From Flavisolibacter longurius (lineage in GTDB: Bacteria; Bacteroidota; Bacteroidia; Chitinophagales; Chitinophagaceae), in contig JABUMY010000009.1 in assembly GCA_013327885.1 (NCBI GenBank), forward strand, positions 124,001 through 188,000: a stretch of DNA of 64,000 bases. Direction: 5' to 3'. Within the stretch, counting starts at the first letter, position 1; the number at the start of each line of letters is the position of its first letter. A program made the position numbers and the translations under genes. Of this stretch, positions 1 to 64,000 are shown one piece after another. The notes beneath the pieces were generated by a model. The model was not told the origin of the DNA, made no database searches, and saw only the letters and a program-made list of their open reading frames with translations.

Positions 1-803
1 CAGATGGGGTAATCGTATTCTTTCACCTGCTCGTGAATGATCTCATGCACTTCTTTCCCGTAGGGCCGTTCGGTATCCTTGTTGTCGGTAAAGCCACCGA
101 TGATCAGTCCTGCCAGGTCTTTTAATTTGCCGGCCCGCTTTAATTGCAGCAGCATACGGTCGATGTTGTAAAGGTATTCACCAACATCTTCTAAAAAAAG
201 AATACGGCCTTTTGTCTTGATGTCGGAAGGCGTACCCAAAAGGTGCGCCAGTAGGGTTAAGTTGCCACCAACCAATTCGCCTTCTGCCACGCCTGCCTGG
301 TTAAAGGGCCCACCCGTTGTGCGGTATTCGGCCTTTTCGCCTTCCAGCGCTTTGCAGATGGATTGAATATAAGGGTTGCTGTTTTCGCCATCGTTAAAGG
401 CTGCTGCCATGGGTGCATGCAACGAAGCGATCTTGTACCTGGCGTAAAGATGTGCATGCAAAACCGTAACGTCGCTATAGCCAATGATCCACTTGGGCTT
501 TTTCCTGAATTTCTTAAAATTCAGGCTGTCGATAATGCGGCTGGTGCCATAGCCGCCACGGGCACAAAGAATGGCTTTGATCTTTTTGTTATCCAGCATG
601 GCCTGCAGGTCAGCAAGACGCTCTTCATCTGTTCCGGAAAAATAATTTTCTGACTGACTATGCGTGGTGGCGCCCATTTCTACGGAAAATCCCCAGGTGT
701 CAAGGGTTTCAATGCAGGCCTGCATTTTTTCGATGGGCATATAACCGGCCGGTGCCACGATGCCGATGGTGTCTCCTTTTTTTAAGTAGGGCGGGAATTG
801 CAT
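1..803 (-). CDS. ldcA: LD-carboxypeptidase (peptidase family S66), 3' end outside window
   Basis: This is probably a muramoyltetrapeptide (LD-) carboxypeptidase, which removes the terminal D-Ala from cytoplasmic tetrapeptides during murein recycling. Translating the minus strand from the ATG at 803 gives an open frame of about 267 codons to the window edge. Family proteins are about 300 residues, so the C-terminus is missing. Visible family features are an N-terminal KGDTIGIVAPAGY, then ARGGYGTSRIID, GYSDVTVLHAHL with the expected nucleophilic Ser in GYSD, and LEDVGEYLYNIDRML carrying the expected catalytic Glu. The catalytic His would lie beyond the window. The gene is divergent from metG. 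The family call is firm; the substrate is inferred. Confidence 0.9.
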   Translation of the reverse strand, partial: MQFPPYLKKGDTIGIVAPAGYMPIEKMQACIETLDTWGFSVEMGATTHSQSENYFSGTDEERLADLQAMLDNKKIKAILCARGGYGTSRIIDSLNFKKFRKKPKWIIGYSDVTVLHAHLYARYKIASLHAPMAAAFNDGENSNPYIQSICKALEGEKAEYRTTGGPFNQAGVAEGELVGGNLTLLAHLLGTPSDIKTKGRILFLEDVGEYLYNIDRMLLQLKRAGKLKDLAGLIIGGFTDNKDTERPYGKEVHEIIHEQVKEYDYPI

Positions 804-936
804 ACGGTATAATTGGTACACAAAATAGTGTTTGTAGCGCCAATTCAAAAAAGCTTGTCTTGTTTACAAGATAGCGCACTAGGTCAATCATTTATCCTAG
901 GCGCCAAATCAAACCCCTTACTTCTGCAACCTGTCT

Positions 937-944
937 TATTTTTG
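937..944 (+). promoter_or_regulatory. Putative Bacteroidota -7 element upstream of metG
   Basis: TATTTTTG matches the Bacteroidota -7 consensus TAnnTTTG and lies about 85 bases upstream of metG. I see no convincing -33 TTTG partner, so this is a consensus match only. Confidence 0.4.
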
Positions 945-1029
945 CCCTCTGATAGAGCATGACCAGCAGATAAAAATTGTTGACAGGGACGTATGCAGCA
1001 GCCTTCTGCTAAATAAAAAAATGAAGTAA

Positions 1030-3255
1030 ATGACTGAACAGACAACGCCAACAGACACAAACCTAAGTTCCCTCACCGGGGTACAAGGGGCTCCCAAACG
1101 ATATTTGATCACATCGGCCCTGCCGTATGCCAACGGGCAAAAACATATTGGACACCTGGCCGGAGCCTATATACCTGCCGATATTTACGTGCGTTACCTG
1201 CGGGCACAAGGCCGTGATGTAGTGTTTGTTTGCGGCAGCGACGAGCACGGCACCGCCATTCCCATCCAGGCAATGAAAGAAGGTACCACGCCGCAAGCCA
1301 TCATCGACAAGTACCATGTCATCATGAAGGAAAACTTTGATGACCTTTCCATTTCATTTGATATTTACGACCGTACTTCCAATCCGCTTCACCACGAAAC
1401 CACACAGGAGTTTTTTACCTACCTCAATGAAAGGGGTGAGCTGGAAATAAAAGAAACAGAACAATATTATGACGAGGAGGCACAAACGTTTTTAGCCGAT
1501 CGCTATATCAAAGGCACCTGTCCAAACTGCGGTTTTGATGGCGCCTACGGCGACCAGTGCGAAAAATGTGGTACGTCCTTAAGTCCTGATGAACTCATTA
1601 ACCCCGTTAGCACCCTGAGCGGACGGCCACCGGTAAAGCGGGCCACCAAACACTGGTACCTGCCCCTGAACAAACACGAAGACTGGCTGCGCAACTGGAT
1701 CCTGAACCAGCACCAGGCCGACTGGAAACCAAATGTGACCGGCCAGTGTAAAAGCTGGATCGATGCGGGCCTGCAACCAAGAGCCGTAACCCGCGACCTG
1801 GACTGGGGTGTAAAAGTGCCGCTGGAAGATGCCAAGGGAAAAGTTTTGTACGTGTGGTTTGATGCGCCCATCGGTTATATCTCGGCCACAAAGCAATGGG
1901 CGAAAAATACCGGCAAAGACTGGGAGCCTTACTGGCAGGACAAAGACACTAAGTTGGTTCATTTTATCGGCAAAGACAACATCGTTTTTCACTGCATCAT
2001 CTTCCCAACGATGCTGAAACTTCACGGTTATATTGTGCCGGAGAATGTTCCGGCCAATGAGTTCATGAACCTGGAAGGCGACAAGATGAGTACCAGCAGA
2101 AATTGGAAGCTGGACATGCAGGATTATATCGATGATTTTATCAAAAAAGAAAATGGTGGTCCGCAAATGGCTGATGCCCTGCGGTACTACCTGACCACCA
2201 TCTTACCCGAAACAAAAGACAGCGAGTTTACCTGGAAAGGTTTCCAGGATGCTGTGAACGGGGAACTGGTAGCGGTTTTTGCCAATTATGTAAACCGCAC
2301 GTTTGTGCTCATGCACAAGCTTACCGGTGGCAAGGTGCCGAAGTTTCACAACGACATTGCGGATGCAAAGGACAATGAACTGATCGCCGAGATCAAAAAA
2401 GCAAAAGGTACAATTGAGGGTTTGCTGGAAGAATATAAATTCCGCGATGCTTTGTTTGAGGTGGTTGACCTTGCCCGCAAAGGCAATAAATACATGCAGG
2501 AAAAAGAACCCTGGATCAAGGCAAGACAAACCGGCGGTGATGGCGCCGTTACCGCCGAAGCGCAGGCACAGATCGATAACTGCCTGCACATTTGCCTGCA
2601 GCTCTGCGCCAACCTGGCCATTTTTATCAATCCTTTCCTGCCCAATACAGCAAGAAAAATGCTTCACCAGATGAAGGTGGTGGAAAAAATCCTGGATTGG
2701 GAAAATGCCGGATCGCTGAAATTACTTAGTGTTGGTTATTCGCTTCGTCCGCCGGAATTGCTGTTCCGTAAAATAGAAGATGCCGAAGTGCAGTTCCAGG
2801 TTGAAAAGCTCAAAGCAGGATTGGAGAAATCAAAAATAGACCAGCAGGCTGCCGCCGGGCAACCAGCAACGGGCAATACGCAACAGGCAAGTGTAACAGG
2901 TGAAGAAACACAAACGCCAACCATTAAAACCGAAATTGTTTACGATGATTTCGACAAGCTGGACCTGCGCATAGGGACGGTCATATCCGCAGAAAAAGTG
3001 CAAAAGGCCGATAAGCTGTTGAAACTGGAAGTGGACCTGGGATTTGAAAAACGAACCATCGTTTCCGGCATTGCGCAACATTTTACACCGGAGGAGATGT
3101 TGAACAAACAGGTGATTGTTGTGGCCAACCTTGCCCCACGAAAAATGCGCGGCATCGAAAGCCAGGGCATGATCCTGACAGCGGAAGAACCCGGTGGCAA
3201 ATTGATCCTGGTAAATCCTGACCAGTTAGCGCAGAATGGGTCCAATGTAAGGTGA
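1030..3255 (+). CDS. metG: Methionine--tRNA ligase with C-terminal tRNA-binding domain
   Basis: Charges tRNA-Met with methionine in the cytoplasm. The 741-residue protein has the class I signature HIGH at residues 39-42, a zinc knuckle with Cys164/Cys167 and Cys177/Cys180, and KMSTS at 352-356. An anticodon-binding helical domain follows. The C-terminal ~100 residues (YDDFDKLDLRIGTVISAEKV onward) are the EMAP/Trbp111-like tRNA-binding domain that dimerises MetG in many bacteria. A Gln/Ala/Thr-rich linker at about residues 610-635 separates that domain from the catalytic core. The length fits the long MetG form. The gene is monocistronic and ends at a strong terminator. Confidence 0.98.
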   Translation: MTEQTTPTDTNLSSLTGVQGAPKRYLITSALPYANGQKHIGHLAGAYIPADIYVRYLRAQGRDVVFVCGSDEHGTAIPIQAMKEGTTPQAIIDKYHVIMKENFDDLSISFDIYDRTSNPLHHETTQEFFTYLNERGELEIKETEQYYDEEAQTFLADRYIKGTCPNCGFDGAYGDQCEKCGTSLSPDELINPVSTLSGRPPVKRATKHWYLPLNKHEDWLRNWILNQHQADWKPNVTGQCKSWIDAGLQPRAVTRDLDWGVKVPLEDAKGKVLYVWFDAPIGYISATKQWAKNTGKDWEPYWQDKDTKLVHFIGKDNIVFHCIIFPTMLKLHGYIVPENVPANEFMNLEGDKMSTSRNWKLDMQDYIDDFIKKENGGPQMADALRYYLTTILPETKDSEFTWKGFQDAVNGELVAVFANYVNRTFVLMHKLTGGKVPKFHNDIADAKDNELIAEIKKAKGTIEGLLEEYKFRDALFEVVDLARKGNKYMQEKEPWIKARQTGGDGAVTAEAQAQIDNCLHICLQLCANLAIFINPFLPNTARKMLHQMKVVEKILDWENAGSLKLLSVGYSLRPPELLFRKIEDAEVQFQVEKLKAGLEKSKIDQQAAAGQPATGNTQQASVTGEETQTPTIKTEIVYDDFDKLDLRIGTVISAEKVQKADKLLKLEVDLGFEKRTIVSGIAQHFTPEEMLNKQVIVVANLAPRKMRGIESQGMILTAEEPGGKLILVNPDQLAQNGSNVR

Positions 3256-3314
3256 GGGAGGGGAAGGATAGTGAGATATTGTTTTATTGATAATTACAAT
3301 TCATCTATTTTTCC

Positions 3315-3350
3315 AAAGAACAGCAGGGCGAACTTGCTGTTCTTTTTTTT
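3315..3350 (+). terminator. Rho-independent terminator of metG
   Basis: A perfect 11-bp stem, AAAGAACAGCA / TGCTGTTCTTT, with a 9-base loop, runs directly into a T tract about 60 bases after the metG stop. Confidence 0.85.
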
Positions 3351-3486
3351 AAGAAACATACGTTATTAGGATTTGGTATAAAAAGGTTAAGGCTTAGCCG
3401 GAGGCTGGCAGACCCAGCGCTGGATAATTACCTTAGATCTGTCAAGTGCACGGTTATCGTCATTACCCCTTACAAAGTAAAGTTGT

Positions 3487-3939
3487 ATGAAACGTCAGTT
3501 CATCTTGGTTGCGGTGGCAATTATCCTGCTTGTGGGTGCCGTTGCGGCTTACCTGTATTTTAAGCCTACTGCGGATAGTGTGCAGGCAAATCCCGATGTT
3601 TCGGTAACAGTTACGGAATTGATCGCAGCTTTTGAAAAGGATACGGCTGCAGCCAGCCAGCTTTACCTTGACAAAATCGTTGCGGTAACAGGCATTGTGC
3701 AAAGCATCGACACAACAGGCTCTATTGTGCTGGGCGAGGAAGGTTCGCTGTCAGTTGTTTCCGTTGGGCTTGACCGGCGGTACCTCGATGATCATCAAAA
3801 ACTGGTGGTTGGCAAGCCGGCAACCTTGCAGGGTGTTTGCAGTGGATATGCTACCAGTGGCAGCAGCGATCCCGATGACCTGCTGGCCGGTTTGGGAACC
3901 ACTGTGCAATTGCGTTCAGCCGGTGTGAAAGAAAAATAA
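3487..3939 (+). CDS. Membrane-anchored OB-fold (tRNA_anti-like) protein
   Basis: A 150-residue protein with one N-terminal membrane segment (about residues 4-25, hydrophobic ILVAVAIILLVGAVAAYLYF). The remainder looks like the tRNA_anti-like OB-fold family common in Bacteroidota: VTVTELIAAFEKD, then KIVAVTGIVQSID, VVSVGLDRRY, and a final GVCSGYATSG...DDLLAG segment. These proteins face the periplasm and have no established biochemical role; OB folds bind nucleic acids or oligosaccharides. The gene precedes a YceI gene by about 100 bases on the same strand, a pairing that suggests co-expression. Family membership is inferred from motif resemblance only. Confidence 0.75.
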   Translation: MKRQFILVAVAIILLVGAVAAYLYFKPTADSVQANPDVSVTVTELIAAFEKDTAAASQLYLDKIVAVTGIVQSIDTTGSIVLGEEGSLSVVSVGLDRRYLDDHQKLVVGKPATLQGVCSGYATSGSSDPDDLLAGLGTTVQLRSAGVKEK

Positions 3940-4039
3940 TGGCAATCAGCAGGTTTTATAATGTTGCGTGTTACCATTACTTAGATAGACTTGCTGTTGA
4001 TCAGAACAATAAATTATTCGACCTTAAAAACGTATATAC

Positions 4040-4600
4040 ATGCCCTGTAAACATTTATTCTTTTTAATTGGTGGCCTGTTCATCTTGCTCACCACCTCCG
4101 CACAAGACCGTTATTTTACCAAAACGGCAAAAGTTACCTTCCAGTCCAAAGCGCAGCTCGAGGACATCGAATCGCAAAACAAAACCGTCACGGCTGTATT
4201 GGACGCCAAATCCGGTGCGCTGCAGTTCAGCGTACAGATGAAAAGTTTTGAATTTGAAAAAGCGCTGATGCAGGAACATTTCAATGAGAATTATGTGGAG
4301 AGCGATAAGTATCCAAAATCTGAATTCAAAGGCACGGTAACTAACAATGCCGCTGTGAATTACGGCCAAAATGGTACTTACCCGGTCACCGTAAAAGGCA
4401 AACTCACACTGCATAACGTAACAAAAGAGGTGGCTGTGCCTGGCACTATCAAAGTAGACAATGGTAAACTGGAAACGTTAGCAACCTTTGCCATCCAGTT
4501 ATCCGATTACGATATCTCCATTCCGTCCGTGATCAAAAACAAGATCGCGAATAACATCACCATTCTTGTTGATGCCAAACTGGATTCTTTAAAAAAGTAA
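4040..4600 (+). CDS. YceI family periplasmic lipid-binding protein
   Basis: A 186-residue secreted protein. A cleavable signal peptide occupies residues 1-21 (LFFLIGGLFILLTTSAQD). The rest fits the lipocalin-like YceI beta barrel: an early KTAKVTFQSKA strand, FSVQMKSFEFEKALMQEHFNENYV, the typical SDKYPKSEFKGTV, VTVKGKLTLHNVTKEVAVPG, and a closing IANNITILVDAKL. YceI proteins bind isoprenoid or amide lipids in the periplasm, and their physiological role is usually unknown. The gene follows the OB-fold protein and converges on ccmB, whose stop is only about 17 bases away. Confidence 0.93.
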   Translation: MPCKHLFFLIGGLFILLTTSAQDRYFTKTAKVTFQSKAQLEDIESQNKTVTAVLDAKSGALQFSVQMKSFEFEKALMQEHFNENYVESDKYPKSEFKGTVTNNAAVNYGQNGTYPVTVKGKLTLHNVTKEVAVPGTIKVDNGKLETLATFAIQLSDYDISIPSVIKNKIANNITILVDAKLDSLKK

Positions 4601-4617
4601 GTTTAAACTTGCCGCCA

Positions 4618-5265
4618 TCAATCCTTCCACAAAAAAGGAAAGAGAACAAGCGAAAGCAGGATCACCATTATATCAAAGGCGACAAGGATCAGCAGGCTCA
4701 CCACCGACAGCGGTTCACCCACCGGGAAAACCGAGGCCGATACTTTCATCAGCACCAGCAATTGCGGAATGATGATAGGGAAACCAAGGATGGCCATGAT
4801 GGCTGCGTTTTGCTGCGCCTTGGCAGCAATGGCTGCCAGAAAGGTAAAGACAAGGCTAAGGCTCCATCCGCCCAAGAAAACGATCCCAATAAATAGGGCT
4901 GTCTTTTCAACAGGGTAGGAAAGAAACAGCGAGAATACGATCATGCTGAGAAGGCTCATGACCAGCATCAGCAGGGAGTTGAACAACAGTTTGGCCAGCA
5001 CAAAATGCTGGGGCGAAACAATGGAGTGGTAATACAACATCCGGTTGCGGCTTTCCTGCAAAAAACTTTTGGCCACTGCGTTGATGCTGATAAATAATTG
5101 AATGACCCAGAATAGCCCGATCCAGGTTTGGCTGTCGGGACTTTCAATGGCCATGTATAAAACAAAAATGGTGGCACCAATGTAAAGCAACACGCCGTAA
5201 AAGGCGTACTGCTGGCGGATTTCCAGCAAAAGATCTTTCTTGAAAAGAGTGATTATTTGTTTCAT
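4618..5265 (-). CDS. ccmB: CcmB-type heme exporter / cytochrome c maturation permease
   Basis: A 215-residue integral membrane protein with about six helices, matching the CcmB family: N-terminal LFKKDLLLEIRQQYAFYG, SRNRMLYYHSIVSPQHFVLAKLL, and KAQQNAAIMAILGFPIIIPQLLVL. CcmB is the permease of the CcmABCD complex used in c-type cytochrome maturation. The gene lies 8 bases downstream of tdk on the minus strand, so the two are probably cotranscribed. No ccmA, ccmC or ccmD is visible in the window. The window encodes several CxxCH proteins that would need this machinery. Confidence 0.9.
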   Translation of the reverse strand: MKQIITLFKKDLLLEIRQQYAFYGVLLYIGATIFVLYMAIESPDSQTWIGLFWVIQLFISINAVAKSFLQESRNRMLYYHSIVSPQHFVLAKLLFNSLLMLVMSLLSMIVFSLFLSYPVEKTALFIGIVFLGGWSLSLVFTFLAAIAAKAQQNAAIMAILGFPIIIPQLLVLMKVSASVFPVGEPLSVVSLLILVAFDIMVILLSLVLFPFLWKD

Positions 5266-5273
5266 TTATCGTT

Positions 5274-5852
5274 TTAATCAATCGCCCCATCCAGCGTAAA
5301 GCAAACACGGCAACGCGGCTCGTAGGCATTGGTAGCGCCCAGCATAAACTGTTTTTCGTTGGGAATGATCCGGTAAGAATAATTGGCAATGTTGCCACAT
5401 TTTACACAAATGGCGTGCAGCTTCGTCACATAATCGGCCTTGGCCATAAGAAAAGGCATCTGCCCGAATGGCTTTGCCAGGAAATCCATGTCCAGCCCGG
5501 CAACAATTACCCTTACACCACGCAGCGCCAGTTCATCGCAAACATTGGCAATGCCGTCATCAAAAAACTGTGCTTCGTCAATTCCCACCACATCAACATC
5601 CTGCGCCAGCAGTAAAATTTTTTGCGAGTTGTCAATAGGTGTGGAATGAATATGGTTTTCGTCATGCGATACGATCTTTATCTCGTCGTAACGTACATCC
5701 ATGGCCGGTTTAAAGATTTCAACTTTCAGGTTGGCTATTTTGGCTCGCTTCAGGCGCCGGATTAATTCTTCCGTTTTTCCGGAAAACATAGAACCGCAGA
5801 TCACTTCTATCCAGCCTCTCTTTTCTCCCCGCAGCAGTGGTTCAATAAACAT
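5274..5852 (-). CDS. tdk: Thymidine kinase (type II)
   Basis: Phosphorylates thymidine to dTMP in nucleoside salvage. The 192-residue protein begins with a short extension, followed by the P-loop [18 protein letters not shown] at about residues 21-38. [13 protein letters not shown] carries the catalytic/Mg-binding acidic residues near 90-97. The zinc-binding Cys pairs are CVKCG and CRVC near the C-terminus. The lasso loop region [24 protein letters not shown] is typical. The gene leads a likely two-gene operon with ccmB. Confidence 0.97.
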
Positions 5853-5968
5853 GTGAATAAATATTATTTTGGCTTGTCCGTCGATTTTTGCATTCAGTTA
5901 ATACTTTTAGGCGCTACTTTTCGTTACCCAAATCATATCCTTGGCAAAAGAGCGAAAGTACCATAATC

Positions 5969-6847
5969 ATGGAAAGAATTTTCACCCTCATCGATAAATT
6001 ATCACAGCAAAAAGCACAGGGGGCGCCTGCCGCCAACCTGCTTTTTACCGTGCAGTTGTTGCAGCAAGAATTGCTGCAGTTGCAGAAAAAAGAAGGCACT
6101 GCCGGAACCCGCAAAGTGGCGGTAACCCTGCCGTTTCAGTCGCACACACAAGTGACGGCAGAACCCGTGGTCGTACCGATTGTAGAGCCCCAGGCCCCGG
6201 CCTATATGGCACCTGCGCAAGTAGCAGAAGTTCCGGCACCGGTAGTGGAAGCACCGGCACCCGTGGTGGAAGAAAAAGAAATTTATTTCCTGGATATAAC
6301 CGAAGAAGAATCACAGGAAGAAGTTGCGCCTGTACAAGTATCACCGGTGGAAGAGCCCAAAGAATACAGTTTGCGCAAGCCTCCCGTGCAGGAAATCTTG
6401 TTTGGTATACCCAAGCCCGCCGAAGAGCAACGGCCTTCGTATGTTGCACAGCAGCTTTTCAACAGTGCTTTTGATACAACGGTGGAAGTGCCCACACTGG
6501 CGCCCTATAAATCAACCGAAGTGCATGAGCGTATTGCCGAAAAAAAGGAATCGCTGAACGATCGGTTGAAGCAGGAAAAAGCTGAACTGGGCCACATGCT
6601 CAAAGAAGCACCCATCAAGGACCTGCGCAAAGGCATCGGCATTAACGACCGTTTTGTTTTTGTAAAAGAACTTTTCCGTGGGGACGATGCCGCTTACGAA
6701 CGCAGCATCAAAACCATTAACAACTTTGGTATTTACAGCGAAGCTGAATTTTGGATGAGCCGTGAGCTGAAACTGAAACTGGGCTGGAATGAAGACAACC
6801 CGACCGTGCAGCATTTTTACCAGTTGGTGAGAAGGCGTTTTTCCTGA
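5969..6847 (+). CDS. Conserved hypothetical protein with Pro/Val/Glu-rich linker
   Basis: About 292 residues from the ATG at 5969 (MERIFTLIDKLSQQK). The frame is open further upstream, but the extra residues are low-quality sequence. An N-terminal helical segment (1-45) leads into a long low-complexity linker (about 60-150) full of VEPQAPAY, VPAPVVEAPAPVVEE and similar runs. A compact C-terminal domain of about 100 residues follows (KGIGINDRFVFVKELFRGDD ... WMSRELKLKLGW ... VQHFYQLVRRRF). I recognise the C-terminal part as a Bacteroidota conserved hypothetical domain of unknown function. No signal peptide or membrane segment is seen, so it is probably cytoplasmic. Its last 31 bases overlap the convergent waaA gene. 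Confidence 0.8.
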   Translation: MERIFTLIDKLSQQKAQGAPAANLLFTVQLLQQELLQLQKKEGTAGTRKVAVTLPFQSHTQVTAEPVVVPIVEPQAPAYMAPAQVAEVPAPVVEAPAPVVEEKEIYFLDITEEESQEEVAPVQVSPVEEPKEYSLRKPPVQEILFGIPKPAEEQRPSYVAQQLFNSAFDTTVEVPTLAPYKSTEVHERIAEKKESLNDRLKQEKAELGHMLKEAPIKDLRKGIGINDRFVFVKELFRGDDAAYERSIKTINNFGIYSEAEFWMSRELKLKLGWNEDNPTVQHFYQLVRRRFS

Positions 6848-8070
6848 ATGGCTTTCATGATCCTTTCGGTAGCACCGGTGTTTTTTTCGATATAAGATTT
6901 TGCATTCCTACTGCTTGCTTGCAGGCGACTTTCGTTGGTTAGAAGGTCGCCTGCAAGCTTTTTCAATTCTTCTGCTGTGGCTATGCTGAAGGCGCCGCCG
7001 GCTGCCAGCAATTCGGTGGCCTCGCGGTATTTGCGGTAGTTGGGTCCAAAGATTACCGGCTTGCCCCATACCGCAGCTTCCAGGCTGTTGTGAATCCCAT
7101 CTTTGGTAAATCCGCCACCCACATAGGTAAGCGTGGCATAGGCATATAGCCGCGAAAGCAGTCCCACCGAGTCGATCACCAAGACCTGAGCACCGGCCAG
7201 TGCGGCGGAGTCTTGCTTTACTGCTGAATATAACAGGCAATGGGGGAAAAGCTGCTGTAGTTTGTTCAAATGCGCCACTGTTATTTCGTGCGGAGCGATA
7301 ATGAGCTTCGTCTCAGAATCATGATCGGCATAAGCAGCCAGAATCGCATCGTCACCTTCCCAGGTGCTTCCGGCAACAATTGCCTTTTTGTTTTGAAGAA
7401 AGTTGTTGATGTGAGGTATCTCCGTTGCCTTTTCTGCAATGGTGGCAACGCGGTCAAAGCGTGTATCGCCGCTGATACTGCAGGCGGTAATGTCGATGCT
7501 GTTCAGCAGGTCAACCGAAGCCTTATCCTGGACAAACAGGTGCCGGAAGAAACGGAGCATCTGCCGGAAAAAGCCACCATAGGGCTTGAAAAAAAACTGT
7601 TCCTTCCGAAATGTAGCACTGATCAAAAGAAGCGGCACATGGTGAAAAGCCGCAACGGAAAGGTGATGGTACCAGAACTCGTACTTCACAAAGATCACCA
7701 GTTCGGGATGCACGGTCTTAAAAAACAATTCTGCATTTTTCCGGGTATCGAGCGGTAAATAAGAGATGACATCTGCAAACGGGTAGTTGCTGGCTACGCC
7801 ATAACCCGAGGGTGAAAAAAAAGTTACCAGTATCTTTTTGTCAGGGTAGTCCTGCTTTAAGGCTTCAATCACGGGTTTTCCCTGTTCAAATTCGCCGGCC
7901 GAGGAGCAGTGCATCCAAATTACCTTGTCGGTGGGTGAAATTTTTTTTTGCAGGTGTGAAAAGACGTCTTTTCGGCCTTCCCGCCAGGCCTTTGCCTTAT
8001 TATTAAAGGGGGCAACTTGCCCAATGGCAAACGAATAAAGACGGATAAACTGGTTGTAAAGCGTGAGCAC
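6817..8070 (-). CDS. waaA: 3-deoxy-D-manno-octulosonic acid (Kdo) transferase
   Basis: A GT30 glycosyltransferase that adds Kdo to lipid IVA at the inner membrane. The best start is GTG at 8070 (VLTLYNQFIRLYSFAIG, a typical membrane-dipping N-terminus), giving 417 residues. An upstream TTG at 8103 would add 11 residues that do not look like the family. HCSSAGEFEQGKPVIEAL carries the catalytic-base Glu of GEFEQ. The C-terminal donor-binding half contains YVGGGFTKDGIHNSLEAAVW and GKPVIFGPNYRKYREATELL. Its length is normal. It converges on the hypothetical gene at 5969 with a 31-base overlap. Confidence 0.95.
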   Translation of the reverse strand: MLTLYNQFIRLYSFAIGQVAPFNNKAKAWREGRKDVFSHLQKKISPTDKVIWMHCSSAGEFEQGKPVIEALKQDYPDKKILVTFFSPSGYGVASNYPFADVISYLPLDTRKNAELFFKTVHPELVIFVKYEFWYHHLSVAAFHHVPLLLISATFRKEQFFFKPYGGFFRQMLRFFRHLFVQDKASVDLLNSIDITACSISGDTRFDRVATIAEKATEIPHINNFLQNKKAIVAGSTWEGDDAILAAYADHDSETKLIIAPHEITVAHLNKLQQLFPHCLLYSAVKQDSAALAGAQVLVIDSVGLLSRLYAYATLTYVGGGFTKDGIHNSLEAAVWGKPVIFGPNYRKYREATELLAAGGAFSIATAEELKKLAGDLLTNESRLQASSRNAKSYIEKNTGATERIMKAIQEKRLLTNW

Positions 8071-8121
8071 TTTGCAGGATTCAGCGGCAAATCTAAGCCG
8101 CAACGCCTAATGATATTTCCC

Positions 8122-8129
8122 TATTTTTG
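8122..8129 (+). promoter_or_regulatory. Putative -7 element of the aminotransferase-ugd-uxs operon
   Basis: TATTTTTG fits TAnnTTTG about 100 bases before the aminotransferase ATG and lies in the divergent region upstream of waaA. Consensus match only. Confidence 0.4.
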
Positions 8130-8231
8130 CGGCCGCTGATGAGCAGGTTTTCCCCGTTGCCGCGGTTTCAAAGCCTGCCACCCCCTTAACCGGTGTGTCC
8201 TCATCAAAGATTGTAAATTAAACTTTTGAAG

Positions 8232-9362
8232 ATGCGTCCCCTACAAATGGTTGACCTGAAGCAGCAGTATCAAAAGATCAAAAGTGAAATTGATACCGCC
8301 GTGCTGAATGTGCTGGATAGCTGTGCGTTTATCAATGGTCCGCAGGTGCAGTCGTTTACGGCAGCGCTGGCCGCTTACCATGGTGTTAAACACGTTATCT
8401 CCTGTGCCAATGGTACCGATGCCCTGCAGATTGCCATGATGGCCCTTGACCTGCAGCCCGGCGATGAAGTAATCACCCCATCATTTACCTATATCGCTAC
8501 CACCGAAGTAATTGCGCTGTTGAAGCTCACACCGGTATTTGTGGATGTGGACCCGGAAACGTTTTGCATTGACCCGGAAGCCATTGAAAAAGCCATTACG
8601 CCAAAAACCAGGGCCATTGTTCCTGTGCACCTCTACGGACAGGCCGCCAATATAGAAGCTATTATGAAGCTGGCGGCGGCGCACAAACTGGCTGTGATTG
8701 AGGACAATGCGCAGGCCATCGGCTGCGATTTTCGTTTTTCGGATGGAACGGTAAAGAAAACCGGTGCTATCGGTACCATTGGTACCACATCGTTCTTTCC
8801 CAGCAAAAACCTAGGCGGTTATGGCGATGGCGGCGCCATTATGACCAACGATGATGACCTGGCAGCAAAAATTAAAATGATTGCCAACCACGGCCAGAGC
8901 AAACGGTATTACCACGATATGGTGGGTTGCAACAGCCGGCTGGATACCCTGCAGGCGGCTGTGCTGGAAGTGAAATTGAAATACTTGGACGACTACATTG
9001 CCGCCCGGCAAAAGGTGGCAGGCTATTACGACAAGGCCTTTGCCAACCATCCCAATATTAAAACACCCAGCCGTGCAACGTACTCCAGCCACGTCTTTCA
9101 CCAGTATACTTTAATTCTGGAGGGGCTTGACAGGAACGGTTTGCATGATTATCTTGCAGCCCGTAATATACCCTCCATGATATATTACCCCGTACCAGCC
9201 CACCGCCAAAAGATGTTTGAAAACTACAATGCTTCGGCAACACATCTTTCAAAAACGGACTGGCTTACGGAACGAGTAATCTCACTTCCTATGCATACCG
9301 AGATGGATGAAGAGCAATTGGACTTCATCACGTCGAATGTTTTAGCATTTAGTAAAAAATAA
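8232..9362 (+). CDS. DegT/DnrJ/EryC1/StrS family sugar aminotransferase
   Basis: A PLP-dependent nucleotide-sugar aminotransferase of about 376 residues from the ATG at 8232 (MRPLQMVDLKQQY; a TTG six bases earlier is less likely). Family features: the aromatic-rich N-terminus, CANGTDALQIAMMAL for cofactor phosphate binding, VPVHLYGQAANIEAI, VIEDNAQAIGC with the PLP-ring Asp, and TSFFPSKNLGGYGDGGAI with the Schiff-base Lys. It heads an operon with ugd (15-base gap) and uxs, so the product is probably an amino sugar for LPS or exopolysaccharide. The exact keto-sugar substrate (4-keto or 3-keto) cannot be read from the sequence. Confidence 0.93.
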   Translation: MRPLQMVDLKQQYQKIKSEIDTAVLNVLDSCAFINGPQVQSFTAALAAYHGVKHVISCANGTDALQIAMMALDLQPGDEVITPSFTYIATTEVIALLKLTPVFVDVDPETFCIDPEAIEKAITPKTRAIVPVHLYGQAANIEAIMKLAAAHKLAVIEDNAQAIGCDFRFSDGTVKKTGAIGTIGTTSFFPSKNLGGYGDGGAIMTNDDDLAAKIKMIANHGQSKRYYHDMVGCNSRLDTLQAAVLEVKLKYLDDYIAARQKVAGYYDKAFANHPNIKTPSRATYSSHVFHQYTLILEGLDRNGLHDYLAARNIPSMIYYPVPAHRQKMFENYNASATHLSKTDWLTERVISLPMHTEMDEEQLDFITSNVLAFSKK

Positions 9363-9377
9363 AAAAAAACTAACCAA

Positions 9378-10703
9378 ATGAAAATCACAGTAGTTGGAAC
9401 AGGGTATGTAGGATTAGTGACGGGCACCTGTTTAGCCGAAACCGGGAACCATGTATGCTGCGTCGATATCGACCAGCGTAAAGTAGAAAAACTGCGCTCG
9501 GGCATTATGCCCATTTACGAGCCAGGCCTCGAAAAATTGTTTGAGCGCAACTTAAAAGAAGAGCGCCTCACCTTCACTACATCACTGGAAGAAGGCGTGG
9601 AGCACGGCGAAATCATTTTCCTAGCCCTGCCTACACCTCCGGGTGAAGACGGCTCTGCCGACCTGAAATATGTTTTAGGTGTAGCCGATCACCTGGGTAA
9701 GATCATGACCGATTACAAAGTGATCATTGATAAAAGCACGGTTCCGGTAGGTACCGCCGAAAAAGTGCAGGCTGCCATTGCCAAAAACTTTGACGGCGAG
9801 TTTGATGTTGTGTCCAACCCCGAGTTTCTTCGCGAAGGCGTGGCGGTAGATGACTTCATGAAGCCTGATCGTATTGTGATCGGTACTACATCGGAAAGAG
9901 CACAAAAACTGCTGACCGAATTGTACGGTCCTTATGTGCGCCAGGGTAACCCTATTATCTTTATGGATGAGCGTTCCGCTGAGCTGACCAAATATGCAGC
10001 CAACGCCTTCCTGGCGGTGAAGATTTCTTTCATGAACGAGATTGCCCAGATCTGTGAGCGCCTTGGCGCCGATGTGGATATGGTGCGCAAAGGCATTGGC
10101 TCGGATGAGCGCATTGGCAAACGTTTCCTTTTCCCTGGTATCGGTTACGGTGGCTCCTGCTTCCCCAAAGATGTGAAAGCACTGGTGTACTCTTCCAACG
10201 AAGTTGGTTACGAGTTTAAGATTTTGAACGCTGTTACCGATGTGAACGAATCACAGAAAGTGCATCTTGTGAACAAGATCAAGCGTTATTATAACAACGA
10301 CCTCGCCGGCAAGCGTTTTGCCGTTTGGGGGCTGGCCTTTAAACCCAACACCGATGACATTCGCGAAGCACCAGCCCTGGAGATCATCCGCGAATTGCTG
10401 TCGGCCGGTGCTACGGTAAGTGCCTTCGATCCGGAAGCCATGAACAATGTAAAAGCCATCCTGGGCGAAACCATCACGTTTGCCGAAGGCCAGTACGAGT
10501 GCCTGGAAAACGCTGATGCGCTGATCGTAGCTACTGAGTGGAACGAGTTCCGCACACCGGACTTTGATAAAGTTCTCTCCTCCCTGAAAGATGCGGTTGT
10601 ATTTGATGGCCGTAACGTGTACGATGTGGAGCAGATGGAGAAAAAAGGATTCCATTACGAAAGCATTGGCCGTCCGCTGGTCAACCAACCAAAACTTGTT
10701 TAA
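9378..10703 (+). CDS. ugd: UDP-glucose 6-dehydrogenase
   Basis: Oxidises UDP-glucose to UDP-glucuronate with two NAD+. The 441-residue protein opens with the Rossmann motif VVGTGYVGLVTGTCLAE. It has the family stretches STVPVGTAEKV and NPEFLREGVAV, the central helix ELTKYAANAFLAVKISFMNE, and the catalytic Cys in YGGSCFPKDVKAL. The C-terminal UDP-binding domain contains WGLAFKPNTDDIREAPALEI. It sits directly upstream of a UDP-glucuronate decarboxylase-like gene, which makes the glucuronate route the best reading. Length and motifs are complete. Confidence 0.97.
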   Translation: MKITVVGTGYVGLVTGTCLAETGNHVCCVDIDQRKVEKLRSGIMPIYEPGLEKLFERNLKEERLTFTTSLEEGVEHGEIIFLALPTPPGEDGSADLKYVLGVADHLGKIMTDYKVIIDKSTVPVGTAEKVQAAIAKNFDGEFDVVSNPEFLREGVAVDDFMKPDRIVIGTTSERAQKLLTELYGPYVRQGNPIIFMDERSAELTKYAANAFLAVKISFMNEIAQICERLGADVDMVRKGIGSDERIGKRFLFPGIGYGGSCFPKDVKALVYSSNEVGYEFKILNAVTDVNESQKVHLVNKIKRYYNNDLAGKRFAVWGLAFKPNTDDIREAPALEIIRELLSAGATVSAFDPEAMNNVKAILGETITFAEGQYECLENADALIVATEWNEFRTPDFDKVLSSLKDAVVFDGRNVYDVEQMEKKGFHYESIGRPLVNQPKLV

Positions 10704-11681
10704 ATGAAAAAAAGAGTACTGATCACAGGTGGTGCCGGATTTCTGGGCTCTCACCTTTGTGACCGTTTTATCCGCGAAGGTTACGAGGTCATTGCCATGG
10801 ATAACCTGATCACAGGTGACCTGCGCAACATCGAGCACCTGTTTCCGCTGAAAGAATTCCAGTTCTACCATCACGATGTAACCAAGTTTATCCATGTACC
10901 GGAAGACCTGGATTATATCCTGCATTTTGCCTCACCGGCATCTCCCATCGACTACCTGAAAATTCCTATTCAAACCCTGAAAGTAGGGGCAATGGGAACC
11001 CACAACTGCCTGGGACTGGCAAGGGCCAAAGGTGCCCGCATCCTGGTGGCGTCTACCTCAGAAGTTTATGGCGATCCGCTGGTGCACCCGCAAACCGAAG
11101 AGTACTGGGGCAATGTAAACCCGGTAGGTCCGCGTGGTGTTTATGACGAAGCCAAGCGTTACCTGGAGTCTATCACCATGGCCTACCACAATTTCCATGG
11201 CGTGGAAACCCGCATCATACGCATCTTTAATACGTACGGTCCGCGCATGCGGTTGAACGACGGCCGTGCCCTGCCGGCTTTTATCGGCCAGGCACTTCGC
11301 GGTGAAGACCTCACTGTGTTTGGCGACGGCTCACAAACCCGTTCGTTCTGTTATGTAGATGACCTGGTGGAAGGCATTTACCGACTGCTCCTTAGCGACT
11401 ATTCCCTGCCGGTGAACATTGGTAACCCTGACGAGATTTCGCTAAAGGATTTTGCAGAAGAAGTGCTGAAACTGACCGGTGAGAATGTGAAGATCTCTTA
11501 CCAGCCCCTGCCGGCTGATGATCCAAAGCAGCGCAAGCCGGACATCACCAAAGCAAAGGCCATTCTCGATTGGGAGCCAACAGTGGGCAGAGCCGAAGGC
11601 TTGAAGAAGACCTATGAGTACTTCAAATCATTGCCTGAAGAAGAGTGGAGCAAAAAGCCAAAAGAATTTGTGAGCAAATAG
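10704..11681 (+). CDS. UDP-glucuronate decarboxylase (UDP-xylose synthase), SDR family
   Basis: An extended short-chain dehydrogenase of 325 residues whose ATG directly follows the ugd stop codon. It begins [17 protein letters not shown] (NAD-binding GxxGxxG). It has [31 protein letters not shown], and the catalytic YDEAK in [14 protein letters not shown]. Next come [16 protein letters not shown] and [14 protein letters not shown], both characteristic of the UXS/UDP-apiose branch. It probably converts UDP-glucuronate from Ugd to UDP-xylose. A related 4-epimerase activity is the main alternative. It is the last gene of the operon before a terminator. Confidence 0.92.
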
Positions 11682-11741
11682 GAGTGTAGGCGGCAGTTCG
11701 TCCTTGGCGGGCAATGCCAATAACGCTAACTTCATCTGGAA

Positions 11742-11770
11742 AGCCACCGTCAAAAGCGGTGGTCTTTCTT
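11742..11770 (+). terminator. Terminator after the aminotransferase-ugd-uxs operon
   Basis: The stem CCACCG / CGGTGG, extended by flanking weak pairs, has a TCAAAAG loop and is followed by the T-rich TCTTTCTTT. It ends the first sugar operon; the remaining bases to 11951 show no gene. Confidence 0.65.
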
Positions 11771-11951
11771 TGCCGATATGTTAGTGACCTTTAGGAAGAA
11801 CGAATATTTCATTTTCTTACAAGCGAATAAGGCGTATCTGCGGGGGCATTTTAATTCCTTTTAAAAATTTCACCCTGAAAAAAATCAAATATCACACTCT
11901 CTCGATCTGCCAATACCCATTTCTCCACCTTCTGACCCGCTTTCACTTCCC

Positions 11952-11959
11952 TATATTTG
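11952..11959 (+). promoter_or_regulatory. Putative -7 element of the second sugar operon
   Basis: TATATTTG is a perfect TAnnTTTG match 19 bases before the ATG at 11978. TTCTGA about 17 bases upstream could act as a weak -33. It supports independent transcription of the dehydrogenase-rfbC-rfbD group. Confidence 0.5.
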
Positions 11960-11977
11960 CACCGCAATAAAAAAACA

Positions 11978-13267
11978 ATGTACCAGGAACTCATAGACAA
12001 AAAAGAAAAGTTGGCGGTAATAGGCCTTGGCTATGTGGGTCTTCCCATTGCCCTTGAATTTGCCCGTAAACTTTCGGTGATTGGATTTGACATCAACGAA
12101 AAACGCGTGGATATGATGCGACAGGGCATCGATCCGAGCAATGAGCTGGAACCCGGCGCTTTTGAAGGCTGTGACATTGCGTTTACCACGTCGCTGGACG
12201 TATTGCGCCAGGCAAAGTTTTACGTGGTAGCTGTTCCTACACCGGTTGACGAGCACAATGTACCTGACCTGACGCCGGTGAAAAAAGCGTCGGAAACCAT
12301 TGGCAAAGTGATCAAAAAAGGTGACTATGTTGTGTTTGAATCCACGGTATACCCTGGCTGCACCGAAGAAGACTGTTTGCCTATTATCGAGAAGCTTTCG
12401 GGCCTGAAAAATATTGTTGATTTTAAGCTGGGTTATTCACCTGAGCGTATCAATCCCGGTGATAAAAAACACACCATCCGCACGGTGGTAAAAGTGGCAT
12501 CGGGTTGTGACGCTGAGTCATTGGAAGAAATTGCCAAAACCTACGAACTGGTGGTGGATGCCGGTGTGCACCGTGCATCGAGCATCAAGGTTGCCGAAGC
12601 GGCCAAGATCATCGAGAATACACAGCGTGACCTGAACATTGCCCTGATGAACGAGCTTTCCATCATCTTTGATAAAATGGGTATTAATACTTACGAAGTG
12701 CTGGAAGCAGCCGGTACCAAGTGGAATTTTTTAAAATTCAGCCCAGGCCTGGTGGGTGGGCATTGCATTGGCGTCGATCCGTATTATCTCACCTATAAAG
12801 CAAGTGAGCTGGGATACAATTCAAGGGTGATCCTCGCCGGTAGATACATTAACGACAATATGTCGAACTATGTAGCCCGGAAAGTGGTGCGGCACATCAT
12901 CAGTAATGTGAGCGATGTAAAAGCGGCTAAAGTGTTGGTGATGGGTGCCACGTTCAAAGAAAATGTAAGCGATATACGCAACTCCAAGGTGGCCGATGTG
13001 GTGAAGGAATTAAAAGAGTTTTATGTGAATGTGGATGTGGTGGATCCCTATGCGGATTCGGAAGAATTGTCGCATGAATATGGCTTTGGCCTGGCCGATA
13101 AAACTGCTGACGATTACGATGCAGTAATTGTGACGGTTTGCCATGAGCCATACGCCGATTATGCGGATGATTATTTTTCGTCCATCACCAAGCCCAATGC
13201 ATTGATCGCTGATCTTAAAGGTGTGTACAAAGGCAAGATCACCAACAGAAACTACTGGAGTTTTTAA
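11978..13267 (+). CDS. UDP-N-acetylhexosamine-type nucleotide sugar dehydrogenase (TviB/WbpA-like)
   Basis: About 429 residues from the ATG at 11978 (MYQELIDKKEKLAVIGLGYVGLP); an in-frame TTG at 11957 is less likely. The N-terminal Rossmann motif is GLGYVGLPIALEFARK. STVYPGCTEEDCLPI, GYSPERINPGDKKH and the catalytic Cys segment GGHCIGVDPYYL follow. GGHCIGVDPYYL is the form typical of UDP-GlcNAc/UDP-GalNAc 6-dehydrogenases (WbpA, TviB, WecC), as opposed to the GGSCFPKD of the Ugd encoded 2.5 kb upstream. It therefore probably makes a UDP-N-acetylhexosaminuronate for capsule or O-antigen. Exact sugar specificity is inferred. Confidence 0.92.
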   Translation: MYQELIDKKEKLAVIGLGYVGLPIALEFARKLSVIGFDINEKRVDMMRQGIDPSNELEPGAFEGCDIAFTTSLDVLRQAKFYVVAVPTPVDEHNVPDLTPVKKASETIGKVIKKGDYVVFESTVYPGCTEEDCLPIIEKLSGLKNIVDFKLGYSPERINPGDKKHTIRTVVKVASGCDAESLEEIAKTYELVVDAGVHRASSIKVAEAAKIIENTQRDLNIALMNELSIIFDKMGINTYEVLEAAGTKWNFLKFSPGLVGGHCIGVDPYYLTYKASELGYNSRVILAGRYINDNMSNYVARKVVRHIISNVSDVKAAKVLVMGATFKENVSDIRNSKVADVVKELKEFYVNVDVVDPYADSEELSHEYGFGLADKTADDYDAVIVTVCHEPYADYADDYFSSITKPNALIADLKGVYKGKITNRNYWSF

Positions 13268-13268
13268 C

Positions 13269-13832
13269 ATGCCATTTCAGCAAACCCATATATCGGGCCT
13301 GCTCATCTTTGAACCAACCGTTTTTGAAGACAGCCGTGGCTATTTTTTCGAAGCGTTCAACGAAAACAGCTTCAGGGAAGAAGGCGTGGACACTCGCTTT
13401 GTACAGGATAACCAATCCAAGTCTTCTTATGGCGTTATCCGCGGTTTGCACTACCAGTTGCCGCCATATGCACAATCAAAACTGGTTCGTGTATTAGAAG
13501 GACGTATCCTGGATGTAGCCGTTGATATTCGCAACGGCTCACCAACATTCGGACAGTCGCTTGCCATTGAAATATCGGCCGAAAACAAAAAGCAATTGTA
13601 TATTCCGGCTGGTTTTGCGCATGGCTTTTCGGTGTTAAGTGAAACTGCAATCGTTTTTTACAAATGCGACCAGTTTTACAACAAAGAATACGAAGGCGGT
13701 ATCCGTTATGATGACCCTGCGCTCCGCATCGACTGGCAGATTGAAAAAAAAAGGGAGATTGTTTCGGAAAAAGACCTGACGCTTCCCCTTTTTGCCGATT
13801 GCAAAAACAGCTTTGAATTTTTTTCAAGATGA
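13269..13832 (+). CDS. rfbC: dTDP-4-dehydrorhamnose 3,5-epimerase
   Basis: Third step of dTDP-L-rhamnose synthesis. The ATG at 13269 lies one base after the preceding stop and gives 187 residues. RmlC cupin motifs: PTVFEDSRGYFFEAFNE, QDNQSKSSYGVIRGLHYQ with the catalytic His of RGLHYQ, VDIRNGSPTFGQ, YIPAGFAHGFSVLSE, and YKCDQFYNKEYEGGI. Its last four bases overlap rfbD (ATGA), indicating translational coupling. rfbA and rfbB are not in this window, so the nucleotide activation steps must be encoded elsewhere. Confidence 0.96.
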   Translation: MPFQQTHISGLLIFEPTVFEDSRGYFFEAFNENSFREEGVDTRFVQDNQSKSSYGVIRGLHYQLPPYAQSKLVRVLEGRILDVAVDIRNGSPTFGQSLAIEISAENKKQLYIPAGFAHGFSVLSETAIVFYKCDQFYNKEYEGGIRYDDPALRIDWQIEKKREIVSEKDLTLPLFADCKNSFEFFSR

Positions 13833-14710
13833 AAACTCTTCCCGTCATACTTGTCACAGGCAGCAACGGTCAATTGGGCAGCGAACTGAGAGAATTGGCG
13901 CCATCTTTCCCGCAGTATAAATTAGTTTTTTTCTCCCGCACGGAACTGGCCATTGAGAATGGGGAAGAAGTGGAAAGAGCATTTGCCCTGCTGCACCCGC
14001 AATACGTGATCAATTGTGCAGCCTACACGGCAGTGGACAAAGCCGAAACCGAAAAAGAAGAAGCTCTGGCCATCAATGCAAGGGCCGTGGGACTTCTGGC
14101 AAATGCATCCAAACGTTACCATGCCAAATTTATTCATGTATCCACTGATTATGTTTTTGACGGCACCAGCCGCGAACCCTTAGCGGAAGATGCGCCTGTT
14201 TCGCCAGTAAATTTTTATGGTGCCTCTAAATTGAAAGGAGAGGAGGAAGCACAAAAAGAAAATGCGGAAAGCATCATCATCCGCACTTCCTGGGTGTATT
14301 CATTTTACGGAAAGAATTTTGTCAAGACCATGCTTCGCCTGCTGGCAGAAAAAGAAAGTATTTCGGTTGTTTCCGACCAATGGGGCTCACCAACCTATGC
14401 GGCCGACCTGGCAGAAGCCATTCTTCATATCATTGAAAGTGGCAAGTGGCTGCCGGGCATTTATCATTACAGCAATGATGGCGTGATCAACTGGGCGCAG
14501 TTTGCCGATGCCATCCGGCAGCAAACCGGCAGCAACTGCACTGTGCAGTTTATTACTACCGAACAATACCCCACACCGGCCAAAAGGCCAGCCTATTCGG
14601 TGATGGATAAAACCAAGATTGTTGCTGCCTATGGCATTGCACTAAAGCCCTGGCAGGAAAGCTTGCAGGTATGCCTGCAAAAATTGCAACGTGCAGCGGC
14701 TGCTTCGTAA
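13829..14710 (+). CDS. rfbD: dTDP-4-dehydrorhamnose reductase
   Basis: Final NAD(P)H-dependent step to dTDP-L-rhamnose. This 293-residue SDR protein begins ILVTGSNGQLGSELRE. It contains NCAAYTAVDKAETEKEEA, STDYVFDGTSREPLAEDAP, the catalytic Tyr-Lys in NFYGASKLKGEEEA, and RTSWVYSFYGKNFVKTML. DQWGSPTYAADLAEAI and the C-terminal RPAYSVMDKTKI are also diagnostic of RmlD. It is coupled to rfbC by a 4-base overlap. No terminator is evident before the sensor kinase gene 69 bases downstream. Confidence 0.96.
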   Translation: MKTLPVILVTGSNGQLGSELRELAPSFPQYKLVFFSRTELAIENGEEVERAFALLHPQYVINCAAYTAVDKAETEKEEALAINARAVGLLANASKRYHAKFIHVSTDYVFDGTSREPLAEDAPVSPVNFYGASKLKGEEEAQKENAESIIIRTSWVYSFYGKNFVKTMLRLLAEKESISVVSDQWGSPTYAADLAEAILHIIESGKWLPGIYHYSNDGVINWAQFADAIRQQTGSNCTVQFITTEQYPTPAKRPAYSVMDKTKIVAAYGIALKPWQESLQVCLQKLQRAAAAS

Positions 14711-14779
14711 TACGGCTCTTCAGTATTTTGGTTGATCCATTTGCAGCAATGTTGGAAAATATTATTTTAGGCAACACGT

Positions 14780-16408
14780 ATGCAACAGGTAGCCGATTTT
14801 TTCCAAAAACTTCTTGACACTGCTGACTGGCCGCCACGCTGGCGTTGCGGCAACTGGACCGATTTTCATGGCTGGCTTTACATCATCAGCGATTTGCTTA
14901 TCTGGTCGGCTTATTTTGCCATTCCGCTTACGATAATAAAATACATCTCACGCCGGCAAGATGCCCGGTTCATCCGGGCATATTTCCTGTTTGCTGCGTT
15001 TATCCTTGCCTGTGGTTCTACGCATTTACTCGACGCGGTTACATTTTGGTTCCCGGCTTATCGCCTGAATGCGTTGGTTCGATTTATTACCGGCGTGGTC
15101 AGCTGGATAACGGTCTTTTATCTTATCAGGATTTTACCTGTCGCCAATTCTCTTCGCAGTCATGCCGAACTGGAGAAAGAAATTACCGACAGAAAGAAAG
15201 TGGAGGACGAACTGCTTGTTGCCAACCAACAACTGAATGCAGCGCAAGAGATCGCCAAGCTGGGGCACTGGCAATGGGATGTAGCGGCTAATAAAGTCAC
15301 CTGGTCCGATGTGCTTTGTAATATTTACCAGATCCCGACGAACGAAATGTCGTATGAAGCCTATCTGCAGAAAGTGCATCCCGACGACCGCGATTTCGTA
15401 AATGCTGCCGTGCAAAGAGCTTTTGCAGAAAAAAAATTTCCTGCCTATACACACCGCATCCTTTTTGAAGACGGTTCGGAAAAAGTGTTGCAGGCAAGAG
15501 GGGAAGTGCAATTGGATAGTGAAGGAAATGTGGTCCGCATGTTGGGTACAGGGCAGGACATTACAGAAATTCAAACGGCGCAACAACAATTGGTGGAACG
15601 GACGCATGCATTGGAAACCTCCAATGCAGAACTGCAACGGTTTGCCTATGTTACCTCTCATGATCTACAGGAACCGCTGCGGAAAATCACGACGTTTGCT
15701 TCGCTGCTAGACAGGGAGGTTAATGGCCAGATGAGTGAAAGCGGCCGTATTTACATGGACAAGATCGTGCAATCGGCAGGGCGCATGCAGCGACTGATCG
15801 ATGATATCCTGGCCTTCTCCAGCCTACGAGACTTCAATGAAGGTTATGTGCCAACCGATTTGAATGTCGTTGTAAAACAGGTTATTTCCGATCTGGAAAC
15901 GCGGATCGAGGCAACAGGCGCTGTCATTCAATTTGAAAAGCTGCCGGTGATTGATGCCATTCCTTCGCAGATGGAACAACTTTTTCAAAACCTGATCAGC
16001 AATGCCATTAAGTTCAGCCGGAAGGGAGAGCGACCAGTTGTTACCATTACCAGTAAACTGGTAAGCGTGGATGCTATTGACAACTATAACCTGGTAGATG
16101 ATACCACGCTAAACCAGCGGGGATTTACGTATAACTGGGGCCGTGAGCAATTTGTACAGATTGAAGTGATCGACAACGGAATTGGCTTTGATGAAGCCTA
16201 TGCCGAAAAAATATTCGAGATCTTCCAGCGCCTGCACAGCAATACGGATGGAACAGGTATCGGCCTGGCAATTTGCAAAAAAATTGCAGACAATCACCAC
16301 GGCATTATTTCGGCACATGGCTCAGCAGGCAAAGGGGCACGGTTCCAGGTTAATCTTCCTGTTTCGCAAAAGATATTTCTTGCAACAGGCGCAAAGGTGC
16401 CTGAATAA
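14780..16408 (+). CDS. Ethylene-receptor-like sensor histidine kinase (EBD-PAS-HisKA-HATPase)
   Basis: A 542-residue membrane kinase. Residues ~30-125 form three hydrophobic helices that align without gaps to the ethylene-binding domain of plant ETR1 as I recall it. SDLLIWSAYFAIPL gives D38, Y45 and P49; FILACGSTHLLD gives I75, C78 and H82. These correspond to ETR1 D25, Y32, P36, I62, C65 and H69, including the two Cu(I) ligands. A PAS/PAC domain follows (~150-260: LGHWQWDVAANKVTWSD ... VHPDDR). Then come HisKA with H294 in TSHDLQEPLRKI and HATPase with NLISNAIKFS and DNGIGF. No receiver domain is fused. The gene lies downstream of rfbD; no partner regulator is adjacent. The fold call is strong, but the ligand (ethylene or another small molecule) is inferred. 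Confidence 0.9.
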   Translation: MQQVADFFQKLLDTADWPPRWRCGNWTDFHGWLYIISDLLIWSAYFAIPLTIIKYISRRQDARFIRAYFLFAAFILACGSTHLLDAVTFWFPAYRLNALVRFITGVVSWITVFYLIRILPVANSLRSHAELEKEITDRKKVEDELLVANQQLNAAQEIAKLGHWQWDVAANKVTWSDVLCNIYQIPTNEMSYEAYLQKVHPDDRDFVNAAVQRAFAEKKFPAYTHRILFEDGSEKVLQARGEVQLDSEGNVVRMLGTGQDITEIQTAQQQLVERTHALETSNAELQRFAYVTSHDLQEPLRKITTFASLLDREVNGQMSESGRIYMDKIVQSAGRMQRLIDDILAFSSLRDFNEGYVPTDLNVVVKQVISDLETRIEATGAVIQFEKLPVIDAIPSQMEQLFQNLISNAIKFSRKGERPVVTITSKLVSVDAIDNYNLVDDTTLNQRGFTYNWGREQFVQIEVIDNGIGFDEAYAEKIFEIFQRLHSNTDGTGIGLAICKKIADNHHGIISAHGSAGKGARFQVNLPVSQKIFLATGAKVPE

Positions 16409-16465
16409 CAAAAGCCCCGTTGCCAGAGCTATTTGTTTACTTCATCGAATGCAAAAAAACGTTTG

Positions 16466-16990
16466 TTATTTGGCTGCGGCCATGGTGCGTTGATACTGTT
16501 TTACACGGTAGGCAAGAATCAGCACACTCACCAGCATCATGCCCAGGATTGAAAAAATGGTGATCAGGCTTGGGCTTTTTCCAACAACAGAAAGAAAGGT
16601 TGGCTCTGGTTGGTCTTTTACTTTGTCGTCTTTTTTGACGGCTGTTGCTGCCTGTGCTTCTGTTTGAATATACGCTACCACATTTTTGATTTGCTCTGCC
16701 GAAAGGTCTTTGTGATCCGGCATGGGAATGTTGTTGAACTGCTTGAAAATGGCAACGGCGTCTTTGTCGCCACTCTGTATCAGCGTCTGCGAAGACTGTA
16801 CAAAGTTGATGATCCAGTCAATGCTCCGTCTTTCGTCAACACCTGCCAGCGCTGGTCCCAGTACCTGTTTTGAAACGTTGTGGCAACCGGCACAGCGGGA
16901 AGTAAAGATCGTTTTGCCTTCTTCAACCGGTGGCGCCGCCTGCAACAGGAGTGAAGCGAATAATGCGAAAAACAGGAACCTACATTTCAT
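16466..16990 (-). CDS. Membrane-anchored mono-heme c-type cytochrome
   Basis: A 174-residue protein with a signal peptide (1-19), a heme c site C33-A-G-C36-H37, and the likely axial Met in NIPMPDHKDLS. A charged Lys/Asp linker follows, then a C-terminal membrane helix (about 138-160, ITIFSILGMMLVSVLILAY). It should carry electrons on the periplasmic face of the inner membrane. The start overlaps the upstream SCO gene by 11 bases, so the two are coupled. Its position beside the nos region makes an electron-donor role for N2O reductase or an oxidase plausible, but this is inference. Confidence 0.9.
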   Translation of the reverse strand: MKCRFLFFALFASLLLQAAPPVEEGKTIFTSRCAGCHNVSKQVLGPALAGVDERRSIDWIINFVQSSQTLIQSGDKDAVAIFKQFNNIPMPDHKDLSAEQIKNVVAYIQTEAQAATAVKKDDKVKDQPEPTFLSVVGKSPSLITIFSILGMMLVSVLILAYRVKQYQRTMAAAK

Positions 16991-17594
16991 TGTATAGCTT
17001 TTTTATGTCGTTGATTAATTGAAGAACATCTTTTTCGGAAGTGCCGCTGTAATAACCGCGGATGCGGTGTTCTTTGTCAAGCAGCACCAGCTTGTCACTG
17101 TGAATAAAATCATGGTCACCGCCATCGCCATCATTGGCAGCAATGGCAAAACTTTTACGGGCCAGCCGGTAGATCAGTGCTTTCTCACCGGTGAGCAGGT
17201 TCCAGTTTCCGCTTACGCCAAATTTTTCCGCAAAGAGGGCCAGTTGTGTTACGGAATCTCTTGCGGGGTCAACAGAAAATGAATTGAACTGTAGGTCATT
17301 TTTACCGGCAAAGGCAGCCTGCACCTGTTTCAGGTTCCTGGTCATTTTAGGACAAACAAGCGGGCAATGCGTAAAAAAGAAATCCGCCACCACGATCTTG
17401 TTTTTCCAGTCCTTTAGCGAAATGGTTTGACCGTTTTGGTTGGTCAGGCTAAAATCCCTCACCGTGAAATTTTCGCCTTTATACACCGGCAGGGCACGAC
17501 CCCTGTTTTCAATCCAGTGCACTATGGCAAACACGGTGATAGGCGTAATTAAAACAACGGCAATGATCAGCGATATGGAATGTTTTTTTAGCAT
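16980..17594 (-). CDS. SCO1/SenC/PrrC family copper chaperone
   Basis: A 204-residue thioredoxin-fold protein tethered by an N-terminal membrane helix (about 8-28). It has the copper-binding CxxxC in FFTHCPLVCPKMTRN (C77, C81) and the distal His region HDFIHSDKLVLLD. SCO proteins deliver copper to CuA centres or act as thiol reductases in the periplasm. NosZ, encoded about 8 kb away, has a CuA domain and is a plausible client, as is a terminal oxidase. The gene heads a two-gene operon with a cytochrome c. A perfect 22-bp FNR-like palindrome lies about 110-130 bases upstream of the start. Confidence 0.93.
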   Translation of the reverse strand: MLKKHSISLIIAVVLITPITVFAIVHWIENRGRALPVYKGENFTVRDFSLTNQNGQTISLKDWKNKIVVADFFFTHCPLVCPKMTRNLKQVQAAFAGKNDLQFNSFSVDPARDSVTQLALFAEKFGVSGNWNLLTGEKALIYRLARKSFAIAANDGDGGDHDFIHSDKLVLLDKEHRIRGYYSGTSEKDVLQLINDIKKLYNEM

Positions 17595-17705
17595 GGTTGC
17601 ACCGGCGTTGTTTAACCCTGTGTTTGTGTTGTTGGCAGCGAGGTTTATTTGTTGCGGTAAAAGTATTTGTCACGGCAAGGTCAGTGTATGATAGCGCTTT
17701 GTACA

Positions 17706-17727
17706 AAACCTGATTTTTATCAGGTTT
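17706..17727 (-). promoter_or_regulatory. 22-bp perfect palindrome, FNR/CRP-type dyad (operator candidate)
   Basis: AAACCTGAT-TTTT-ATCAGGTTT is a perfect inverted repeat. Its core CTGAT-N4-ATCAG resembles the FNR/DNR consensus TTGAT-N4-ATCAA with one substitution per half-site. It lies upstream of the SCO-cytochrome c operon, and a second copy of the core occurs at 19336-19353. A REC-CRP regulator is encoded at 32748. Which protein binds it is unknown. Confidence 0.5.
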
Positions 17728-17907
17728 CCGGCGACAATAAAGGTTGCCTGTTTCCATTGGCGGATTCTCTAATCCTTTTTATCTATTGTTGGGAGATGAT
17801 TGTCTAGTAACAGCGGCGAGCATTTGCGCTTCGGCCGGCGCCCCGGTTAAATGATTTTCTTTTTTGGTAACCGAAAAGCTGCGATGAAACTCTACTCGCC
17901 ACCTTGT

Positions 17908-17915
17908 TATCTTTG
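17908..17915 (+). promoter_or_regulatory. Putative -7 element for the gene at 17980
   Basis: TATCTTTG fits TAnnTTTG 64 bases before the ATG. No clear -33 element is seen. The 385-base divergent region 17595-17979 holds this element and the palindrome at 17706, and no gene that I can support. Confidence 0.35.
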
Positions 17916-17979
17916 AAAAGAGTGCAACGACGGCAGCCGCAGGTATCCCATACGCATTTGCGCTGAACAAGTAAACAAC

Positions 17980-18453
17980 ATGAAAGCAGCAACAGCCAAC
18001 GAAATAAAGCAACGCTTAAAAGAGCTGGATAAAAAAGACCTCATGGATCTTTGTCTCCGGCTTTCGCGTTATAAAAAAGAAAACAAGGAACTGCTGACCT
18101 TTTTGCTTTTTGAATCCGATGACCTGCCGCATTACATCCAAAGTGTAAAAGAAGAACTGGACGAGATCTTTTCGGATGTGAATGCCAGCAGCGTTTTTTT
18201 CGCCAAAAAAACAATTCGCAAGGCCTTACGGACAGCCAACCGTTACATCCGTTATGCCGGCGATAAAACAGCGGAAGCAGAACTGTTGTTGCATTTCTGC
18301 ACCAATTTCCAAGCGTTGAAGCTGGACTGGAAACGCAGCACCCTTTTGTCAAAGATCTATTTTAACCAGCTTAAAAAGGCGGGAGCAGCCATTGACAGTA
18401 TGCACGAGGACCTGCAGTATGATTACCGGCGCACCTACGACCGGTTAAAATAG
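17980..18453 (+). CDS. Hypothetical helical protein
   Basis: A 157-residue, highly charged, Lys/Leu-rich protein (KQRLKELDKKDLMDLCLRLSRY ... KKTIRKALRTANRYIRYAG ... YDYRRTYDRLK). It appears all-helical and has no signal peptide or membrane segment. I do not recognise a named family with confidence. Codon use and amino acid composition resemble the neighbours, a promoter-like element precedes it, and the ORF has no good competitor, so it is probably a real cytoplasmic protein. It may be cotranscribed with the small membrane protein 88 bases downstream. Confidence 0.7.
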   Translation: MKAATANEIKQRLKELDKKDLMDLCLRLSRYKKENKELLTFLLFESDDLPHYIQSVKEELDEIFSDVNASSVFFAKKTIRKALRTANRYIRYAGDKTAEAELLLHFCTNFQALKLDWKRSTLLSKIYFNQLKKAGAAIDSMHEDLQYDYRRTYDRLK

Positions 18454-18541
18454 CAGTTGCCTACCTTGGTACGTTATCTGCATAAAGCAATGCTGAGGCG
18501 TCGGTTTTGTGAAATTGTTTAACGCACCCAAATCAATAAAA

Positions 18542-18724
18542 ATGAATAAGATTTTAGTTGGCGCCCTTGTAACTGCCGCTGTTGCCGGCGCTGTTTGGTA
18601 TCTCTGCGACGAAGAAGGATTTATGGATACGTTTGATGAATTCCGCGACAAGGCCGATGATGCTTTGGGAAAAGTAAAAGATCGCTTCAGCCAGTCTGCT
18701 GAAGATGCTGCGGAAGCTATGTAA
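18542..18724 (+). CDS. Small membrane-anchored protein, YtxH-like
   Basis: 60 residues from the ATG at 18542. An N-terminal hydrophobic helix (KILVGALVTAAVAGAVWYLC) is followed by an acidic amphipathic tail, FDEFRDKADDALGKVKDRFS. This resembles the short YtxH/general-stress-type membrane-anchored helical proteins, but similarity at this length is weak. The in-frame upstream ATG at 18509 would add 11 non-hydrophobic residues ahead of the helix and is less likely. A very strong terminator follows 9 bases after the stop. Confidence 0.7.
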   Translation: MNKILVGALVTAAVAGAVWYLCDEEGFMDTFDEFRDKADDALGKVKDRFSQSAEDAAEAM

Positions 18725-18732
18725 AAAAGTTG

Positions 18733-18766
18733 GAGGCTATCTCATATGTTGGAGATAGCCTCTTTT
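18733..18766 (+). terminator. Strong rho-independent terminator
   Basis: A perfect 11-bp stem, GAGGCTATCTC / GAGATAGCCTC, with an 8-base loop and TTTTC tail, directly follows the 60-residue ORF. Confidence 0.85.
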
Positions 18767-18847
18767 CATTTGAATAGGTATTGGAAAATTATTTCATAAA
18801 TAAGACGCTGAAAGCTCCTCCAAATCTTGTAATGAAAATCGGTTTTA

Positions 18848-18931
18848 AAGCCCGGAGGGCTTCCCTTGAGTAGCCACCGGTGAAACCGGTGGTAACGAGA
18901 AAATGGAAGGTTAATTGACCCCGGAGGGGTC
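18848..18931. repeat. Three-hairpin palindromic repeat, copy 1
   Basis: Three short palindromes occur in order: AAGCCC-GGA-GGGCTT (18848-18862), CCACCGGT-GAA-ACCGGTGG (18874-18892) and GACCCC-GGA-GGGGTC (18917-18931). The whole unit recurs in inverted orientation at 19207-19290, with similar flanks. The 682-base stretch 18725-19406 holds these repeats and an FNR-like dyad. I do not accept the minus-strand ORF running through it as a gene. Confidence 0.85.
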
Positions 18932-19206
18932 TCCCGTTTAATTCCAGCATCATTTCTACGTACGCAATTTTTTCTTCAAACGGAATTCTATTTTCTGTCA
19001 GCAGTTGCGTGCATTCTTCCCTGAAGACTTCAGTTTTTGTACTCCTTGGGTAATTTGATTTCAGCGGAGACCGCATCCTTTTGAGTAACCTGGTGATGTT
19101 ATCGGTTCTTTGTGTTGAAGAAAGAAGAGTTGTCGGTAGGTGGTCATGCAGCTAGAATTGGTTCCAAGAAGGTAATCCCTACTTTTTAAGATTGAAACTA
19201 ATGGGA

Positions 19207-19290
19207 GACCCCTCCGGGGTCAGTTAATCTCTCATTATCATCTACCACCGGTTTCACCGGCGGCTATTGACAGGAAAGCCCTCCGGGCTT
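19207..19290. repeat. Three-hairpin palindromic repeat, copy 2 (inverted)
   Basis: GACCCC-TCC-GGGGTC (19207-19221), CCACCGGT-TTC-ACCGGCGG (19245-19263) and AAGCCC-TCC-GGGCTT (19276-19290) are the reverse complement order of copy 1, with one stem mismatch and diverged spacers. The two copies could fold on each other across about 275 bases or belong to a dispersed REP-like family. Confidence 0.85.
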
Positions 19291-19335
19291 GAGAGAAACA
19301 TGTTACACTTGTACAGGCAGCTTTTATAGAAGCTT

Positions 19336-19353
19336 ACCTGATAAAAATCAGTC
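19336..19353 (+). promoter_or_regulatory. FNR/CRP-type dyad upstream of the oxidase-like gene
   Basis: ACCTGAT-AAAA-ATCAGTC carries the same CTGAT-N4-ATCAG core as the palindrome at 17706-17727. It lies about 55-70 bases before the ATG at 19407, a usual position for an activator of the CRP/FNR family. Confidence 0.45.
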
Positions 19354-19406
19354 ACTTCTTTGAGTGCAGCAAGTGAATCTGGAAACAGATTGGAAGACCT
19401 TTGCAC

Positions 19407-20663
19407 ATGCCCCTTCAAAACAGTGTGGATGAAGCAAAGAAAACCAGGCTACAACAGCAACTGCTGGTGCTCTCATTTGTCAACCTGTTGATGGTAGCCC
19501 TGTTGGGCGTACTGATGAGAGCCTTCCCTTTCCTGCAAAATTTCCCGCTCAATTATAAAAATATTTTACACGGGCACTCGCATTTTGCGTTTACCGGTTG
19601 GGTAATGCTAGTGTTGTTTGTGCTGCTGCTAAAAAACTTTCCTGCACTCAGGGAAAAGGTTGCGGACCGGCACTGGCGCAACATCGCTATCCTGATCGTT
19701 GTGTCAGCTTTTGGTATGCTGGTGGCGTTTCCCCTTCAAGGTTATAAGGCCGTGAGTATCTCTTTTTCCACGCTAGCCATTGCGGCTACGGTTTACCTTG
19801 CCATCGTGGTTACAAGAGCCTTGTCCGCCTGCGAAAGAACAACTTCGCACCGCTTTGTAAAATGGGGGTTGTGGTATGCCGCGTTTTCTTCGCTTGGTCC
19901 TTTTGCCCTGGGACCGCTGATGGCCATGGGCAAAAGCGGCAGCACACTTTATTTCGACGCTATTTATTTTTACCTGCACTTCCAGTACAATGGCTTTTTT
20001 ACATTTATGGTGCTGGCCCTGCTGTACCGCAAACTGGAACAAAAAGGTTTTGCCAGACATGGCAAGCTTGTTTTCTTTTTACTTCATACGGCATTGCTGC
20101 CAGCGTATGCGCTGTCCGTGTTGTGGCATCAACCACCAGCGCTCTTCTATTGGGTGGGTGGTGCCGCAGCTGTACTGCAGCTTGCCGGTGTTTTTTATCT
20201 TTTGAAAGACATACAAAAGGGGAGAGGGGCAACTTCTTTTTTGTTGCAGCTTTCGCTGGCGGCACTGGTTATAAAATCATTGCTGCAGGTGGCAAGCGCT
20301 TTTCCAACTGTAGCACAACTGGCTTACGAGCAACGCAATTTTGTGATCGCTTACCTGCACCTGGTCCTATTGGGATTCGTTACACTTTTTGTGTTTGATG
20401 CAGTGTTGCTGCGTAGTAAATGCACACGCTGGGGACTCATCTTTTTTCTTTTCTCCTTCTTCAGCACGGAAAGCTTGTTGGTGCTGCAAGCTGCCGGCGG
20501 TATCTTCTCTTTTCGCATCCCGTTTTACCCGGAGATCATCCTTGGGTGCAGTCTATTTTTCCCCGTCGGAGTGGCTTTCCTAGTAAAAAGTTTTCTTGTA
20601 AAGCAGGCTTCACCAACCAATCTTTCCCGGCATAAAAAAGAAATGCCGGGAACCCTGCTTTAA
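19407..20663 (+). CDS. Heme-copper-oxidase-like polytopic membrane protein
   Basis: About 418 residues with roughly 11-12 predicted helices; the ATG at 19407 is preferred over a TTG six bases earlier. It is a clear paralog of the protein encoded at 28505-29758. Both share GHSHFAF-x-GW, a YxxLHFQYNGFF segment, LxWH, and YLHLVLLGFV, so at least four helix-borne His residues are conserved. Such proteins beside Bacteroidota nos genes are usually described as cytochrome c/quinol oxidase subunit I-like. Whether they bind heme and copper, reduce NO, or act in electron transfer to NosZ is not known. An FNR-type dyad precedes it. Confidence 0.7.
   Translation: MPLQNSVDEAKKTRLQQQLLVLSFVNLLMVALLGVLMRAFPFLQNFPLNYKNILHGHSHFAFTGWVMLVLFVLLLKNFPALREKVADRHWRNIAILIVVSAFGMLVAFPLQGYKAVSISFSTLAIAATVYLAIVVTRALSACERTTSHRFVKWGLWYAAFSSLGPFALGPLMAMGKSGSTLYFDAIYFYLHFQYNGFFTFMVLALLYRKLEQKGFARHGKLVFFLLHTALLPAYALSVLWHQPPALFYWVGGAAAVLQLAGVFYLLKDIQKGRGATSFLLQLSLAALVIKSLLQVASAFPTVAQLAYEQRNFVIAYLHLVLLGFVTLFVFDAVLLRSKCTRWGLIFFLFSFFSTESLLVLQAAGGIFSFRIPFYPEIILGCSLFFPVGVAFLVKSFLVKQASPTNLSRHKKEMPGTLL
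20624..20652 (+). terminator. Hairpin inside the 3' end of the oxidase-like gene
   Basis: A perfect 10-bp inverted repeat, TTCCCGGCAT / ATGCCGGGAA, with a 9-base A-rich loop lies within the last 14 codons. It is flanked by AAGCAGG / CCTGCTT that extend the fold. No T tract follows, so this may stabilise or terminate the mRNA end rather than act as a classic terminator. Confidence 0.45.
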
Positions 20664-20724
20664 TTGCATTGGTTACCGGCATAAACGAAACAGCGTTTCT
20701 AGTAGCGCTTTATAGCAACTGGGC

Positions 20725-21492
20725 CTACAAATCTTTTTTATTGAACGAGCGAATGGCCAGCAGCAGCGGCGCTGCGATCCAGACCAGCATTATGCCCAGG
20801 GTATAGAGCAACCCTGCCTGGCTGCCAAAAAAATCTTTGTACACGGCACCGGTATAACCCATCAAGGCACTTACATCCATTTGCAGCATCAGGTAAATAC
20901 GACCCAAGTCAATGGGGTTGAAAGAAGACAACGCAAGAATGATCTTCTCCAGCGGGTAATCTGAAAAGGTAAACAACACCAGCAGGAGCAGGCCATCGAA
21001 GATGAGGGCAAAATAAAACCAAAGAAGAAGCGCAGCGCCAATGCCCCGGGCCTTGTCCCGCGATTTAATAGAAGCCAAAAAAGCAATAGCGGTAAACACA
21101 AGCGTCAGCAGGCTGCCTACAAGTAGCAAGGCCAGTCCTGTGCTATCGAAATTGTATAGCAGCACCGGGATGCCAACACCTACCAAAAAAGCAGTTACGA
21201 GTGATGAGCCGATGCCCGCAAATTCGCTGAGCAAAACCTTTCGGCGGCTGATAGGTTGCGTCAGCATCAGTTCAATAAATTCGTAAGAGTTATACCAGTG
21301 AATGGTGGAGAATACCATGCTCACCAGGGGAACAACAATGAGCACAATGTTGAGCAAGCTTAACACGGCTTTGCTGCTGTTTACTTCCATTTGGAAAAGC
21401 GAGAACGAAACCAGGAGAAGAAAGGCCGTATAGGCAATCACCACCCTGTTGCGGAGAATATCGTATAGAACGTATTTGGATAGTTTAAGCAT
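20725..21492 (-). CDS. nosY: NosY-type ABC transporter permease
   Basis: A 255-residue ABC-2 permease with about six helices: VLYDILRNRVVIAYTAFLLLV, SLLNIVLIVVPLVSMVFSTIHWYNSYEFIELMLTQPI (split here by a loop), and a C-terminal LLYTLGIMLVWIAAPLLLAI. The motif NSYEFIELMLTQPISRRKV is typical of NosY. With NosF and NosD it forms the transporter system needed for copper-site (CuZ) assembly in nitrous oxide reductase; the transported sulfur species is not established. It is the last gene of the minus-strand nos operon, separated from nosF by a 96-base gap filled by a heptad hairpin repeat. Confidence 0.93.
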   Translation of the reverse strand: MLKLSKYVLYDILRNRVVIAYTAFLLLVSFSLFQMEVNSSKAVLSLLNIVLIVVPLVSMVFSTIHWYNSYEFIELMLTQPISRRKVLLSEFAGIGSSLVTAFLVGVGIPVLLYNFDSTGLALLLVGSLLTLVFTAIAFLASIKSRDKARGIGAALLLWFYFALIFDGLLLLVLFTFSDYPLEKIILALSSFNPIDLGRIYLMLQMDVSALMGYTGAVYKDFFGSQAGLLYTLGIMLVWIAAPLLLAIRSFNKKDL

Positions 21493-21506
21493 GGCGAAAC
21501 GTTTTC

Positions 21507-21588
21507 GTGAGTGGTGAGTGGTCAGTGGTGAGTTGCGCAGCTTTCGTTTTTCTGTCAGCCCTATTCACTACTCACCATTCACCACTCA
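21507..21588. repeat. Inverted heptad cassette (four direct plus four inverted 7-mers)
   Basis: GTGAGTG, GTGAGTG, GTCAGTG and GTGAGTT lie at 21507-21534. After about 28 bases come inverted heptads of the same kind in the CACTACTCACCATTCACCAC region (to 21588), able to form a long hairpin. The same design, with GTCAGTG again as third unit, occurs at 52786-52852. It fills the nosF-nosY gap. Confidence 0.85.
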
Positions 21589-22332
21589 TTATTTTGCTAT
21601 TTTCAGTTGATTCAATTCTTTTGGCTTTATGCCATAGCGCATAAAATAGGCAATGGCTTTTCCCAGTTTGTCTTCGCCGGTAAGGGCAAAAAGATTTTGC
21701 AGGGTTTTGTAAAACACCACCTGGCCATCCTGCAGGTACAACACATCGGTGGTCAGTTCTTCCAGGTCGGTAAGAATGTGCGATGTAATAAGAATAAGCT
21801 TTCCTTTCCCTTTTTCCTTCACGATCTTTTCCTTGAGCGTTTCCGACGAAAGTGGGTCCAAGCCTGCCGTTGGCTCGTCAAGGATCAATACATCCGCATC
21901 AAACATAAAGGCCAGCGCCGCACTTACTTTTTGCCTTGTACCACCCGACAAACCTTTCATCGGTTTTTCAAGCATGGTGTTCAGCTTAAAGCTGTGGAAC
22001 AATTCTTCATCCAGTTGCTGCGGGTCGCTGTGCAGGTTTTTCATCATGCTGAACAACTGCCCAATGGTCATGTTGTCCGGGTAGCGGCCGATCTGCGGCA
22101 TATAACCAATGTTGCGACGGTAGGCGATGTCTTTTTCCACCGGCACGCCATTGAACGTTATCTTACCGGCATCGGGCTTTACCAGGCCCAGGATACTTTT
22201 GATCAGCGTTGTTTTGCCTGAGCCGTTGGGACCTATCAGCGATATCACCTGGCCTTTTTTAAATTCCACCGATATATCGTGCAGGGCCTGCAGCTTTTTA
22301 AAGCGCTTCTGAAGTTTTTCTATTTGTATCAT
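21589..22332 (-). CDS. nosF: NosF-type ABC transporter ATP-binding protein
   Basis: A 247-residue ATPase that powers the NosDFY system for maturation of nitrous oxide reductase. Walker A is GPNGSGKTTLIKSILGL at about 33-49, the Q-loop is in YMPQIGRYPDNM, the signature is GLSGGTRQKVSAALAFM, and Walker B is VLILDEPTAGLDPLS. The switch His is in ITSHILTDLEEL. The short C-terminal extension LTGEDKLGKAIAYFMRYGI is normal for NosF. Its start overlaps the nosD stop by 4 bases, indicating translational coupling. Confidence 0.96.
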   Translation of the reverse strand: MIQIEKLQKRFKKLQALHDISVEFKKGQVISLIGPNGSGKTTLIKSILGLVKPDAGKITFNGVPVEKDIAYRRNIGYMPQIGRYPDNMTIGQLFSMMKNLHSDPQQLDEELFHSFKLNTMLEKPMKGLSGGTRQKVSAALAFMFDADVLILDEPTAGLDPLSSETLKEKIVKEKGKGKLILITSHILTDLEELTTDVLYLQDGQVVFYKTLQNLFALTGEDKLGKAIAYFMRYGIKPKELNQLKIAK

Positions 22333-23561
22333 CTCCTGATCATTTTCATTACCGGTGCTTCATCCACGAGGTTTTCGGGTGTAAGGCTGGGAATGGCTTT
22401 TTCGGCCTTGTCCAGCAGCGTCACCATAAAGCTTCGCATGAGAATCACCGCGTTTGGGTTTTGTTCTATTACCATCGAATACATACTCACCGGGTGGTAA
22501 GGCACATCGCCCAGTCCATCGCGGGTCATATCGTATCCTTCGTATTTATCCCAGTAATTGTTTACAAAACGGTTTAGCGTTAAGCTTCCATTGGTCGCCA
22601 CATCAAAGGTGTTGGCAGTAAAATTATTTTGCTGCATTAGGTTGTCGTCGCAACTGGCCTGAATGCGCAGAGCCCAGCCGTTGTTGCGAAAATCGTTGCC
22701 CGAAACATCAATGCGGTTGGTGGTCTCCATCAGCACGCCTACCGTATTGGTGTCAAACGTGTTGCTAATGATCTGCGAGTCGTTGATCTCTTTCAGCAGG
22801 AGGCCATAGGCATTGGCGCCCCAGTTCTGCTCAAAATGGTTGCTGTGCATCAGTACGTGGTGCGAATACATCACAGCCACGCCGGCACCGTTACCGGTAA
22901 ACGTGTTACCGATATAACCATTGTTGTTGGAGAACATGAAATGTAGTCCGTACCGGATGTTGTTAAAGCTGTTGTTGTCTTCAATGATCGAATGCGTGAC
23001 AAATTCAAAATAGATCCCGTCGCGGTGACCCTGGATGGTGTTGCCTTTTACCAGGATGTTCTCACACTTCCAGAGATGAATGCCATTGCCGGAAGATTGT
23101 TCGTTAACGGCAACGCCATTGATAATGTTGTTACGCACCACGCTATAGGTGGAGTTGGCAATGTGAATGGCAAAATACGAATGGTCGATGACGTTATTTT
23201 CTACCAACACAAACGAGGCATCCACCAGCTTGATGGAAGCATAATCGTTCATGCTGGAATAGCCGGCGTTTTGAAACCTAATTCCTTTCACCACTATGCT
23301 TTGACCACTGATGGTAAGGATCTCGTTCTTGTTTTCTCCATCCAGCACAGCGCCTTCTTCGCCAATAAAAAAAACAGATTTTGTCAACTGCAGGTTGCCT
23401 TCTTTGTAAACGCCTTTTTTCAGTAGCACCGTATCGCCGGTGGTAGCAAGTTCAAATGCTTCCCGGACGGTTTTTACAGCTTCACTGCCACCTACCGGTA
23501 TAGTTCGCGAAAAGCCCTGTGCAGCGAAAAGAAAAAGGAGTATGGTCAGGAGTTGTTTCAT
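22329..23561 (-). CDS. nosD: NosD, periplasmic nitrous oxide reductase maturation protein
   Basis: A 410-residue exported protein with signal peptide MKQLLTILLFLFAAQGFSRT. It carries a right-handed parallel beta-helix of repeated carbohydrate-binding/sugar-hydrolase-type units (VENNVIDHSYFAIHIANST, VVRNNIINGVAVNEQ, LVKGNTIQGHRDGIYFEFV, LMHSNHFEQNWGANAYGLL). Near the C-terminus, NNYWDKYEGYDMTRDGLGD is characteristic of NosD. It works with NosF and NosY in building the CuZ centre. The gene lies 15 bases after nosL and overlaps nosF by 4 bases. Confidence 0.96.
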   Translation of the reverse strand: MKQLLTILLFLFAAQGFSRTIPVGGSEAVKTVREAFELATTGDTVLLKKGVYKEGNLQLTKSVFFIGEEGAVLDGENKNEILTISGQSIVVKGIRFQNAGYSSMNDYASIKLVDASFVLVENNVIDHSYFAIHIANSTYSVVRNNIINGVAVNEQSSGNGIHLWKCENILVKGNTIQGHRDGIYFEFVTHSIIEDNNSFNNIRYGLHFMFSNNNGYIGNTFTGNGAGVAVMYSHHVLMHSNHFEQNWGANAYGLLLKEINDSQIISNTFDTNTVGVLMETTNRIDVSGNDFRNNGWALRIQASCDDNLMQQNNFTANTFDVATNGSLTLNRFVNNYWDKYEGYDMTRDGLGDVPYHPVSMYSMVIEQNPNAVILMRSFMVTLLDKAEKAIPSLTPENLVDEAPVMKMIRR

Positions 23562-23576
23562 GAAGCGAGGAATGCT

Positions 23577-24614
23577 TTAGGGTGTCAAAACAGTTTTCCA
23601 GTCTTTTACAGTGCCGCCTGTTTGCCCTGCTGCTTTTGATGCGGCTTCTTTGCCGGCAAAGGCAGCCGTGTTGCTGTTCATGGGGCTTTTAAGTTGCGCA
23701 CTGGTAACAAAGGCAGCTTCTTCTACCGGTATAAAACGCGAAGCATCGTTGTAATCAACGGCAAGCGCCTGCCCGATCTCGTCCTGGCTGATCTTCTTCT
23801 TGTTAATATAATTGGTAATGCAATGAAGATCGTCAAACTTATAAATGCGTCCTTTTTTGGTAATGATCTCGGCGCCAAACTGCGGTTCCATAATGGTCAT
23901 CATGCAATCGGCACAAAGGTCTTTGCCTACGACAAAAGGTTCGGGTTGGGTGTTACAAGAAGTGGCCAGCATAACGGTTGCTATGGCAACGGCGATCTTA
24001 CTGGCAGATTTTGTTTTTGCTACCGGTGAGGCTTGCACGTTTTTACGGTTCTTGTACCATTCGTAAAAATAAACAAGGAAGAAAATGGCCCCGGCAACCG
24101 TGATGATCCACCCGCCTGTATCGGGATAAGAATAGGCGTCGAAGTTCAGCAAGGTCTTGTGGCCGATAACAGGAGGCTGGTAGCTAAAGCCAGGTACTTT
24201 AATGGCAGCGTTGGGGTCAAGGTCGTGGCCATAATCGTATCCCCACTGGTAAAAATCATACAGGGCTGCGCCGGCCAAAATAGCCGTCAGCACCAGCAGG
24301 GAAAGTAAAAGCTTGCGGGTGCCAACAAAAGCCACCAGTAAGCCGTAAGCAATAAAACCGGCAAGGATGTATTTCATGTAACCAAATTCGGGAAACATGT
24401 CGGCACTGATATGCTTCATGCCAATGTAGTGGTTAAGGCCGTTGATGATGTCTACCTGGCCGGAAAATTTTGTCAGCCAGATATTCATTTGTAGTCCTTC
24501 GGGATACTGCGGAGCAATAAGGTAAATGGCCCATACGGGTAAGAAGAAAACTGCGATCATTCCTGCCGATGCAACTGCAATCAGTATTCTTGAAATTGTG
24601 CTCATCTTTTTCAT
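23577..24614 (-). CDS. nosL: NosL-type copper protein fused to an N-terminal membrane domain
   Basis: A 345-residue protein. The N-terminal ~200 residues are a membrane module: a helix at about 10-33, further helices around 85-125 (FGYMKYILAGFIAYGLLVAF, LLLSLLVLTAILAGAALYDF) and around 168-186, with periplasmic loops containing DYGHDLDPNAAI. A linker and helix VAIATVMLATSCNTQ lead into a NosL domain. That domain has CADCMMTI (copper-site Cys/Met), FGAEIITKKGRIYKFDDLHC, and DASRFIPVEEAAFV. NosL delivers Cu(I) to NosZ. In proteobacterial systems NosL is a short lipoprotein; here a lipobox-like ATSC sits internally. One continuous frame, no frameshift seen. Fifteen bases precede nosD. Confidence 0.88.
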   Translation of the reverse strand: MKKMSTISRILIAVASAGMIAVFFLPVWAIYLIAPQYPEGLQMNIWLTKFSGQVDIINGLNHYIGMKHISADMFPEFGYMKYILAGFIAYGLLVAFVGTRKLLLSLLVLTAILAGAALYDFYQWGYDYGHDLDPNAAIKVPGFSYQPPVIGHKTLLNFDAYSYPDTGGWIITVAGAIFFLVYFYEWYKNRKNVQASPVAKTKSASKIAVAIATVMLATSCNTQPEPFVVGKDLCADCMMTIMEPQFGAEIITKKGRIYKFDDLHCITNYINKKKISQDEIGQALAVDYNDASRFIPVEEAAFVTSAQLKSPMNSNTAAFAGKEAASKAAGQTGGTVKDWKTVLTP

Positions 24615-24634
24615 GCGATCGGAATTTTAAAAAC

Positions 24635-24659
24635 AACCCGGGGTGTGTGGCCCCGGGTT
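24635..24659 (-). terminator. Terminator after the fasciclin gene
   Basis: A perfect 9-bp GC-rich stem, AACCCGGGG / CCCCGGGTT, with a 7-base loop is followed on the minus strand by GTTTTTAAAAT. It sits between the fasciclin gene and nosL, so nosLDFY expression would depend on readthrough or its own promoter. Confidence 0.75.
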
Positions 24660-24666
24660 TGTTTGA

Positions 24667-25224
24667 TTAGTTAGCCGGCGGTAACAGTACAGCATCTATC
24701 ACATGAATGATGCCATTTGAAGCCGGGATGCTGGCTACCACGGTAGCGCTGTTGTTGATCTTTATTTTGCCATCGGCGCCTTTGCTGATGGTGATGTTGC
24801 CACCGTTCACCTGGTTCAGGGTTTGTCCGTCCTGCATCAGGGTTGTGCTCAGGTTACCTACATACACGTGGTATTGTAAAATGTCCTGGAGCTTTTCTTT
24901 GTTCTCTGCTTTCATCAGGTCGTCCACCGTACCAGCAGGCAGCTTGTCAAACGCAGCATTCACCGGTGCAAACACCGTAAAGGGACCTGCATTGGAAAGT
25001 GCATTCACCAGCTCGGCTTTTTTAACGGCGGCCACAAGCGTGGTGTGATCGGGAGAACCTGCCGCCACTTTTACCACATCTTTGGCGGATTCATTGTCGA
25101 CAACAGATTCCTGGCCGCCGCTTTTGGCTGCTTCGGTTTCGGTGGTTGCCGTTGTTTCTGTTGTGCCGGAATTACAGGCCAACAGAAAGAAAGAGGCCAT
25201 TGCAAATACAAAAATTTTTTTCAT
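24667..25224 (-). CDS. Fasciclin (FAS1) domain lipoprotein in the nos operon
   Basis: A 185-residue lipoprotein: signal MKKIFVFAMASFFLLAC with the lipid-attached Cys at 17, then a Thr/Glu/Ala-rich spacer to about residue 50. A single FAS1 domain follows, containing DHTTLVAAVKKAELVNALS, GPFTVFAPVNAAFDKLPAGT, LQDILQYHVYVGNL, and the closing NGIIHVIDAVLLPP. FAS1 domains mediate adhesion or protein contacts at the envelope. It lies 74 bases after nosZ and is cut off from nosL by a terminator, so it is probably cotranscribed with nosZ. A role in N2O reduction is not established. Confidence 0.93.
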   Translation of the reverse strand: MKKIFVFAMASFFLLACNSGTTETTATTETEAAKSGGQESVVDNESAKDVVKVAAGSPDHTTLVAAVKKAELVNALSNAGPFTVFAPVNAAFDKLPAGTVDDLMKAENKEKLQDILQYHVYVGNLSTTLMQDGQTLNQVNGGNITISKGADGKIKINNSATVVASIPASNGIIHVIDAVLLPPAN

Positions 25225-25246
25225 AAAACAGCGTTATTGAAAGCTG

Positions 25247-25283
25247 TCCCGCTGCAGGGTTTTTACACGCCGTTGCAGCGGGA
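25247..25283 (-). promoter_or_regulatory. Intercistronic hairpin between nosZ and the fasciclin gene
   Basis: A perfect 10-bp inverted repeat, TCCCGCTGCA / TGCAGCGGGA, with a 17-base loop lies in the 74-base gap. It has no T tract on the minus strand. It could protect the nosZ mRNA 3' end or attenuate downstream transcription. Confidence 0.55.
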
Positions 25284-25298
25284 TGCTTCGGTTAATTG

Positions 25299-27323
25299 TT
25301 ATGGTTTAACGGCCGCTTTTTTACTGGTGTCGCCAGTTGCTGTTGCCGACGGTTTGTTGGTACCGGTGCTGAAGTGCAGCGCTACGTTGCTGCCGGCTGG
25401 CGATACCCGCAGGTAGCCTTGCATTTCCTGGTGCAGTGCCGAGCAGAAGTCGGTGCAATAGAAGGGGAAGATACCCGCTCTGTCGGGCTTCCACATCAGG
25501 GTTTGGGTTTCACCCGGCATGATTAGCGTTTCGGCTGTATTGGCGCCTTTGATGGCAAAGCCATGGGGCACATCCCAATCCTGTTCGAGGTTGGTTACGT
25601 GGAAGTAAACTTCGTCACCAACTTTTACCCCTTCAATGTTATCAGGCGTTAAATGCGAACGGATGGCTGTCATGTACACATGCACTTTGTTGCCTTCGCG
25701 TACCACTTTGGCCTGGCCTTCGCCTTTGGCTGCATACGGGTGCGTATTCTCTTCTATCTTATAAATCTTCTTTTGTTTGTTCATCAACATGGCGGCAGGA
25801 ATTGCTTCTGCATAGTGTGGCTCGCCTGTTGTTGGGAAGTCGAGGATCAACTTCATCTTATCACCGCTGATATCAAACAACTGTGCACTTTGGGTGAGCT
25901 CGGGACCGGTAGGCAGGTAACGGTCTTTGGTGATCTTGTTGTAAGCGATCATGTATTTGCCGTGAGGCTTGGCGGTAGGACCACCGGGTACAGACAAGTG
26001 GCCAATGGCATAATACGTAGGAACACGGTCAAGCACTTTCAGATCGCTCAGGCTCCATTTCACAATCTCAGACGAAACGAACATGGATGTGTACGCATTG
26101 CCTTTGCCGTCAAACTCGGTGTGCAAAGGGCCAAGGCCTGGCTTCTGCACTTCGCCATGTAGTGCGGCTTCGTATTTGATCACAGGAATGCCGTCGTATG
26201 AGCCATCAAAGGATTTGTTGGCAATGGCCTGCTGCAGTTTGGTGAACGAAAACACAGGAATAGTAGCAGCCAGTTTACCCGAAGCCACAATATATTCACC
26301 GGTAGGATCGGTATCGGTACCGTGTGGCGATTTAGGACAAGGAATCATGTACAGCATGTCAGGGCAGTCGGCAGGATCCAGCACCAGCACTTCTTTTTTC
26401 ATGGTAGAAGTGGCGGTATGCGTGTTCTCATCATACACGTTGTGTGCATAGTTCACGGCTTGTTTTTTGGCTTTGCCGGCTTTTACATATTCTTCGGCTT
26501 TTTTCCAGTTTACAGCCATGATAAAGTCTTTGTCTCTTGCCGATGCATTCACTTCCAGCAAGGTGTTGGCTTTTTCGGAGTTGTAGCAGCTAAAGAAGAA
26601 CCAGCCATGCGATTTGCCTTTGCCGGCACGGGAAAGGTCAAAGTTTACTCCCGGCGTGCGGATCTGGAAAGCAATGTTCATTTCACCGGAAGTTTGGTTG
26701 ATGGAAACAAAGCTGATCGAACCTTTGAAATTGTCTTTGTAGGTGTTGATGGGTACGTCACCATTCTGGTCATCAAGCGGAACAGAAAAACGGGTGGCCG
26801 CTACAATGTATTCTGAGTTCTCTGTAATAAAAGGAGAAGCGTGGTTACCGGCACTGTTGGGGATTTCCAGGATCTCAGCCGTGCGGAAAGTAGAAAGGTC
26901 AATACGGGCCAGGCGGGGTGTGTTGTTGCCATTGGCAAATGCCCAGCGTCCGTCGTGCTCGCCTTTTGTTTGCGAAAGCGAAATGTGGTGGAGGTCATCC
27001 CAGGGAACAAAACCATGTGAAGTGTTGAGCATGGGTTTGGTTTCCTCGCTGTAGCCATAACCGCTTTCGGGGCCAACCGAGAAAACCGGGACAATACGGA
27101 ACAAGCGACCGGAAGGAATGCCATAAATACCGATCTGGCCGTTAAAACCGCCGGAGACAATATTGTAGAATTCATCGTACTTGCCCGGGGCCACGTACGC
27201 TTTTGCTGCAGCGTCGCCGCTAACGGCTGCTTCAGCGCCCTTGGGCTTGCAACTAAACAAGGCCCCTGCCGTAACAGCAGTGAATGCAACCGAGGCCATG
27301 AGTTTTGAGAGTGAAATGTGCAT
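25299..27323 (-). CDS. nosZ: Sec-dependent (clade II) nitrous oxide reductase
   Basis: Reduces N2O to N2 in the periplasm. The 674-residue protein has a Sec-type leader with no twin arginine; GALFSCKP at residues 21-27 even resembles a lipobox (Cys25). This places it with the clade II (atypical) enzymes. The seven-bladed propeller carries CuZ His motifs DDLHHISLSQTKGEHDGRW and NSAGNHASPF, plus PHGKYMIAYNKITKDRY. The C-terminal cupredoxin holds the CuA ligands H587, C623, C627, H631 and M634 in HGFAIKG and YCTDFCSALHQEM. A short Ser/Thr/Ala-rich tail follows. It leads the minus-strand nos operon, with a TAAATTTG promoter element and a palindrome upstream. Confidence 0.97.
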   Translation of the reverse strand: MHISLSKLMASVAFTAVTAGALFSCKPKGAEAAVSGDAAAKAYVAPGKYDEFYNIVSGGFNGQIGIYGIPSGRLFRIVPVFSVGPESGYGYSEETKPMLNTSHGFVPWDDLHHISLSQTKGEHDGRWAFANGNNTPRLARIDLSTFRTAEILEIPNSAGNHASPFITENSEYIVAATRFSVPLDDQNGDVPINTYKDNFKGSISFVSINQTSGEMNIAFQIRTPGVNFDLSRAGKGKSHGWFFFSCYNSEKANTLLEVNASARDKDFIMAVNWKKAEEYVKAGKAKKQAVNYAHNVYDENTHTATSTMKKEVLVLDPADCPDMLYMIPCPKSPHGTDTDPTGEYIVASGKLAATIPVFSFTKLQQAIANKSFDGSYDGIPVIKYEAALHGEVQKPGLGPLHTEFDGKGNAYTSMFVSSEIVKWSLSDLKVLDRVPTYYAIGHLSVPGGPTAKPHGKYMIAYNKITKDRYLPTGPELTQSAQLFDISGDKMKLILDFPTTGEPHYAEAIPAAMLMNKQKKIYKIEENTHPYAAKGEGQAKVVREGNKVHVYMTAIRSHLTPDNIEGVKVGDEVYFHVTNLEQDWDVPHGFAIKGANTAETLIMPGETQTLMWKPDRAGIFPFYCTDFCSALHQEMQGYLRVSPAGSNVALHFSTGTNKPSATATGDTSKKAAVKP

Positions 27324-27363
27324 ATGTTTTGATTTAAGAAGGTGATCTGATTGGGTTTTAATG

Positions 27364-27379
27364 AAGACGTGGATGTCTT
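27364..27379 (-). promoter_or_regulatory. AAGAC-N6-GTCTT palindrome upstream of nosZ
   Basis: AAGACGTGGATGTCTT has perfect 5-bp arms 41-56 bases before the nosZ ATG. It lies just downstream of a TAAATTTG -7 element, a position suited to a repressor. A better-conserved form of the same motif lies at 27871-27888. Confidence 0.4.
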
Positions 27380-27387
27380 TAATCAGG

Positions 27388-27395
27388 CAAATTTA
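27388..27395 (-). promoter_or_regulatory. Putative nosZ -7 element
   Basis: On the minus strand the sequence reads TAAATTTG, matching TAnnTTTG, about 65 bases upstream of the nosZ ATG. No clear -33 element is visible. The 265-base divergent region 27324-27588 contains no gene that I can support. Confidence 0.45.
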
Positions 27396-27588
27396 TCCGC
27401 CTTCTGAAGGGGCTGTCGTGAGTACTGTCAACCCGATCCATGATATTTCTCATATGGCCTGCAGGGTAAATCAAACAACCCTACAACCGTTTTTTACTTT
27501 TAAGCAAGCTTCTGTTTAATGATGGCGTAAAGATTATGCCTTAAGTTGGCACACTCTTTATGTTTCTAACTACATATAATAGAATGGT

Positions 27589-27801
27589 ATGCGAAAATCC
27601 TTTTTGTTTCCACTCTTGTTCCTGCTGGGTGTGTTAGTCTCTTGTGGAAACAGCCAGACCAATGCTGAACTGAAAGATCTTGCCGAAGTGCATCCGCCTA
27701 CCGAAGCGATACCCGATTCCACAAAGATCGTGAATGATTCTGTTATCGTGCCTGATGTAAGCGGAGATACCAGCTTGCAAAACAACAGGGATACAGCATG
27801 A
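27589..27801 (+). CDS. Small lipoprotein of unknown function
   Basis: 70 residues: a signal peptide with lipobox (LFLLGVLVSCGN, Cys at about 20), then an acidic, Asp/Val/Pro-rich tail with no recognised domain. It is divergent from nosZ and upstream of the cytochrome c gene at 27993. Function unknown; the lipoprotein signal is the only firm feature. Similar tiny lipoproteins near respiratory genes are common in Bacteroidota and may be envelope accessories. Confidence 0.7.
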   Translation: MRKSFLFPLLFLLGVLVSCGNSQTNAELKDLAEVHPPTEAIPDSTKIVNDSVIVPDVSGDTSLQNNRDTA

Positions 27802-27870
27802 CGGAATCCCTAAATTGGAGCTGGTTGTGGTTGCGAGAGGGGAGTAAAAAGAGTAAAATAAGACCGAATA

Positions 27871-27888
27871 AAAGACATTTATGTCTTT
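27871..27888 (+). promoter_or_regulatory. AAAGACAT-TT-ATGTCTTT palindrome upstream of the cytochrome c gene
   Basis: A perfect 8-bp inverted repeat whose arms extend to about 12 bp (GAATAAA ... TTTATTC) with one bulged base. It lies about 105 bases before the cytochrome c ATG at 27993 and shares the AAGAC-N6-GTCTT core with the nosZ upstream site. It could be an operator or an AT-rich hairpin ending the small lipoprotein transcript. Confidence 0.45.
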
Positions 27889-27992
27889 ATTCAGTTCCAT
27901 GGTTGACTTTGCTCAGTTTTTTAGGCATCTTTACTGGCACAATTTTATCGCCTTTTAATAACAGCTTATTCCTGAACTTAAAATCGACAGTT

Positions 27993-28484
27993 ATGAAGAA
28001 AATGAAAGTAGTCTCCTTTTTAATGGTAACGGCTTTTGCCGGCCTTGTTGCCTGCAACAGCGGCGAAAATGCAAGTACAACAGAAACAACGACAGGCACA
28101 GAAACGTCTACCGGCAACACAACTGAAGGCACTACTGCCAGCAGTGATAAAGGCATCGGTAAATTTCAGAACGTAGAGCTGACCCATCCCCTGGATGAAA
28201 AAATGGTAGCCACCGGTAAGAATGTGTACGAAGTAAAATGTGCTTCCTGTCATAAACTTACTGATGAACGCCTGGTAGGGCCTGGCTTTGCCAAGGTTAC
28301 CGATCGCAGGAAACCCGAGTGGATCATGAACTTTGTAACCAATACAGAAGAAATGATTGACAAGGATGCCGAAGCGCAAAAAATGCTTGAAGAGTGTTTG
28401 GTGCGTATGCCCAACCAAAGCCTGAGTGATGACGATGCCCGTGGCGTGCTGGAGTTTATGCGCCAGAACGACGGTAAGAATTAA
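27993..28484 (+). CDS. Lipoprotein c-type cytochrome, putative NosZ electron donor
   Basis: 163 residues from the ATG at 27993 (MKKMKVVSFLMVTAFAGLVAC); the frame runs open upstream but that part is not protein-like. A lipobox Cys at about 21 is followed by a Thr/Glu/Ser-rich spacer and a mono-heme domain with KCASCHKLTDERLVGPGF and the probable axial Met in LVRMPNQSLSDDD. The spacing and the sequence GPGFAKVTDRR-x-EWIMNFV resemble the cytochrome at 16466 and Bacteroidota NosC-like proteins. Periplasmic and lipid-anchored, it could pass electrons to NosZ. It ends at a terminator placed inside the convergent gene. Confidence 0.9.
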   Translation: MKKMKVVSFLMVTAFAGLVACNSGENASTTETTTGTETSTGNTTEGTTASSDKGIGKFQNVELTHPLDEKMVATGKNVYEVKCASCHKLTDERLVGPGFAKVTDRRKPEWIMNFVTNTEEMIDKDAEAQKMLEECLVRMPNQSLSDDDARGVLEFMRQNDGKN

Positions 28485-28504
28485 GCGGGATTGTTTGTTT
28501 GATT

Positions 28505-29758
28505 TTACAACGAAGCCGCAGCCTTTGCTGCGGTTTTTTTGTGTGCCGAACGGTTGCTGTAAAAAGCAAAGGCGATTGCCAGGGAGCCAAGTAACAACAG
28601 GATGGCACCGATCCACAGCAACCAGTAATAAATTGGTGAATTTGTTTTCAGGAGAATCTCCAGGCCCTGGATCATTAAAAACGCTTCATTCACCAGCACA
28701 CCCAATCCAAATAAATAGAACGGCCAGGTGATGGTCTTTTTGTTCCTGTTGAAAAATCCTTCTTCAATGGCATTGCTCAGAATAAAAAAGGAAACAAAGC
28801 CCAAAAACACCAGGTGAAGGAAACCAATGATAACAGGCCGGGCGCCGTACACGGCATTGCCCAAAGGAGGATAAATAGTGCCGATGGTGAGCACCATTTT
28901 TAGTATAAATGAAATTGCCGCTGCTCCCCAAAGCAGCCTTGCGGTGGCTTGCGGAAAAATGCTGCTGTTGGTGCTTTGCCGAACAAGTGGAATAAAATAA
29001 AAAACACTCATTAAAATGCAGAGGCAGCCAATGGCACTCAGTACATACAATATGGTTAGGTTATGCCACAGCAGGGCCAGGCAAAGCGAAGGCACCAGCG
29101 ACAGCAGGAGAAAGACACTGAATGTTTTGGCTGCAGGTGGCAGCGAACCCTGTTTTTTTAGCCAGTAAGAAAACAGCGTGGCAAAGATGGCCAGGGTAAA
29201 AAAGCCATTGTACTGGAAATGCAGGAAGGTGTACACGGCATCGCGGTACAACAGCGAGTTGGTTGAATTGGTAAGAAGAATATACGATAAGATAGCAGGC
29301 CCGATGGCTGATAACAGCAAGGCAATGATGGCACCAAGCCCCGTCATTTTAACGGCGGCGTGCAGGTGCTGCCGCTGCAGGTCTTTCCAGAACACATAGC
29401 CAAAAACATAGGTGACAACAATGTATAGTGAAGAAAATGTTATGGATACTGCTGTATAGCCCCAAAACGGAAACGTGAACGCCATGCCCAGCGATGAAAT
29501 CTCGATTCCCCACAAGAGCGTTTGGTAGATCTTTTTTCGCCCCTTTTCAGCGAGCAGCACATCGTATACGAGCAGGGTGAGAAGGGCCAGGCCCGCCCAG
29601 CCGCCAAACGCAAAATGGGAGTGGGCACTCAGCAGGTTGCGATAATCGAGCTGTGGAATGGGAAACAGAATCTTACTTCGCATCAGCAACCCAAACAGGG
29701 CTATCAGGCATAAATTCAGCAGGCAGAGTCCTATCCAGAAGCTTTTTGGTCTTTGCAT
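28505..29758 (-). CDS. Heme-copper-oxidase-like polytopic membrane protein (paralog)
   Basis: A 417-residue protein with about 11-12 helices, paralogous to the one at 19407. Shared segments are SAHSHFAFGGWAGLA, RDAVYTFLHFQYNGFFT, LALLWHNLTILY and GFLHLVFLGFVSFF, giving the same set of conserved His residues. The two paralogs lie on either side of the nos operon. It starts divergently from the Rrf2 regulator gene, so its expression could be under NO or redox control. Family assignment to the oxidase subunit I-like group is by resemblance; heme and copper binding are not shown. Confidence 0.7.
   Translation of the reverse strand: MQRPKSFWIGLCLLNLCLIALFGLLMRSKILFPIPQLDYRNLLSAHSHFAFGGWAGLALLTLLVYDVLLAEKGRKKIYQTLLWGIEISSLGMAFTFPFWGYTAVSITFSSLYIVVTYVFGYVFWKDLQRQHLHAAVKMTGLGAIIALLLSAIGPAILSYILLTNSTNSLLYRDAVYTFLHFQYNGFFTLAIFATLFSYWLKKQGSLPPAAKTFSVFLLLSLVPSLCLALLWHNLTILYVLSAIGCLCILMSVFYFIPLVRQSTNSSIFPQATARLLWGAAAISFILKMVLTIGTIYPPLGNAVYGARPVIIGFLHLVFLGFVSFFILSNAIEEGFFNRNKKTITWPFYLFGLGVLVNEAFLMIQGLEILLKTNSPIYYWLLWIGAILLLLGSLAIAFAFYSNRSAHKKTAAKAAASL
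28516..28540 (+). terminator. Terminator of the cytochrome c gene, inside the convergent ORF
   Basis: The stem CCGCAGC / GCTGCGG with a 4-base loop and seven Ts begins about 30 bases after the cytochrome stop. It overlaps the last codons (Ala/Lys-rich tail) of the oxidase-like gene on the other strand. Confidence 0.8.
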
Positions 29759-29943
29759 GTTATCCTGGTTTTGGGTAGGGCAAACAGTTACCGTTCACCC
29801 CTGATCTTACGCAAGGTATAAACCGGCTGCAAATTCAGGTACTACGATCTTCCGTACGGCAATAAGAATCAAAAACCATACTGATGAAAATCATGTTTCT
29901 GAAAAACGGCATCGGGTATGTTTGCCCCTTATCGTGGGAAGGT

Positions 29944-30399
29944 ATGATGTTTTCCAAATCGTTTGGTTATGCAGTGAGGGGTGTTTTGTATATCGCCATG
30001 AAAGGTGAGGCAAGGCCATTTGTGCAGGCAGAAGAAATTGCCAGCAACCTTGCCGTGCCCCGGCATTTCATGAGCAAGATCCTGAAGAAGCTCGGAAAGG
30101 CTGGCGTTTTGTCGTCTTCAAAAGGCAAAACAGGCGGCTTTGCCCTGGCGCCAGCATCGCATTCGATTCAACTGCTTACACTTTTTAACCTTACCGATGG
30201 TCCGGATACATTTCGCAATTGCTCGCTGCGCATGCAGGCCTGTCACCATTCCAATGCCTGCCCTATCCATGGACAGATGGAAGTGGTAAAAGAGCAATTA
30301 CGCGATGTACTGACCAGTACCACAATCGGCGATATGCTGAAAGGCGACAAAGCAGATTTCCTGGAAAGCATCACCACACACCATCAACCGATTCATTAA
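29944..30399 (+). CDS. Rrf2 family transcriptional regulator with Fe-S cysteines (NsrR-like)
   Basis: 151 residues from the ATG at 29944 (MMFSKSFGYAVRGVLYIAM); the 20 in-frame residues upstream are unlike the family. The winged helix contains QAEEIASNLAVPRHFMSKILKKLGKAG and the wing SSKGKTGGFALA. Three Cys, C93, C100 and C106 (C-x6-C-x5-C in RNCSLRMQACHHSNAC), fit an Fe-S sensor site. Its stop lies 2 bases before the start of the Ric/YtfE repair protein gene, so this is likely an NO/Fe-S stress sensor. Candidate target sites are the AAGAC-N6-GTCTT palindromes, which is speculative. Confidence 0.9.
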   Translation: MMFSKSFGYAVRGVLYIAMKGEARPFVQAEEIASNLAVPRHFMSKILKKLGKAGVLSSSKGKTGGFALAPASHSIQLLTLFNLTDGPDTFRNCSLRMQACHHSNACPIHGQMEVVKEQLRDVLTSTTIGDMLKGDKADFLESITTHHQPIH

Positions 30400-30401
30400 C
30401 C

Positions 30402-31148
30402 ATGCAGGCAGAAACCTTACGCACTATGACGATTACCGTATCGCAGATCGTACGTGATGATTACCGTACGGCCGATGTATTTAAAAAGTATGGCATTAAC
30501 TATTGCTGCGGTGGCAACCTTCCGCTGGAGGAAGCCTGTACGCTGCAGAAAATAGACCGAACAGCGCTGGACAGGGAACTGCAGCAGGCAACGCAAAATT
30601 TTTCCCTTCCCAGTTCAACGGCGTTTGACCAGTGGCCACTGCCTTTCCTGATTGATTATATTACGCATGTGCACCACGGTTATATCCGCACGGTGCTGCC
30701 TTCGCTGAAGGCCTTTGTCAACAGTTATATACCGGGCCACCTTAAAAAGTTTCCGCACCTGGCGGCCGTACACGAAACCTTTACCTGCCTGGTCACGGAA
30801 GTGGAAGAGCATACAGCACTGGAAGAAGAAAGCATCTTTCCGTATGCAAAGCAGATCATAAATACCTATAACCGGCGGGAAGTGTATGGTAACCTGTTTG
30901 TTCGTACCATGAGCAAGCCCCTGGCCGAAACGATAAAAAAAGAACACGGCCGCATTGCCAATCATTTAAAGCAGTTGCGGGAGCAAACAGGTAACTACAT
31001 TTTTGTGCCGGATGCCTGTACCAATTACCAGGTGCTTTACAACAAACTGAAAGAATTTGATGCCGACCTGGTGCAGCATAAACACCTGGAGAATAACATT
31101 CTTTACCCCAAGGTGCTGGAAATGGAAAAGAGCCTGCTGCAAGTCTAA
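30402..31148 (+). CDS. ric: Iron-sulfur cluster repair di-iron protein (Ric/YtfE/ScdA)
   Basis: 248 residues from the ATG at 30402. The N-terminal ScdA/DUF542 domain has TITVSQIVRDDYRTADVFKK and the Cys pair C35-C36 in YCCGGN. The C-terminal hemerythrin-like domain has HVHHGYIRTVLPSL, EHTALEEESIFPY, KEHGRIANHLKQL and HKHLENNILYPKVLEME, which supply the di-iron ligands. Ric repairs Fe-S clusters damaged by NO or oxidants in the cytoplasm. It is coupled to the Rrf2 regulator upstream, a combination that supports NO-stress function beside the N2O reductase genes. Confidence 0.95.
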   Translation: MQAETLRTMTITVSQIVRDDYRTADVFKKYGINYCCGGNLPLEEACTLQKIDRTALDRELQQATQNFSLPSSTAFDQWPLPFLIDYITHVHHGYIRTVLPSLKAFVNSYIPGHLKKFPHLAAVHETFTCLVTEVEEHTALEEESIFPYAKQIINTYNRREVYGNLFVRTMSKPLAETIKKEHGRIANHLKQLREQTGNYIFVPDACTNYQVLYNKLKEFDADLVQHKHLENNILYPKVLEMEKSLLQV

Positions 31149-31189
31149 GGCTTTGCCTTAAGTTTGTGAAAATCGATTCAGTTGTGACG

Positions 31190-32773
31190 ATGCCCCAACT
31201 TTCCCGCCGCAGGGCTACGGTATACGCCGTGCTGGTGTTTATCTTAACCATTGCGCTGGCGTTTTTTATGCCCGGCTACAGCATTACACTCAGCGGCCTG
31301 CTGGTGGTGATCTTTTTTTCTGTATTTGTTCCCACGCCCAGCTCAACCCTTATTGCCGGCATTGGCAGCAGTGCCATCGTGTTTGGCTTTTTGTTTTGGA
31401 ATAAACTGGGCCGTGGCACCGATACCACCTGGGCCGAATACATTTTTCTGTTTGTACTGATCCTTTTTTCAACACTTATCGTGCTTTACATCAAAGGCCT
31501 GTTGCGAAACATGGAGTTTGATAAGTCGCACATGACCTCCCTGTTTGAAAATGCTACCGAAGGCATTATCCTGGCCGACCAAACCGCTTCTATTGTGCTG
31601 GTCAATCCATCGGCCTGCGAAATGTTTGGCTACAATGCGCAGGAGTTGGTAGGGCAGAAGGTAGAAGTGCTACTGCCCACCCGGTACCGCACGGGCCATG
31701 TGCAGTTGCGGCAGGGCTTTTACCATCATCCTACCGACAGGCAGATGGGGTCAGGCCGCGATCTTTTCGGGCAAAAAAAAGACGGCAGCAACTTCCCGGT
31801 GGAAGTGAGCCTGAGTTCTTACCAGCAAAACCAAAAGCAGTACGTGATTGCTTTTGTGGTGGACATTACGCACCGCAAGGAAATTGAGCGCAGCATGCTG
31901 GAGCAGCAAAAGCAGTTGGAAAAAGTAACCAACGATGTGCGCCGCATGAATACGGAACTGGAAGCCAAAGTAGAGGAGCGGACCATTATTTTAAAAGAAG
32001 CCCTGCAACGGCTGGAGCAATCGCAAGCTGAATTGAGCGAAGCACTGGACAAAGAACGCCAGTTGAACGAGATCAAAAGCCGTTTTGTCTCCATGGCTTC
32101 ACATGAGTTTCGTACACCACTGAGTTCTGTACTTTCTTCTGCCTCTCTCATTGGTAAATACACTACTACCGAGCAGCAGCCCAACCGGGATAAACACGTC
32201 AAGCGGATAAAGGAAAGCGTGAAGCACCTGAACGATCTGCTGGAAGATTTTCTCAGCCTGGGTAAGCTGGATGAAGGAAAGATCGGTGCACAAAAAGTAG
32301 CGTTCCATCTTTCGGAAACCATTCTCGATACCATTGACGAGGTGAGAGGCATGGTGCGGAATGGGCAGGAAATTCGCTATGTGCACGAAGGGCCGGACGA
32401 TGCGTTCAGCGATAAAAAACTCTTGAAGAATATCCTCATCAACCTCATCTCCAATGCGCTGAAATTTTCAGAAGAAGAAGCCACAGTGGATGTAACCAGC
32501 GAGGTAACCGATGGCCTGGCTATCATCCGGGTAACGGACAAGGGCATTGGTATTTCGGAGGAAGACCAGGAGCATCTTTTCTCCTCGTTTTTCCGCGGCC
32601 GTAATGCCATCAACATCCAGGGAACCGGTCTTGGGCTGCATATTGTAAAACGATACACGGAATTAATCGGGGGTTCTATAAATTTGAAGAGTGCATTGGG
32701 CGAAGGCACAACAGTTACGATAACAATTCCCATAAACGAGAATCAACATGACGAAAACAATCCTGGTCATTGA
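31190..32773 (+). CDS. Membrane PAS-domain sensor histidine kinase
   Basis: About 527 residues from the ATG at 31190 (a GTG at 31166 would add eight). Three or four N-terminal helices (~10-105) lead to a PAS domain at about 115-235 (LFENATEGIILADQTASIVLVN ... GQKKDGSNFPVEVSL). A coiled coil of about 65 residues follows, then HisKA with H305 in SMASHEFRTPLSS and HATPase with NLISNALKFS, DKGIGISEEDQEHLF and GTGLGLHIV. The gene overlaps the following REC-CRP regulator by 26 bases, so that protein is its probable partner. The stimulus is unknown; a redox or NO signal would fit the neighbourhood. Confidence 0.93.
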   Translation: MPQLSRRRATVYAVLVFILTIALAFFMPGYSITLSGLLVVIFFSVFVPTPSSTLIAGIGSSAIVFGFLFWNKLGRGTDTTWAEYIFLFVLILFSTLIVLYIKGLLRNMEFDKSHMTSLFENATEGIILADQTASIVLVNPSACEMFGYNAQELVGQKVEVLLPTRYRTGHVQLRQGFYHHPTDRQMGSGRDLFGQKKDGSNFPVEVSLSSYQQNQKQYVIAFVVDITHRKEIERSMLEQQKQLEKVTNDVRRMNTELEAKVEERTIILKEALQRLEQSQAELSEALDKERQLNEIKSRFVSMASHEFRTPLSSVLSSASLIGKYTTTEQQPNRDKHVKRIKESVKHLNDLLEDFLSLGKLDEGKIGAQKVAFHLSETILDTIDEVRGMVRNGQEIRYVHEGPDDAFSDKKLLKNILINLISNALKFSEEEATVDVTSEVTDGLAIIRVTDKGIGISEEDQEHLFSSFFRGRNAINIQGTGLGLHIVKRYTELIGGSINLKSALGEGTTVTITIPINENQHDENNPGH

Positions 32774-33806
32774 CGACAACAACGATCTCCGCGAAAACAC
32801 GGCCGAGATTTTAGACCTGGCAGGCTATAAAACCCTCACCGCCGAAAACGGAAAGCGGGGCGTAGAAGTGGCCACCCGTGAAAAACCCGATGTCATTGTC
32901 TGTGATATCATGATGCCGGAACTGGATGGCTACGGCGTGCTGCACCTGCTGCGCAAAAATGCCGATACGCAGAACATTCCTTTTATTTTTTTAACGGCCA
33001 AAACAGAACGAAGTGATTTCCGGAAGGGCATGGAAATGGGCGCCGATGATTATGTGACCAAACCCTTTGAAGACATTGAACTGCTGAACGCCATTGAAGT
33101 TCGCCTGAAAAAAGCCGAAGTGCTGAAGCAGAACTACGCTTCTTCGCCGCAAGGCCTGGCGCAGTTTGTAAAAGATGTAAAAGACACAGGCCTGCTCAAG
33201 CATCTTTCTGATCAATACGCCATCGAAAGTTTCAATAAAAAGCAAACGCTTTACCAGGAAGGAAAGCGGCCACGGTTTTTGTACTATCTCGTCAGCGGCA
33301 AGGTAAAAGCATACAAAACCCACGAAGACGGAAAAGAATACATCACCGATCTATTCAGCGCCGGCGATTTTATCGGCTATTCGGCCCTCATCGAAGACAA
33401 AAATTACGACGACAGCGCCACCATCCTGGAAGATGCCGAGATCATGCAGATACCGCGGGAAGAATTCCTGGGCATGATCTACAGCGACATTAACATTGCC
33501 ACCAAATTCATCCGCATTGTAACGCAAAACGTAAAGGAAAAAGAAGAGCGTCTTTTAAACCTTGCTTACAGCTCGCTGCGCAAGCGGGTAGCCAAAGCCT
33601 TGGTTGACATCCATGAAAAGTTCAATAAGGACGGACAAAAAAGCCTGATCGAATTTTCGCGGGAAGACATTGCGCAATATGTAGGCACAGCCACGGAATC
33701 ACTTATCCGCACCCTGAGCGATTTCAAAAGCGAAAGCCTGATTGAAATTAAAAGCGGTAAGATATCCATCATCAACCTTGATAAACTAAAGAACTTACTT
33801 TATTAA
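32748..33806 (+). CDS. Response regulator with CRP/FNR-type output (REC-cNMP-HTH)
   Basis: A 352-residue fusion. The receiver domain (1-120) has the phospho-acceptor Asp53 in VIVCDIMMPELDG and Lys in VTKPFEDIELL. A cNMP-binding-like domain (about 150-265) follows: FLYYLVSGKVKAYKTHEDG and FSAGDFIGYSALIEDKNYDD. It lacks the usual Arg of the phosphate-binding cassette, so cAMP binding is doubtful. The C-terminal CRP-type winged helix contains FSREDIAQYVGTATESLIRTLSDF. No FNR-like Cys cluster is present. Its gene overlaps the sensor kinase gene. It is the best local candidate for binding the CTGAT-N4-ATCAG dyads, by inference. Confidence 0.93.
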   Translation: MTKTILVIDDNNDLRENTAEILDLAGYKTLTAENGKRGVEVATREKPDVIVCDIMMPELDGYGVLHLLRKNADTQNIPFIFLTAKTERSDFRKGMEMGADDYVTKPFEDIELLNAIEVRLKKAEVLKQNYASSPQGLAQFVKDVKDTGLLKHLSDQYAIESFNKKQTLYQEGKRPRFLYYLVSGKVKAYKTHEDGKEYITDLFSAGDFIGYSALIEDKNYDDSATILEDAEIMQIPREEFLGMIYSDINIATKFIRIVTQNVKEKEERLLNLAYSSLRKRVAKALVDIHEKFNKDGQKSLIEFSREDIAQYVGTATESLIRTLSDFKSESLIEIKSGKISIINLDKLKNLLY

Positions 33807-33826
33807 ATAACGATGTGAACTTTTGT

Positions 33827-33858
33827 AAAAAGCTTTCCGCAAGGAAAGCTTTTTCTTT
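33827..33858 (+). terminator. Terminator of the kinase/regulator operon
   Basis: A perfect 12-bp stem, AAAAAGCTTTCC / GGAAAGCTTTTT, with a GCAA tetraloop and T-rich tail lies 20 bases after the REC-CRP stop. Confidence 0.85.
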
Positions 33859-33867
33859 TAGAAGGGA

Positions 33868-33890
33868 TTGAAACGAAACGTTTGTTTCAA
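33868..33890 (+). promoter_or_regulatory. Palindromic site TTGAAAC-N9-GTTTCAA upstream of hemN
   Basis: Seven-base perfect arms surround an inner AAACGTTT palindrome, about 135-155 bases before the hemN ATG. It could be an operator for hemN; the spacing does not fit FNR. Confidence 0.3.
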
Positions 33891-34024
33891 AGAGGAAATG
33901 TTTCTTTCCATGCGGGTATCAATTACATGGCCCTGCAAAAAACCAGCACCCCAACTGACCAGAGTTCCCCCTATTTCTAATCTTTCTCATATTTTCCGCC
34001 TCTCCGGAATTTTACTTTCGGTGC

Positions 34025-35401
34025 ATGATGCCAAATGAAACAGTGAACCCCCTGTTGGTGCGGAAATACAACCTGCCCCTGCCACGCTATACAAGTTATC
34101 CAACCGTTCCGGTTTGGAACGAAAAGCTGGATACAGCAGTGTGGAAAAGCATCTTTGTGAAAAAGTTTGCAGAACAAAACCATGTGAACGGGATCAGCCT
34201 TTACATTCACCTGCCGTTCTGTGAATCACTTTGCACCTATTGCGGTTGCAATAAAAAAATCACCACCAATCATTCGGTAGAAGAAGAATACCTGCAGGCC
34301 ATCGAAAAAGAGTGGCGACTGTACCGGCAGCTGATGAAGCAAACGCCGGTGATTCGGGAATTGCACCTCGGCGGCGGAACACCTACTTTCTTCTCACCAA
34401 AAAACCTGAAGCGCTTATTGACTACCATCCTCAATAGCAGCATTGTTCATCCAAGGCATGAGTTCAGCATCGAAGGCCATCCCAACAACACAACGGCCGA
34501 GCATTTAAAAACCCTGTACAATCTTGGTTTTCGCCGCATCAGCTTTGGCGTGCAGGACAACGACCCCAACGTGCAAAGGGTGATCAACCGCATACAGCCG
34601 GTGGCCAACGTAAAAAAAGCAACCGACGAAGCAAGAGCCGTTGGTTTTACCTCTGTTAATTACGACCTAATCTACGGTCTGCCGCTGCAAACCCTTGAAA
34701 GCATTGAGCGGACGATCAAAGAAGTGATTGAGCTAAAGCCCGACCGCATTGCGTTTTACAGTTATGCCCACGTTCCGTGGACCAGCAAGGCGCAGCGCCT
34801 TTTTGATGAAAGCGACCTGCCGGATGCGGATACAAAGATCCAGTTGTACCTGAAGGGCAAAGAGCTATTCACTGCGGCCGGTTATTCGGATATTGGCATG
34901 GACCATTTTGCCTTGCCGCACGATGAGCTTTTTCTTGCCCGGGAAGGCGAAAGGCTGCACCGGAATTTTATGGGCTATACCACGCAAAACACCGGCATGT
35001 TGCTGGGCTTGGGTGTTTCCAGCATCTCCGATACCGGCAATGCATTTGCCCAGAATGAAAAAGCCCTGCACGATTATTATGCGGCCATCAACAGCGGCAA
35101 CCTTGCCATCCGCAAGGGCTATGTGCTGAGCGAAGAAGACATTGCGTTTAAAAAATACATTCTTGATATTAGCTGCAAAGGCGCCACAACATTTTTGCCG
35201 GATCACCTGCCCTTGTTAAAGGCCTACACCTTTCCCGTATTGGATGCGCTGGCAGCCGATGGCCTGGTGAAAAGAGACGAAAAAGGCGTGAAGCTAACGG
35301 AGCAGGGACACTATTTTATCCGCGTGGTGTGCAGTGCGTTTGACCTTTACCTGCAAAGGGGTAAACAAACCGGAAAACCAATTTTTAGCAAAGCCATTTA
35401 A
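34025..35401 (+). CDS. hemN: Oxygen-independent coproporphyrinogen III oxidase
   Basis: A radical SAM enzyme converting coproporphyrinogen III to protoporphyrinogen IX without oxygen, for heme made under anoxia. The 458-residue protein has the cluster motif C66-ESL-C70-TY-C73-GC in HLPFCESLCTYCGCNKK. It also has LHLGGGTPTFFSPKNL, RISFGVQDNDPNVQRVINR, NYDLIYGLPLQT, and the HemN-specific YTTQNTGMLLGLGVSSIS segment that distinguishes it from HemW. It sits downstream of the kinase/REC-CRP pair but after a terminator, so it is probably transcribed separately. A TACTTTCG element lies just upstream of the ATG. The function fits a denitrifying neighbourhood. Confidence 0.96.
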   Translation: MMPNETVNPLLVRKYNLPLPRYTSYPTVPVWNEKLDTAVWKSIFVKKFAEQNHVNGISLYIHLPFCESLCTYCGCNKKITTNHSVEEEYLQAIEKEWRLYRQLMKQTPVIRELHLGGGTPTFFSPKNLKRLLTTILNSSIVHPRHEFSIEGHPNNTTAEHLKTLYNLGFRRISFGVQDNDPNVQRVINRIQPVANVKKATDEARAVGFTSVNYDLIYGLPLQTLESIERTIKEVIELKPDRIAFYSYAHVPWTSKAQRLFDESDLPDADTKIQLYLKGKELFTAAGYSDIGMDHFALPHDELFLAREGERLHRNFMGYTTQNTGMLLGLGVSSISDTGNAFAQNEKALHDYYAAINSGNLAIRKGYVLSEEDIAFKKYILDISCKGATTFLPDHLPLLKAYTFPVLDALAADGLVKRDEKGVKLTEQGHYFIRVVCSAFDLYLQRGKQTGKPIFSKAI

Positions 35402-35442
35402 CCCCTATATTCGTGTTCTCTGTCTGATGATTGCTTGTTAAG

Positions 35443-35468
35443 AAGCCCCCGCCTTTTGGCGGGGGCTT
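35443..35468. terminator. Bidirectional terminator between hemN and treS
   Basis: A perfect 11-bp GC-rich stem, AAGCCCCCGCC / GGCGGGGGCTT, with a TTTT loop and TGTTTATTT after it. It serves hemN on the plus strand and could serve treS on the minus strand. Confidence 0.85.
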
Positions 35469-35474
35469 GTTTAT

Positions 35475-38400
35475 TTACGGCACAATGGTTTGCAAGATGC
35501 GCAGCGGGACAGCTGCCCCGCCGGGATCTTTTTGCAAGTCTGTGTTTAGCGACTGCAGGGTGTTTTCGATCAGGTAGGTTTGCAGCAGAATTTCAAAGTC
35601 TTCTTTCGTTTCCGGCACAAAGCGGTGACCTTCTACTTTATCAAGATAGGCCCGTAAAAAGAACCCGCTGATATAATGCGCCCAGAAATCGGCAAAAGGC
35701 AAAAGCGAAGCGACCTCGCTGTTTTGCACATGCGTAGTGGTAAAAAAACCTTCGTAAGCCACCGAATAGATCGAGCGGATCATGGCCGTTACATCCCGCA
35801 GGGGCGACCGTTTCAGCCGCCGTTCACTAAAGGCTTTGGCCGGGTTGCCGCCAAAGTCGTGCAGTAGCACATCTTTACCGGTCAGCAAAATTTGCGACAA
35901 GCCAAAATTGCCGTGGATGCGGGTTTTGTACACGTCAAATTTTTTGCTGTAGATACGCTTCAGCAGGGCAAGAATGTATTCCCGCTTGCCGTGGAAGGCT
36001 TCTATGTCGGCTTGTAAAGAGTCCGGGGTTTGGGCTTTGTTCCTGTCCATGTTGTCCCAGGTTTCGCGAACGAGGGAAGTAAAGGAAGAGAACAAGGACC
36101 GCTGGTAATGCAGCGAAAAATCTTCGGGCAAAAACTCGCGGCTCGTATTACCCGCCATCGCCAGGTGTACTTCCGCTGTACGTTCGCCCATCAACCGGGC
36201 CATTTCGGCTGCATTGCCGCCAATAAATTCTTTTACTTCTTCGGGCAGCGTATCAAAAGCAACCGGCTCCGTCAGCGAGCCAAGTTTGGGGTAGGCAGCC
36301 AGTACTGTTTTGTCCCTGGCCAGGATGCGTTCAATAAAGTTGGCCACCCGTTCCTGCATGTAATGATAGCCATGGCCATGATTTTCCAGCAGGGTTTCCA
36401 GCATGCCCAGCTGCAGCACCGCCGTGCCCAAGTGCCACTCAATGCTGCCGATAAAGCGGGTGGTATGTGGGTAAGAAAGATCTTCGGAAAGAAAGCGGGT
36501 GATCTCTACATCAGGATGGATGCCCCTGTCAACCTTGCGATAGAATTTTAGAAAATAATGATTGTCATACAACACCGATGTATGCAGTTCGGACGTTTTA
36601 TGTACACGTGATTTTAGTTCCAGTGCATTGCTGCTATACTCTTTTACTTCGGGCTTGGCAAAGAACAGCACTTCGCCACTGGCCATGAACCGTTTTTGCG
36701 CAGCCATGAAAGATAACAACGCCTGTTGAAAGCTTGTCGTGTAAATGGCATCACAAAGGTAGCCGGCCTCGCCATTGACGGACAATTGTGCCAGCACCGC
36801 CGCCGCATCTGTTTCCAGCAATTTTCGTCCATCTTCTTCCGGAACAAAAACAAGTGGCAACTGGTAATATTCCGGCAGGCCGCTTTCAAAAGCCACTTCA
36901 ATCAACAGCAGTTGTGCATCCCTGCCGCCAATAGGAAGCGCCGTTAGGGTAGGAATGGAAGTGCTGTAAATGGGTTTGTCTTTACTGACAAACCAGGCTG
37001 CGTGCTGGATATAATCCGGGAGAATAAGGTTTTGCAACACTTCGCGGTTTTCTTTCGAAACAATATCTTCCCACTGGGCCACCTGCAAGTAGGGTAGCCT
37101 TTTTTCGGAGCGGATCTCCTGCGCTGACTTTTTCAAGGCAAACCATTGGTAGTCGTAGGGTCCTAGCGTAAAAAAATAAGGCCTGTCTTCGCGGATAACC
37201 GGAAAGTTGTTTTTGCTGAAGGCTTCTGTGGGAATATAACCACGGAAAGCCGAAAGGTCGATCTCCGCGGGTTGCGAGTGCTTGGAAAGATTTACAATGA
37301 TCAGCAACTTTTCGTCTTCATATTCCCGGGTAAAGGCCAGGATCTTTGGATTGTCCACGGGAAGAAATTTCATCTCTCCACGGCTGAAAGCTTTGTATTT
37401 TTTGCGCATGTTGATGATGCGCTTCATAAACCAGAAAAGCGACGAGGTGTTGGCCCGTTGGGTTTCCACGTTCACCGATTCGTAATGGTATTGCGGATCG
37501 AGTATAACGGGGAGGTACAGCCGCTGTGGGTTAGTATTGGAAAACCCGGCATTACGGTCTGGCGACCACTGCATCGGCGTACGAACGCCATCCCTGTCGC
37601 CAAGGTAAAAATTATCACCCATGCCAATCTCGTCGCCATAATAAATAACCGGTGTGCCGGGCAGGGAGAATAAAAGTGAATTCATCAGTTCAATTCGCCG
37701 CCGGTCGTTGTCCATCAGTGGTGCCAGGCGGTGACGGATGCCCAGGTTGATCCTTGCCTTGGGATCTTTTGCGTACACTTTGTACATATAATCCCGCTCT
37801 TCGTCGGTTACCATTTCCAGCGTCAGCTCGTCGTGGTTGCGCAGGAAGATGGCCCACTGGCAGTTGTCGGGAATGGGTGGTGTCTGGTCAAATATATCCG
37901 TGATGGGATGGCGGTCTTCCCGCTGCAGGGCCATGAACATCCGCGGCATCACGGGAAAATGATAGTTCATGTGGCACTCGTCGCCATCGCCAAAATACGA
38001 TGCCGAATCCTCGGGCCACATGTTGGCTTCTGCAAGGAAGCAAATGCCGGGATAATGCTCGTCGATATGGGCCCGCAGCTTTTTTAGATAAGCATGGGTT
38101 TCGGGCAGGTTCTCGCCATTGGTGCCTTCGCGTTCAAAGAGGTAAGGGATCGCATCCAGCCGAAAGCCGTCCACACCCATTTCGCACCAAAAGTCCAATA
38201 CTTTGATGATCTCTTCCTGCACATAAGGGCTGTCGAAATTCAGGTCCGGCTGGTGATGAAAAAAGCGGTGCCAGTAATACTGCTGCGCCACGGGGTCCCA
38301 AGTCCAGTTGGAGGCTTCGTAATCGGTGAAAATGATCCGCACGTCCTTGTACTTTGCCGGGTCATCGCTCCACACATAATAATCCCTTTCGGGTGTGCCT

Positions 38401-38768
38401 TTGGGTGCCCGGCGGGCCCGCTGAAACCAGGGGTGCTGGTCGGAGGTATGGTTCACCACCAGCTCGGTGATCACTTTCAGGTTTCGTTTGTGGGCTTCTT
38501 TCAACAGTTGCTGCAATTCATCAATATTGCCATAGCGTGGATTGATCGAATAATAATCTGCAATGTCATAACCGTCATCCCGCAGGGGAGAAGGGTAGAA
38601 GGGCAGGAGCCAAATCGCCGTTACCCCCAGGTCCTGCAGGTAATCGAGCTTTTGCAGCAGTCCGCCAAAATCGCCGATGCCGTCGCCATTGCTGTCGTAA
38701 AAAGCCTTGATGTGGAGTTCATATATGATCGCGTCTTTGTACCAATGCAGTTTATCGTCTAATACCAT
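35475..38768 (-). CDS. treS: Trehalose synthase fused to maltokinase
   Basis: A 1097-residue fusion. Residues 1 to about 545 are a GH13 trehalose synthase: DYYSINPRYG, the nucleophile D205 in DGFRLDAIPYL, the acid/base E247 in LAEANMWPED, and D313 in LRNHDELTLEM. The C-terminal half (~560-1097) is a maltokinase/aminoglycoside-phosphotransferase-like domain with KFYRKVDRGIHPDVEITRFL and the catalytic IHGNFGLSQILLTGKDVLLHDFGGNP. Here His-Gly-Asn replaces the commoner H-G-D, and HDFGGNP supplies the metal Asp. Together the halves would interconvert maltose and trehalose and make maltose-1-phosphate for the GlgE glucan route. No glgE or glgB is in the window. Confidence 0.95.
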   Translation of the reverse strand: MVLDDKLHWYKDAIIYELHIKAFYDSNGDGIGDFGGLLQKLDYLQDLGVTAIWLLPFYPSPLRDDGYDIADYYSINPRYGNIDELQQLLKEAHKRNLKVITELVVNHTSDQHPWFQRARRAPKGTPERDYYVWSDDPAKYKDVRIIFTDYEASNWTWDPVAQQYYWHRFFHHQPDLNFDSPYVQEEIIKVLDFWCEMGVDGFRLDAIPYLFEREGTNGENLPETHAYLKKLRAHIDEHYPGICFLAEANMWPEDSASYFGDGDECHMNYHFPVMPRMFMALQREDRHPITDIFDQTPPIPDNCQWAIFLRNHDELTLEMVTDEERDYMYKVYAKDPKARINLGIRHRLAPLMDNDRRRIELMNSLLFSLPGTPVIYYGDEIGMGDNFYLGDRDGVRTPMQWSPDRNAGFSNTNPQRLYLPVILDPQYHYESVNVETQRANTSSLFWFMKRIINMRKKYKAFSRGEMKFLPVDNPKILAFTREYEDEKLLIIVNLSKHSQPAEIDLSAFRGYIPTEAFSKNNFPVIREDRPYFFTLGPYDYQWFALKKSAQEIRSEKRLPYLQVAQWEDIVSKENREVLQNLILPDYIQHAAWFVSKDKPIYSTSIPTLTALPIGGRDAQLLLIEVAFESGLPEYYQLPLVFVPEEDGRKLLETDAAAVLAQLSVNGEAGYLCDAIYTTSFQQALLSFMAAQKRFMASGEVLFFAKPEVKEYSSNALELKSRVHKTSELHTSVLYDNHYFLKFYRKVDRGIHPDVEITRFLSEDLSYPHTTRFIGSIEWHLGTAVLQLGMLETLLENHGHGYHYMQERVANFIERILARDKTVLAAYPKLGSLTEPVAFDTLPEEVKEFIGGNAAEMARLMGERTAEVHLAMAGNTSREFLPEDFSLHYQRSLFSSFTSLVRETWDNMDRNKAQTPDSLQADIEAFHGKREYILALLKRIYSKKFDVYKTRIHGNFGLSQILLTGKDVLLHDFGGNPAKAFSERRLKRSPLRDVTAMIRSIYSVAYEGFFTTTHVQNSEVASLLPFADFWAHYISGFFLRAYLDKVEGHRFVPETKEDFEILLQTYLIENTLQSLNTDLQKDPGGAAVPLRILQTIVP

Positions 38769-38832
38769 ATGCCTTTTTCTTGTTCAGGAATTTGCATAAT
38801 TAGTATGCCAAAGAATGGTTTGCTAAAAGAAA

Positions 38833-38848
38833 ACCCGCCAAAGCGGGT
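38833..38848 (-). terminator. Terminator of the acyltransferase gene
   Basis: The stem ACCCGC / GCGGGT with a 4-base loop is followed on the minus strand by TTTCTTTT. It lies 7 bases after the acyltransferase stop. Confidence 0.7.
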
Positions 38849-38854
38849 CCTGGT

Positions 38855-40060
38855 TTAACGTTCTACCATTTCGTTCTTTTTGCGGTTTCGGAAAAAACGA
38901 ACATGACCCCTGGCCGATTTTGCGGGTTTTTTCCGGAGATGCAGTACCGGAATTTTCCGGGTCAGCCTGTTCTTCAAATACCTGTTTACCGGTATATCGA
39001 TCTTTTGAGTAAAAATTATACTAACTGCTGCCAAAACCACCATCAGCAAAAGCGGCAGGATAAAGCCGAGCGGCATAAAATACTTTCCCGCTGTATTGAT
39101 CACCATCACGCCAACCACTTCGTGGATAAGATAAAGAAAATAAGAACTGACGCCGACCTGCACCAGCCGTTTGGTTTCGAAAAAGCGCAAAGTCGACGGA
39201 AAATAAACAAAGCCGAGGAAAAGGGAAAACATCAGGGCATGGGCAATTTTTGACCCGGCGCCGGTAGCGGAAATAAGAAGATAGGAAATAAGTGCCACCA
39301 GGGCAGCCAGGTTCAACCCGCTTTGCTTTTTGTTTTGCAGGTGGTTGCGGTAAAGAATATAAAACAACACACCGGTAAAAAAATAAGGCAGGTAAACGGG
39401 AAGGTTTAAAATTTTCACCCACTGCAAATAAACTTCCAGCATAGCGGGGTTGGCCTGAATGCGAAGGAGATTGCTGCCGCTCAAATTGACCAGGAAAAGG
39501 TGAAGGCCAAGGAGAAAGCCTGCCGCGTAAATAAAGTTCCGGGCAAAGTTTTTCTTGTCGAAAAAATAAAGGCTGCTGGCCAAAGCATAAAATTGGATCT
39601 CAGGCCACAAACTCCAATAAGAGCCACTGAGGTAGAAAAACTCACTGGTACCCGCCAGCTTGTTTAGCAAGGCTGGACTGATAAAACTAAAGCTCACAAA
39701 AAGGTTGATAAGTTTTTGCGAACCGGGGAAGATCGCATTGGTGTCAAATAGCCAGACAAGGCAAAAGGTTAGCAACGACGCAACCACCATCGCCGGCATT
39801 AGCCGTATCATTCTTTTTTTCCAGAAGCTTGCGATGCTTTTGGTGTGCTCCAGGCTGTAAAAAATAACAAAGCCGCTAATGATGAAAAAGAACTGAACGC
39901 CAAGAATGCCAAGGCCGAAAAAATCATAGCTGTTCCCGTAGGGGTAGCGGGATACGGGAAAATGTGGCGGTGTCCACCGCGTAAAAAAGTGGTAGAACAA
40001 CACGGACAGGATTGCCAATGCCCTGAAGCCATCAAGAATGGCAATGCGGGATTCTTTCAT
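38855..40060 (-). CDS. Acyltransferase family 3 (OafA/YrhL-like) membrane protein
   Basis: A 401-residue polytopic inner-membrane protein with about ten helices. The family hallmark is the N-terminal IAILDGFRALAILSVLFYHFF with Arg and the catalytic-type His. RMIRLMPAMVVASLL, FYLSGSYWSLWPEIQFYALA and the late SSYFLYLIHEVVGVMVI follow. Such enzymes O-acylate polysaccharides or lipids on the periplasmic side. The very basic C-terminal tail (about 30 residues, KIPVLHLRKKPAKSARGH onward) is unusual but short. Substrate unknown. It lies between treS and the cyclase gene and is probably monocistronic. Confidence 0.9.
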   Translation of the reverse strand: MKESRIAILDGFRALAILSVLFYHFFTRWTPPHFPVSRYPYGNSYDFFGLGILGVQFFFIISGFVIFYSLEHTKSIASFWKKRMIRLMPAMVVASLLTFCLVWLFDTNAIFPGSQKLINLFVSFSFISPALLNKLAGTSEFFYLSGSYWSLWPEIQFYALASSLYFFDKKNFARNFIYAAGFLLGLHLFLVNLSGSNLLRIQANPAMLEVYLQWVKILNLPVYLPYFFTGVLFYILYRNHLQNKKQSGLNLAALVALISYLLISATGAGSKIAHALMFSLFLGFVYFPSTLRFFETKRLVQVGVSSYFLYLIHEVVGVMVINTAGKYFMPLGFILPLLLMVVLAAVSIIFTQKIDIPVNRYLKNRLTRKIPVLHLRKKPAKSARGHVRFFRNRKKNEMVER

Positions 40061-40630
40061 AAGCGTTTCGCTGGTATATCGTCGAAATTAATATATAAGT
40101 AGATAGCAATGTTTTCTGATATTTGGTTTACGTGTATTAGCGGGTGTTATGATCTGAACTTGCAATAAAATACTCAGCATCTAATTGCCTGAAACACAGT
40201 ACGTGTATTGCTGCTGGTTAGGGCAGTTTTATGTTGAAAATAATTTTTGGAACAGTTTCGTTATTGGTAACTTTTTTGTGCTGTAGGTACCTATAAACCT
40301 ATTCTGGCCGCCGTTTCAGCCAAAAGGCTAGGAGATGAATGTTTGTTAACAACGAAACCGTTTCGAAAATGCTTGGTGCACAGGCGATCAATCCGTTTCA
40401 GTTTTTTCCTTCAAATACCTCTTTTGCCTAGGAATAAGTTTGAGCCAGTTTTCTACATCGAATATGTAAAAGACAACAGTTTTTCAACATGCGGGGGAAC
40501 CCAAATGCATCCTGTTTTTGCCATCGGACTTGCTGTAAATTTTCTCTCCGGTCTTTGTCGGTTTAATTGTATATTTCATATGTGTGGAGCAACCAGGCTA
40601 CTGACTTGTACAAAATTGAAATGCAAAGCA

Positions 40631-43600
40631 ATGGATGAGAAAATTGCCTCTGTGCGCATGCAGCCCGACCTGGCCCTGAGTTTTGTTCCGGCGGCCCTCC
40701 GACGGAAGTACGCCGGCTTCCCGCTGCGGGATAGAGATCTCACAGAGGACGAATCCCCAGCAACTTTATTATGGATCGACATCCGGAACTTTTCGCCACT
40801 CTGCAACCGGCTGATGAAAAATGTGGACACCGGCGTTGAGCAGATCACCGATATTCTCAATCATCATTATGATTGTGTCTTGAATACCATCCACAGGCAT
40901 GGCGGTGAACCCCTCTTTTTTGTTGGCGATGGCCTGATGGCCGCCTGGTTCAGCGATCAATACCCGCCGGAAGAAGCCATTGCGCTGGCTGCTGCCTGTG
41001 CGTTTGAGATACTGGAAGAGGAAACGGTTTGCGACGACCGGGGCGACCATCTTTCCAAGCACGCTGTTATTGCTTATGGTGAATGCCGTCTTGTTGAATT
41101 TGAAGGTGTCATGGGCAACCGCCTGTATAACTTTTATGGTAACGCATTCAGCGCCATTGTGGCCGCTTCCAAAAATGTTGTACCCGACCGGTTGCTGATT
41201 TCCAATACAGCGCTTCGCTACCTTGGCAACGAGATCAAGAACATCGAATTGGAACATGATACATCGATGCTGGTGGAAAAGCCGGTAACCTGCCTGCCAC
41301 CGGAAAGACCTGATGTGGAACTCACACCGGCAGCCACGAAAAAACTACAGTCCTTTCTCCAGCAAACCCTTGTTTTTCCCCTCGATGCAGAGCGGCTCAA
41401 ATGGATCGCCGAAAGAAGACCGGTAACGGTGTTGTTTGTACGAATCAGCCATTCGGCAGAAAAGGCCGATATCAACTTAAAACAACTGCGGGAATCGGTT
41501 GCGCTGGCCACGCCACTTGTACGCAAATACGATGGCTTGCTCAACCAGGTGTGGATGGAGGAAAAGCAGTCGAACATCCTGATCTGTTTTGGCCCGCCAC
41601 CCTCTGCGCATATGGATAACCCTGAGCGTTGCGTAAGTCTTGCACTAGCGTTGCAGGCCCTGTTGCGCAAAGCTGGATTTGCCAACAGCATGGGACTGAG
41701 CACGGGCACCACCTATTGCGGCATTATTGGCAACGATATTTTGCGACAGTATACGGTCATTGGCGATGTGGTGAACCTGAGTGCACGTATGGCAGGTGCA
41801 GGCAGTGATCATATTTTCTGCGATAAGAACACATTTGCTGCCTGCAACAAAACGGTGCGTTTTAAGCCGCCCGTTACCCAAATGCTCAAAGGCTTTGCCG
41901 ACCCTATCTTCTTATACGAACCGGAAATGGTGCTGCCGCCAACAGCCACAAAAACCATCCGCCAGGTTTCCATCGGCCGTGAAGCCGAATTGGCCGTACT
42001 TGTTGACGCCTGCCAAAAAGCGATTGCCGGCCAGGGTTCTACAGTTGTTGTAACAGGCGAAAACGGTGTAGGGAAAACAAAATTGCTGGAAGACTTCCGT
42101 GGACAATCACAGGCCGGTGCCCACCGGATGTTTTCTGCTTACGGCGAAGCGATTAACAGGCATACGCCGTATGCCATTTGGACTGGAATTTTTTCCGCGT
42201 TGTTCCAGTTGGAAGATCTTTCCACGCTATACCACAATGCGCAATTGCAAGCACAACTGGAAGCCAGGTATGGTACGAAGGCGGGTTTGTTGAATGCCGT
42301 GTTACCAATACGGCTTGCTGAAAGCGATGAGGTAAAAAGCCTTTCCGAACGCCAGCGGGTTGTAGCCACGCATGACTTCCTGCTGCAGGTGTTGAAAGAT
42401 GAATCGGAAAAACAGGCATTGGTAATTGTTATGGACGATGCCCACCTGGTGGATGAACATTCCTGGCAATTGCTGACGGCTGTTTCGGCAAGTCTAAACC
42501 ACTGTTTACTTGTACTTTCTTTTTTGAAATCAGATGATAGCGCAGGCGTGCTGTCAAGCCTCTCAAACCTTAGGAAGATTGACCTGGAAGAGTTGCCGGA
42601 CGTGGCCATTGAAAAACTTATTTGTGCAAAGCTGAATACGGATTCAGTTGAACGGGAGGTTTCCCAACTGGTGATCCGTGTCGCCAAAGGCAATCCTTTT
42701 TTCTGCATTGAGTTGATACAGTCGCTGCTCGACCAGCAATGGCTGCGGATGGAAGAAGGGCGGTGTCGCTTTGATGCCAGTGCTAACCTCTCCCTGCTTT
42801 CCATTCCCGAAACAGTAAGAGGTGCCGTTCGCCGGCGCATCGATCAACTGGACCGCGGATCGCGGCTTACACTAAAAGTGGCCAGCGTGGTGGGCAACCG
42901 GTTTGGCGGTAAAGTGGTGGATGCCATCTATCCCATAAAAGCCGAACGCGACTGGGTGCCAGCTTATCTCACCACAGCAGCAAAGGCAGGCTTTTTAAAA
43001 TCGCAGGTTGTTGACCACATGAACGGCTACCTTTTTAGCAACGCCACCACTTTTGAAGTGGCTTATGAGATGACGCTGGCCGAGCAGCGAAAATTTCTTC
43101 ACCGGGAAACGGCCCTTTGGTACGAAACTTATTTCCAGCATAACCTGCCGCCGTTTTATGTGCGGTTGGCACACCACTTTTTACACGCAGGGGAAATAAC
43201 AAAAGCAGTTGCTTACTATGAAAAGGAAGCGATACGATTGTTCCGGCTTGGCTTTGTAAAGCAGGCCCTTGCTGTTGGCCTGGAAGGGGTGCGGTTGCTG
43301 GGGCAGGAAGTGGACAGGGACCCGGCGCTGATCGGGCCGGCAATTATGACACATGTTGGTTTTATCAGTACGTATATGCAAGGCCGTCAGATACCGGCAC
43401 TGCTTCACCACAAGCCACTTCAAAACGAGAATACGGAGAAGCTGGTTGAATTGCTGCTTGAGCTTTGTCCCTTTGCCCACCAATGCCAGGAAGCGGAATT
43501 GTTTGCACTGATGGCCATACTCAGCCTGCGGCGTACACTGGAAGAAGGCAATGGACCACTGGCCGCAGAAGTGTATGCCATGTATGCTATCATTCACAAA

Positions 43601-44596
43601 TCCCTGACCGGGGATACTGCAGGGTCAATGGCCTGGAGCCAGCTTGCCATGAACCTCGACCGGCAGAACGGTGAAACAAGAAAGGCCAGGGTAAGCTTTA
43701 TTCATTGCTGGTTTATTGCCCACTGGCTCGTGCCCCACAAAGACCTGGTGCCCGTTGCTGGCAGGGGCGCAGATGCGGGGTTTGCATCGGGAGACATCAC
43801 GTTTGCCTGTTTTTGCCTTTCGCTGGAAGTGGTGCTGATGGTCACAGCCGGTATGCCTTTGCAGGAAATCGTTCAGAAAGCCGAAGCTTACCAAACCCGG
43901 AATAATTATATGGTACTGAACGCAAGGTTTCACCTGCTGCACGAGGTGCAGGTGGCAAAAGCCTTACAGGGACGTACAAAGTCGTTTACATCCTTGAGCG
44001 ACGCTGACCGGAACGAAGAAGAAGAGATTGCCAATATCTGCAACACCGAATTGTACAACCAGATTGGGTATTATTTTATCTCCAAGCAAAAGCTGCATGC
44101 GCATTTCGGTAATTGGAAAGAAGCAATAGCATGGGGAGAGAAAGCGGTGCCCGTGTTGCCGGCATTTGTGCACCAGCCTGGCCAGATTGACCTGGTGCAG
44201 TTTACCGTGCTGGCTGCTTTGTATGCTGCTGCAGAAGAAGACAGCGAGGAATCGCATTTGTACCAGGAAAAAGCAGATACCGGATTGAAATCAATGCAAG
44301 ATTGGACTGAGACTTGTCCCCAAAATTTTGCGCATAAACTGTGGTTACTTATCGGTATAAAACGAGGGTTGCTAGGCGATATGCAAGCTGCAGAACCATT
44401 GCTGCAAAAAGCAGCGTCCGCAGCAAAAGCAACCGGGTATTGGCATGACCAGGGCCTGGCTTTTGAGCACCTGGCAAGGATACAGGTGGAGGCAGGCCTG
44501 CCGTATGAGGTGGCTGCAAAAGCAGCCGTGGCCGCATACAAAAAATGGGGCGCTTTCGGTAAAGTCACTTATCTGCAAAAACTGTTTAACGTATAG
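40631..44596 (+). CDS. Soluble-adenylyl-cyclase-like protein: tandem cyclase domains, AAA ATPase, TPR
   Basis: About 1321 residues from the ATG at 40631; the open frame continues to 40343 but the extra residues are not protein-like. The first cyclase domain keeps both metal-binding Asp (D50 in LLWIDIRNF, D100 in FVGDGLMAAW) but lacks the Asn/Arg pair. The second lacks both Asp yet keeps K312 (MEEKQSN) and N382/R386 in VIGDVVNLSARM. The two together would form a single complete active site. A P-loop NTPase follows (GENGVGKTK at 476-484, ALVIVMDDAHLVD), then a long TPR-like helical region. This is the layout of mammalian sAC (ADCY10) and related bacterial proteins. It is cytoplasmic. Upstream, 40061-40630 shows no other gene. 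Confidence 0.9.
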   Translation: MDEKIASVRMQPDLALSFVPAALRRKYAGFPLRDRDLTEDESPATLLWIDIRNFSPLCNRLMKNVDTGVEQITDILNHHYDCVLNTIHRHGGEPLFFVGDGLMAAWFSDQYPPEEAIALAAACAFEILEEETVCDDRGDHLSKHAVIAYGECRLVEFEGVMGNRLYNFYGNAFSAIVAASKNVVPDRLLISNTALRYLGNEIKNIELEHDTSMLVEKPVTCLPPERPDVELTPAATKKLQSFLQQTLVFPLDAERLKWIAERRPVTVLFVRISHSAEKADINLKQLRESVALATPLVRKYDGLLNQVWMEEKQSNILICFGPPPSAHMDNPERCVSLALALQALLRKAGFANSMGLSTGTTYCGIIGNDILRQYTVIGDVVNLSARMAGAGSDHIFCDKNTFAACNKTVRFKPPVTQMLKGFADPIFLYEPEMVLPPTATKTIRQVSIGREAELAVLVDACQKAIAGQGSTVVVTGENGVGKTKLLEDFRGQSQAGAHRMFSAYGEAINRHTPYAIWTGIFSALFQLEDLSTLYHNAQLQAQLEARYGTKAGLLNAVLPIRLAESDEVKSLSERQRVVATHDFLLQVLKDESEKQALVIVMDDAHLVDEHSWQLLTAVSASLNHCLLVLSFLKSDDSAGVLSSLSNLRKIDLEELPDVAIEKLICAKLNTDSVEREVSQLVIRVAKGNPFFCIELIQSLLDQQWLRMEEGRCRFDASANLSLLSIPETVRGAVRRRIDQLDRGSRLTLKVASVVGNRFGGKVVDAIYPIKAERDWVPAYLTTAAKAGFLKSQVVDHMNGYLFSNATTFEVAYEMTLAEQRKFLHRETALWYETYFQHNLPPFYVRLAHHFLHAGEITKAVAYYEKEAIRLFRLGFVKQALAVGLEGVRLLGQEVDRDPALIGPAIMTHVGFISTYMQGRQIPALLHHKPLQNENTEKLVELLLELCPFAHQCQEAELFALMAILSLRRTLEEGNGPLAAEVYAMYAIIHKSLTGDTAGSMAWSQLAMNLDRQNGETRKARVSFIHCWFIAHWLVPHKDLVPVAGRGADAGFASGDITFACFCLSLEVVLMVTAGMPLQEIVQKAEAYQTRNNYMVLNARFHLLHEVQVAKALQGRTKSFTSLSDADRNEEEEIANICNTELYNQIGYYFISKQKLHAHFGNWKEAIAWGEKAVPVLPAFVHQPGQIDLVQFTVLAALYAAAEEDSEESHLYQEKADTGLKSMQDWTETCPQNFAHKLWLLIGIKRGLLGDMQAAEPLLQKAASAAKATGYWHDQGLAFEHLARIQVEAGLPYEVAAKAAVAAYKKWGAFGKVTYLQKLFNV

Positions 44597-44603
44597 GTAT
44601 GGG

Positions 44604-44626
44604 CGCTACTGCTCAATAGCGTTTGT
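44604..44626 (+). terminator. Weak terminator after the cyclase gene
   Basis: The 5-bp stem CGCTA / TAGCG is followed by TTTGTTT just after the cyclase stop. Short, so low confidence. Confidence 0.35.
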
Positions 44627-44640
44627 TTCTCCTGTATCGG

Positions 44641-44688
44641 CGAAGGGTCACGAAGGACACAAAGGTGACACAAGGAACACGAAGGGAG
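44641..44688. repeat. CACAAAGG/CACGAAGG-type imperfect tandem repeat
   Basis: About four degenerate units (CACGAAGGA, CACAAAGGTGA, CACAAGGAA, CACGAAGGG) fill the gap between the convergent cyclase and KAS III genes. A related CACA/GAGG-rich hairpin is at 54234-54299. Confidence 0.65.
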
Positions 44689-44691
44689 GCC

Positions 44692-45708
44692 TTATCCTGG
44701 TTCATTCCGTTGGAGCAGCATAGCGTTAGCATGCATATCAGGACCAAGGGCCAGCATCACCAGTTTGTCTTTTTCAATCACTGCATGTTCTTCGCACCAG
44801 GCCATGTTCAGGGCATGCGTTGCTACGGTAACATTGGCAAACAGGGCTATGGTAGAAATCACCTGTGCCGGTGCCGGCGAAAGATTGTTGCACCAGTATT
44901 CGATCAACACCTGCGAGGTTTGGTGCGGCATAAAACAAATATCATCTCCCGTTAGTCCCGTTTTTCTCAGCAGTCCGGTAACAGCACCTAAAGCCTCTTC
45001 TGCACCAAAGCTTTTAAAGCCATTCAGTCCTTGGGGAGTGATCTGGAAAAAATGCGGTGAATACACCGTGCCGTATCCCTGTATGGGTGGAAAGGCCGGT
45101 AGCGAGAGGCCATCGGTATACATCGTGCCGTAATACGATGAATCCGTGACAGTAAATTGGTCGGCTACATGCCATTTGCTGACATCATCGCTCATGGCAA
45201 TTAAGGCTGCGCCGGCACCATCGGCTGCACTGACCGATTGCGGTGTGTGGTAATCAACATTGCGGGTCCAGTTGCCGCCAATGCAAATGAGGATAGTGGC
45301 TGCATGGCCGGCTCTGATCAAACCATCCGCCAGCAAAAGACAGGAAGCATAATTAGAGTAATCATCACCGACAGGTATCACCCAGGTCTGTTTTGGCAAG
45401 CCTAATTCTTTGTGCACCTGTGTCAGCATGTTGGGCTGAACATAGGCACTGATGGAACCGATGCCGATCAATAAGTCGATGTCGGCTGCCGTTTTCCCAG
45501 CTTTTTCCATCGCCATTTTGGCGGCGGGTACCATGATGTCAATTAAGTCTTCGTTAGCGCCAAGCACATGTCTTTCGTTATACCCGTCAAACATGTTCTG
45601 GTTCGGGTTGTTTTGTTTCAGCCAGTCAAAAATGGGATCGTCGTTATAGCGGATCGTTGGCGGAACAGCCCATCCTGTTCCAATGATCCGGGGGCTTGTC
45701 TGCTTCAT
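44692..45708 (-). CDS. Beta-ketoacyl-ACP synthase III-like enzyme
   Basis: 338 residues from the ATG at 45708, which overlaps the preceding stop as ATGA. A start five codons upstream is possible. It has the KAS III/thiolase fold with a complete catalytic triad: C123 in YSNYASCLLLADG, H262 in FMPHQTS, and N292 in FANVTVATHAL. The N-terminal third is more divergent than housekeeping FabH (GWAVPPTIRYNDDPIFDWL). Translational coupling to an amino-acid-oxidase-like gene and a ThDP enzyme gene points to a secondary-metabolite role, such as acyl transfer to or condensation with an alpha-keto-acid-derived product, not fatty acid initiation. Substrate unknown. Confidence 0.88.
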   Translation of the reverse strand: MKQTSPRIIGTGWAVPPTIRYNDDPIFDWLKQNNPNQNMFDGYNERHVLGANEDLIDIMVPAAKMAMEKAGKTAADIDLLIGIGSISAYVQPNMLTQVHKELGLPKQTWVIPVGDDYSNYASCLLLADGLIRAGHAATILICIGGNWTRNVDYHTPQSVSAADGAGAALIAMSDDVSKWHVADQFTVTDSSYYGTMYTDGLSLPAFPPIQGYGTVYSPHFFQITPQGLNGFKSFGAEEALGAVTGLLRKTGLTGDDICFMPHQTSQVLIEYWCNNLSPAPAQVISTIALFANVTVATHALNMAWCEEHAVIEKDKLVMLALGPDMHANAMLLQRNEPG

Positions 45709-47405
45709 TCGTTGGTTATCCATTCAGGTTGAGGAATGTCAAATTTTCGCAACACCAGTTCTGCTGTTTGCAGTGCGCCTTCCACCCAGGTTTGGTTGGT
45801 AGAAAAAGCTTCGCCGCACACATAACAGGGAAAGCCCTCCACCGGCTGTATCATGTCGTGCAGCACTTCGCTGGATTTATAGCCCGAGTTCCAGAAATGA
45901 ACCGCGCCACCATACGGGTCGTCGCCCCAATCCATATAAGCCGCTTCCAGCGGTTCGGGTGCATCGGTTACGTTGTGCATGATCTGCAACTCGCGGTGCA
46001 TTTCCGTTACCATTGCTTTGGGTGCTTCGCACTGCTGCCAGTTTTGCTCCAGTCGTTTCTGCCAATCTTCTTTCACGCCATTCCCCGCATGCGGCATTTC
46101 CTTGCGTTCAAACTTTAGTGTTGTGTCTTTATTGCTGTAATCATCGTCGCCTTTGGGCATTGATCGCAAACCGGCCCAGAAGTCAGAGCTGATCGCATCG
46201 TTGTATACCATCAGGATGGCGTTTTGGTTTTTTGGCTTCCCATCAGTACTGCCGTTTTCAACACCCCAGTAATAGCACTGGCGAATGGGCAGGTCGGTAA
46301 GCGAACGGCCTTTATCCACGGCCTCTTTTTGCCACCAAGGCCGGTCGTAAGCAATGAACATTTTGTAAAGAGGGATCGGGATTACGGCACCCATCATGTT
46401 GCGGACCCGTTCAGCCGTTTTTTTTGTTGGATCGAACAGCGGCCCTTTCTGCTCTAACAGAGACAAACTCCTTTTCGGCATGGACAGCACAAGGGCTCTT
46501 GCCGTTTGAGAGCCTTCATCATTTCGGAAGCGCAGCGTAACACCGTTGCTGTTATCGGAAAGTGTGGCTTCCTCAAAGGAAGTGAGCCAGGTTTCCAACC
46601 CAATCTGTCCACCCGCTTCTTCAAATTCTTTCTGCAGGTTCCACACAACTGCATCATAACCGTCGTTGAGCAGGTAATATTTTACATCGGGAGTGAAGTC
46701 ATAATACTCGCAAATGGCATCTACGGCATTGGTGTTGTAGCCAAGGCAATCGTAGCCTACCGTGGTAACAGCAAGCAGGTAAGCTTCGTGGCTTAGCTGT
46801 GCTGCCACCAGGTTCCAGAAACCATGCTTGTACAGCGGCACGTCATCCACAACCTGTTTGCTGAGGAACTCACGCAGTGCCGGCCCTGTATGTTTTTGAA
46901 TATCCGGGAATAATTTCTCTACCGCATACCCCAAAAAATTATCCGCCGTGTTTTTTGGACTGACATCTTTTTTCAGCCAGGCAATTTCATCTGGGGCCAG
47001 GTTGTAAGGCAATTTATCGGGGTCGGAAAGATCGCTCACCCGCAGTTGCTTTCCTCTTAAATACAAAATGTTGTGTGGCTCCGTTACCGCCTGCTCGTGT
47101 CGTGGAAGGTTCAATTTGTTTTCTACCAGCGACCGCACGATGGTTTGCGAAGAAACATAACGCATGCCGCCGATCTCGCAAATAATGTTGGGAAGGCCCG
47201 GCGCTTTTGCTGACAGCAGCCGGCCGCCAATCCGGTCGCTGCCTTCAAACAAGGCAATTTTCAGGTGGCCTCTTTCCACCTGCCATTTTTTTAAAAGGGC
47301 AGAATGCTTCGGGCCATCCAGCAACAGCCGCCAGGCGGTGTACACACCCGAAACGCCACCACCCACAATGGCAATGTCGTAGTCGGGTAAAATTCGGGTA
47401 TTCAT
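45705..47405 (-). CDS. Flavin amine oxidase, probably an L-amino-acid oxidase
   Basis: A 566-residue FAD-dependent oxidoreductase of the amine oxidase family. The Rossmann motif IAIVGGGVSGVYTAW is at 11-25, E54 in FEGSDRIGGRL binds the ribose, and CEIGGMRYVSS supplies R82. That Arg corresponds to the substrate-carboxylate Arg of L-amino-acid oxidases and tryptophan monooxygenase. The C-terminal FAD segment is CYVCGEAFSTNQTWVEGALQTAELVL. No signal peptide is present, so it acts in the cytoplasm. It lies 10 bases after the ThDP gene and overlaps the KAS III gene by 4. A reasonable role is making an aromatic alpha-keto acid for the ThDP partner. Alternatives are decarboxylating or amide-forming monooxygenases. 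Confidence 0.88.
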   Translation of the reverse strand: MNTRILPDYDIAIVGGGVSGVYTAWRLLLDGPKHSALLKKWQVERGHLKIALFEGSDRIGGRLLSAKAPGLPNIICEIGGMRYVSSQTIVRSLVENKLNLPRHEQAVTEPHNILYLRGKQLRVSDLSDPDKLPYNLAPDEIAWLKKDVSPKNTADNFLGYAVEKLFPDIQKHTGPALREFLSKQVVDDVPLYKHGFWNLVAAQLSHEAYLLAVTTVGYDCLGYNTNAVDAICEYYDFTPDVKYYLLNDGYDAVVWNLQKEFEEAGGQIGLETWLTSFEEATLSDNSNGVTLRFRNDEGSQTARALVLSMPKRSLSLLEQKGPLFDPTKKTAERVRNMMGAVIPIPLYKMFIAYDRPWWQKEAVDKGRSLTDLPIRQCYYWGVENGSTDGKPKNQNAILMVYNDAISSDFWAGLRSMPKGDDDYSNKDTTLKFERKEMPHAGNGVKEDWQKRLEQNWQQCEAPKAMVTEMHRELQIMHNVTDAPEPLEAAYMDWGDDPYGGAVHFWNSGYKSSEVLHDMIQPVEGFPCYVCGEAFSTNQTWVEGALQTAELVLRKFDIPQPEWITNE

Positions 47406-47415
47406 AAACGTTAGG

Positions 47416-49266
47416 TTAATTGAGTTTGGTTAATTTTTTAGCAGGCTTGGGGCCGTATAGCGGGTTGTAATATGGCGGAATGGATGCTTTGTTGATCGCT
47501 GCAATGATCACCTGCGGCACGCCGTCCGTATTGGCCCGTTTCAGAACACCGGGCATCACGGCTTCAAGTTCTGCCGGTGAGCTGACTGTATAGGCATCAG
47601 CACCCAGGCTTTTGGCAAACATCGCCAGGTCGGGGTTGCCCAGTTGGTAGAGCTCTTCCCATACAGCAGGATTTTCGTTGTCGTGCGCAAAATGGTCCAT
47701 GCCCTGGCTAACCATCGAAAGGTTGTTATCGAACAGCACCAGCCAAATGGCGCCGATCTTGTATTGACAGGCAGTGGACACTTCGGTGCCCTGCATGAGG
47801 AAGGCGCCGTCGCCGACAATACCAATGCAGGTATTGTTCGGACAGCCAATCTTGGCGCCGATCACAGCACCAACGCCAAAGCCCATGGGCCCCATCGACA
47901 GCGACGTAAAGATTGCCCCCGGCGGCTGCACGGACAGGTAGTGCACCGACCAACCAACACAGTTACCGGCATCCACAAAGATCTTGCTGTCGGCCGGCAA
48001 GGTTTCCTGCAATACCCGCATGAGAGCTGCCGGTTCCGCCGGGCTGGCTGTTGACGCATACGCATCCGGGTCGCTGAACGGGCTGTTCTTTTTTAGTTGC
48101 GCAATCAAGTCTTTTCGCTCCTGAACGCTGTTGCTATCCGCGGGGAATTCGGGCATCAGTTGCGCCATGTCGTTTATAAAAGCGCCGGCTTCCCCGGCAA
48201 TGCCCTGCGTTACTTCAAACGAACGGGCAATAATTTTTGGGTTGATATCGACCTGGATAAAAACAGCTCCTGTGCCTTTGGGTGCCAGGAGAGGCAGCCA
48301 GGAGTTTGTTGACAATTCTCCTAAAGAAGACCCGATTACCAGGAGTCCATCGTAATGCGGTTCTTCCGTTGTTAAATAATGATAAGGCCAAAGAGAATCG
48401 GCGATGCCGTAAACCCGTAATGAAAGCGGGTGATTTTCGGGAAAGATTCCTTTTCCGTCGGCTGTGCTCATCACCGGGATGCCATAGGTCTCTACAAAGG
48501 TCAAAAGATTGTTGTAGGTCTCTTTGTCTCTTAATGCCTCCCTGCAGCCATTTCCCAGGAAAAACAAAGGCCTTTTGCAAGCCAGGAAAGACTGCATGGC
48601 CATTTTTACTTCTGGCAGGGGAGCACCTGTGGCGTTAACACGGTAGGCAGTTGTTTTGGTAGCCATTTGCGTATCGGCCAATGGTTCCAGCGTCACGTTC
48701 ACTGGCAGGCTGAGATGAACGGCTTGCCGCGGTAGAGAAAGAGCCGTGCGGAAGGCCTGCTTTAAAATGGTTTGTGCATCGGTACTGCTTTCGATCATAC
48801 TGCTGTAACCTGTTGCAGCGGCAAACACGGAGTTGATGTTTAAACTGCCGCCAACACCTTCCTGCAGGTAGCCCATGCCGATAAAGCGTTGGTCGATCTC
48901 GCCGCTGATGAGAAGGAGCGCCGAGCCGTCCGCTTGCGCATTCATCACGCCAGTGAGAGCATTGGTGGCGCCGGGTCCCGTGGTCACCACTACAACGCCA
49001 ATTTTTCCCGTTGCCCGGTAATAGCCATCGGCAATGTATGCGGCGCCTGTTTCCTGTCGGCAGATAATGTACTGGATGGCGTCCACATTGTTCTTCAGGT
49101 CTACCAAAAAATTCATCAGTCCACCGCCCGGGATGCCAAACACAAACTGCACTCCCTCCAGCTTTAAATAATGTATAAGCATGTCGCCAACGGTTGGCAA
49201 TGCAGGCGGCTGCACTTCTTTCACTGTTTTGCTGACGGCGGTGCCAGGCACTGTGTTGCTGTCCAT
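47416..49266 (-). CDS. ThDP-dependent enzyme, acetolactate synthase-like
   Basis: A 616-residue three-domain ThDP enzyme. The Pyr domain has VQFVFGIPGGGL and the catalytic E72 in CRQETGAAYIADGYYRATG. A central domain follows. The PP domain has GDGA at 485-488 and the Mg/ThDP DNN at 513-515 in WLVLFDNNLSMV. The stretch GPMGFGVGAVIGAKIG is typical of the acetolactate synthase/glyoxylate carboligase branch. No small regulatory subunit gene and no ilv genes are adjacent. It instead leads an operon with a flavin amine oxidase and a KAS III-like gene, so a specialised acyloin-forming carboligase is more likely than branched-chain amino acid synthesis. Confidence 0.92.
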   Translation of the reverse strand: MDSNTVPGTAVSKTVKEVQPPALPTVGDMLIHYLKLEGVQFVFGIPGGGLMNFLVDLKNNVDAIQYIICRQETGAAYIADGYYRATGKIGVVVVTTGPGATNALTGVMNAQADGSALLLISGEIDQRFIGMGYLQEGVGGSLNINSVFAAATGYSSMIESSTDAQTILKQAFRTALSLPRQAVHLSLPVNVTLEPLADTQMATKTTAYRVNATGAPLPEVKMAMQSFLACKRPLFFLGNGCREALRDKETYNNLLTFVETYGIPVMSTADGKGIFPENHPLSLRVYGIADSLWPYHYLTTEEPHYDGLLVIGSSLGELSTNSWLPLLAPKGTGAVFIQVDINPKIIARSFEVTQGIAGEAGAFINDMAQLMPEFPADSNSVQERKDLIAQLKKNSPFSDPDAYASTASPAEPAALMRVLQETLPADSKIFVDAGNCVGWSVHYLSVQPPGAIFTSLSMGPMGFGVGAVIGAKIGCPNNTCIGIVGDGAFLMQGTEVSTACQYKIGAIWLVLFDNNLSMVSQGMDHFAHDNENPAVWEELYQLGNPDLAMFAKSLGADAYTVSSPAELEAVMPGVLKRANTDGVPQVIIAAINKASIPPYYNPLYGPKPAKKLTKLN

Positions 49267-49570
49267 AATCTTTTATTTATCCGTAAATGGTTACGAAAGA
49301 ATTTGGTGGTGCAGGTTAGAACAGGATCAACATGGGGCACAAATCAGGTGATGCCTTTTGGGCAATTCTATGCAGGTTAGCTTCTGTAAAACAGGGTAGG
49401 AGGTATAAGGGCTAGCCTTGCATTAAAACTTTCAGTAAGATAACCAGATGACATGAGAAAAGCAATTTTGAAAAGGGGAGAGTAGAATAATAAGTAAGCA
49501 ATGTGTAACAGAAAGCGTTCGTTCGGTTTTGACAAATCTTTTTGTGGGTCGAACGCAATGCCCAAAATGG

Positions 49571-49605
49571 AAAAAGCCTCGCCGTTTTTGCCGGCAAGGC
49601 TTTTT
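49571..49605 (-). terminator. Terminator downstream of tRNA-Gln
   Basis: On the minus strand AAAAAGCCT..GCCG pairs with CGGC..AGGCTTTTT around an A-rich loop, directly after the tRNA 3' end. The rest of 49267-49570 shows nothing that I can support as a gene. Confidence 0.8.
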
Positions 49606-49606
49606 G

Positions 49607-49677
49607 TTGAGCTACTAGGATTCGAACCTAGACAGACAGAACCAAAATCTGTAGTGCTACCGTTACACCATAGCTCA
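49607..49677 (-). tRNA. tRNA-Gln (anticodon TTG)
   Basis: A 71-base cloverleaf. The acceptor arms TGAGCTA / TAGCTCA pair perfectly. The anticodon loop is in CAGATTTTGGTTCTG (anticodon TTG), and the T-arm is CTAGGTTCGAATCCTAG. The discriminator is A, and CCA is not encoded (the sequence continues CAAAAAG). Confidence 0.95.
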
Positions 49678-49817
49678 ATCCGAAAGGAGTGCAAAAATAA
49701 AGGGAGTTAGAAAACGAGCCAAATTTTTTCTTGAAATTTCTTTACCAAATAGTTGTGAATGAACCCTGTTTGTTTTTGCCCTCCCTATTTTCCGCTGCAA
49801 AAGGGGAGGAATAACGT

Positions 49818-50450
49818 TTACGGAAGCACAAGGTAGTGCTGCCCGTTCTCGTAGTCTTTTTCCAGCGCATCAAAAATCACCTGCAGGTGATTTTCATTGC
49901 CCAGGAAGTCGGCGTTGGACGCATCCACAAAAAGCGTTTTCAGGTTGTGCTGTTTAATGTAATGCGTGTAGGTTTCCTGGATGCTGAACAGGTAATCATC
50001 CGGAATGCTTTGCTCGTATTGCCGTCCGCGCTTGCGGATGTTTTGCTGCAGGCGGTTTACCGGCGCATGCAGGTAGATCAGAATATCGGGCTGCAGCAAC
50101 TGCTGGTGAATGATCTCGAACAAGCGCTGGTACAGCCTGAACTCGTCATCAGGCAGGTTTACTTTGGCAAACAGCAAACATTTGGTAAAAAGATAATCCG
50201 AGATGGTAACGGTTTGAAAAAGGTCTTTTTGTTGGATCAGGTCTTTTAATTGCTTGAAGCGTTCGGCCATAAAAAACAGCTCCAACGGAAAGGCGTACTG
50301 TTTGGGATCTTCGTAAAACTTGGGCAGGAACGGATTGTCGGCAAACTGCTCCAGCACCAGCCTTGCATTGTAATGCTTTGCCAGTAAGTTGGAAAGCGTG
50401 GTTTTGCCGGCGCCGATATTGCCTTCTATCGTGATAAAGGAATATTTCAT
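49818..50450 (-). CDS. Deoxynucleoside kinase (deoxyadenosine/deoxyguanosine kinase family)
   Basis: 210 residues from the ATG at 50450 (MKYSFITIEGNIGAGKTTL); the frame is open further upstream with non-family sequence. The P-loop GNIGAGKTT is at 10-18. FMAERFKQLKDLIQ, ISDYLFTKCLLFAKVNL and the lid-like region IRKRGRQYEQSI fit the dNK family, which phosphorylates purine or pyrimidine deoxynucleosides in salvage. VDASNADFLGNENHLQVIFD near the end is typical of the bacterial dAdo/dGuo kinases. It lies 38 bases downstream of folK on the same strand, so cotranscription is likely. Confidence 0.93.
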   Translation of the reverse strand: MKYSFITIEGNIGAGKTTLSNLLAKHYNARLVLEQFADNPFLPKFYEDPKQYAFPLELFFMAERFKQLKDLIQQKDLFQTVTISDYLFTKCLLFAKVNLPDDEFRLYQRLFEIIHQQLLQPDILIYLHAPVNRLQQNIRKRGRQYEQSIPDDYLFSIQETYTHYIKQHNLKTLFVDASNADFLGNENHLQVIFDALEKDYENGQHYLVLP

Positions 50451-50488
50451 TTTAGAGCCGGCAAAATAAAAGATGTTGCCGCAATTGG

Positions 50489-50971
50489 TTATTGAAACTT
50501 TTGCACAGCCAGCGTATCGGGACAATCTTTCAGCAACTGCGCCACGGTTTTTTGCAAAACGGGGTGAAGGAGCGAAGGCGCTATTTCGGCCAGCGGCACC
50601 AACACAAAGCGCCGGTTCTGGAGCTGCGGATGTGGTACCACCAGGTTTTCTTGGCGGACAATGTCCAAATTAAAAAACAGGATGTCAATATCGATCACCC
50701 TGGGTCCATACTTTATGGTACGTACCCGGCCCAATTCATTTTCTATGGCCAATGCCTGTTGAAGAAGGGTGGATGCGTCCAGCGCTGTTTCAATGGCAAT
50801 CACCTGGTTTAAAAAATCGTCCTGGTCTTCGAGGCCCCAGGCTGCTGTTTGGTAAACCGACGATTGTTGCAGGATGTTGCCGCAGGATGTTGCTATCCGT
50901 TCCCTTGCCTGCTGAAGCACTGCCAGCCGGTTGCCCCTGTTGCTGCCAATCAGTAAATATGCTGTATTCAT
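50489..50971 (-). CDS. folK: 2-amino-4-hydroxy-6-hydroxymethyldihydropteridine pyrophosphokinase
   Basis: Folate-pathway HPPK: transfers pyrophosphate from ATP to 6-hydroxymethyl-dihydropterin. The start is the ATG at 50971 (MNTAYLLIGSNRGNRLAVLQ), giving 160 residues; the upstream open frame is basic, non-family sequence. Key features are the pterin/ATP region SVYQTAAWGLEDQDDFLNQV and the diagnostic RTIKYGPRVIDIDILFFNL with the two Mg-binding Asp. VPHPQLQNRRFVLVPLAEI follows. It is divergent from sppA with 61 bases between the starts, and upstream of the deoxynucleoside kinase gene. Confidence 0.97.
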   Translation of the reverse strand: MNTAYLLIGSNRGNRLAVLQQARERIATSCGNILQQSSVYQTAAWGLEDQDDFLNQVIAIETALDASTLLQQALAIENELGRVRTIKYGPRVIDIDILFFNLDIVRQENLVVPHPQLQNRRFVLVPLAEIAPSLLHPVLQKTVAQLLKDCPDTLAVQKFQ

Positions 50972-51003
50972 CGCTATTGCTGCCTGTGGCGTCAAATATC
51001 TCT

Positions 51004-51011
51004 TATTTTTG
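51004..51011 (+). promoter_or_regulatory. Putative -7 element of sppA
   Basis: TATTTTTG matches TAnnTTTG 21 bases before the sppA ATG, implying a very short leader. Confidence 0.45.
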
Positions 51012-51032
51012 CCGATTGAAATTTTCCAACGC

Positions 51033-52781
51033 ATGCGAAGTTTTTTCAAGGTTTTTTTTGCTTCCCTTTTGGCCCTGGTTATTTTTTCCTTCCTGGTTTT
51101 TTTGCTGCTGGCAGGTGTTGCCGGCAGTATTGCCAGTAAAGAAGCGGCCGAAATTGAAGCCAATTCTGTTTTAAGCATCGACTTAAACAAATTGTATCCC
51201 GACCGTGCCAACCCCGAATTTTTTGCGGCCGTGCAGGAGGGTACGCAGCCAGCGCTTTACGAAGTGGTGCGACTGATTCAGCATGCGAAAACCGACGATA
51301 ACATTGCGGGGCTGTATATCAATATGGATGGCAACGCCAATGGTTATGCGGCCTCCAACGAATTGCGGTCGGCGATTCTTGATTTTAAAACGAGTAAAAA
51401 ATTTGTTTTTGCCTACGGCAATACCGTTTCCGAGAACGCTTATTTCGTGGGAAGCGTTGCCGACAGAGTTTATGTGAACCCGCTGGGCGATTTCCAGTGG
51501 CAGGGCTTCAGCGTAACGCTTCCTTTTATCAAAGGCATGCTGGATAAACTGAACATTGAAACGCAGATCTTTTATGCCGGCAAGTTTAAAAGCGCAACAG
51601 AGATCTTTCGCACCACGCAAATGACACCGGAGAACCGTGAACAAACAGCCGAATGGCTGGGTGATATTTATGGTTATTTTCTCCAGCAAACGGCTCTTTG
51701 CCGCAAGGTTGATACCGCTACGCTTTTTAACCTGGCTGTAACGGCTGCTATTCAAACACCGCAGGATGCTGTGAATGCAAAGCTGGTAGACGCCGTGAAA
51801 TACGATGATGAAGTAAGGGCCGAGATCAAGCGCAGGCTGGATATTGGTCGCACCGATAAACTGAACATGGTTTCCATTGGCACGTATAACGATGCCGTGA
51901 ATGTGCGCAAGGGTGGCCGTGATAAAATTGCGGTGATCTATGCCGAAGGCGATATCGTGGATGGCGAAGGTGATAACTCGCAGATAGGTGGTGAAACCTT
52001 TCGTGCCTTGATTCGCAAAGCCAGGCTGGATAACGATGTAAAAGCAATTGTATTGCGTGTGAACTCCGGCGGTGGCAGTGCGCTGGCATCCGATATTATC
52101 TGGCGTGAACTGCGCATGGCCCGCGAAGAAGACAAAAAGCCGGTTGTGGTCAGCATGGGTGATGTGGCTGCATCGGGCGGTTATTATATTGCCGCCGGTG
52201 CCGACAGCATTTTTGCGCATCCCAACACCATCACCGGTTCCATTGGCGTTTTTGGCGTGATACCAAACATGCAGGGCTTTTTCAATAACAAGCTTGGAAT
52301 AACGTTCGACGATGTCAGCACAACACCTTATGCCGATGCGCCTTCGCTTGTAAAGCCCCTGGATGAAAAAGAGCGGCAACTGGTGCAGCGCGGCGTAGAA
52401 AGGGTGTACGCCCAGTTTAAGCAGCGGGTAGCCGCCGGTATGGCAAAGGACACGGCTTATGTTGAAACCATTGCCCAGGGCCGTGTGTGGAGTGGCGCCG
52501 ATGCGGTGCGCCTTGGGTTGGTGGACAGGTTGGGCAACATGCAGGATGCAATAGCTTCAGCCGCAAGACTGGCCAAACTTTCGGATTATGGATTAAAGGA
52601 ATACCCGGAGAAAAGTTCCTGGCTGGAAAGCTTGCTGAACCGCAAAAAGCAGGAGCCTTCCGCCATGATCCGTGAACAGTTGGGCGAGGACCATTACAAA
52701 GTTTTTGAACAGGTAAAAAAGATAAAAGCCATGACAGGCTCTGTGCAGGCAAGGCTTCCATTCGAAATTATTTTCAAGTAA
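51033..52781 (+). CDS. sppA: Signal peptide peptidase SppA, 67-kDa type
   Basis: 582 residues from the ATG at 51033 (MRSFFKVFFASLLALVIFSF); the open frame starts earlier but only this start yields the expected membrane anchor. It is a tandem S49 peptidase. The N-terminal half contributes the general-base Lys186 in AGKFKSATEIF and the C-terminal half the nucleophile Ser381 in GDVAASGGYYIAAGAD. RVNSGGGSALASDIIWREL and NTITGSIGVFGVI are further hallmarks. The enzyme degrades leftover signal peptides at the periplasmic side of the inner membrane. A heptad hairpin repeat separates it from the ABC permease gene. Confidence 0.96.
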   Translation: MRSFFKVFFASLLALVIFSFLVFLLLAGVAGSIASKEAAEIEANSVLSIDLNKLYPDRANPEFFAAVQEGTQPALYEVVRLIQHAKTDDNIAGLYINMDGNANGYAASNELRSAILDFKTSKKFVFAYGNTVSENAYFVGSVADRVYVNPLGDFQWQGFSVTLPFIKGMLDKLNIETQIFYAGKFKSATEIFRTTQMTPENREQTAEWLGDIYGYFLQQTALCRKVDTATLFNLAVTAAIQTPQDAVNAKLVDAVKYDDEVRAEIKRRLDIGRTDKLNMVSIGTYNDAVNVRKGGRDKIAVIYAEGDIVDGEGDNSQIGGETFRALIRKARLDNDVKAIVLRVNSGGGSALASDIIWRELRMAREEDKKPVVVSMGDVAASGGYYIAAGADSIFAHPNTITGSIGVFGVIPNMQGFFNNKLGITFDDVSTTPYADAPSLVKPLDEKERQLVQRGVERVYAQFKQRVAAGMAKDTAYVETIAQGRVWSGADAVRLGLVDRLGNMQDAIASAARLAKLSDYGLKEYPEKSSWLESLLNRKKQEPSAMIREQLGEDHYKVFEQVKKIKAMTGSVQARLPFEIIFK

Positions 52782-52785
52782 AACG

Positions 52786-52852
52786 GTGAGTGGTGAATGG
52801 TCAGTGGTGAGTGAAGGCTCCCACGACTCACCACTCACGACTCACCTCTCAC
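52786..52852. repeat. Inverted heptad cassette, second copy
   Basis: GTGAGTG, GTGAATG, GTCAGTG and GTGAGTG (52786-52813), a short spacer, then GACTCAC, CACTCAC, GACTCAC and CTCTCAC (52825-52852). It is the same design as 21507-21588 and fills the whole sppA-permease gap. Confidence 0.9.
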
Positions 52853-52853
52853 G

Positions 52854-53951
52854 ATGTCGCAATACAGTCAACTAAAGGCCATGCTGGCCGTAACAAAAGC
52901 CAGTTTGCTGGCCACGTTCCGTAGCCCGCAGTCTATTTTCTTTTCCCTGTTTTTCCCCATTGTCCTTATCTGGATCTTTGGTTCGCTTGCCGGTGGTGGC
53001 AGTGCTCCTTCGGTAGATGTGGCCTTTGAAAAAGGAATTGATTCGTCTTCGATCCTTTACCAGCAACTGGCACATGATCCGTTCCTGCAGTTTGTTGACC
53101 CGGCCGAAAAAGACGTGGAAGACGAATTGCGCAAAGGAAGAATTGCCGCTATCATTGATGTGCAAAAAAGGGACACCGGTGCTACACCTTTTACCCTGCA
53201 CCTGCGCACCTCTTCGGCCAGCCAGCGGGAGTTTGGTACGCTGCAAACGATTCTGCGCAATACCATTCATGAACTGGACAACATAATGTATCCCGACCGG
53301 CGAACGGTGGCAACTGTTTCTGCATCGGTAGTGCCAGGGCGGCGGTATAAAATGATCGATTTTTTTCTCCCGGGTATGATCGGTTTTTCGCTGATCGGTT
53401 CGGCGGTGTTTGGCATTGCGTTTCTTTTTTATTCGCTGCGGGAAACGCTGGTGCTAAAACGCATGTATGCCACACCCATCCGGCGTGGTTACATTATCCT
53501 GGGTGAAAGTATTTCGAAAGTGCTTTTCCAGATGCTGACGGTGGTGGTGCTGATCGTGTTTGGATATTTTATGTATGGGTTTTACCTGGCAAACGGTGTT
53601 GTTACATTCTTGAACATGCTGCTGCTTTCTTTCCTGGCCCTCCTGGTGTTTTTGGGCTTTGGCTTTTTGATCAGCAGCATTTCCAAAAACCAGAATGTGA
53701 TTCCGGTGTATGCCAACCTGTTTATGTTCCCGCAGTATTTTTTGAGTGGAACCTTTTTTCCAAAAACGGCATTGCCGGCTGCGGTGCAACCGTTCATCCA
53801 ATTTCTGCCGTTGACAGCTTTTAATGATGCCTTGCGGAATGTGGCTTTCGAAGGATTGTCGCTATGGAGTTGCTGGCCGCAGATACTGGTTTTAGCGGTT
53901 TGGGGCGTTTTGGTTTATGCGGCTACGGCGAAGTTTTTTAAGTGGGATTAG
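52854..53951 (+). CDS. ABC-2 type transporter permease (no adjacent ATPase)
   Basis: A 365-residue permease. A first helix around 20-45 (FFSLFFPIVLIWIFGSLAGG) is followed by a large extracytoplasmic domain of about 120 residues. Then come five helices containing FFLPGMIGFSLIGSAVFGI, LKRMYATPIRRGYIILGESISK, and QNVIPVYANLFMFPQYFLSGTFFP. This is the ABC-2 permease layout used for drug, lipid or polysaccharide export. No ATP-binding subunit lies beside it in the window, so its partner is encoded elsewhere. The ATG follows the heptad cassette by one base. The stop is 3 bases before a 13-copy heptamer array. Confidence 0.9.
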   Translation: MSQYSQLKAMLAVTKASLLATFRSPQSIFFSLFFPIVLIWIFGSLAGGGSAPSVDVAFEKGIDSSSILYQQLAHDPFLQFVDPAEKDVEDELRKGRIAAIIDVQKRDTGATPFTLHLRTSSASQREFGTLQTILRNTIHELDNIMYPDRRTVATVSASVVPGRRYKMIDFFLPGMIGFSLIGSAVFGIAFLFYSLRETLVLKRMYATPIRRGYIILGESISKVLFQMLTVVVLIVFGYFMYGFYLANGVVTFLNMLLLSFLALLVFLGFGFLISSISKNQNVIPVYANLFMFPQYFLSGTFFPKTALPAAVQPFIQFLPLTAFNDALRNVAFEGLSLWSCWPQILVLAVWGVLVYAATAKFFKWD

Positions 53952-53954
53952 TGG

Positions 53955-54051
53955 GTTTGGCGTTTGGCGTTTGGCGTTTGGCGTTTGGCGTTTGGCGTTT
54001 GGCGTTTGGCGTTTGGCGTTTGGCGTTTGGCGTTTGGCGTTTGGCGTTTGG
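53955..54051. repeat. Tandem heptamer array, 13 perfect copies of GTTTGGC
   Basis: Thirteen exact GTTTGGC units (53955-54045) are followed by a partial copy ending in GGAAC. There are no spacers, so it is a microsatellite-like array. It begins 3 bases after the permease stop codon. Confidence 0.97.
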
Positions 54052-54095
54052 AACAAATCTTTTAAGGTAGGATGAGATTTTTGTTGGGAAAAACC

Positions 54096-54163
54096 GGCTC
54101 CGTAGGAGCCAGACCTTGGTAGAAAAAAGCCCAACACCATTTTCAACCGGCCCCGTAGGGGTC
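54096..54163. repeat. Two short palindromic (REP-like) units
   Basis: GGCTCC-GTA-GGAGCC (54096-54110) and GGCCCC-GTA-GGGGTC (54149-54163) each lie in an ACCGG...GGTAG context. They are two diverged copies of one unit. No gene is supported in 53952-54402. Confidence 0.75.
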
Positions 54164-54233
54164 GAACGGTAGAGAGTAAGGGGCAGAATGAAAAAAACTC
54201 TTTTTGGCACTCCGAACGAACACCGTGTTTTTG

Positions 54234-54299
54234 AACCACAAAGACAGGGAGAACACAGAGGAACACCGTGCCTCTCTGTGTCCCTGTGCCGCTGTGGTT
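54234..54299. repeat. Long imperfect hairpin
   Basis: AACCACA at the left pairs with TGTGGTT at the right. The arms (CAGGGAGAACACAGAGG versus CCTCTCTGTGTCCCTG) stay largely complementary over about 28 bases. CACA/GAGG-rich composition resembles the repeat at 44641-44688. Confidence 0.7.
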
Positions 54300-54402
54300 C
54301 TAATATAAAGCTGAATAGAATTACCGGCCGTACAAGTGTGCGACGCAAGAGACAATGAACAGAATTACCGATGCCGGTAACAAAAACAAATAAAAATTTT
54401 TC

Positions 54403-54864
54403 ATGCGCATTATAAAACTTGGTTTGCTCTCGTTTGGTTTTTTGTTTCTTCTGATAACATTAATATCATTGCTGTTTCCCTCGCAGATGCGCTTATCGAG
54501 AGCCACCAACCTGCCCAATGACAAGCCGCAAATCTTTTCGCTCTTGAAAAAGGAAGAGTCCTGGCACCCGGCTTACCAGGATTCCGCCTCCCGGCAGGCA
54601 ATTACCACCATGGCGCGGAAAACGATAGCACAAACCGATTCCACCTATGTGATCCAATTGCAGCAGGAAGGCCGCAAACCTGTGACCAGCGGCTGGCAGG
54701 TGTACGGAACACCGCAATCCGATTCGCTGACCTTGCAGTGGTACATGGACTTCACACTCTCCTGGTATCCCTGGGAAAAATTCAGTTCGATGTTTTTCGA
54801 AAGGACCTATGGTACAATGATGGAAAAAGGACTCGCCAACTTCAAGGAGCAGATGGCACGATAG
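54403..54864 (+). CDS. Membrane-anchored SRPBCC/polyketide cyclase-like protein
   Basis: A 153-residue protein with one N-terminal helix (about 5-25, LGLLSFGFLFLLITLISLLF). The periplasm- or cytosol-facing part begins SRATNLPNDKPQIFSLLKKEESWHPAY and ends with WYMDFTLSWYPWEKFSSMFFERTYG-type sequence followed by a C-terminal amphipathic helix (GTMMEKGLANFKEQM). This matches the START-like SRPBCC ligand-binding family found with such an anchor in Bacteroidota. The ligand is unknown. It stands alone between repeat-rich DNA and the SusC gene. Confidence 0.75.
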   Translation: MRIIKLGLLSFGFLFLLITLISLLFPSQMRLSRATNLPNDKPQIFSLLKKEESWHPAYQDSASRQAITTMARKTIAQTDSTYVIQLQQEGRKPVTSGWQVYGTPQSDSLTLQWYMDFTLSWYPWEKFSSMFFERTYGTMMEKGLANFKEQMAR

Positions 54865-54940
54865 AAAGTTGTTTGTTGGGACAGGCGGTTAGGCACTTTG
54901 CCAAATATTCCCCAACTTACACATATAAATCACTGCCATT

Positions 54941-57900
54941 ATGATGAGATCAACGCTTCTGCCCTCAAGATCCGGGAGGATTTTGGGGATTTTCCTGTTC
55001 CAGCTTTTCGCTTTATCCGCTTTCGCACAGGTGCGCATCAGCGGACGGGTCACCGGGCCGCAAAATGCAGGCCTTTCCGGTATTACGGTACAGGTGGTCA
55101 ACACCAACTTTGCCACCAGCACTGATAACGGTGGCAACTATACGCTAACAGCACCGCTGTCGCCGGGATCTTACCAGCTTCGTTTTACCGGCATCGGCTT
55201 TAAGTCGTTTACACAAACCGTGCAGGTAACCGCCAATGCAGCATCTACCGTAGATGCGCAACTGGAAGAAGATGCCTTGAAGATGGATGAAGTGGTGGTA
55301 ACCGGGACCTCCGCCGGCACTACGCGGCGGTCGCTGGGAACGTATGTCGGAACCGTAAGAGCCGACGAACTAACCAAAGGGGCTACCGGTGATGTACTGG
55401 CTGCCCTGCAGGGAAAAACGGCCGGTGCGCAGATCATTCAAAACTCCGGTGATCCCGGTGGCGGCATTTCTGTGCGGCTGCGGGGTATCAGCTCCATTTC
55501 TTCTTCCTCCGAACCCTTGTATATTGTTGATGGTGTGATCGTCAACAACGCTACCAACCGCGTTACAAATACACAAAACAGTTATGACGGGAACAATTTT
55601 GTCGGGAACATTGGCCAGAACCGGATGGTTGACATTAATCCCAACGACATTGAGCGGATAGAGGTGTTGAACGGCGCGGCGGCGGCCGCCATTTATGGTT
55701 CCAGGGCCAATGCTGGTGTGATCCAGATCTTCACCAAGCGGGGACGCAGCGGAGCGCCGTTGGTGAGTTTTTCCACATCGGTCATGGTCAATGAACTAAG
55801 GAAAAAACTGGACGTCAACCAAGCCCCTGTAAAATTTGGTGGACCAACCGATGGTCCGGGTGCGTTAACACAGGATATCATTACGGCCGTGGGAACACCG
55901 GCAACCCTGCCAACCACTACCACGCCGGTTACCCGTTACGATTACCAGGATTATATTTTCCGCACCGGTATTGGCACCGACAATGCCGTTTCAGTTAGTG
56001 GTGGTACAGAAAAATCACGGTATTATTTGTCGGGTGGCTATTTTTTCAACCAGGGCATTGTGCAAAACACCGACTTCCGGCGGTATAACTTTCGCTCCAA
56101 TTTCGACCATACGTTCAACAACGTTTTCAGTGTAACCATGGGGCTGAACTATATCAACAGTTCGGCCAACGAAAAGCCAAACGGCAACTCGTTTTACTCG
56201 CCCCTGAATAGCGTTACCATCATTGGTAATTTTCATAACATTTTTGAACGTGATGCCCTCGGCAATGTAAAAGCAATCGGGGAAAGAGGCCGTGTGAATC
56301 CCGTATCGGTGATCGAGGATTTTAAGCAGCGGCAGGAAACAAACCGCATCATCGCCAGCCTTGGTGCCAAACTTCGTCCTTTCAGTGGCTTCACGTTTGA
56401 CTACACGCTGGGAATTGACAACTATGGGCAGAACGGGACGACGTTTATGCCACCCTTCCCATACAACGTGAGCACGGCATTTTTTGGCGGCGGACCCACG
56501 CTCAACCCAACACTGAACGGTTATGCCAGTACGGGAAACAACTATTTTTTCCAGATCAACAACGAACTGAATGCCAACTACCAGTTCAATATTACCAACA
56601 ACATTGGTTCCACCACGCAAATAGGCTATTCGGTGCAGTATGAACGGAACCGGTATTCGTTGTTGCAGGGCAGGGGCCTCAGCCCGATTGTGGAAACGGT
56701 TAACGGCGCCAGTACCATTCTTCCGGGTGTGGATGAGCGGACGGAAATTTCGATCTCGGGTATTTACCTGCAACAAAATTTTCGCATTTTGAACAAGCTG
56801 TTTTTGACCGGAGCGGTTCGCCGCGATGGATCGTCTGTGTTCAGTGAAGACCAGCGCAACCAGATGTATTACAAGGCCAGCGCCAGCTACCTGCTTTCGG
56901 AAGAAGGCTTCTGGCAAAAGGGCCTGCCCTGGTGGAATACCTTCAAGCTGCGGGCAGCCTATGGCGAGAGCGGTAACCTGACAGGCATCGGTGCATATTC
57001 CCGCTTCAATGTGTACAGCTCCAACGCTTACCTGGAAAGAGCCGCCCTGCAATCGAGCAGCCAGCGGGCCAACGAAAACATCGGGCCTGAGCGGCAAAAA
57101 GAACTGGAGATCGGTGCCGATCTTTCTTTCCTAAACAATCGCGTTGGCCTCACGTTCAACTGGTATAAAAAGAATGTCGATAACATCAACATCAGTCGCC
57201 AGGTAGCACCCACAACAGGGTTTTCTTCGGTGCTGGATAATTTTGGCCGGCTCGAAAACAGGGGGATCGAGATCGTGCTGAATGGTTCGCCGGTTGCCAA
57301 CACAACTGTAAACTGGAATATAACGGCCATCTTTAACCGTAACCGCAACAAAGTGCTCGAAACCGGTCCTTCACTGACACTGCTGTCGACCAATGGCGGG
57401 GCACCGATTGCGCTGTTGGAAGGCTACCCGGTTGGTGTCTTCTTCGGGACCTTTTTTGCTACCGATGGCAACGGCAACCAGATCAAAAATTCCACCGGTT
57501 TTCCGCAAATCGAAAGAGGCATCCAGGGCAATGCGGGCAATCCCGGAAGCCCGTTCTTTTACACACCACAGCGTGACAACAACGGTCTGCCTACCGGCAC
57601 CACGTTGCGCAAAGTGATTGGTGATCCCAACCCCGATTACACCGCTTCGCTGGTGAATGAATTGAGTTACAAAAAACTTAGCCTTCGCATGCAGTTGGAT
57701 GCCGTGCAGGGTGTGGATGTGTTCAATGCAGATTTCAGAACAAGACAGGGCGTGGGCAACGGTACTGTAGCGGAACAGGAGCACCGGGGACAATTACCCC
57801 GCGGGTATATCAACAGTGTTTACCAGGTAGAGGAGTGGCGGGTAGATGATGGTTCGTTTGTGAAGCTGCGGGAAATTTCGCTTGGTTATTCACTGGGCAA

Positions 57901-58084
57901 AGTAAAGTTCTTCAATGACCTTACCATCAGCTTGAGTGGCCGCAACCTTATTTCCTGGGACAATTACAAAGGCTATGACCCGGAAGTCAATGCGGCCGGT
58001 CAAAGTACCCTGCTGCGGGGAATCGATTTTGGTGCGGTGCCCATTCCGCGTACCTATCGTCTTGGTATCAATGCCCGTTTTTAA
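54941..58084 (+). CDS. SusC/RagA-family TonB-dependent outer-membrane receptor
   Basis: A 1047-residue outer membrane transporter. A signal peptide (~1-30, ending LFALSAFAQ) is followed by a carboxypeptidase-regulatory-like beta-sandwich (VRISGRVTGPQNAGLSGITV ... GSYQLRFTGIGFK). The plug follows (DEVVVTGTSAGTTRRS, LQGKTAGAQI, SVRLRGISSISSSSEPLYIV, NPNDIERIEVLNGAAAAAIYGSRAN), then a 22-strand barrel ending TYRLGINARF. It works with the SusD-like lipoprotein encoded 16 bases downstream to import an oligosaccharide, peptide or other large nutrient. No glycoside hydrolase, protease or hybrid two-component gene is adjacent, so the substrate is open. Confidence 0.97.
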   Translation: MMRSTLLPSRSGRILGIFLFQLFALSAFAQVRISGRVTGPQNAGLSGITVQVVNTNFATSTDNGGNYTLTAPLSPGSYQLRFTGIGFKSFTQTVQVTANAASTVDAQLEEDALKMDEVVVTGTSAGTTRRSLGTYVGTVRADELTKGATGDVLAALQGKTAGAQIIQNSGDPGGGISVRLRGISSISSSSEPLYIVDGVIVNNATNRVTNTQNSYDGNNFVGNIGQNRMVDINPNDIERIEVLNGAAAAAIYGSRANAGVIQIFTKRGRSGAPLVSFSTSVMVNELRKKLDVNQAPVKFGGPTDGPGALTQDIITAVGTPATLPTTTTPVTRYDYQDYIFRTGIGTDNAVSVSGGTEKSRYYLSGGYFFNQGIVQNTDFRRYNFRSNFDHTFNNVFSVTMGLNYINSSANEKPNGNSFYSPLNSVTIIGNFHNIFERDALGNVKAIGERGRVNPVSVIEDFKQRQETNRIIASLGAKLRPFSGFTFDYTLGIDNYGQNGTTFMPPFPYNVSTAFFGGGPTLNPTLNGYASTGNNYFFQINNELNANYQFNITNNIGSTTQIGYSVQYERNRYSLLQGRGLSPIVETVNGASTILPGVDERTEISISGIYLQQNFRILNKLFLTGAVRRDGSSVFSEDQRNQMYYKASASYLLSEEGFWQKGLPWWNTFKLRAAYGESGNLTGIGAYSRFNVYSSNAYLERAALQSSSQRANENIGPERQKELEIGADLSFLNNRVGLTFNWYKKNVDNINISRQVAPTTGFSSVLDNFGRLENRGIEIVLNGSPVANTTVNWNITAIFNRNRNKVLETGPSLTLLSTNGGAPIALLEGYPVGVFFGTFFATDGNGNQIKNSTGFPQIERGIQGNAGNPGSPFFYTPQRDNNGLPTGTTLRKVIGDPNPDYTASLVNELSYKKLSLRMQLDAVQGVDVFNADFRTRQGVGNGTVAEQEHRGQLPRGYINSVYQVEEWRVDDGSFVKLREISLGYSLGKVKFFNDLTISLSGRNLISWDNYKGYDPEVNAAGQSTLLRGIDFGAVPIPRTYRLGINARF

Positions 58085-58100
58085 TCTAAAAGCTTACAAC

Positions 58101-59399
58101 ATGAAATTGCATTCCTATTCCACGATAACGTTCCGTTTATTAATGGCCGTTCTGCTGCTGCAGACTGCCTGTACAAAAGATTACCGAAATCCCAACGCGG
58201 CTACCGAAGACCAGGCTTTCCGTTCTGCCCAAGGCCTGACAGGTGTTGCCACCGGTTTACAACGGCTGTATACCGCCGGCAGGGCCAGTTCGCTTTACAA
58301 TAAAATTGCCCTGACGGGTTTGTTGACAAACGAACTGTTTGTGATCAACCAGGGAAACACATCCGAATACCAGTTGCAACTGGGCGCTGGTTCGGTGGAT
58401 GGCACCAATACCATTCTTGGTGGTTTATGGACATCGAGCAATAAAATTTTATACGATGCGGATAAGGTGCTGGCTGCGGCCAGTGCGCTGCCGGATCAAG
58501 CTTATGCCAGCGGGTTGATTGGCTATACCACCATTTTTAAGGCACTTGCCCTTGGCGACCTGGCTATGTTCTGGCAACAGGTGCCCGCCACAACCGGCAA
58601 TGCGGTGCAGTTTGTGAACAGAACCGAAGGCTACACCCGGGCTATCACTGCAATTGATGCAGCCCTTACGGCCATCAATGCTGCGCCTATTTCAGCTACT
58701 TTTTTGCTGAACATACCAGCCGGTGTAGACATTGTCAACACCTTGCAGGCCTTGAAAGCACGGTACTCGCTTTTCCTGGGAAATTACCAGCAGGCCCTAA
58801 CGGCCGCCAATGCAGTGGACCTGACAAAAAAATCCACCTTCAATTTCAACAACGTCAACCTCAATCCCGTTTTTGAAACATCAACCTCCACCAATAATGT
58901 GTATGGCATCACCGATGCGGTAACATTGGGATTGCCGGCAGGTTTACAGCCGGACGCTGCTGATAAACGGTTACCGTTTTATACAACAACGGCGTATGCG
59001 TCAAAGATTGCCGGCTTTGCCGCCACGTCTTCTTCAGCCTATCCCATTTATCTCCCGGGTGAAATAACCCTGATAAAAGCGGAAGCCTATGCACGAATGA
59101 CGCCGCCTGATCTTGCCAATGCGCTGGTGGAATTAAATAAAATAATCACCAAAAAGGCGGCGAACGATCCCCTGGGTGTGGGTGCTGATCTGCCACCCAT
59201 TGCCGGGCCCCTGACGCAACAACAAATATTAAATGAGATCTACCGCCAGCGCAGCATCGAGCTTTTTATGAGCGGCCTGCGGCTGGAAGACATGCGGCGG
59301 TTTGACCGGCCCGTAGCCGAGAGGCGGCGAAGTTTCCTACCGTATCCTTTCCTGGAGCGGGACAACAATACCAATACCCCCGCCGATCCTCCGTTCTAA
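58101..59399 (+). CDS. SusD/RagB-family nutrient-binding outer-membrane lipoprotein
   Basis: 432 residues from the ATG at 58101 (MKLHSYSTITFRLLMAVLLL). The lipobox is LLLQTACTKD (Cys at 27). The mature part is a short SusD-like TPR protein: LTGVATGLQRLYTAGRAS near the N-terminus, a helical middle, LPGEITLIKAEAYAR and the C-terminal EIYRQRSIELFMSGLRLEDMRRF (split into shorter runs in the family profile). It caps the SusC barrel and binds substrate. The start lies 16 bases after SusC. A terminator follows 2 bases after the stop, so the pair forms a two-gene operon. Confidence 0.95.
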   Translation: MKLHSYSTITFRLLMAVLLLQTACTKDYRNPNAATEDQAFRSAQGLTGVATGLQRLYTAGRASSLYNKIALTGLLTNELFVINQGNTSEYQLQLGAGSVDGTNTILGGLWTSSNKILYDADKVLAAASALPDQAYASGLIGYTTIFKALALGDLAMFWQQVPATTGNAVQFVNRTEGYTRAITAIDAALTAINAAPISATFLLNIPAGVDIVNTLQALKARYSLFLGNYQQALTAANAVDLTKKSTFNFNNVNLNPVFETSTSTNNVYGITDAVTLGLPAGLQPDAADKRLPFYTTTAYASKIAGFAATSSSAYPIYLPGEITLIKAEAYARMTPPDLANALVELNKIITKKAANDPLGVGADLPPIAGPLTQQQILNEIYRQRSIELFMSGLRLEDMRRFDRPVAERRRSFLPYPFLERDNNTNTPADPPF

Positions 59400-59401
59400 T
59401 G

Positions 59402-59433
59402 GAAAAAGGCTGTCAGCAATGGCGGCCTTTTTC
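59402..59433 (+). terminator. Terminator of the SusCD operon
   Basis: A perfect 9-bp stem, GAAAAAGGC / GCCTTTTTC, with a 14-base loop and T-rich right arm lies directly after the SusD stop. Confidence 0.75.
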
Positions 59434-59559
59434 TTTACTTCCGGAATCCATCTGAATGTGTACTATTGCAACCGGGCAAGGCCTGGCTGCTGAAAAATAT
59501 TTTTAGGCTACTGCAACGTTAGCCGTTCTCCTGTTGTCAACACTTTGCAAGAACACAAA

Positions 59560-60117
59560 ATGGATGATCACTGGCTGGTTAGGGAATGCCTGAAAGGGAA
59601 TAGCGCTGCGCAAAGGCAGTTCTATGAGCAGTTTGCCCCGCTTATGCTGGCGGTCTGCTATCGCTATACCAAATCCCTGGCCGATGCCGAAGACGTGCTG
59701 CAGGATGGCTTTATCAAAGCCTTTCGAAACATGCAGCAGTTCAAAGGTGAGGGCAACCTGGGTGGATGGCTGCGCCGCATTATGGTGACCACCGCCATTA
59801 ATTTTCTGAAAAAAGAAAGCCGTTATCAAACCGATCTTGTTTTTGGCGATGAGCCGCTGCATGCGGTTTCGTCGTACGAACCCCATGTGCACCTGGAGGC
59901 AAAAGAACTGGCCGAATTGATCCGCCAGTTGCCGGCCGGGTATCAAACCATTTTTAACCTGCATGCAGTAGAAGGCTATACGCATGTAGAGATCGGGCAA
60001 ATGCTGGGCATAAAAGAAAGCACATCGCGAAGCCAGTATGCCAGGGCGAGGGCTTTGCTGATTCAATGGATTGAAAAACACAACAGCGACGTTAAAAACA
60101 GAACATATGCAAGGTAG
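59560..60117 (+). CDS. RNA polymerase ECF sigma factor
   Basis: 185 residues from the ATG at 59560; a TTG five codons earlier is possible. Sigma-2: QFYEQFAPLMLAVCYRYTKS, ADAEDVLQDGFIKAFRNMQQ, and the promoter-melting segment GNLGGWLRRIMVTTAINFLK. Sigma-4: LPAGYQTIFNLHAVEGYTHV, EIGQMLGIKESTSRSQYARA. It overlaps the next ORF by 11 bases, so that protein is the likely anti-sigma factor. The SusCD operon just upstream could be a target, although that operon ends in a terminator and the classic FecR-type anti-sigma is absent. Confidence 0.95.
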   Translation: MDDHWLVRECLKGNSAAQRQFYEQFAPLMLAVCYRYTKSLADAEDVLQDGFIKAFRNMQQFKGEGNLGGWLRRIMVTTAINFLKKESRYQTDLVFGDEPLHAVSSYEPHVHLEAKELAELIRQLPAGYQTIFNLHAVEGYTHVEIGQMLGIKESTSRSQYARARALLIQWIEKHNSDVKNRTYAR

Positions 60118-61534
60118 TTTTGAAAAAAAGGTTCAGGAAAAGCTGGATGAGCTGCGGCTCACGCCATCGGAACCTGTGTGGAAGGCCATCGAGAAGGAGA
60201 TCAGGCCGGAGAAGCGCCGCCGGTTTCCGTTCTGGATTCCCTTTATCATTCTGGTGCTGGGTGGTGCTGCCTGGTGGATGCTGGGAACAAAGAATGAGGA
60301 GAACGCAATTGTTACCAGCACGCCTGCCGCCGTATCAAATAGAACAAACGAAGCCGCCAATAAGCCTGTGCCTTTATCAACTGAAACAAAACCTGTACAA
60401 ACAACAACTACAACTGCTCTTGCTGAAAAAAACAACACCGAAATAAGTAAGCAAGCAACTTCGCAGGCAAATGGCTTTGATCAGCCAGGGATTGTAAAAC
60501 CAATACGTGTAAACATCGCAACTGGTCAAACGATTCTTTCCAATAAGCCGGAAGCAATCAATCCTTCAAAAGAGATTAGATCAGCAAGTGCCATCGAAGA
60601 AAATTCTACTTCTTCGAAAGAAAATACACCGGAAAACGTTTCGCCAACCGGTGTTGCAAAAGCAACAACGGTAACACCGGAAATGACTGTTGGTTCTCCT
60701 ATTGAAACCAAAACTGGTGCGGTGGATTCGTTGTTAAACCGCAATGAAAAACCTTCCGATACTGCAACGGTGATGGTTACCCAAAAAAGGGATTCGCTGG
60801 TGGTGGCAAAAGATACGGTTGCGGCAAAAACAAAGTTGGCGTCCGCCAAAAAAGGCTGGCAAAAAACGGTTCTGTTCAATGTTGGCCGAAGCCAGTACAC
60901 GGACTGGGAAGTGGGTCAAAACTTGCGAGCAGACCTCAATTCGCCTGCACCCGGTTATAACAATGGGATTGGAGGCAATCCAAGCTCAGTCAACAGTGGT
61001 CTTGGCTTCCAGCTGGGTTTTGGGTTGAAAAAAGAGCTTCATTCCCGCTGGGAGATTTTCATTGGTTTACAATATGCCCATTACAGCACCAAAACAAAAG
61101 TGGGCGAATACAAAGCCATTGATACGGCTGTGATCGTACCCAATGGAAACCTGGCGCTGCAAGGCTATTATAAAAACGCCAACCTGAAGGATTATGCCAT
61201 CCGGTATGGCATACTGGAACTGCCGGTAAGCATCGGCTTTCGGCCGTTGGTGCGGCTTCCGCTGACCCTTACTGCCGGCGCTTCGTACGGACGACTGCTG
61301 CATAGCAATGTGCTGCAGTTTGACCGTTGGGCTAATATTTATTACCGCGATAAGGAGGCCGTTAATAAGTCGCTCTTTGCGGGTTTTGCCTCGCTGCAAT
61401 ATACCCTGCTGAACAAGGCTGCCTGGCGCCTTGATGCGGGCCCGGTGGTGCAGTATCATTTCTCCAACCTGCACAGAAACAGCACCGACAAGCGCCTGTT
61501 TTTTGCAGGACTAAAAACCGCTGTTACTTTCTGA
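60107..61534 (+). CDS. Putative anti-sigma/outer-membrane beta-barrel fusion spanning the envelope
   Basis: 475 residues from the ATG at 60107, overlapping the sigma gene by 11 bases. A basic cytoplasmic segment (1-43: KVQEKLDELRLTPSEPVW) resembles the short anti-sigma-like N-termini of Bacteroidota. One inner-membrane helix is at about 44-63 (FWIPFIILVLGGAAWWML). A Ser/Thr/Lys/Glu-rich disordered linker of about 190 residues follows. The C-terminal ~200 residues read as an eight-stranded-type outer membrane barrel (GLGFQLGFGLKKELHSRW ... FAGLKTAVTF) ending in the terminal Phe typical of barrels. Function inferred: sense an outer-membrane state and hold the sigma factor. Confidence 0.75.
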   Translation: MQGSFEKKVQEKLDELRLTPSEPVWKAIEKEIRPEKRRRFPFWIPFIILVLGGAAWWMLGTKNEENAIVTSTPAAVSNRTNEAANKPVPLSTETKPVQTTTTTALAEKNNTEISKQATSQANGFDQPGIVKPIRVNIATGQTILSNKPEAINPSKEIRSASAIEENSTSSKENTPENVSPTGVAKATTVTPEMTVGSPIETKTGAVDSLLNRNEKPSDTATVMVTQKRDSLVVAKDTVAAKTKLASAKKGWQKTVLFNVGRSQYTDWEVGQNLRADLNSPAPGYNNGIGGNPSSVNSGLGFQLGFGLKKELHSRWEIFIGLQYAHYSTKTKVGEYKAIDTAVIVPNGNLALQGYYKNANLKDYAIRYGILELPVSIGFRPLVRLPLTLTAGASYGRLLHSNVLQFDRWANIYYRDKEAVNKSLFAGFASLQYTLLNKAAWRLDAGPVVQYHFSNLHRNSTDKRLFFAGLKTAVTF

Positions 61535-61610
61535 TGCGGCGTGCAACGAAAGCACCAAGGTCGCTGTCAGGCATAAAACGTTTCCTTCCAACTAACACAA
61601 ACAAAACTGT

Positions 61611-62873
61611 ATGAAAAAGATCCTTCGCTTACCGGCCGCAATCGTTGGTTGCGCCGTACTGCTTTTTGTGCTGCAAGGCTGCTTGAAAGACACGTTCCGC
61701 GAAACCTATACCATCTACATGCCCGTATTTAAATCGCTGTCGACGGTAAGGGCCGACATGAAAGGCGGGCCGGCACAGCCCTTGGTAAACACGGGCAAGC
61801 TGAATGTTTTTGGGAATTATATCTTCCTGAACGAGATCAACAAAGGCATTCACATTATCGACAACACCAACCCAACTTCACCCAAAAACATTGCTTTTAT
61901 TTCTATCCCCAACAACATGGACCTGGCGGTGAAAGGCAATTATCTCTATGCGGATTCGTATTCTGATATCGTGGTGTTCGATATCTCATCACCCACCAAT
62001 GTGCGACCGGTAAAATTCCTGGACAATGTTATCCGCGACAAAAACCGCTATTGGATAACCAACCAAACAAACCCTGATTCCATTAAGGTGGTGGTGGATT
62101 ACGTGGCAAAGGATACGGTCGTTTCCGGGTCGGAATACAAGCGCTGGAGCAATTGTTCTTCCTGCATGTATGCCAGCGCTGACCGAAGCGTGTTTTTCTC
62201 AACGGCAGCACCGCAAACCGGGGTAGGTGGCAGCACGTCCCGCTTTACCATTGTTGATGACTTTATGTACGCCGTTTCCAACAGCGAGCTGTATGCCATT
62301 AACATTGCTACAGGTGACAATCCGCAACTGACAGCAACAAAAAATATGGGCTGGAATATCGAAACCATCTACCCGTTCAAAGACCGCTTGTTTATTGGCT
62401 CCCGCACAGGCATGTTTATCTATAGCTTGTCAAACCCTGCCAGCCCAACACAGCTTAGCCAGTTCACGCATGCCACCAGTTGCGACCCGGTGATTGCCGA
62501 TGATAATTATGCTTATGTTACGCTGCGCACCGGTACCACCTGCAACGGCAACATCAATCAACTGGATGTACTGGATGTAAGAAATCTTTCCGCACCTGCC
62601 CTAGTCAAAACGGTGCAACTGGCAAACCCACATGGTTTGTCAAAAGACGGTGACAGATTATTTATCTGCGATGGTACGGCCGGATTGAAACTGTATGATG
62701 TGTCAACTCCCAATAATCCAAAACTGGTGCAGGAAATAACAGGCCCCGAAACATTCGACGTTATTGCCATGGGCGGAAAGGCGATTGTGGTAGCAAAAGA
62801 CGGCTTGTACCAGTATAGCTATTCCGGAAACTCGGTTTCGCAGGTAAGCAAACTGTCCATTCAAAAAAATTAA
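61611..62873 (+). CDS. LVIVD-repeat beta-propeller lipoprotein
   Basis: A 420-residue lipoprotein: signal with lipobox AVLLFVLQGCLKD (Cys at about 24), then repeated LVIVD-type blades (GIHIIDNTNPTSPKNIAFI, DIVVFDISSPTNVRPVKFL, FIYSLSNPASPTQLSQF, LDVLDVRNLSAPALVKTV, LKLYDVSTPNNPKLVQEI). A Cys pair in NCSSCMY and another in CDP / TTCNGN might form disulfides. These surface propellers are abundant in Bacteroidota and have no proven enzymatic role. It is probably cotranscribed with the barrel protein 11 bases downstream, in the cluster headed by the ECF sigma factor. Confidence 0.88.
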   Translation: MKKILRLPAAIVGCAVLLFVLQGCLKDTFRETYTIYMPVFKSLSTVRADMKGGPAQPLVNTGKLNVFGNYIFLNEINKGIHIIDNTNPTSPKNIAFISIPNNMDLAVKGNYLYADSYSDIVVFDISSPTNVRPVKFLDNVIRDKNRYWITNQTNPDSIKVVVDYVAKDTVVSGSEYKRWSNCSSCMYASADRSVFFSTAAPQTGVGGSTSRFTIVDDFMYAVSNSELYAINIATGDNPQLTATKNMGWNIETIYPFKDRLFIGSRTGMFIYSLSNPASPTQLSQFTHATSCDPVIADDNYAYVTLRTGTTCNGNINQLDVLDVRNLSAPALVKTVQLANPHGLSKDGDRLFICDGTAGLKLYDVSTPNNPKLVQEITGPETFDVIAMGGKAIVVAKDGLYQYSYSGNSVSQVSKLSIQKN

Positions 62874-62884
62874 AAACACCAAAC

Positions 62885-63439
62885 ATGCGTATCGTATTGC
62901 AACTGGCTTTGCTGCTTATTTGTGTGCAGGCATCGGCCCAGGAAAAAGCACCGTTGTTCCAAAGTGCCGTGCAGGTGGGTTTGCTGGAAGGGGAGGAGGG
63001 AAGTGCCTTTCAACTGCAGACCGTACAAGGCTTCCATCTCAAAACATGGTTTGCCGGTATTGGCACCGGGCTCGATTATTACCATACCCGTACCGTTCCG
63101 CTTTTTGTTTCGTTGCGAAAATCTTTTAGCGCTGGCGTGAAAACACCGTTTGTTTACCTGAACGGCGGTTACCATTTTCCATGGCTGCGACAACAGGATA
63201 AACTTTGGACTGAAACAAAGGCCAGCGGTGGCTTGTATTTTGATGCCGGGATCGGCTACCAGTTGCCGGTGATGAAAACATCGGCCCTGTTTTTTACAGC
63301 CGGTTTTTCGCAAAAGAATTTTCAAACGAGTACGGAGTACAGCTATTTCATCGACATCTGGCCACAGCCAGCGCCGCAACGTACCGTGTACGATTATAGC
63401 TTGCGTCGTCTGAGCATTCAAACCGGCTTACGGTTTTAA
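62885..63439 (+). CDS. Small secreted protein, probable outer-membrane beta-barrel
   Basis: A 184-residue protein with signal peptide [20 protein letters not shown]. Alternating hydrophobic/polar strands fill the rest ([61 protein letters not shown]), ending [12 protein letters not shown] with a terminal Phe, as expected for an outer membrane barrel. I recognise no named family. It starts 11 bases after the LVIVD gene and its last 12 bases overlap convergent queG. Confidence 0.75.
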
Positions 63440-64000
63440 GAATTTAAGGTTGCGCTGAATGCCTTTGTATCTGGAACGGCTAAGCGGGGAGTGTTTGAAG
63501 ATCTTTCGGAAGGCTTCTTCGCTTAGTTCTTCCCATTCACGGGTGGAAAGATTCAGGATCTCGGGGATGGGTGTAAAGCCTTCTTCGTTGTGCGGCTTGC
63601 TGAAGCGATTCCAGGGACAAACATCCTGGCAAACATCGCAACCAAACATCCAGTTGCTGAACTTTCCCTTCATCTCATCGGGAATGATTTCGTCCTTTAA
63701 TTCAATGGTGAAATAAGAGATGCATTTGTTGCCGTTCACCACTTTTCCTTCGCTGATCGCTTCTGTTGGACAAGCCTCGATGCAGCGCCGGCAACTGCCG
63801 CAATAATCCTTTGCAAAGGGATCGTCGGGCTGCAATTCCAGGTCGGTTATAAGCGTGGCAATAAAATAAAACGAGCCACTCTCTTTGTTGATCAGGTTTC
63901 CGTTCTTGCCGATCCAGCCAAGGCCACTGCGTTGTGCCCAAGCCCGTTCTAATACCGGTGCCGAATCCACAAAGCCCCTTCCGCTGAACTGGCCAATCTG
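63428..64000 (-). CDS. queG: Epoxyqueuosine reductase, 5' end outside window
   Basis: Catalyses the last step of queuosine synthesis, a cobalamin-dependent reduction of epoxyqueuosine in tRNA. The window holds the C-terminal 190 codons; the frame is open to the right edge (residues [19 protein letters not shown]). Seen are the substrate/cofactor region [18 protein letters not shown] and the two ferredoxin-like [4Fe-4S] motifs [16 protein letters not shown] and [15 protein letters not shown] short C-terminal helical tail follows ([19 protein letters not shown]). This is the shorter QueG form without the HEAT-repeat extension. It converges on the barrel protein gene with a 12-base overlap. Confidence 0.96.

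Follow-up and report, generated by a model that had tools for sequence, protein, structure and literature searches.

An ethylene-receptor-type histidine kinase encoded behind a nucleotide-sugar operon in a clade of Chitinophagaceae

The window (the whole stretch of DNA analysed here, 64,000 nucleotides long) carries a rhamnose/UDP-sugar operon of six genes, followed directly by the gene for a 542-residue sensor histidine kinase (Table 1). A preliminary description of this DNA had given the kinase reading frame, its coordinates and its strand correctly; the place that it assigned to the gene, after the sugar operon, was also right, and it is shared by all five kinases of the clade to which this one belongs.

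Table 1. Genes, domains and intergenic gap at the kinase locus (positions in the window)
Feature	Position	Strand	Basis or remark
DegT/DnrJ/EryC1 sugar aminotransferase	8226..9362	+	
Nucleotide-sugar dehydrogenase, UDP-glucose 6-dehydrogenase (UGD) type	9378..10703	+	TIGR03026 over cut-off; TuaD match below cut-off
NAD-dependent sugar epimerase/dehydratase, UDP-xylose synthase (UXS) type	10704..11681	+	matches below cut-off only; exact activity inferred
Nucleotide-sugar dehydrogenase, TviB-like	11957..13267	+	
rmlC, dTDP-4-dehydrorhamnose 3,5-epimerase	13221..13832	+	true start probably downstream of 13221
rmlD, dTDP-4-dehydrorhamnose reductase	13829..14710	+	
rmlD-kinase gap, 69 bases	14711..14779	+	terminator-like fold absent in the window copy
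Ethylene-receptor-type sensor histidine kinase, 542 aa	14780..16408	+	ORF, Pfam domains, single genome copy
Ethylene-binding domain ETR1_N (PF25487), residues 30-124	14867..15151	+	Pfam, residue check, AlphaFold2 helices
PAS_3, residues 173-257	15296..15550	+	Pfam, over cut-off
HisKA, residues 285-350, phospho-acceptor H294	15632..15829	+	Pfam over cut-off, motif
HATPase_c, residues 395-529, N/G1/F/G2 motifs	15962..16366	+	Pfam over cut-off, motif

The N-terminal domain of the kinase matches the Pfam ethylene-binding family PF25487 (ETR1_N) with 108.7 bits against a cut-off of 27, i.e. at four times the cut-off (E 1.8e-31), so the profile search bore out the proposed nature of the domain. Further along the protein, HisKA and HATPase domains with their catalytic motifs identify a two-component kinase: the motif SHDLQEPLR, which starts at residue 293, designates H294 as the phospho-acceptor histidine, and the ATPase motifs (N, G1, F and G2) are intact. 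H294 is invariant in the 40 kinases of an alignment (A3) made of the window kinase and 39 of 78 relatives (500-565 aa). Both a profile search and a sequence search of the window genome gave a single match to the ethylene-binding family; the same family search found none in 14 control genomes, and phage records gave no match at E 1e-5. The gene is under purifying selection and has not decayed; comparison with the kinase of Flavisolibacter longurius (genome G006, locus L053) gave a dN of 0.136 and a dS of 1.69, the latter being near saturation.

Single-chain AlphaFold2 models placed helices at residues 28-58 (28-57 in the model of the domain alone), 65-88 and 94-124, with another helix after them (whole protein, mean pLDDT 80.2, pTM 0.49; domain alone, mean pLDDT 86.2, pTM 0.68). 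The domain is thus predicted to have the ETR1-type arrangement of three membrane helices with the cysteine and the histidine on the second. No solved homologue of the domain was found by sequence (one match, E 2.6) or by fold comparison (best E 1.7).

According to two papers, ethylene binding by plant ETR1 requires seven residues (PMC11819568), among which D25, I35, P36, I62, C65 and H69 are named (PMC11819568, PMC6586836). All seven have their counterparts in the window kinase, as D38, Y45, I48, P49, I75, C78 and H82; six of these had been placed correctly in the preliminary description, and I48, which was not listed there, is also present. The seventh ETR1 residue is Y32, as that description had it. 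The alignment to ETR1, described earlier as gapless, is so through helix 2 but not beyond, where the plant domain is three residues longer. By contrast, the window domain aligns without gaps to that of AzoEtr1, the receptor of Azospirillum brasilense (locus L176; sequence taken from a plasmid record of strain Sp7), with an identity of about one third. R101 of the window kinase aligns with K98 of AzoEtr1, which corresponds to K91 of ETR1, and the spacing from the histidine to the basic residue is 19 in the window kinase (H82-R101), 19 in AzoEtr1 (H79-K98) and 22 in ETR1 (H69-K91; residue numbers of the two known receptors from PMC11819568).

AzoEtr1 resembles the window kinase in several respects: the two proteins, which match over their whole length with an E of 1e-36, share the order ethylene-binding domain (EBD)-PAS-HisKA-HATPase, a similar length, the seven binding residues and an N-terminal cysteine. 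The profile match, the residues and the gapless alignment to AzoEtr1 agree, and the assignment of the gene, on sequence grounds, to the ethylene-receptor-type kinases, as first proposed, is well supported. AzoEtr1 has been described as binding radiolabelled ethylene, both in yeast and in its own cells (PMC11819568), and, given the shared residues, we consider it probable that the window kinase also binds ethylene in a Cu(I)-dependent manner. The two loci differ in that the AzoEtr1 gene overlaps a gene for a 135-aa response regulator (PMC11819568), whereas the window kinase has none nearby and lies behind a sugar operon. SynEtr1 (slr1212) of Synechocystis PCC 6803 likewise joins a membrane ethylene-binding domain to a bacterial histidine kinase, so that, as the preliminary description had it, such domains were already known in other bacteria. 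SynEtr1, by its published description, has a phytochrome-like domain and responds to light as well, its signal going to slr1213 and a small RNA (PMC11819568, PMC10452086); the window kinase has a PAS domain. ETR1 itself shares the seven residues and the three-helix domain, but carries a GAF domain and, at its C terminus, a receiver (PMC6586836), both of which are absent from the window kinase.

We scanned named genomes with an alignment (A1) of segments from ten of 20 regions, the ten left out including the divergent L050 and L052 and L046, which has a stop in frame. The scan returned at least 567 relatives, of which the best 80 are all Bacteroidota by title; 78 of these (L096 and L097, without a kinase ORF, were dropped) and the window kinase make up a set of 79 kinases, and a further alignment (A4) holds 50 of the 80 loci and the window. 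Within these best 80, the EBD kinases of Niastella, Pseudoflavitalea, Mucilaginibacter, Dyadobacter and others (L053-L132) have 53-86% domain identity to that of the window, and the proteins range from 347 to 1453 aa. Among the 79 kinases (from the best 80 of at least 567 relatives), C78 is present in all and is accompanied by H82 in 74; 64 have all seven residues and ten have partial sites, with methionine or leucine for I48 in nine and glutamate for D38 in one. The remaining five have tyrosine for H82 so that, as far as sequences tell, the family drifts from the copper site in 5/79 of this best-80 set.

The five H82Y kinases (L111, L113, L115, L116 and L121, with the L121 kinase ORF at 10001-11044) form one clade of EBD proteins of 347-351 aa that read CGATY instead of CGxTH and lack the N-terminal cysteine. 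L121, the only one scanned, gave no HATPase match. In L113 the kinase is preceded by a gene that reads as FeoB-like, and an ORF of similar size stands there in the other four. This clade may represent a decayed or a repurposed receptor.

Loss of this kind raises the question of whether the domain of the window kinase is itself a relic that serves to anchor the protein in the membrane and to let it dimerise, with the actual sensing left to the PAS domain. The H82Y clade, with its one scanned member lacking a HATPase match, shows that decay happens in the family. However, identities between the window kinase and its four linked relatives (see below) are 81-86% in the ethylene-binding domain, 48-85% in PAS, 63-87% in HisKA and 47-72% in HATPase. 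The ethylene-binding domain ranks first in three of these relatives and is exceeded in F. longurius by HisKA, by one point; we regard a relic as very improbable.

A cysteine before helix 1 (C23 in the window, 14846-14848) occurs in 70 of the 79 Bacteroidota kinases (best 80 of at least 567) and in all seven aligned receptors from cyanobacterial and proteobacterial plasmids. It could perhaps form a disulphide by analogy with that at ETR1 residues 4 and 6 (PMC6586836). We also considered C23 as a third copper ligand and rejected this, for it is missing from the five H82Y kinases but also from four kinases that have H82; because the five form one clade, the joint absence of C23 and H82 counts as a single event. 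The N-terminal motif is PRW in the window kinase, as opposed to (P/A)HG in the other aligned bacterial receptors. This difference, the identity of about one third to the AzoEtr1 domain and the H82Y kinases count against the reading as an ethylene receptor.

The conservation of C78 (79/79) and H82 (74/79, best 80 of at least 567) would also be expected if the domain bound Cu(I) chiefly as a copper or redox sensor, or sensed another small ligand, ethylene being incidental. The surroundings seemed at first sight to fit: genes for cytochrome c and SCO1 come next in the window (16466-17594) and in F. longurius, and beyond them the window has a nitrous-oxide reductase (nos) cluster. This cluster (20725-27323, minus strand) includes a Sec-dependent NosZ (25299-27323, TIGR04246) and ORFs that, by reading only, are NosD-, NosF-, NosY- and NosL-like. 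Yet the remaining residues linked with ethylene binding are conserved too, the cytochrome c and SCO1 genes adjoin the operon in genome G009, which lacks the kinase, and they are not among the neighbours examined in Cnuella, Paracnuella and MGR269, three of the five clade members. On the last two grounds the argument from a copper neighbourhood was set aside. Three copper P-type ATPases score over the cut-off in the window genome, which is uninformative because 13 of the 14 control genomes also have one. Altogether, a sensor mainly of copper or of another ligand appears quite unlikely.

We then turned to the sugar operon. Its six genes (DegT, UGD, UXS type, TviB-like, rmlC and rmlD) lie directly in front of the kinase in four of 18 genus genomes, namely the window genome, F. 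longurius, Cnuella takakiae (G013, L054) and G017. The kinases so linked and that of Paracnuella aquatica, five in all, form one clade with a support of 99/96 in a tree of 64 of the 79 kinases (those of at most 620 aa, from the best 80 of at least 567; the tree drew a long-branch warning, but not among the five linked rows). In all five clade members, named Flavisolibacter, Cnuella or Paracnuella, the six genes directly precede the kinase and their order is unchanged. By contrast, the downstream side varies: cytochrome c and SCO1 genes follow in the window and F. longurius, sugar and glycosyltransferase genes in Cnuella, FecR and SusCD-type genes at some distance in Paracnuella and a 1395-aa ORF on the opposite strand in MGR269.

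This constancy, together with the sugar genes on the far side of the Cnuella kinase, would suit a dedicated regulator of the operon through which ethylene controls surface polysaccharide. So would reports that ethylene alters the cell surface or biofilm in Synechocystis, through SynEtr1, and in Azospirillum (PMC11819568, PMC6682694), where ethylene or disruption of the receptor lowers biofilm formation and root colonisation (PMC11819568); a surface output, which the preliminary description had called unusual, would thus have precedents. The operon is, however, also found on its own. Fourteen genus genomes have no linked kinase. Judged by tblastn, nine of them (G009, G012, G007, G014, G016, G010, G005, G003 and G008) have the complete operon and sequence after it, 1.3 kb after rmlD in the case of G012, with no kinase there. 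In the remaining five (G001, G002, G004, G011 and G015) the operon is cut by a contig end or is partial at that place. In G009 the flanks on either side are the same and the site between them is empty: rmlD and the cytochrome c ORF stand 170 bases apart, and a tblastn search of this stretch with the kinase gave chance matches only (E 1.0 and 3.6). G014 and G004 have a shorter kinase, placed elsewhere. The survey that had been suggested of how often the kinase adjoins sugar operons therefore came out positive within the clade (5/5) and negative in these nine genomes. The UXS-type gene is present in all 18 genus genomes, and with the operon conserved across the genus in its own right, the linkage may be simple inheritance.

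The gap between rmlD and the kinase, with ORF starts as listed, measures 69 bases in the window, 69 in F. longurius, 158 in Cnuella, 112 in Paracnuella and 52 in MGR269. The Cnuella and Paracnuella gaps each fold into a long hairpin with a U-rich end (z -2.2, with 3 of 200 shuffles as stable, and z -5.5, with none of 200, respectively); a consensus scan did not call the former and made one call in the latter (shuffles, mean 0.6). Because these hairpins are terminator-like, the kinase probably has its own transcript in these two genomes. The other folds are at chance level in the window (z +1.4), at z -1.1 in F. longurius and at z -2.1 (3/200) in MGR269, where the stretch runs into the gene and the fold is not terminator-shaped. 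Promoter and terminator scans of window positions 8000-18000 stayed at chance level. Co-transcription could thus not serve as proof of sugar control, given a terminator-like hairpin in the gap of two of the five linked copies.

Nor was a partner found in the neighbourhood. A receiver protein of less than 240 aa is encoded by the next same-strand gene in 42 of the 79 kinases (best 80 of at least 567, window included); the receiver model was built from eight neighbours that were later counted, and the eight sent to Pfam, seven of them seeds, all proved to be Response_reg. By contrast, the window kinase has no response regulator within 12 ORFs, and the neighbouring ORFs examined in the four linked relatives gave no match either. 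In six frames the model found none in window positions 2001-30000 (E 1e-3) or, for those relatives, in the flanking sequence, which spans roughly 8 to 10 kb per side. Nor is there a receiver at the +1 position in a six-row neighbour group (Flavipsychrobacter, Taibaiella and others), two members of which have at most one ORF downstream; the tree leaves the branching order among the linked clade and the neighbour groups unsettled. Another receiver model matches 58 places in the window genome, many of them inside larger proteins, and partners in trans therefore exist.

In eleven relatives (L055, L057-L061, L063, L064, L069, L075 and L087) the second gene after the kinase is an ORF in convergent orientation, 478-538 aa long, that matches a receiver domain. 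It turns up repeatedly with the kinase and regulator genes of Niastella and its relatives, looks like receiver-PAS-kinase in L055, the one read, and perhaps belongs to the same pathway.

The linkage to the operon is thus real, but the step from linkage to control of surface polysaccharide is weak, with no receiver gene in the flanks examined, hairpins in two of five gaps and nine operons free of the kinase. We hold a dedicated regulator of the sugar genes to be unlikely: the place behind the operon is best read as an inherited position, and a role at the cell surface is at most a modest hint.

The ethylene-binding family is spread thinly. It occurs in 21 of 395 genomes of a sample across the phylum, in ten of 58 near relatives (one of the ten being below the curated cut-off, with stops) and in six of the 18 genus genomes, the window genome being counted each time. 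Among 72,556 plasmid records, 18 have a match, in cyanobacteria and proteobacteria. One of these, plasmid p2 of Novosphingobium sp. ES2-1 (L179, 2998-4465), carries an EBD kinase gene with an overlapping response regulator gene; the plasmid is typed as conjugative, and such receptors can therefore be mobile. A search of the open literature found no paper on an ethylene receptor in Bacteroidota, Bacteroidetes or Chitinophaga; PMC10452086 mentions Bacteroidetes, but for another enzyme. Receptors of this kind are already known from Synechocystis and Azospirillum; the novelty lies in the setting, a clade of Bacteroidota in which the kinase has no regulator gene beside it and keeps a sugar operon as its neighbour. 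To our knowledge, no circuit that senses ethylene has been shown in Bacteroidota.

To the observed features of the locus (domain order, seven residues, kinase motifs, predicted helices, purifying selection and, across the clade, no adjoining receiver gene) we add a mechanism in which copper binding, ethylene binding, the dimer, the change in the kinase and phosphotransfer in trans are all inferred. The three membrane helices, as a dimer, would bind Cu(I) with C78 and H82 as ligands and D38 in a supporting role. Ethylene would bind the copper, and the signalling helix and the PAS domain would relay the resulting change to the kinase. The phosphorylation of H294 would change, and in turn that of a response regulator whose gene lies at another place in the genome. 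We put the probability of this proposal as a whole, a membrane-bound ethylene receptor kinase with a regulator in trans, at about three in four. The extension in which this Chitinophagaceae clade has a receptor that lacks the adjoining regulator gene of many relatives and has settled permanently beside a nucleotide-sugar operon, and in which ethylene from soil or the root zone would tune surface glycans by way of a regulator in trans, is unlikely.

If the kinase does bind ethylene, a gas signal of plants and soil would be read in another bacterial phylum. The patchy spread of the family within the genus offers natural pairs of genomes with and without the receptor, and the clade lacking a regulator and the H82Y clade are natural contrasts for what the domain may need for sensing and for signalling.
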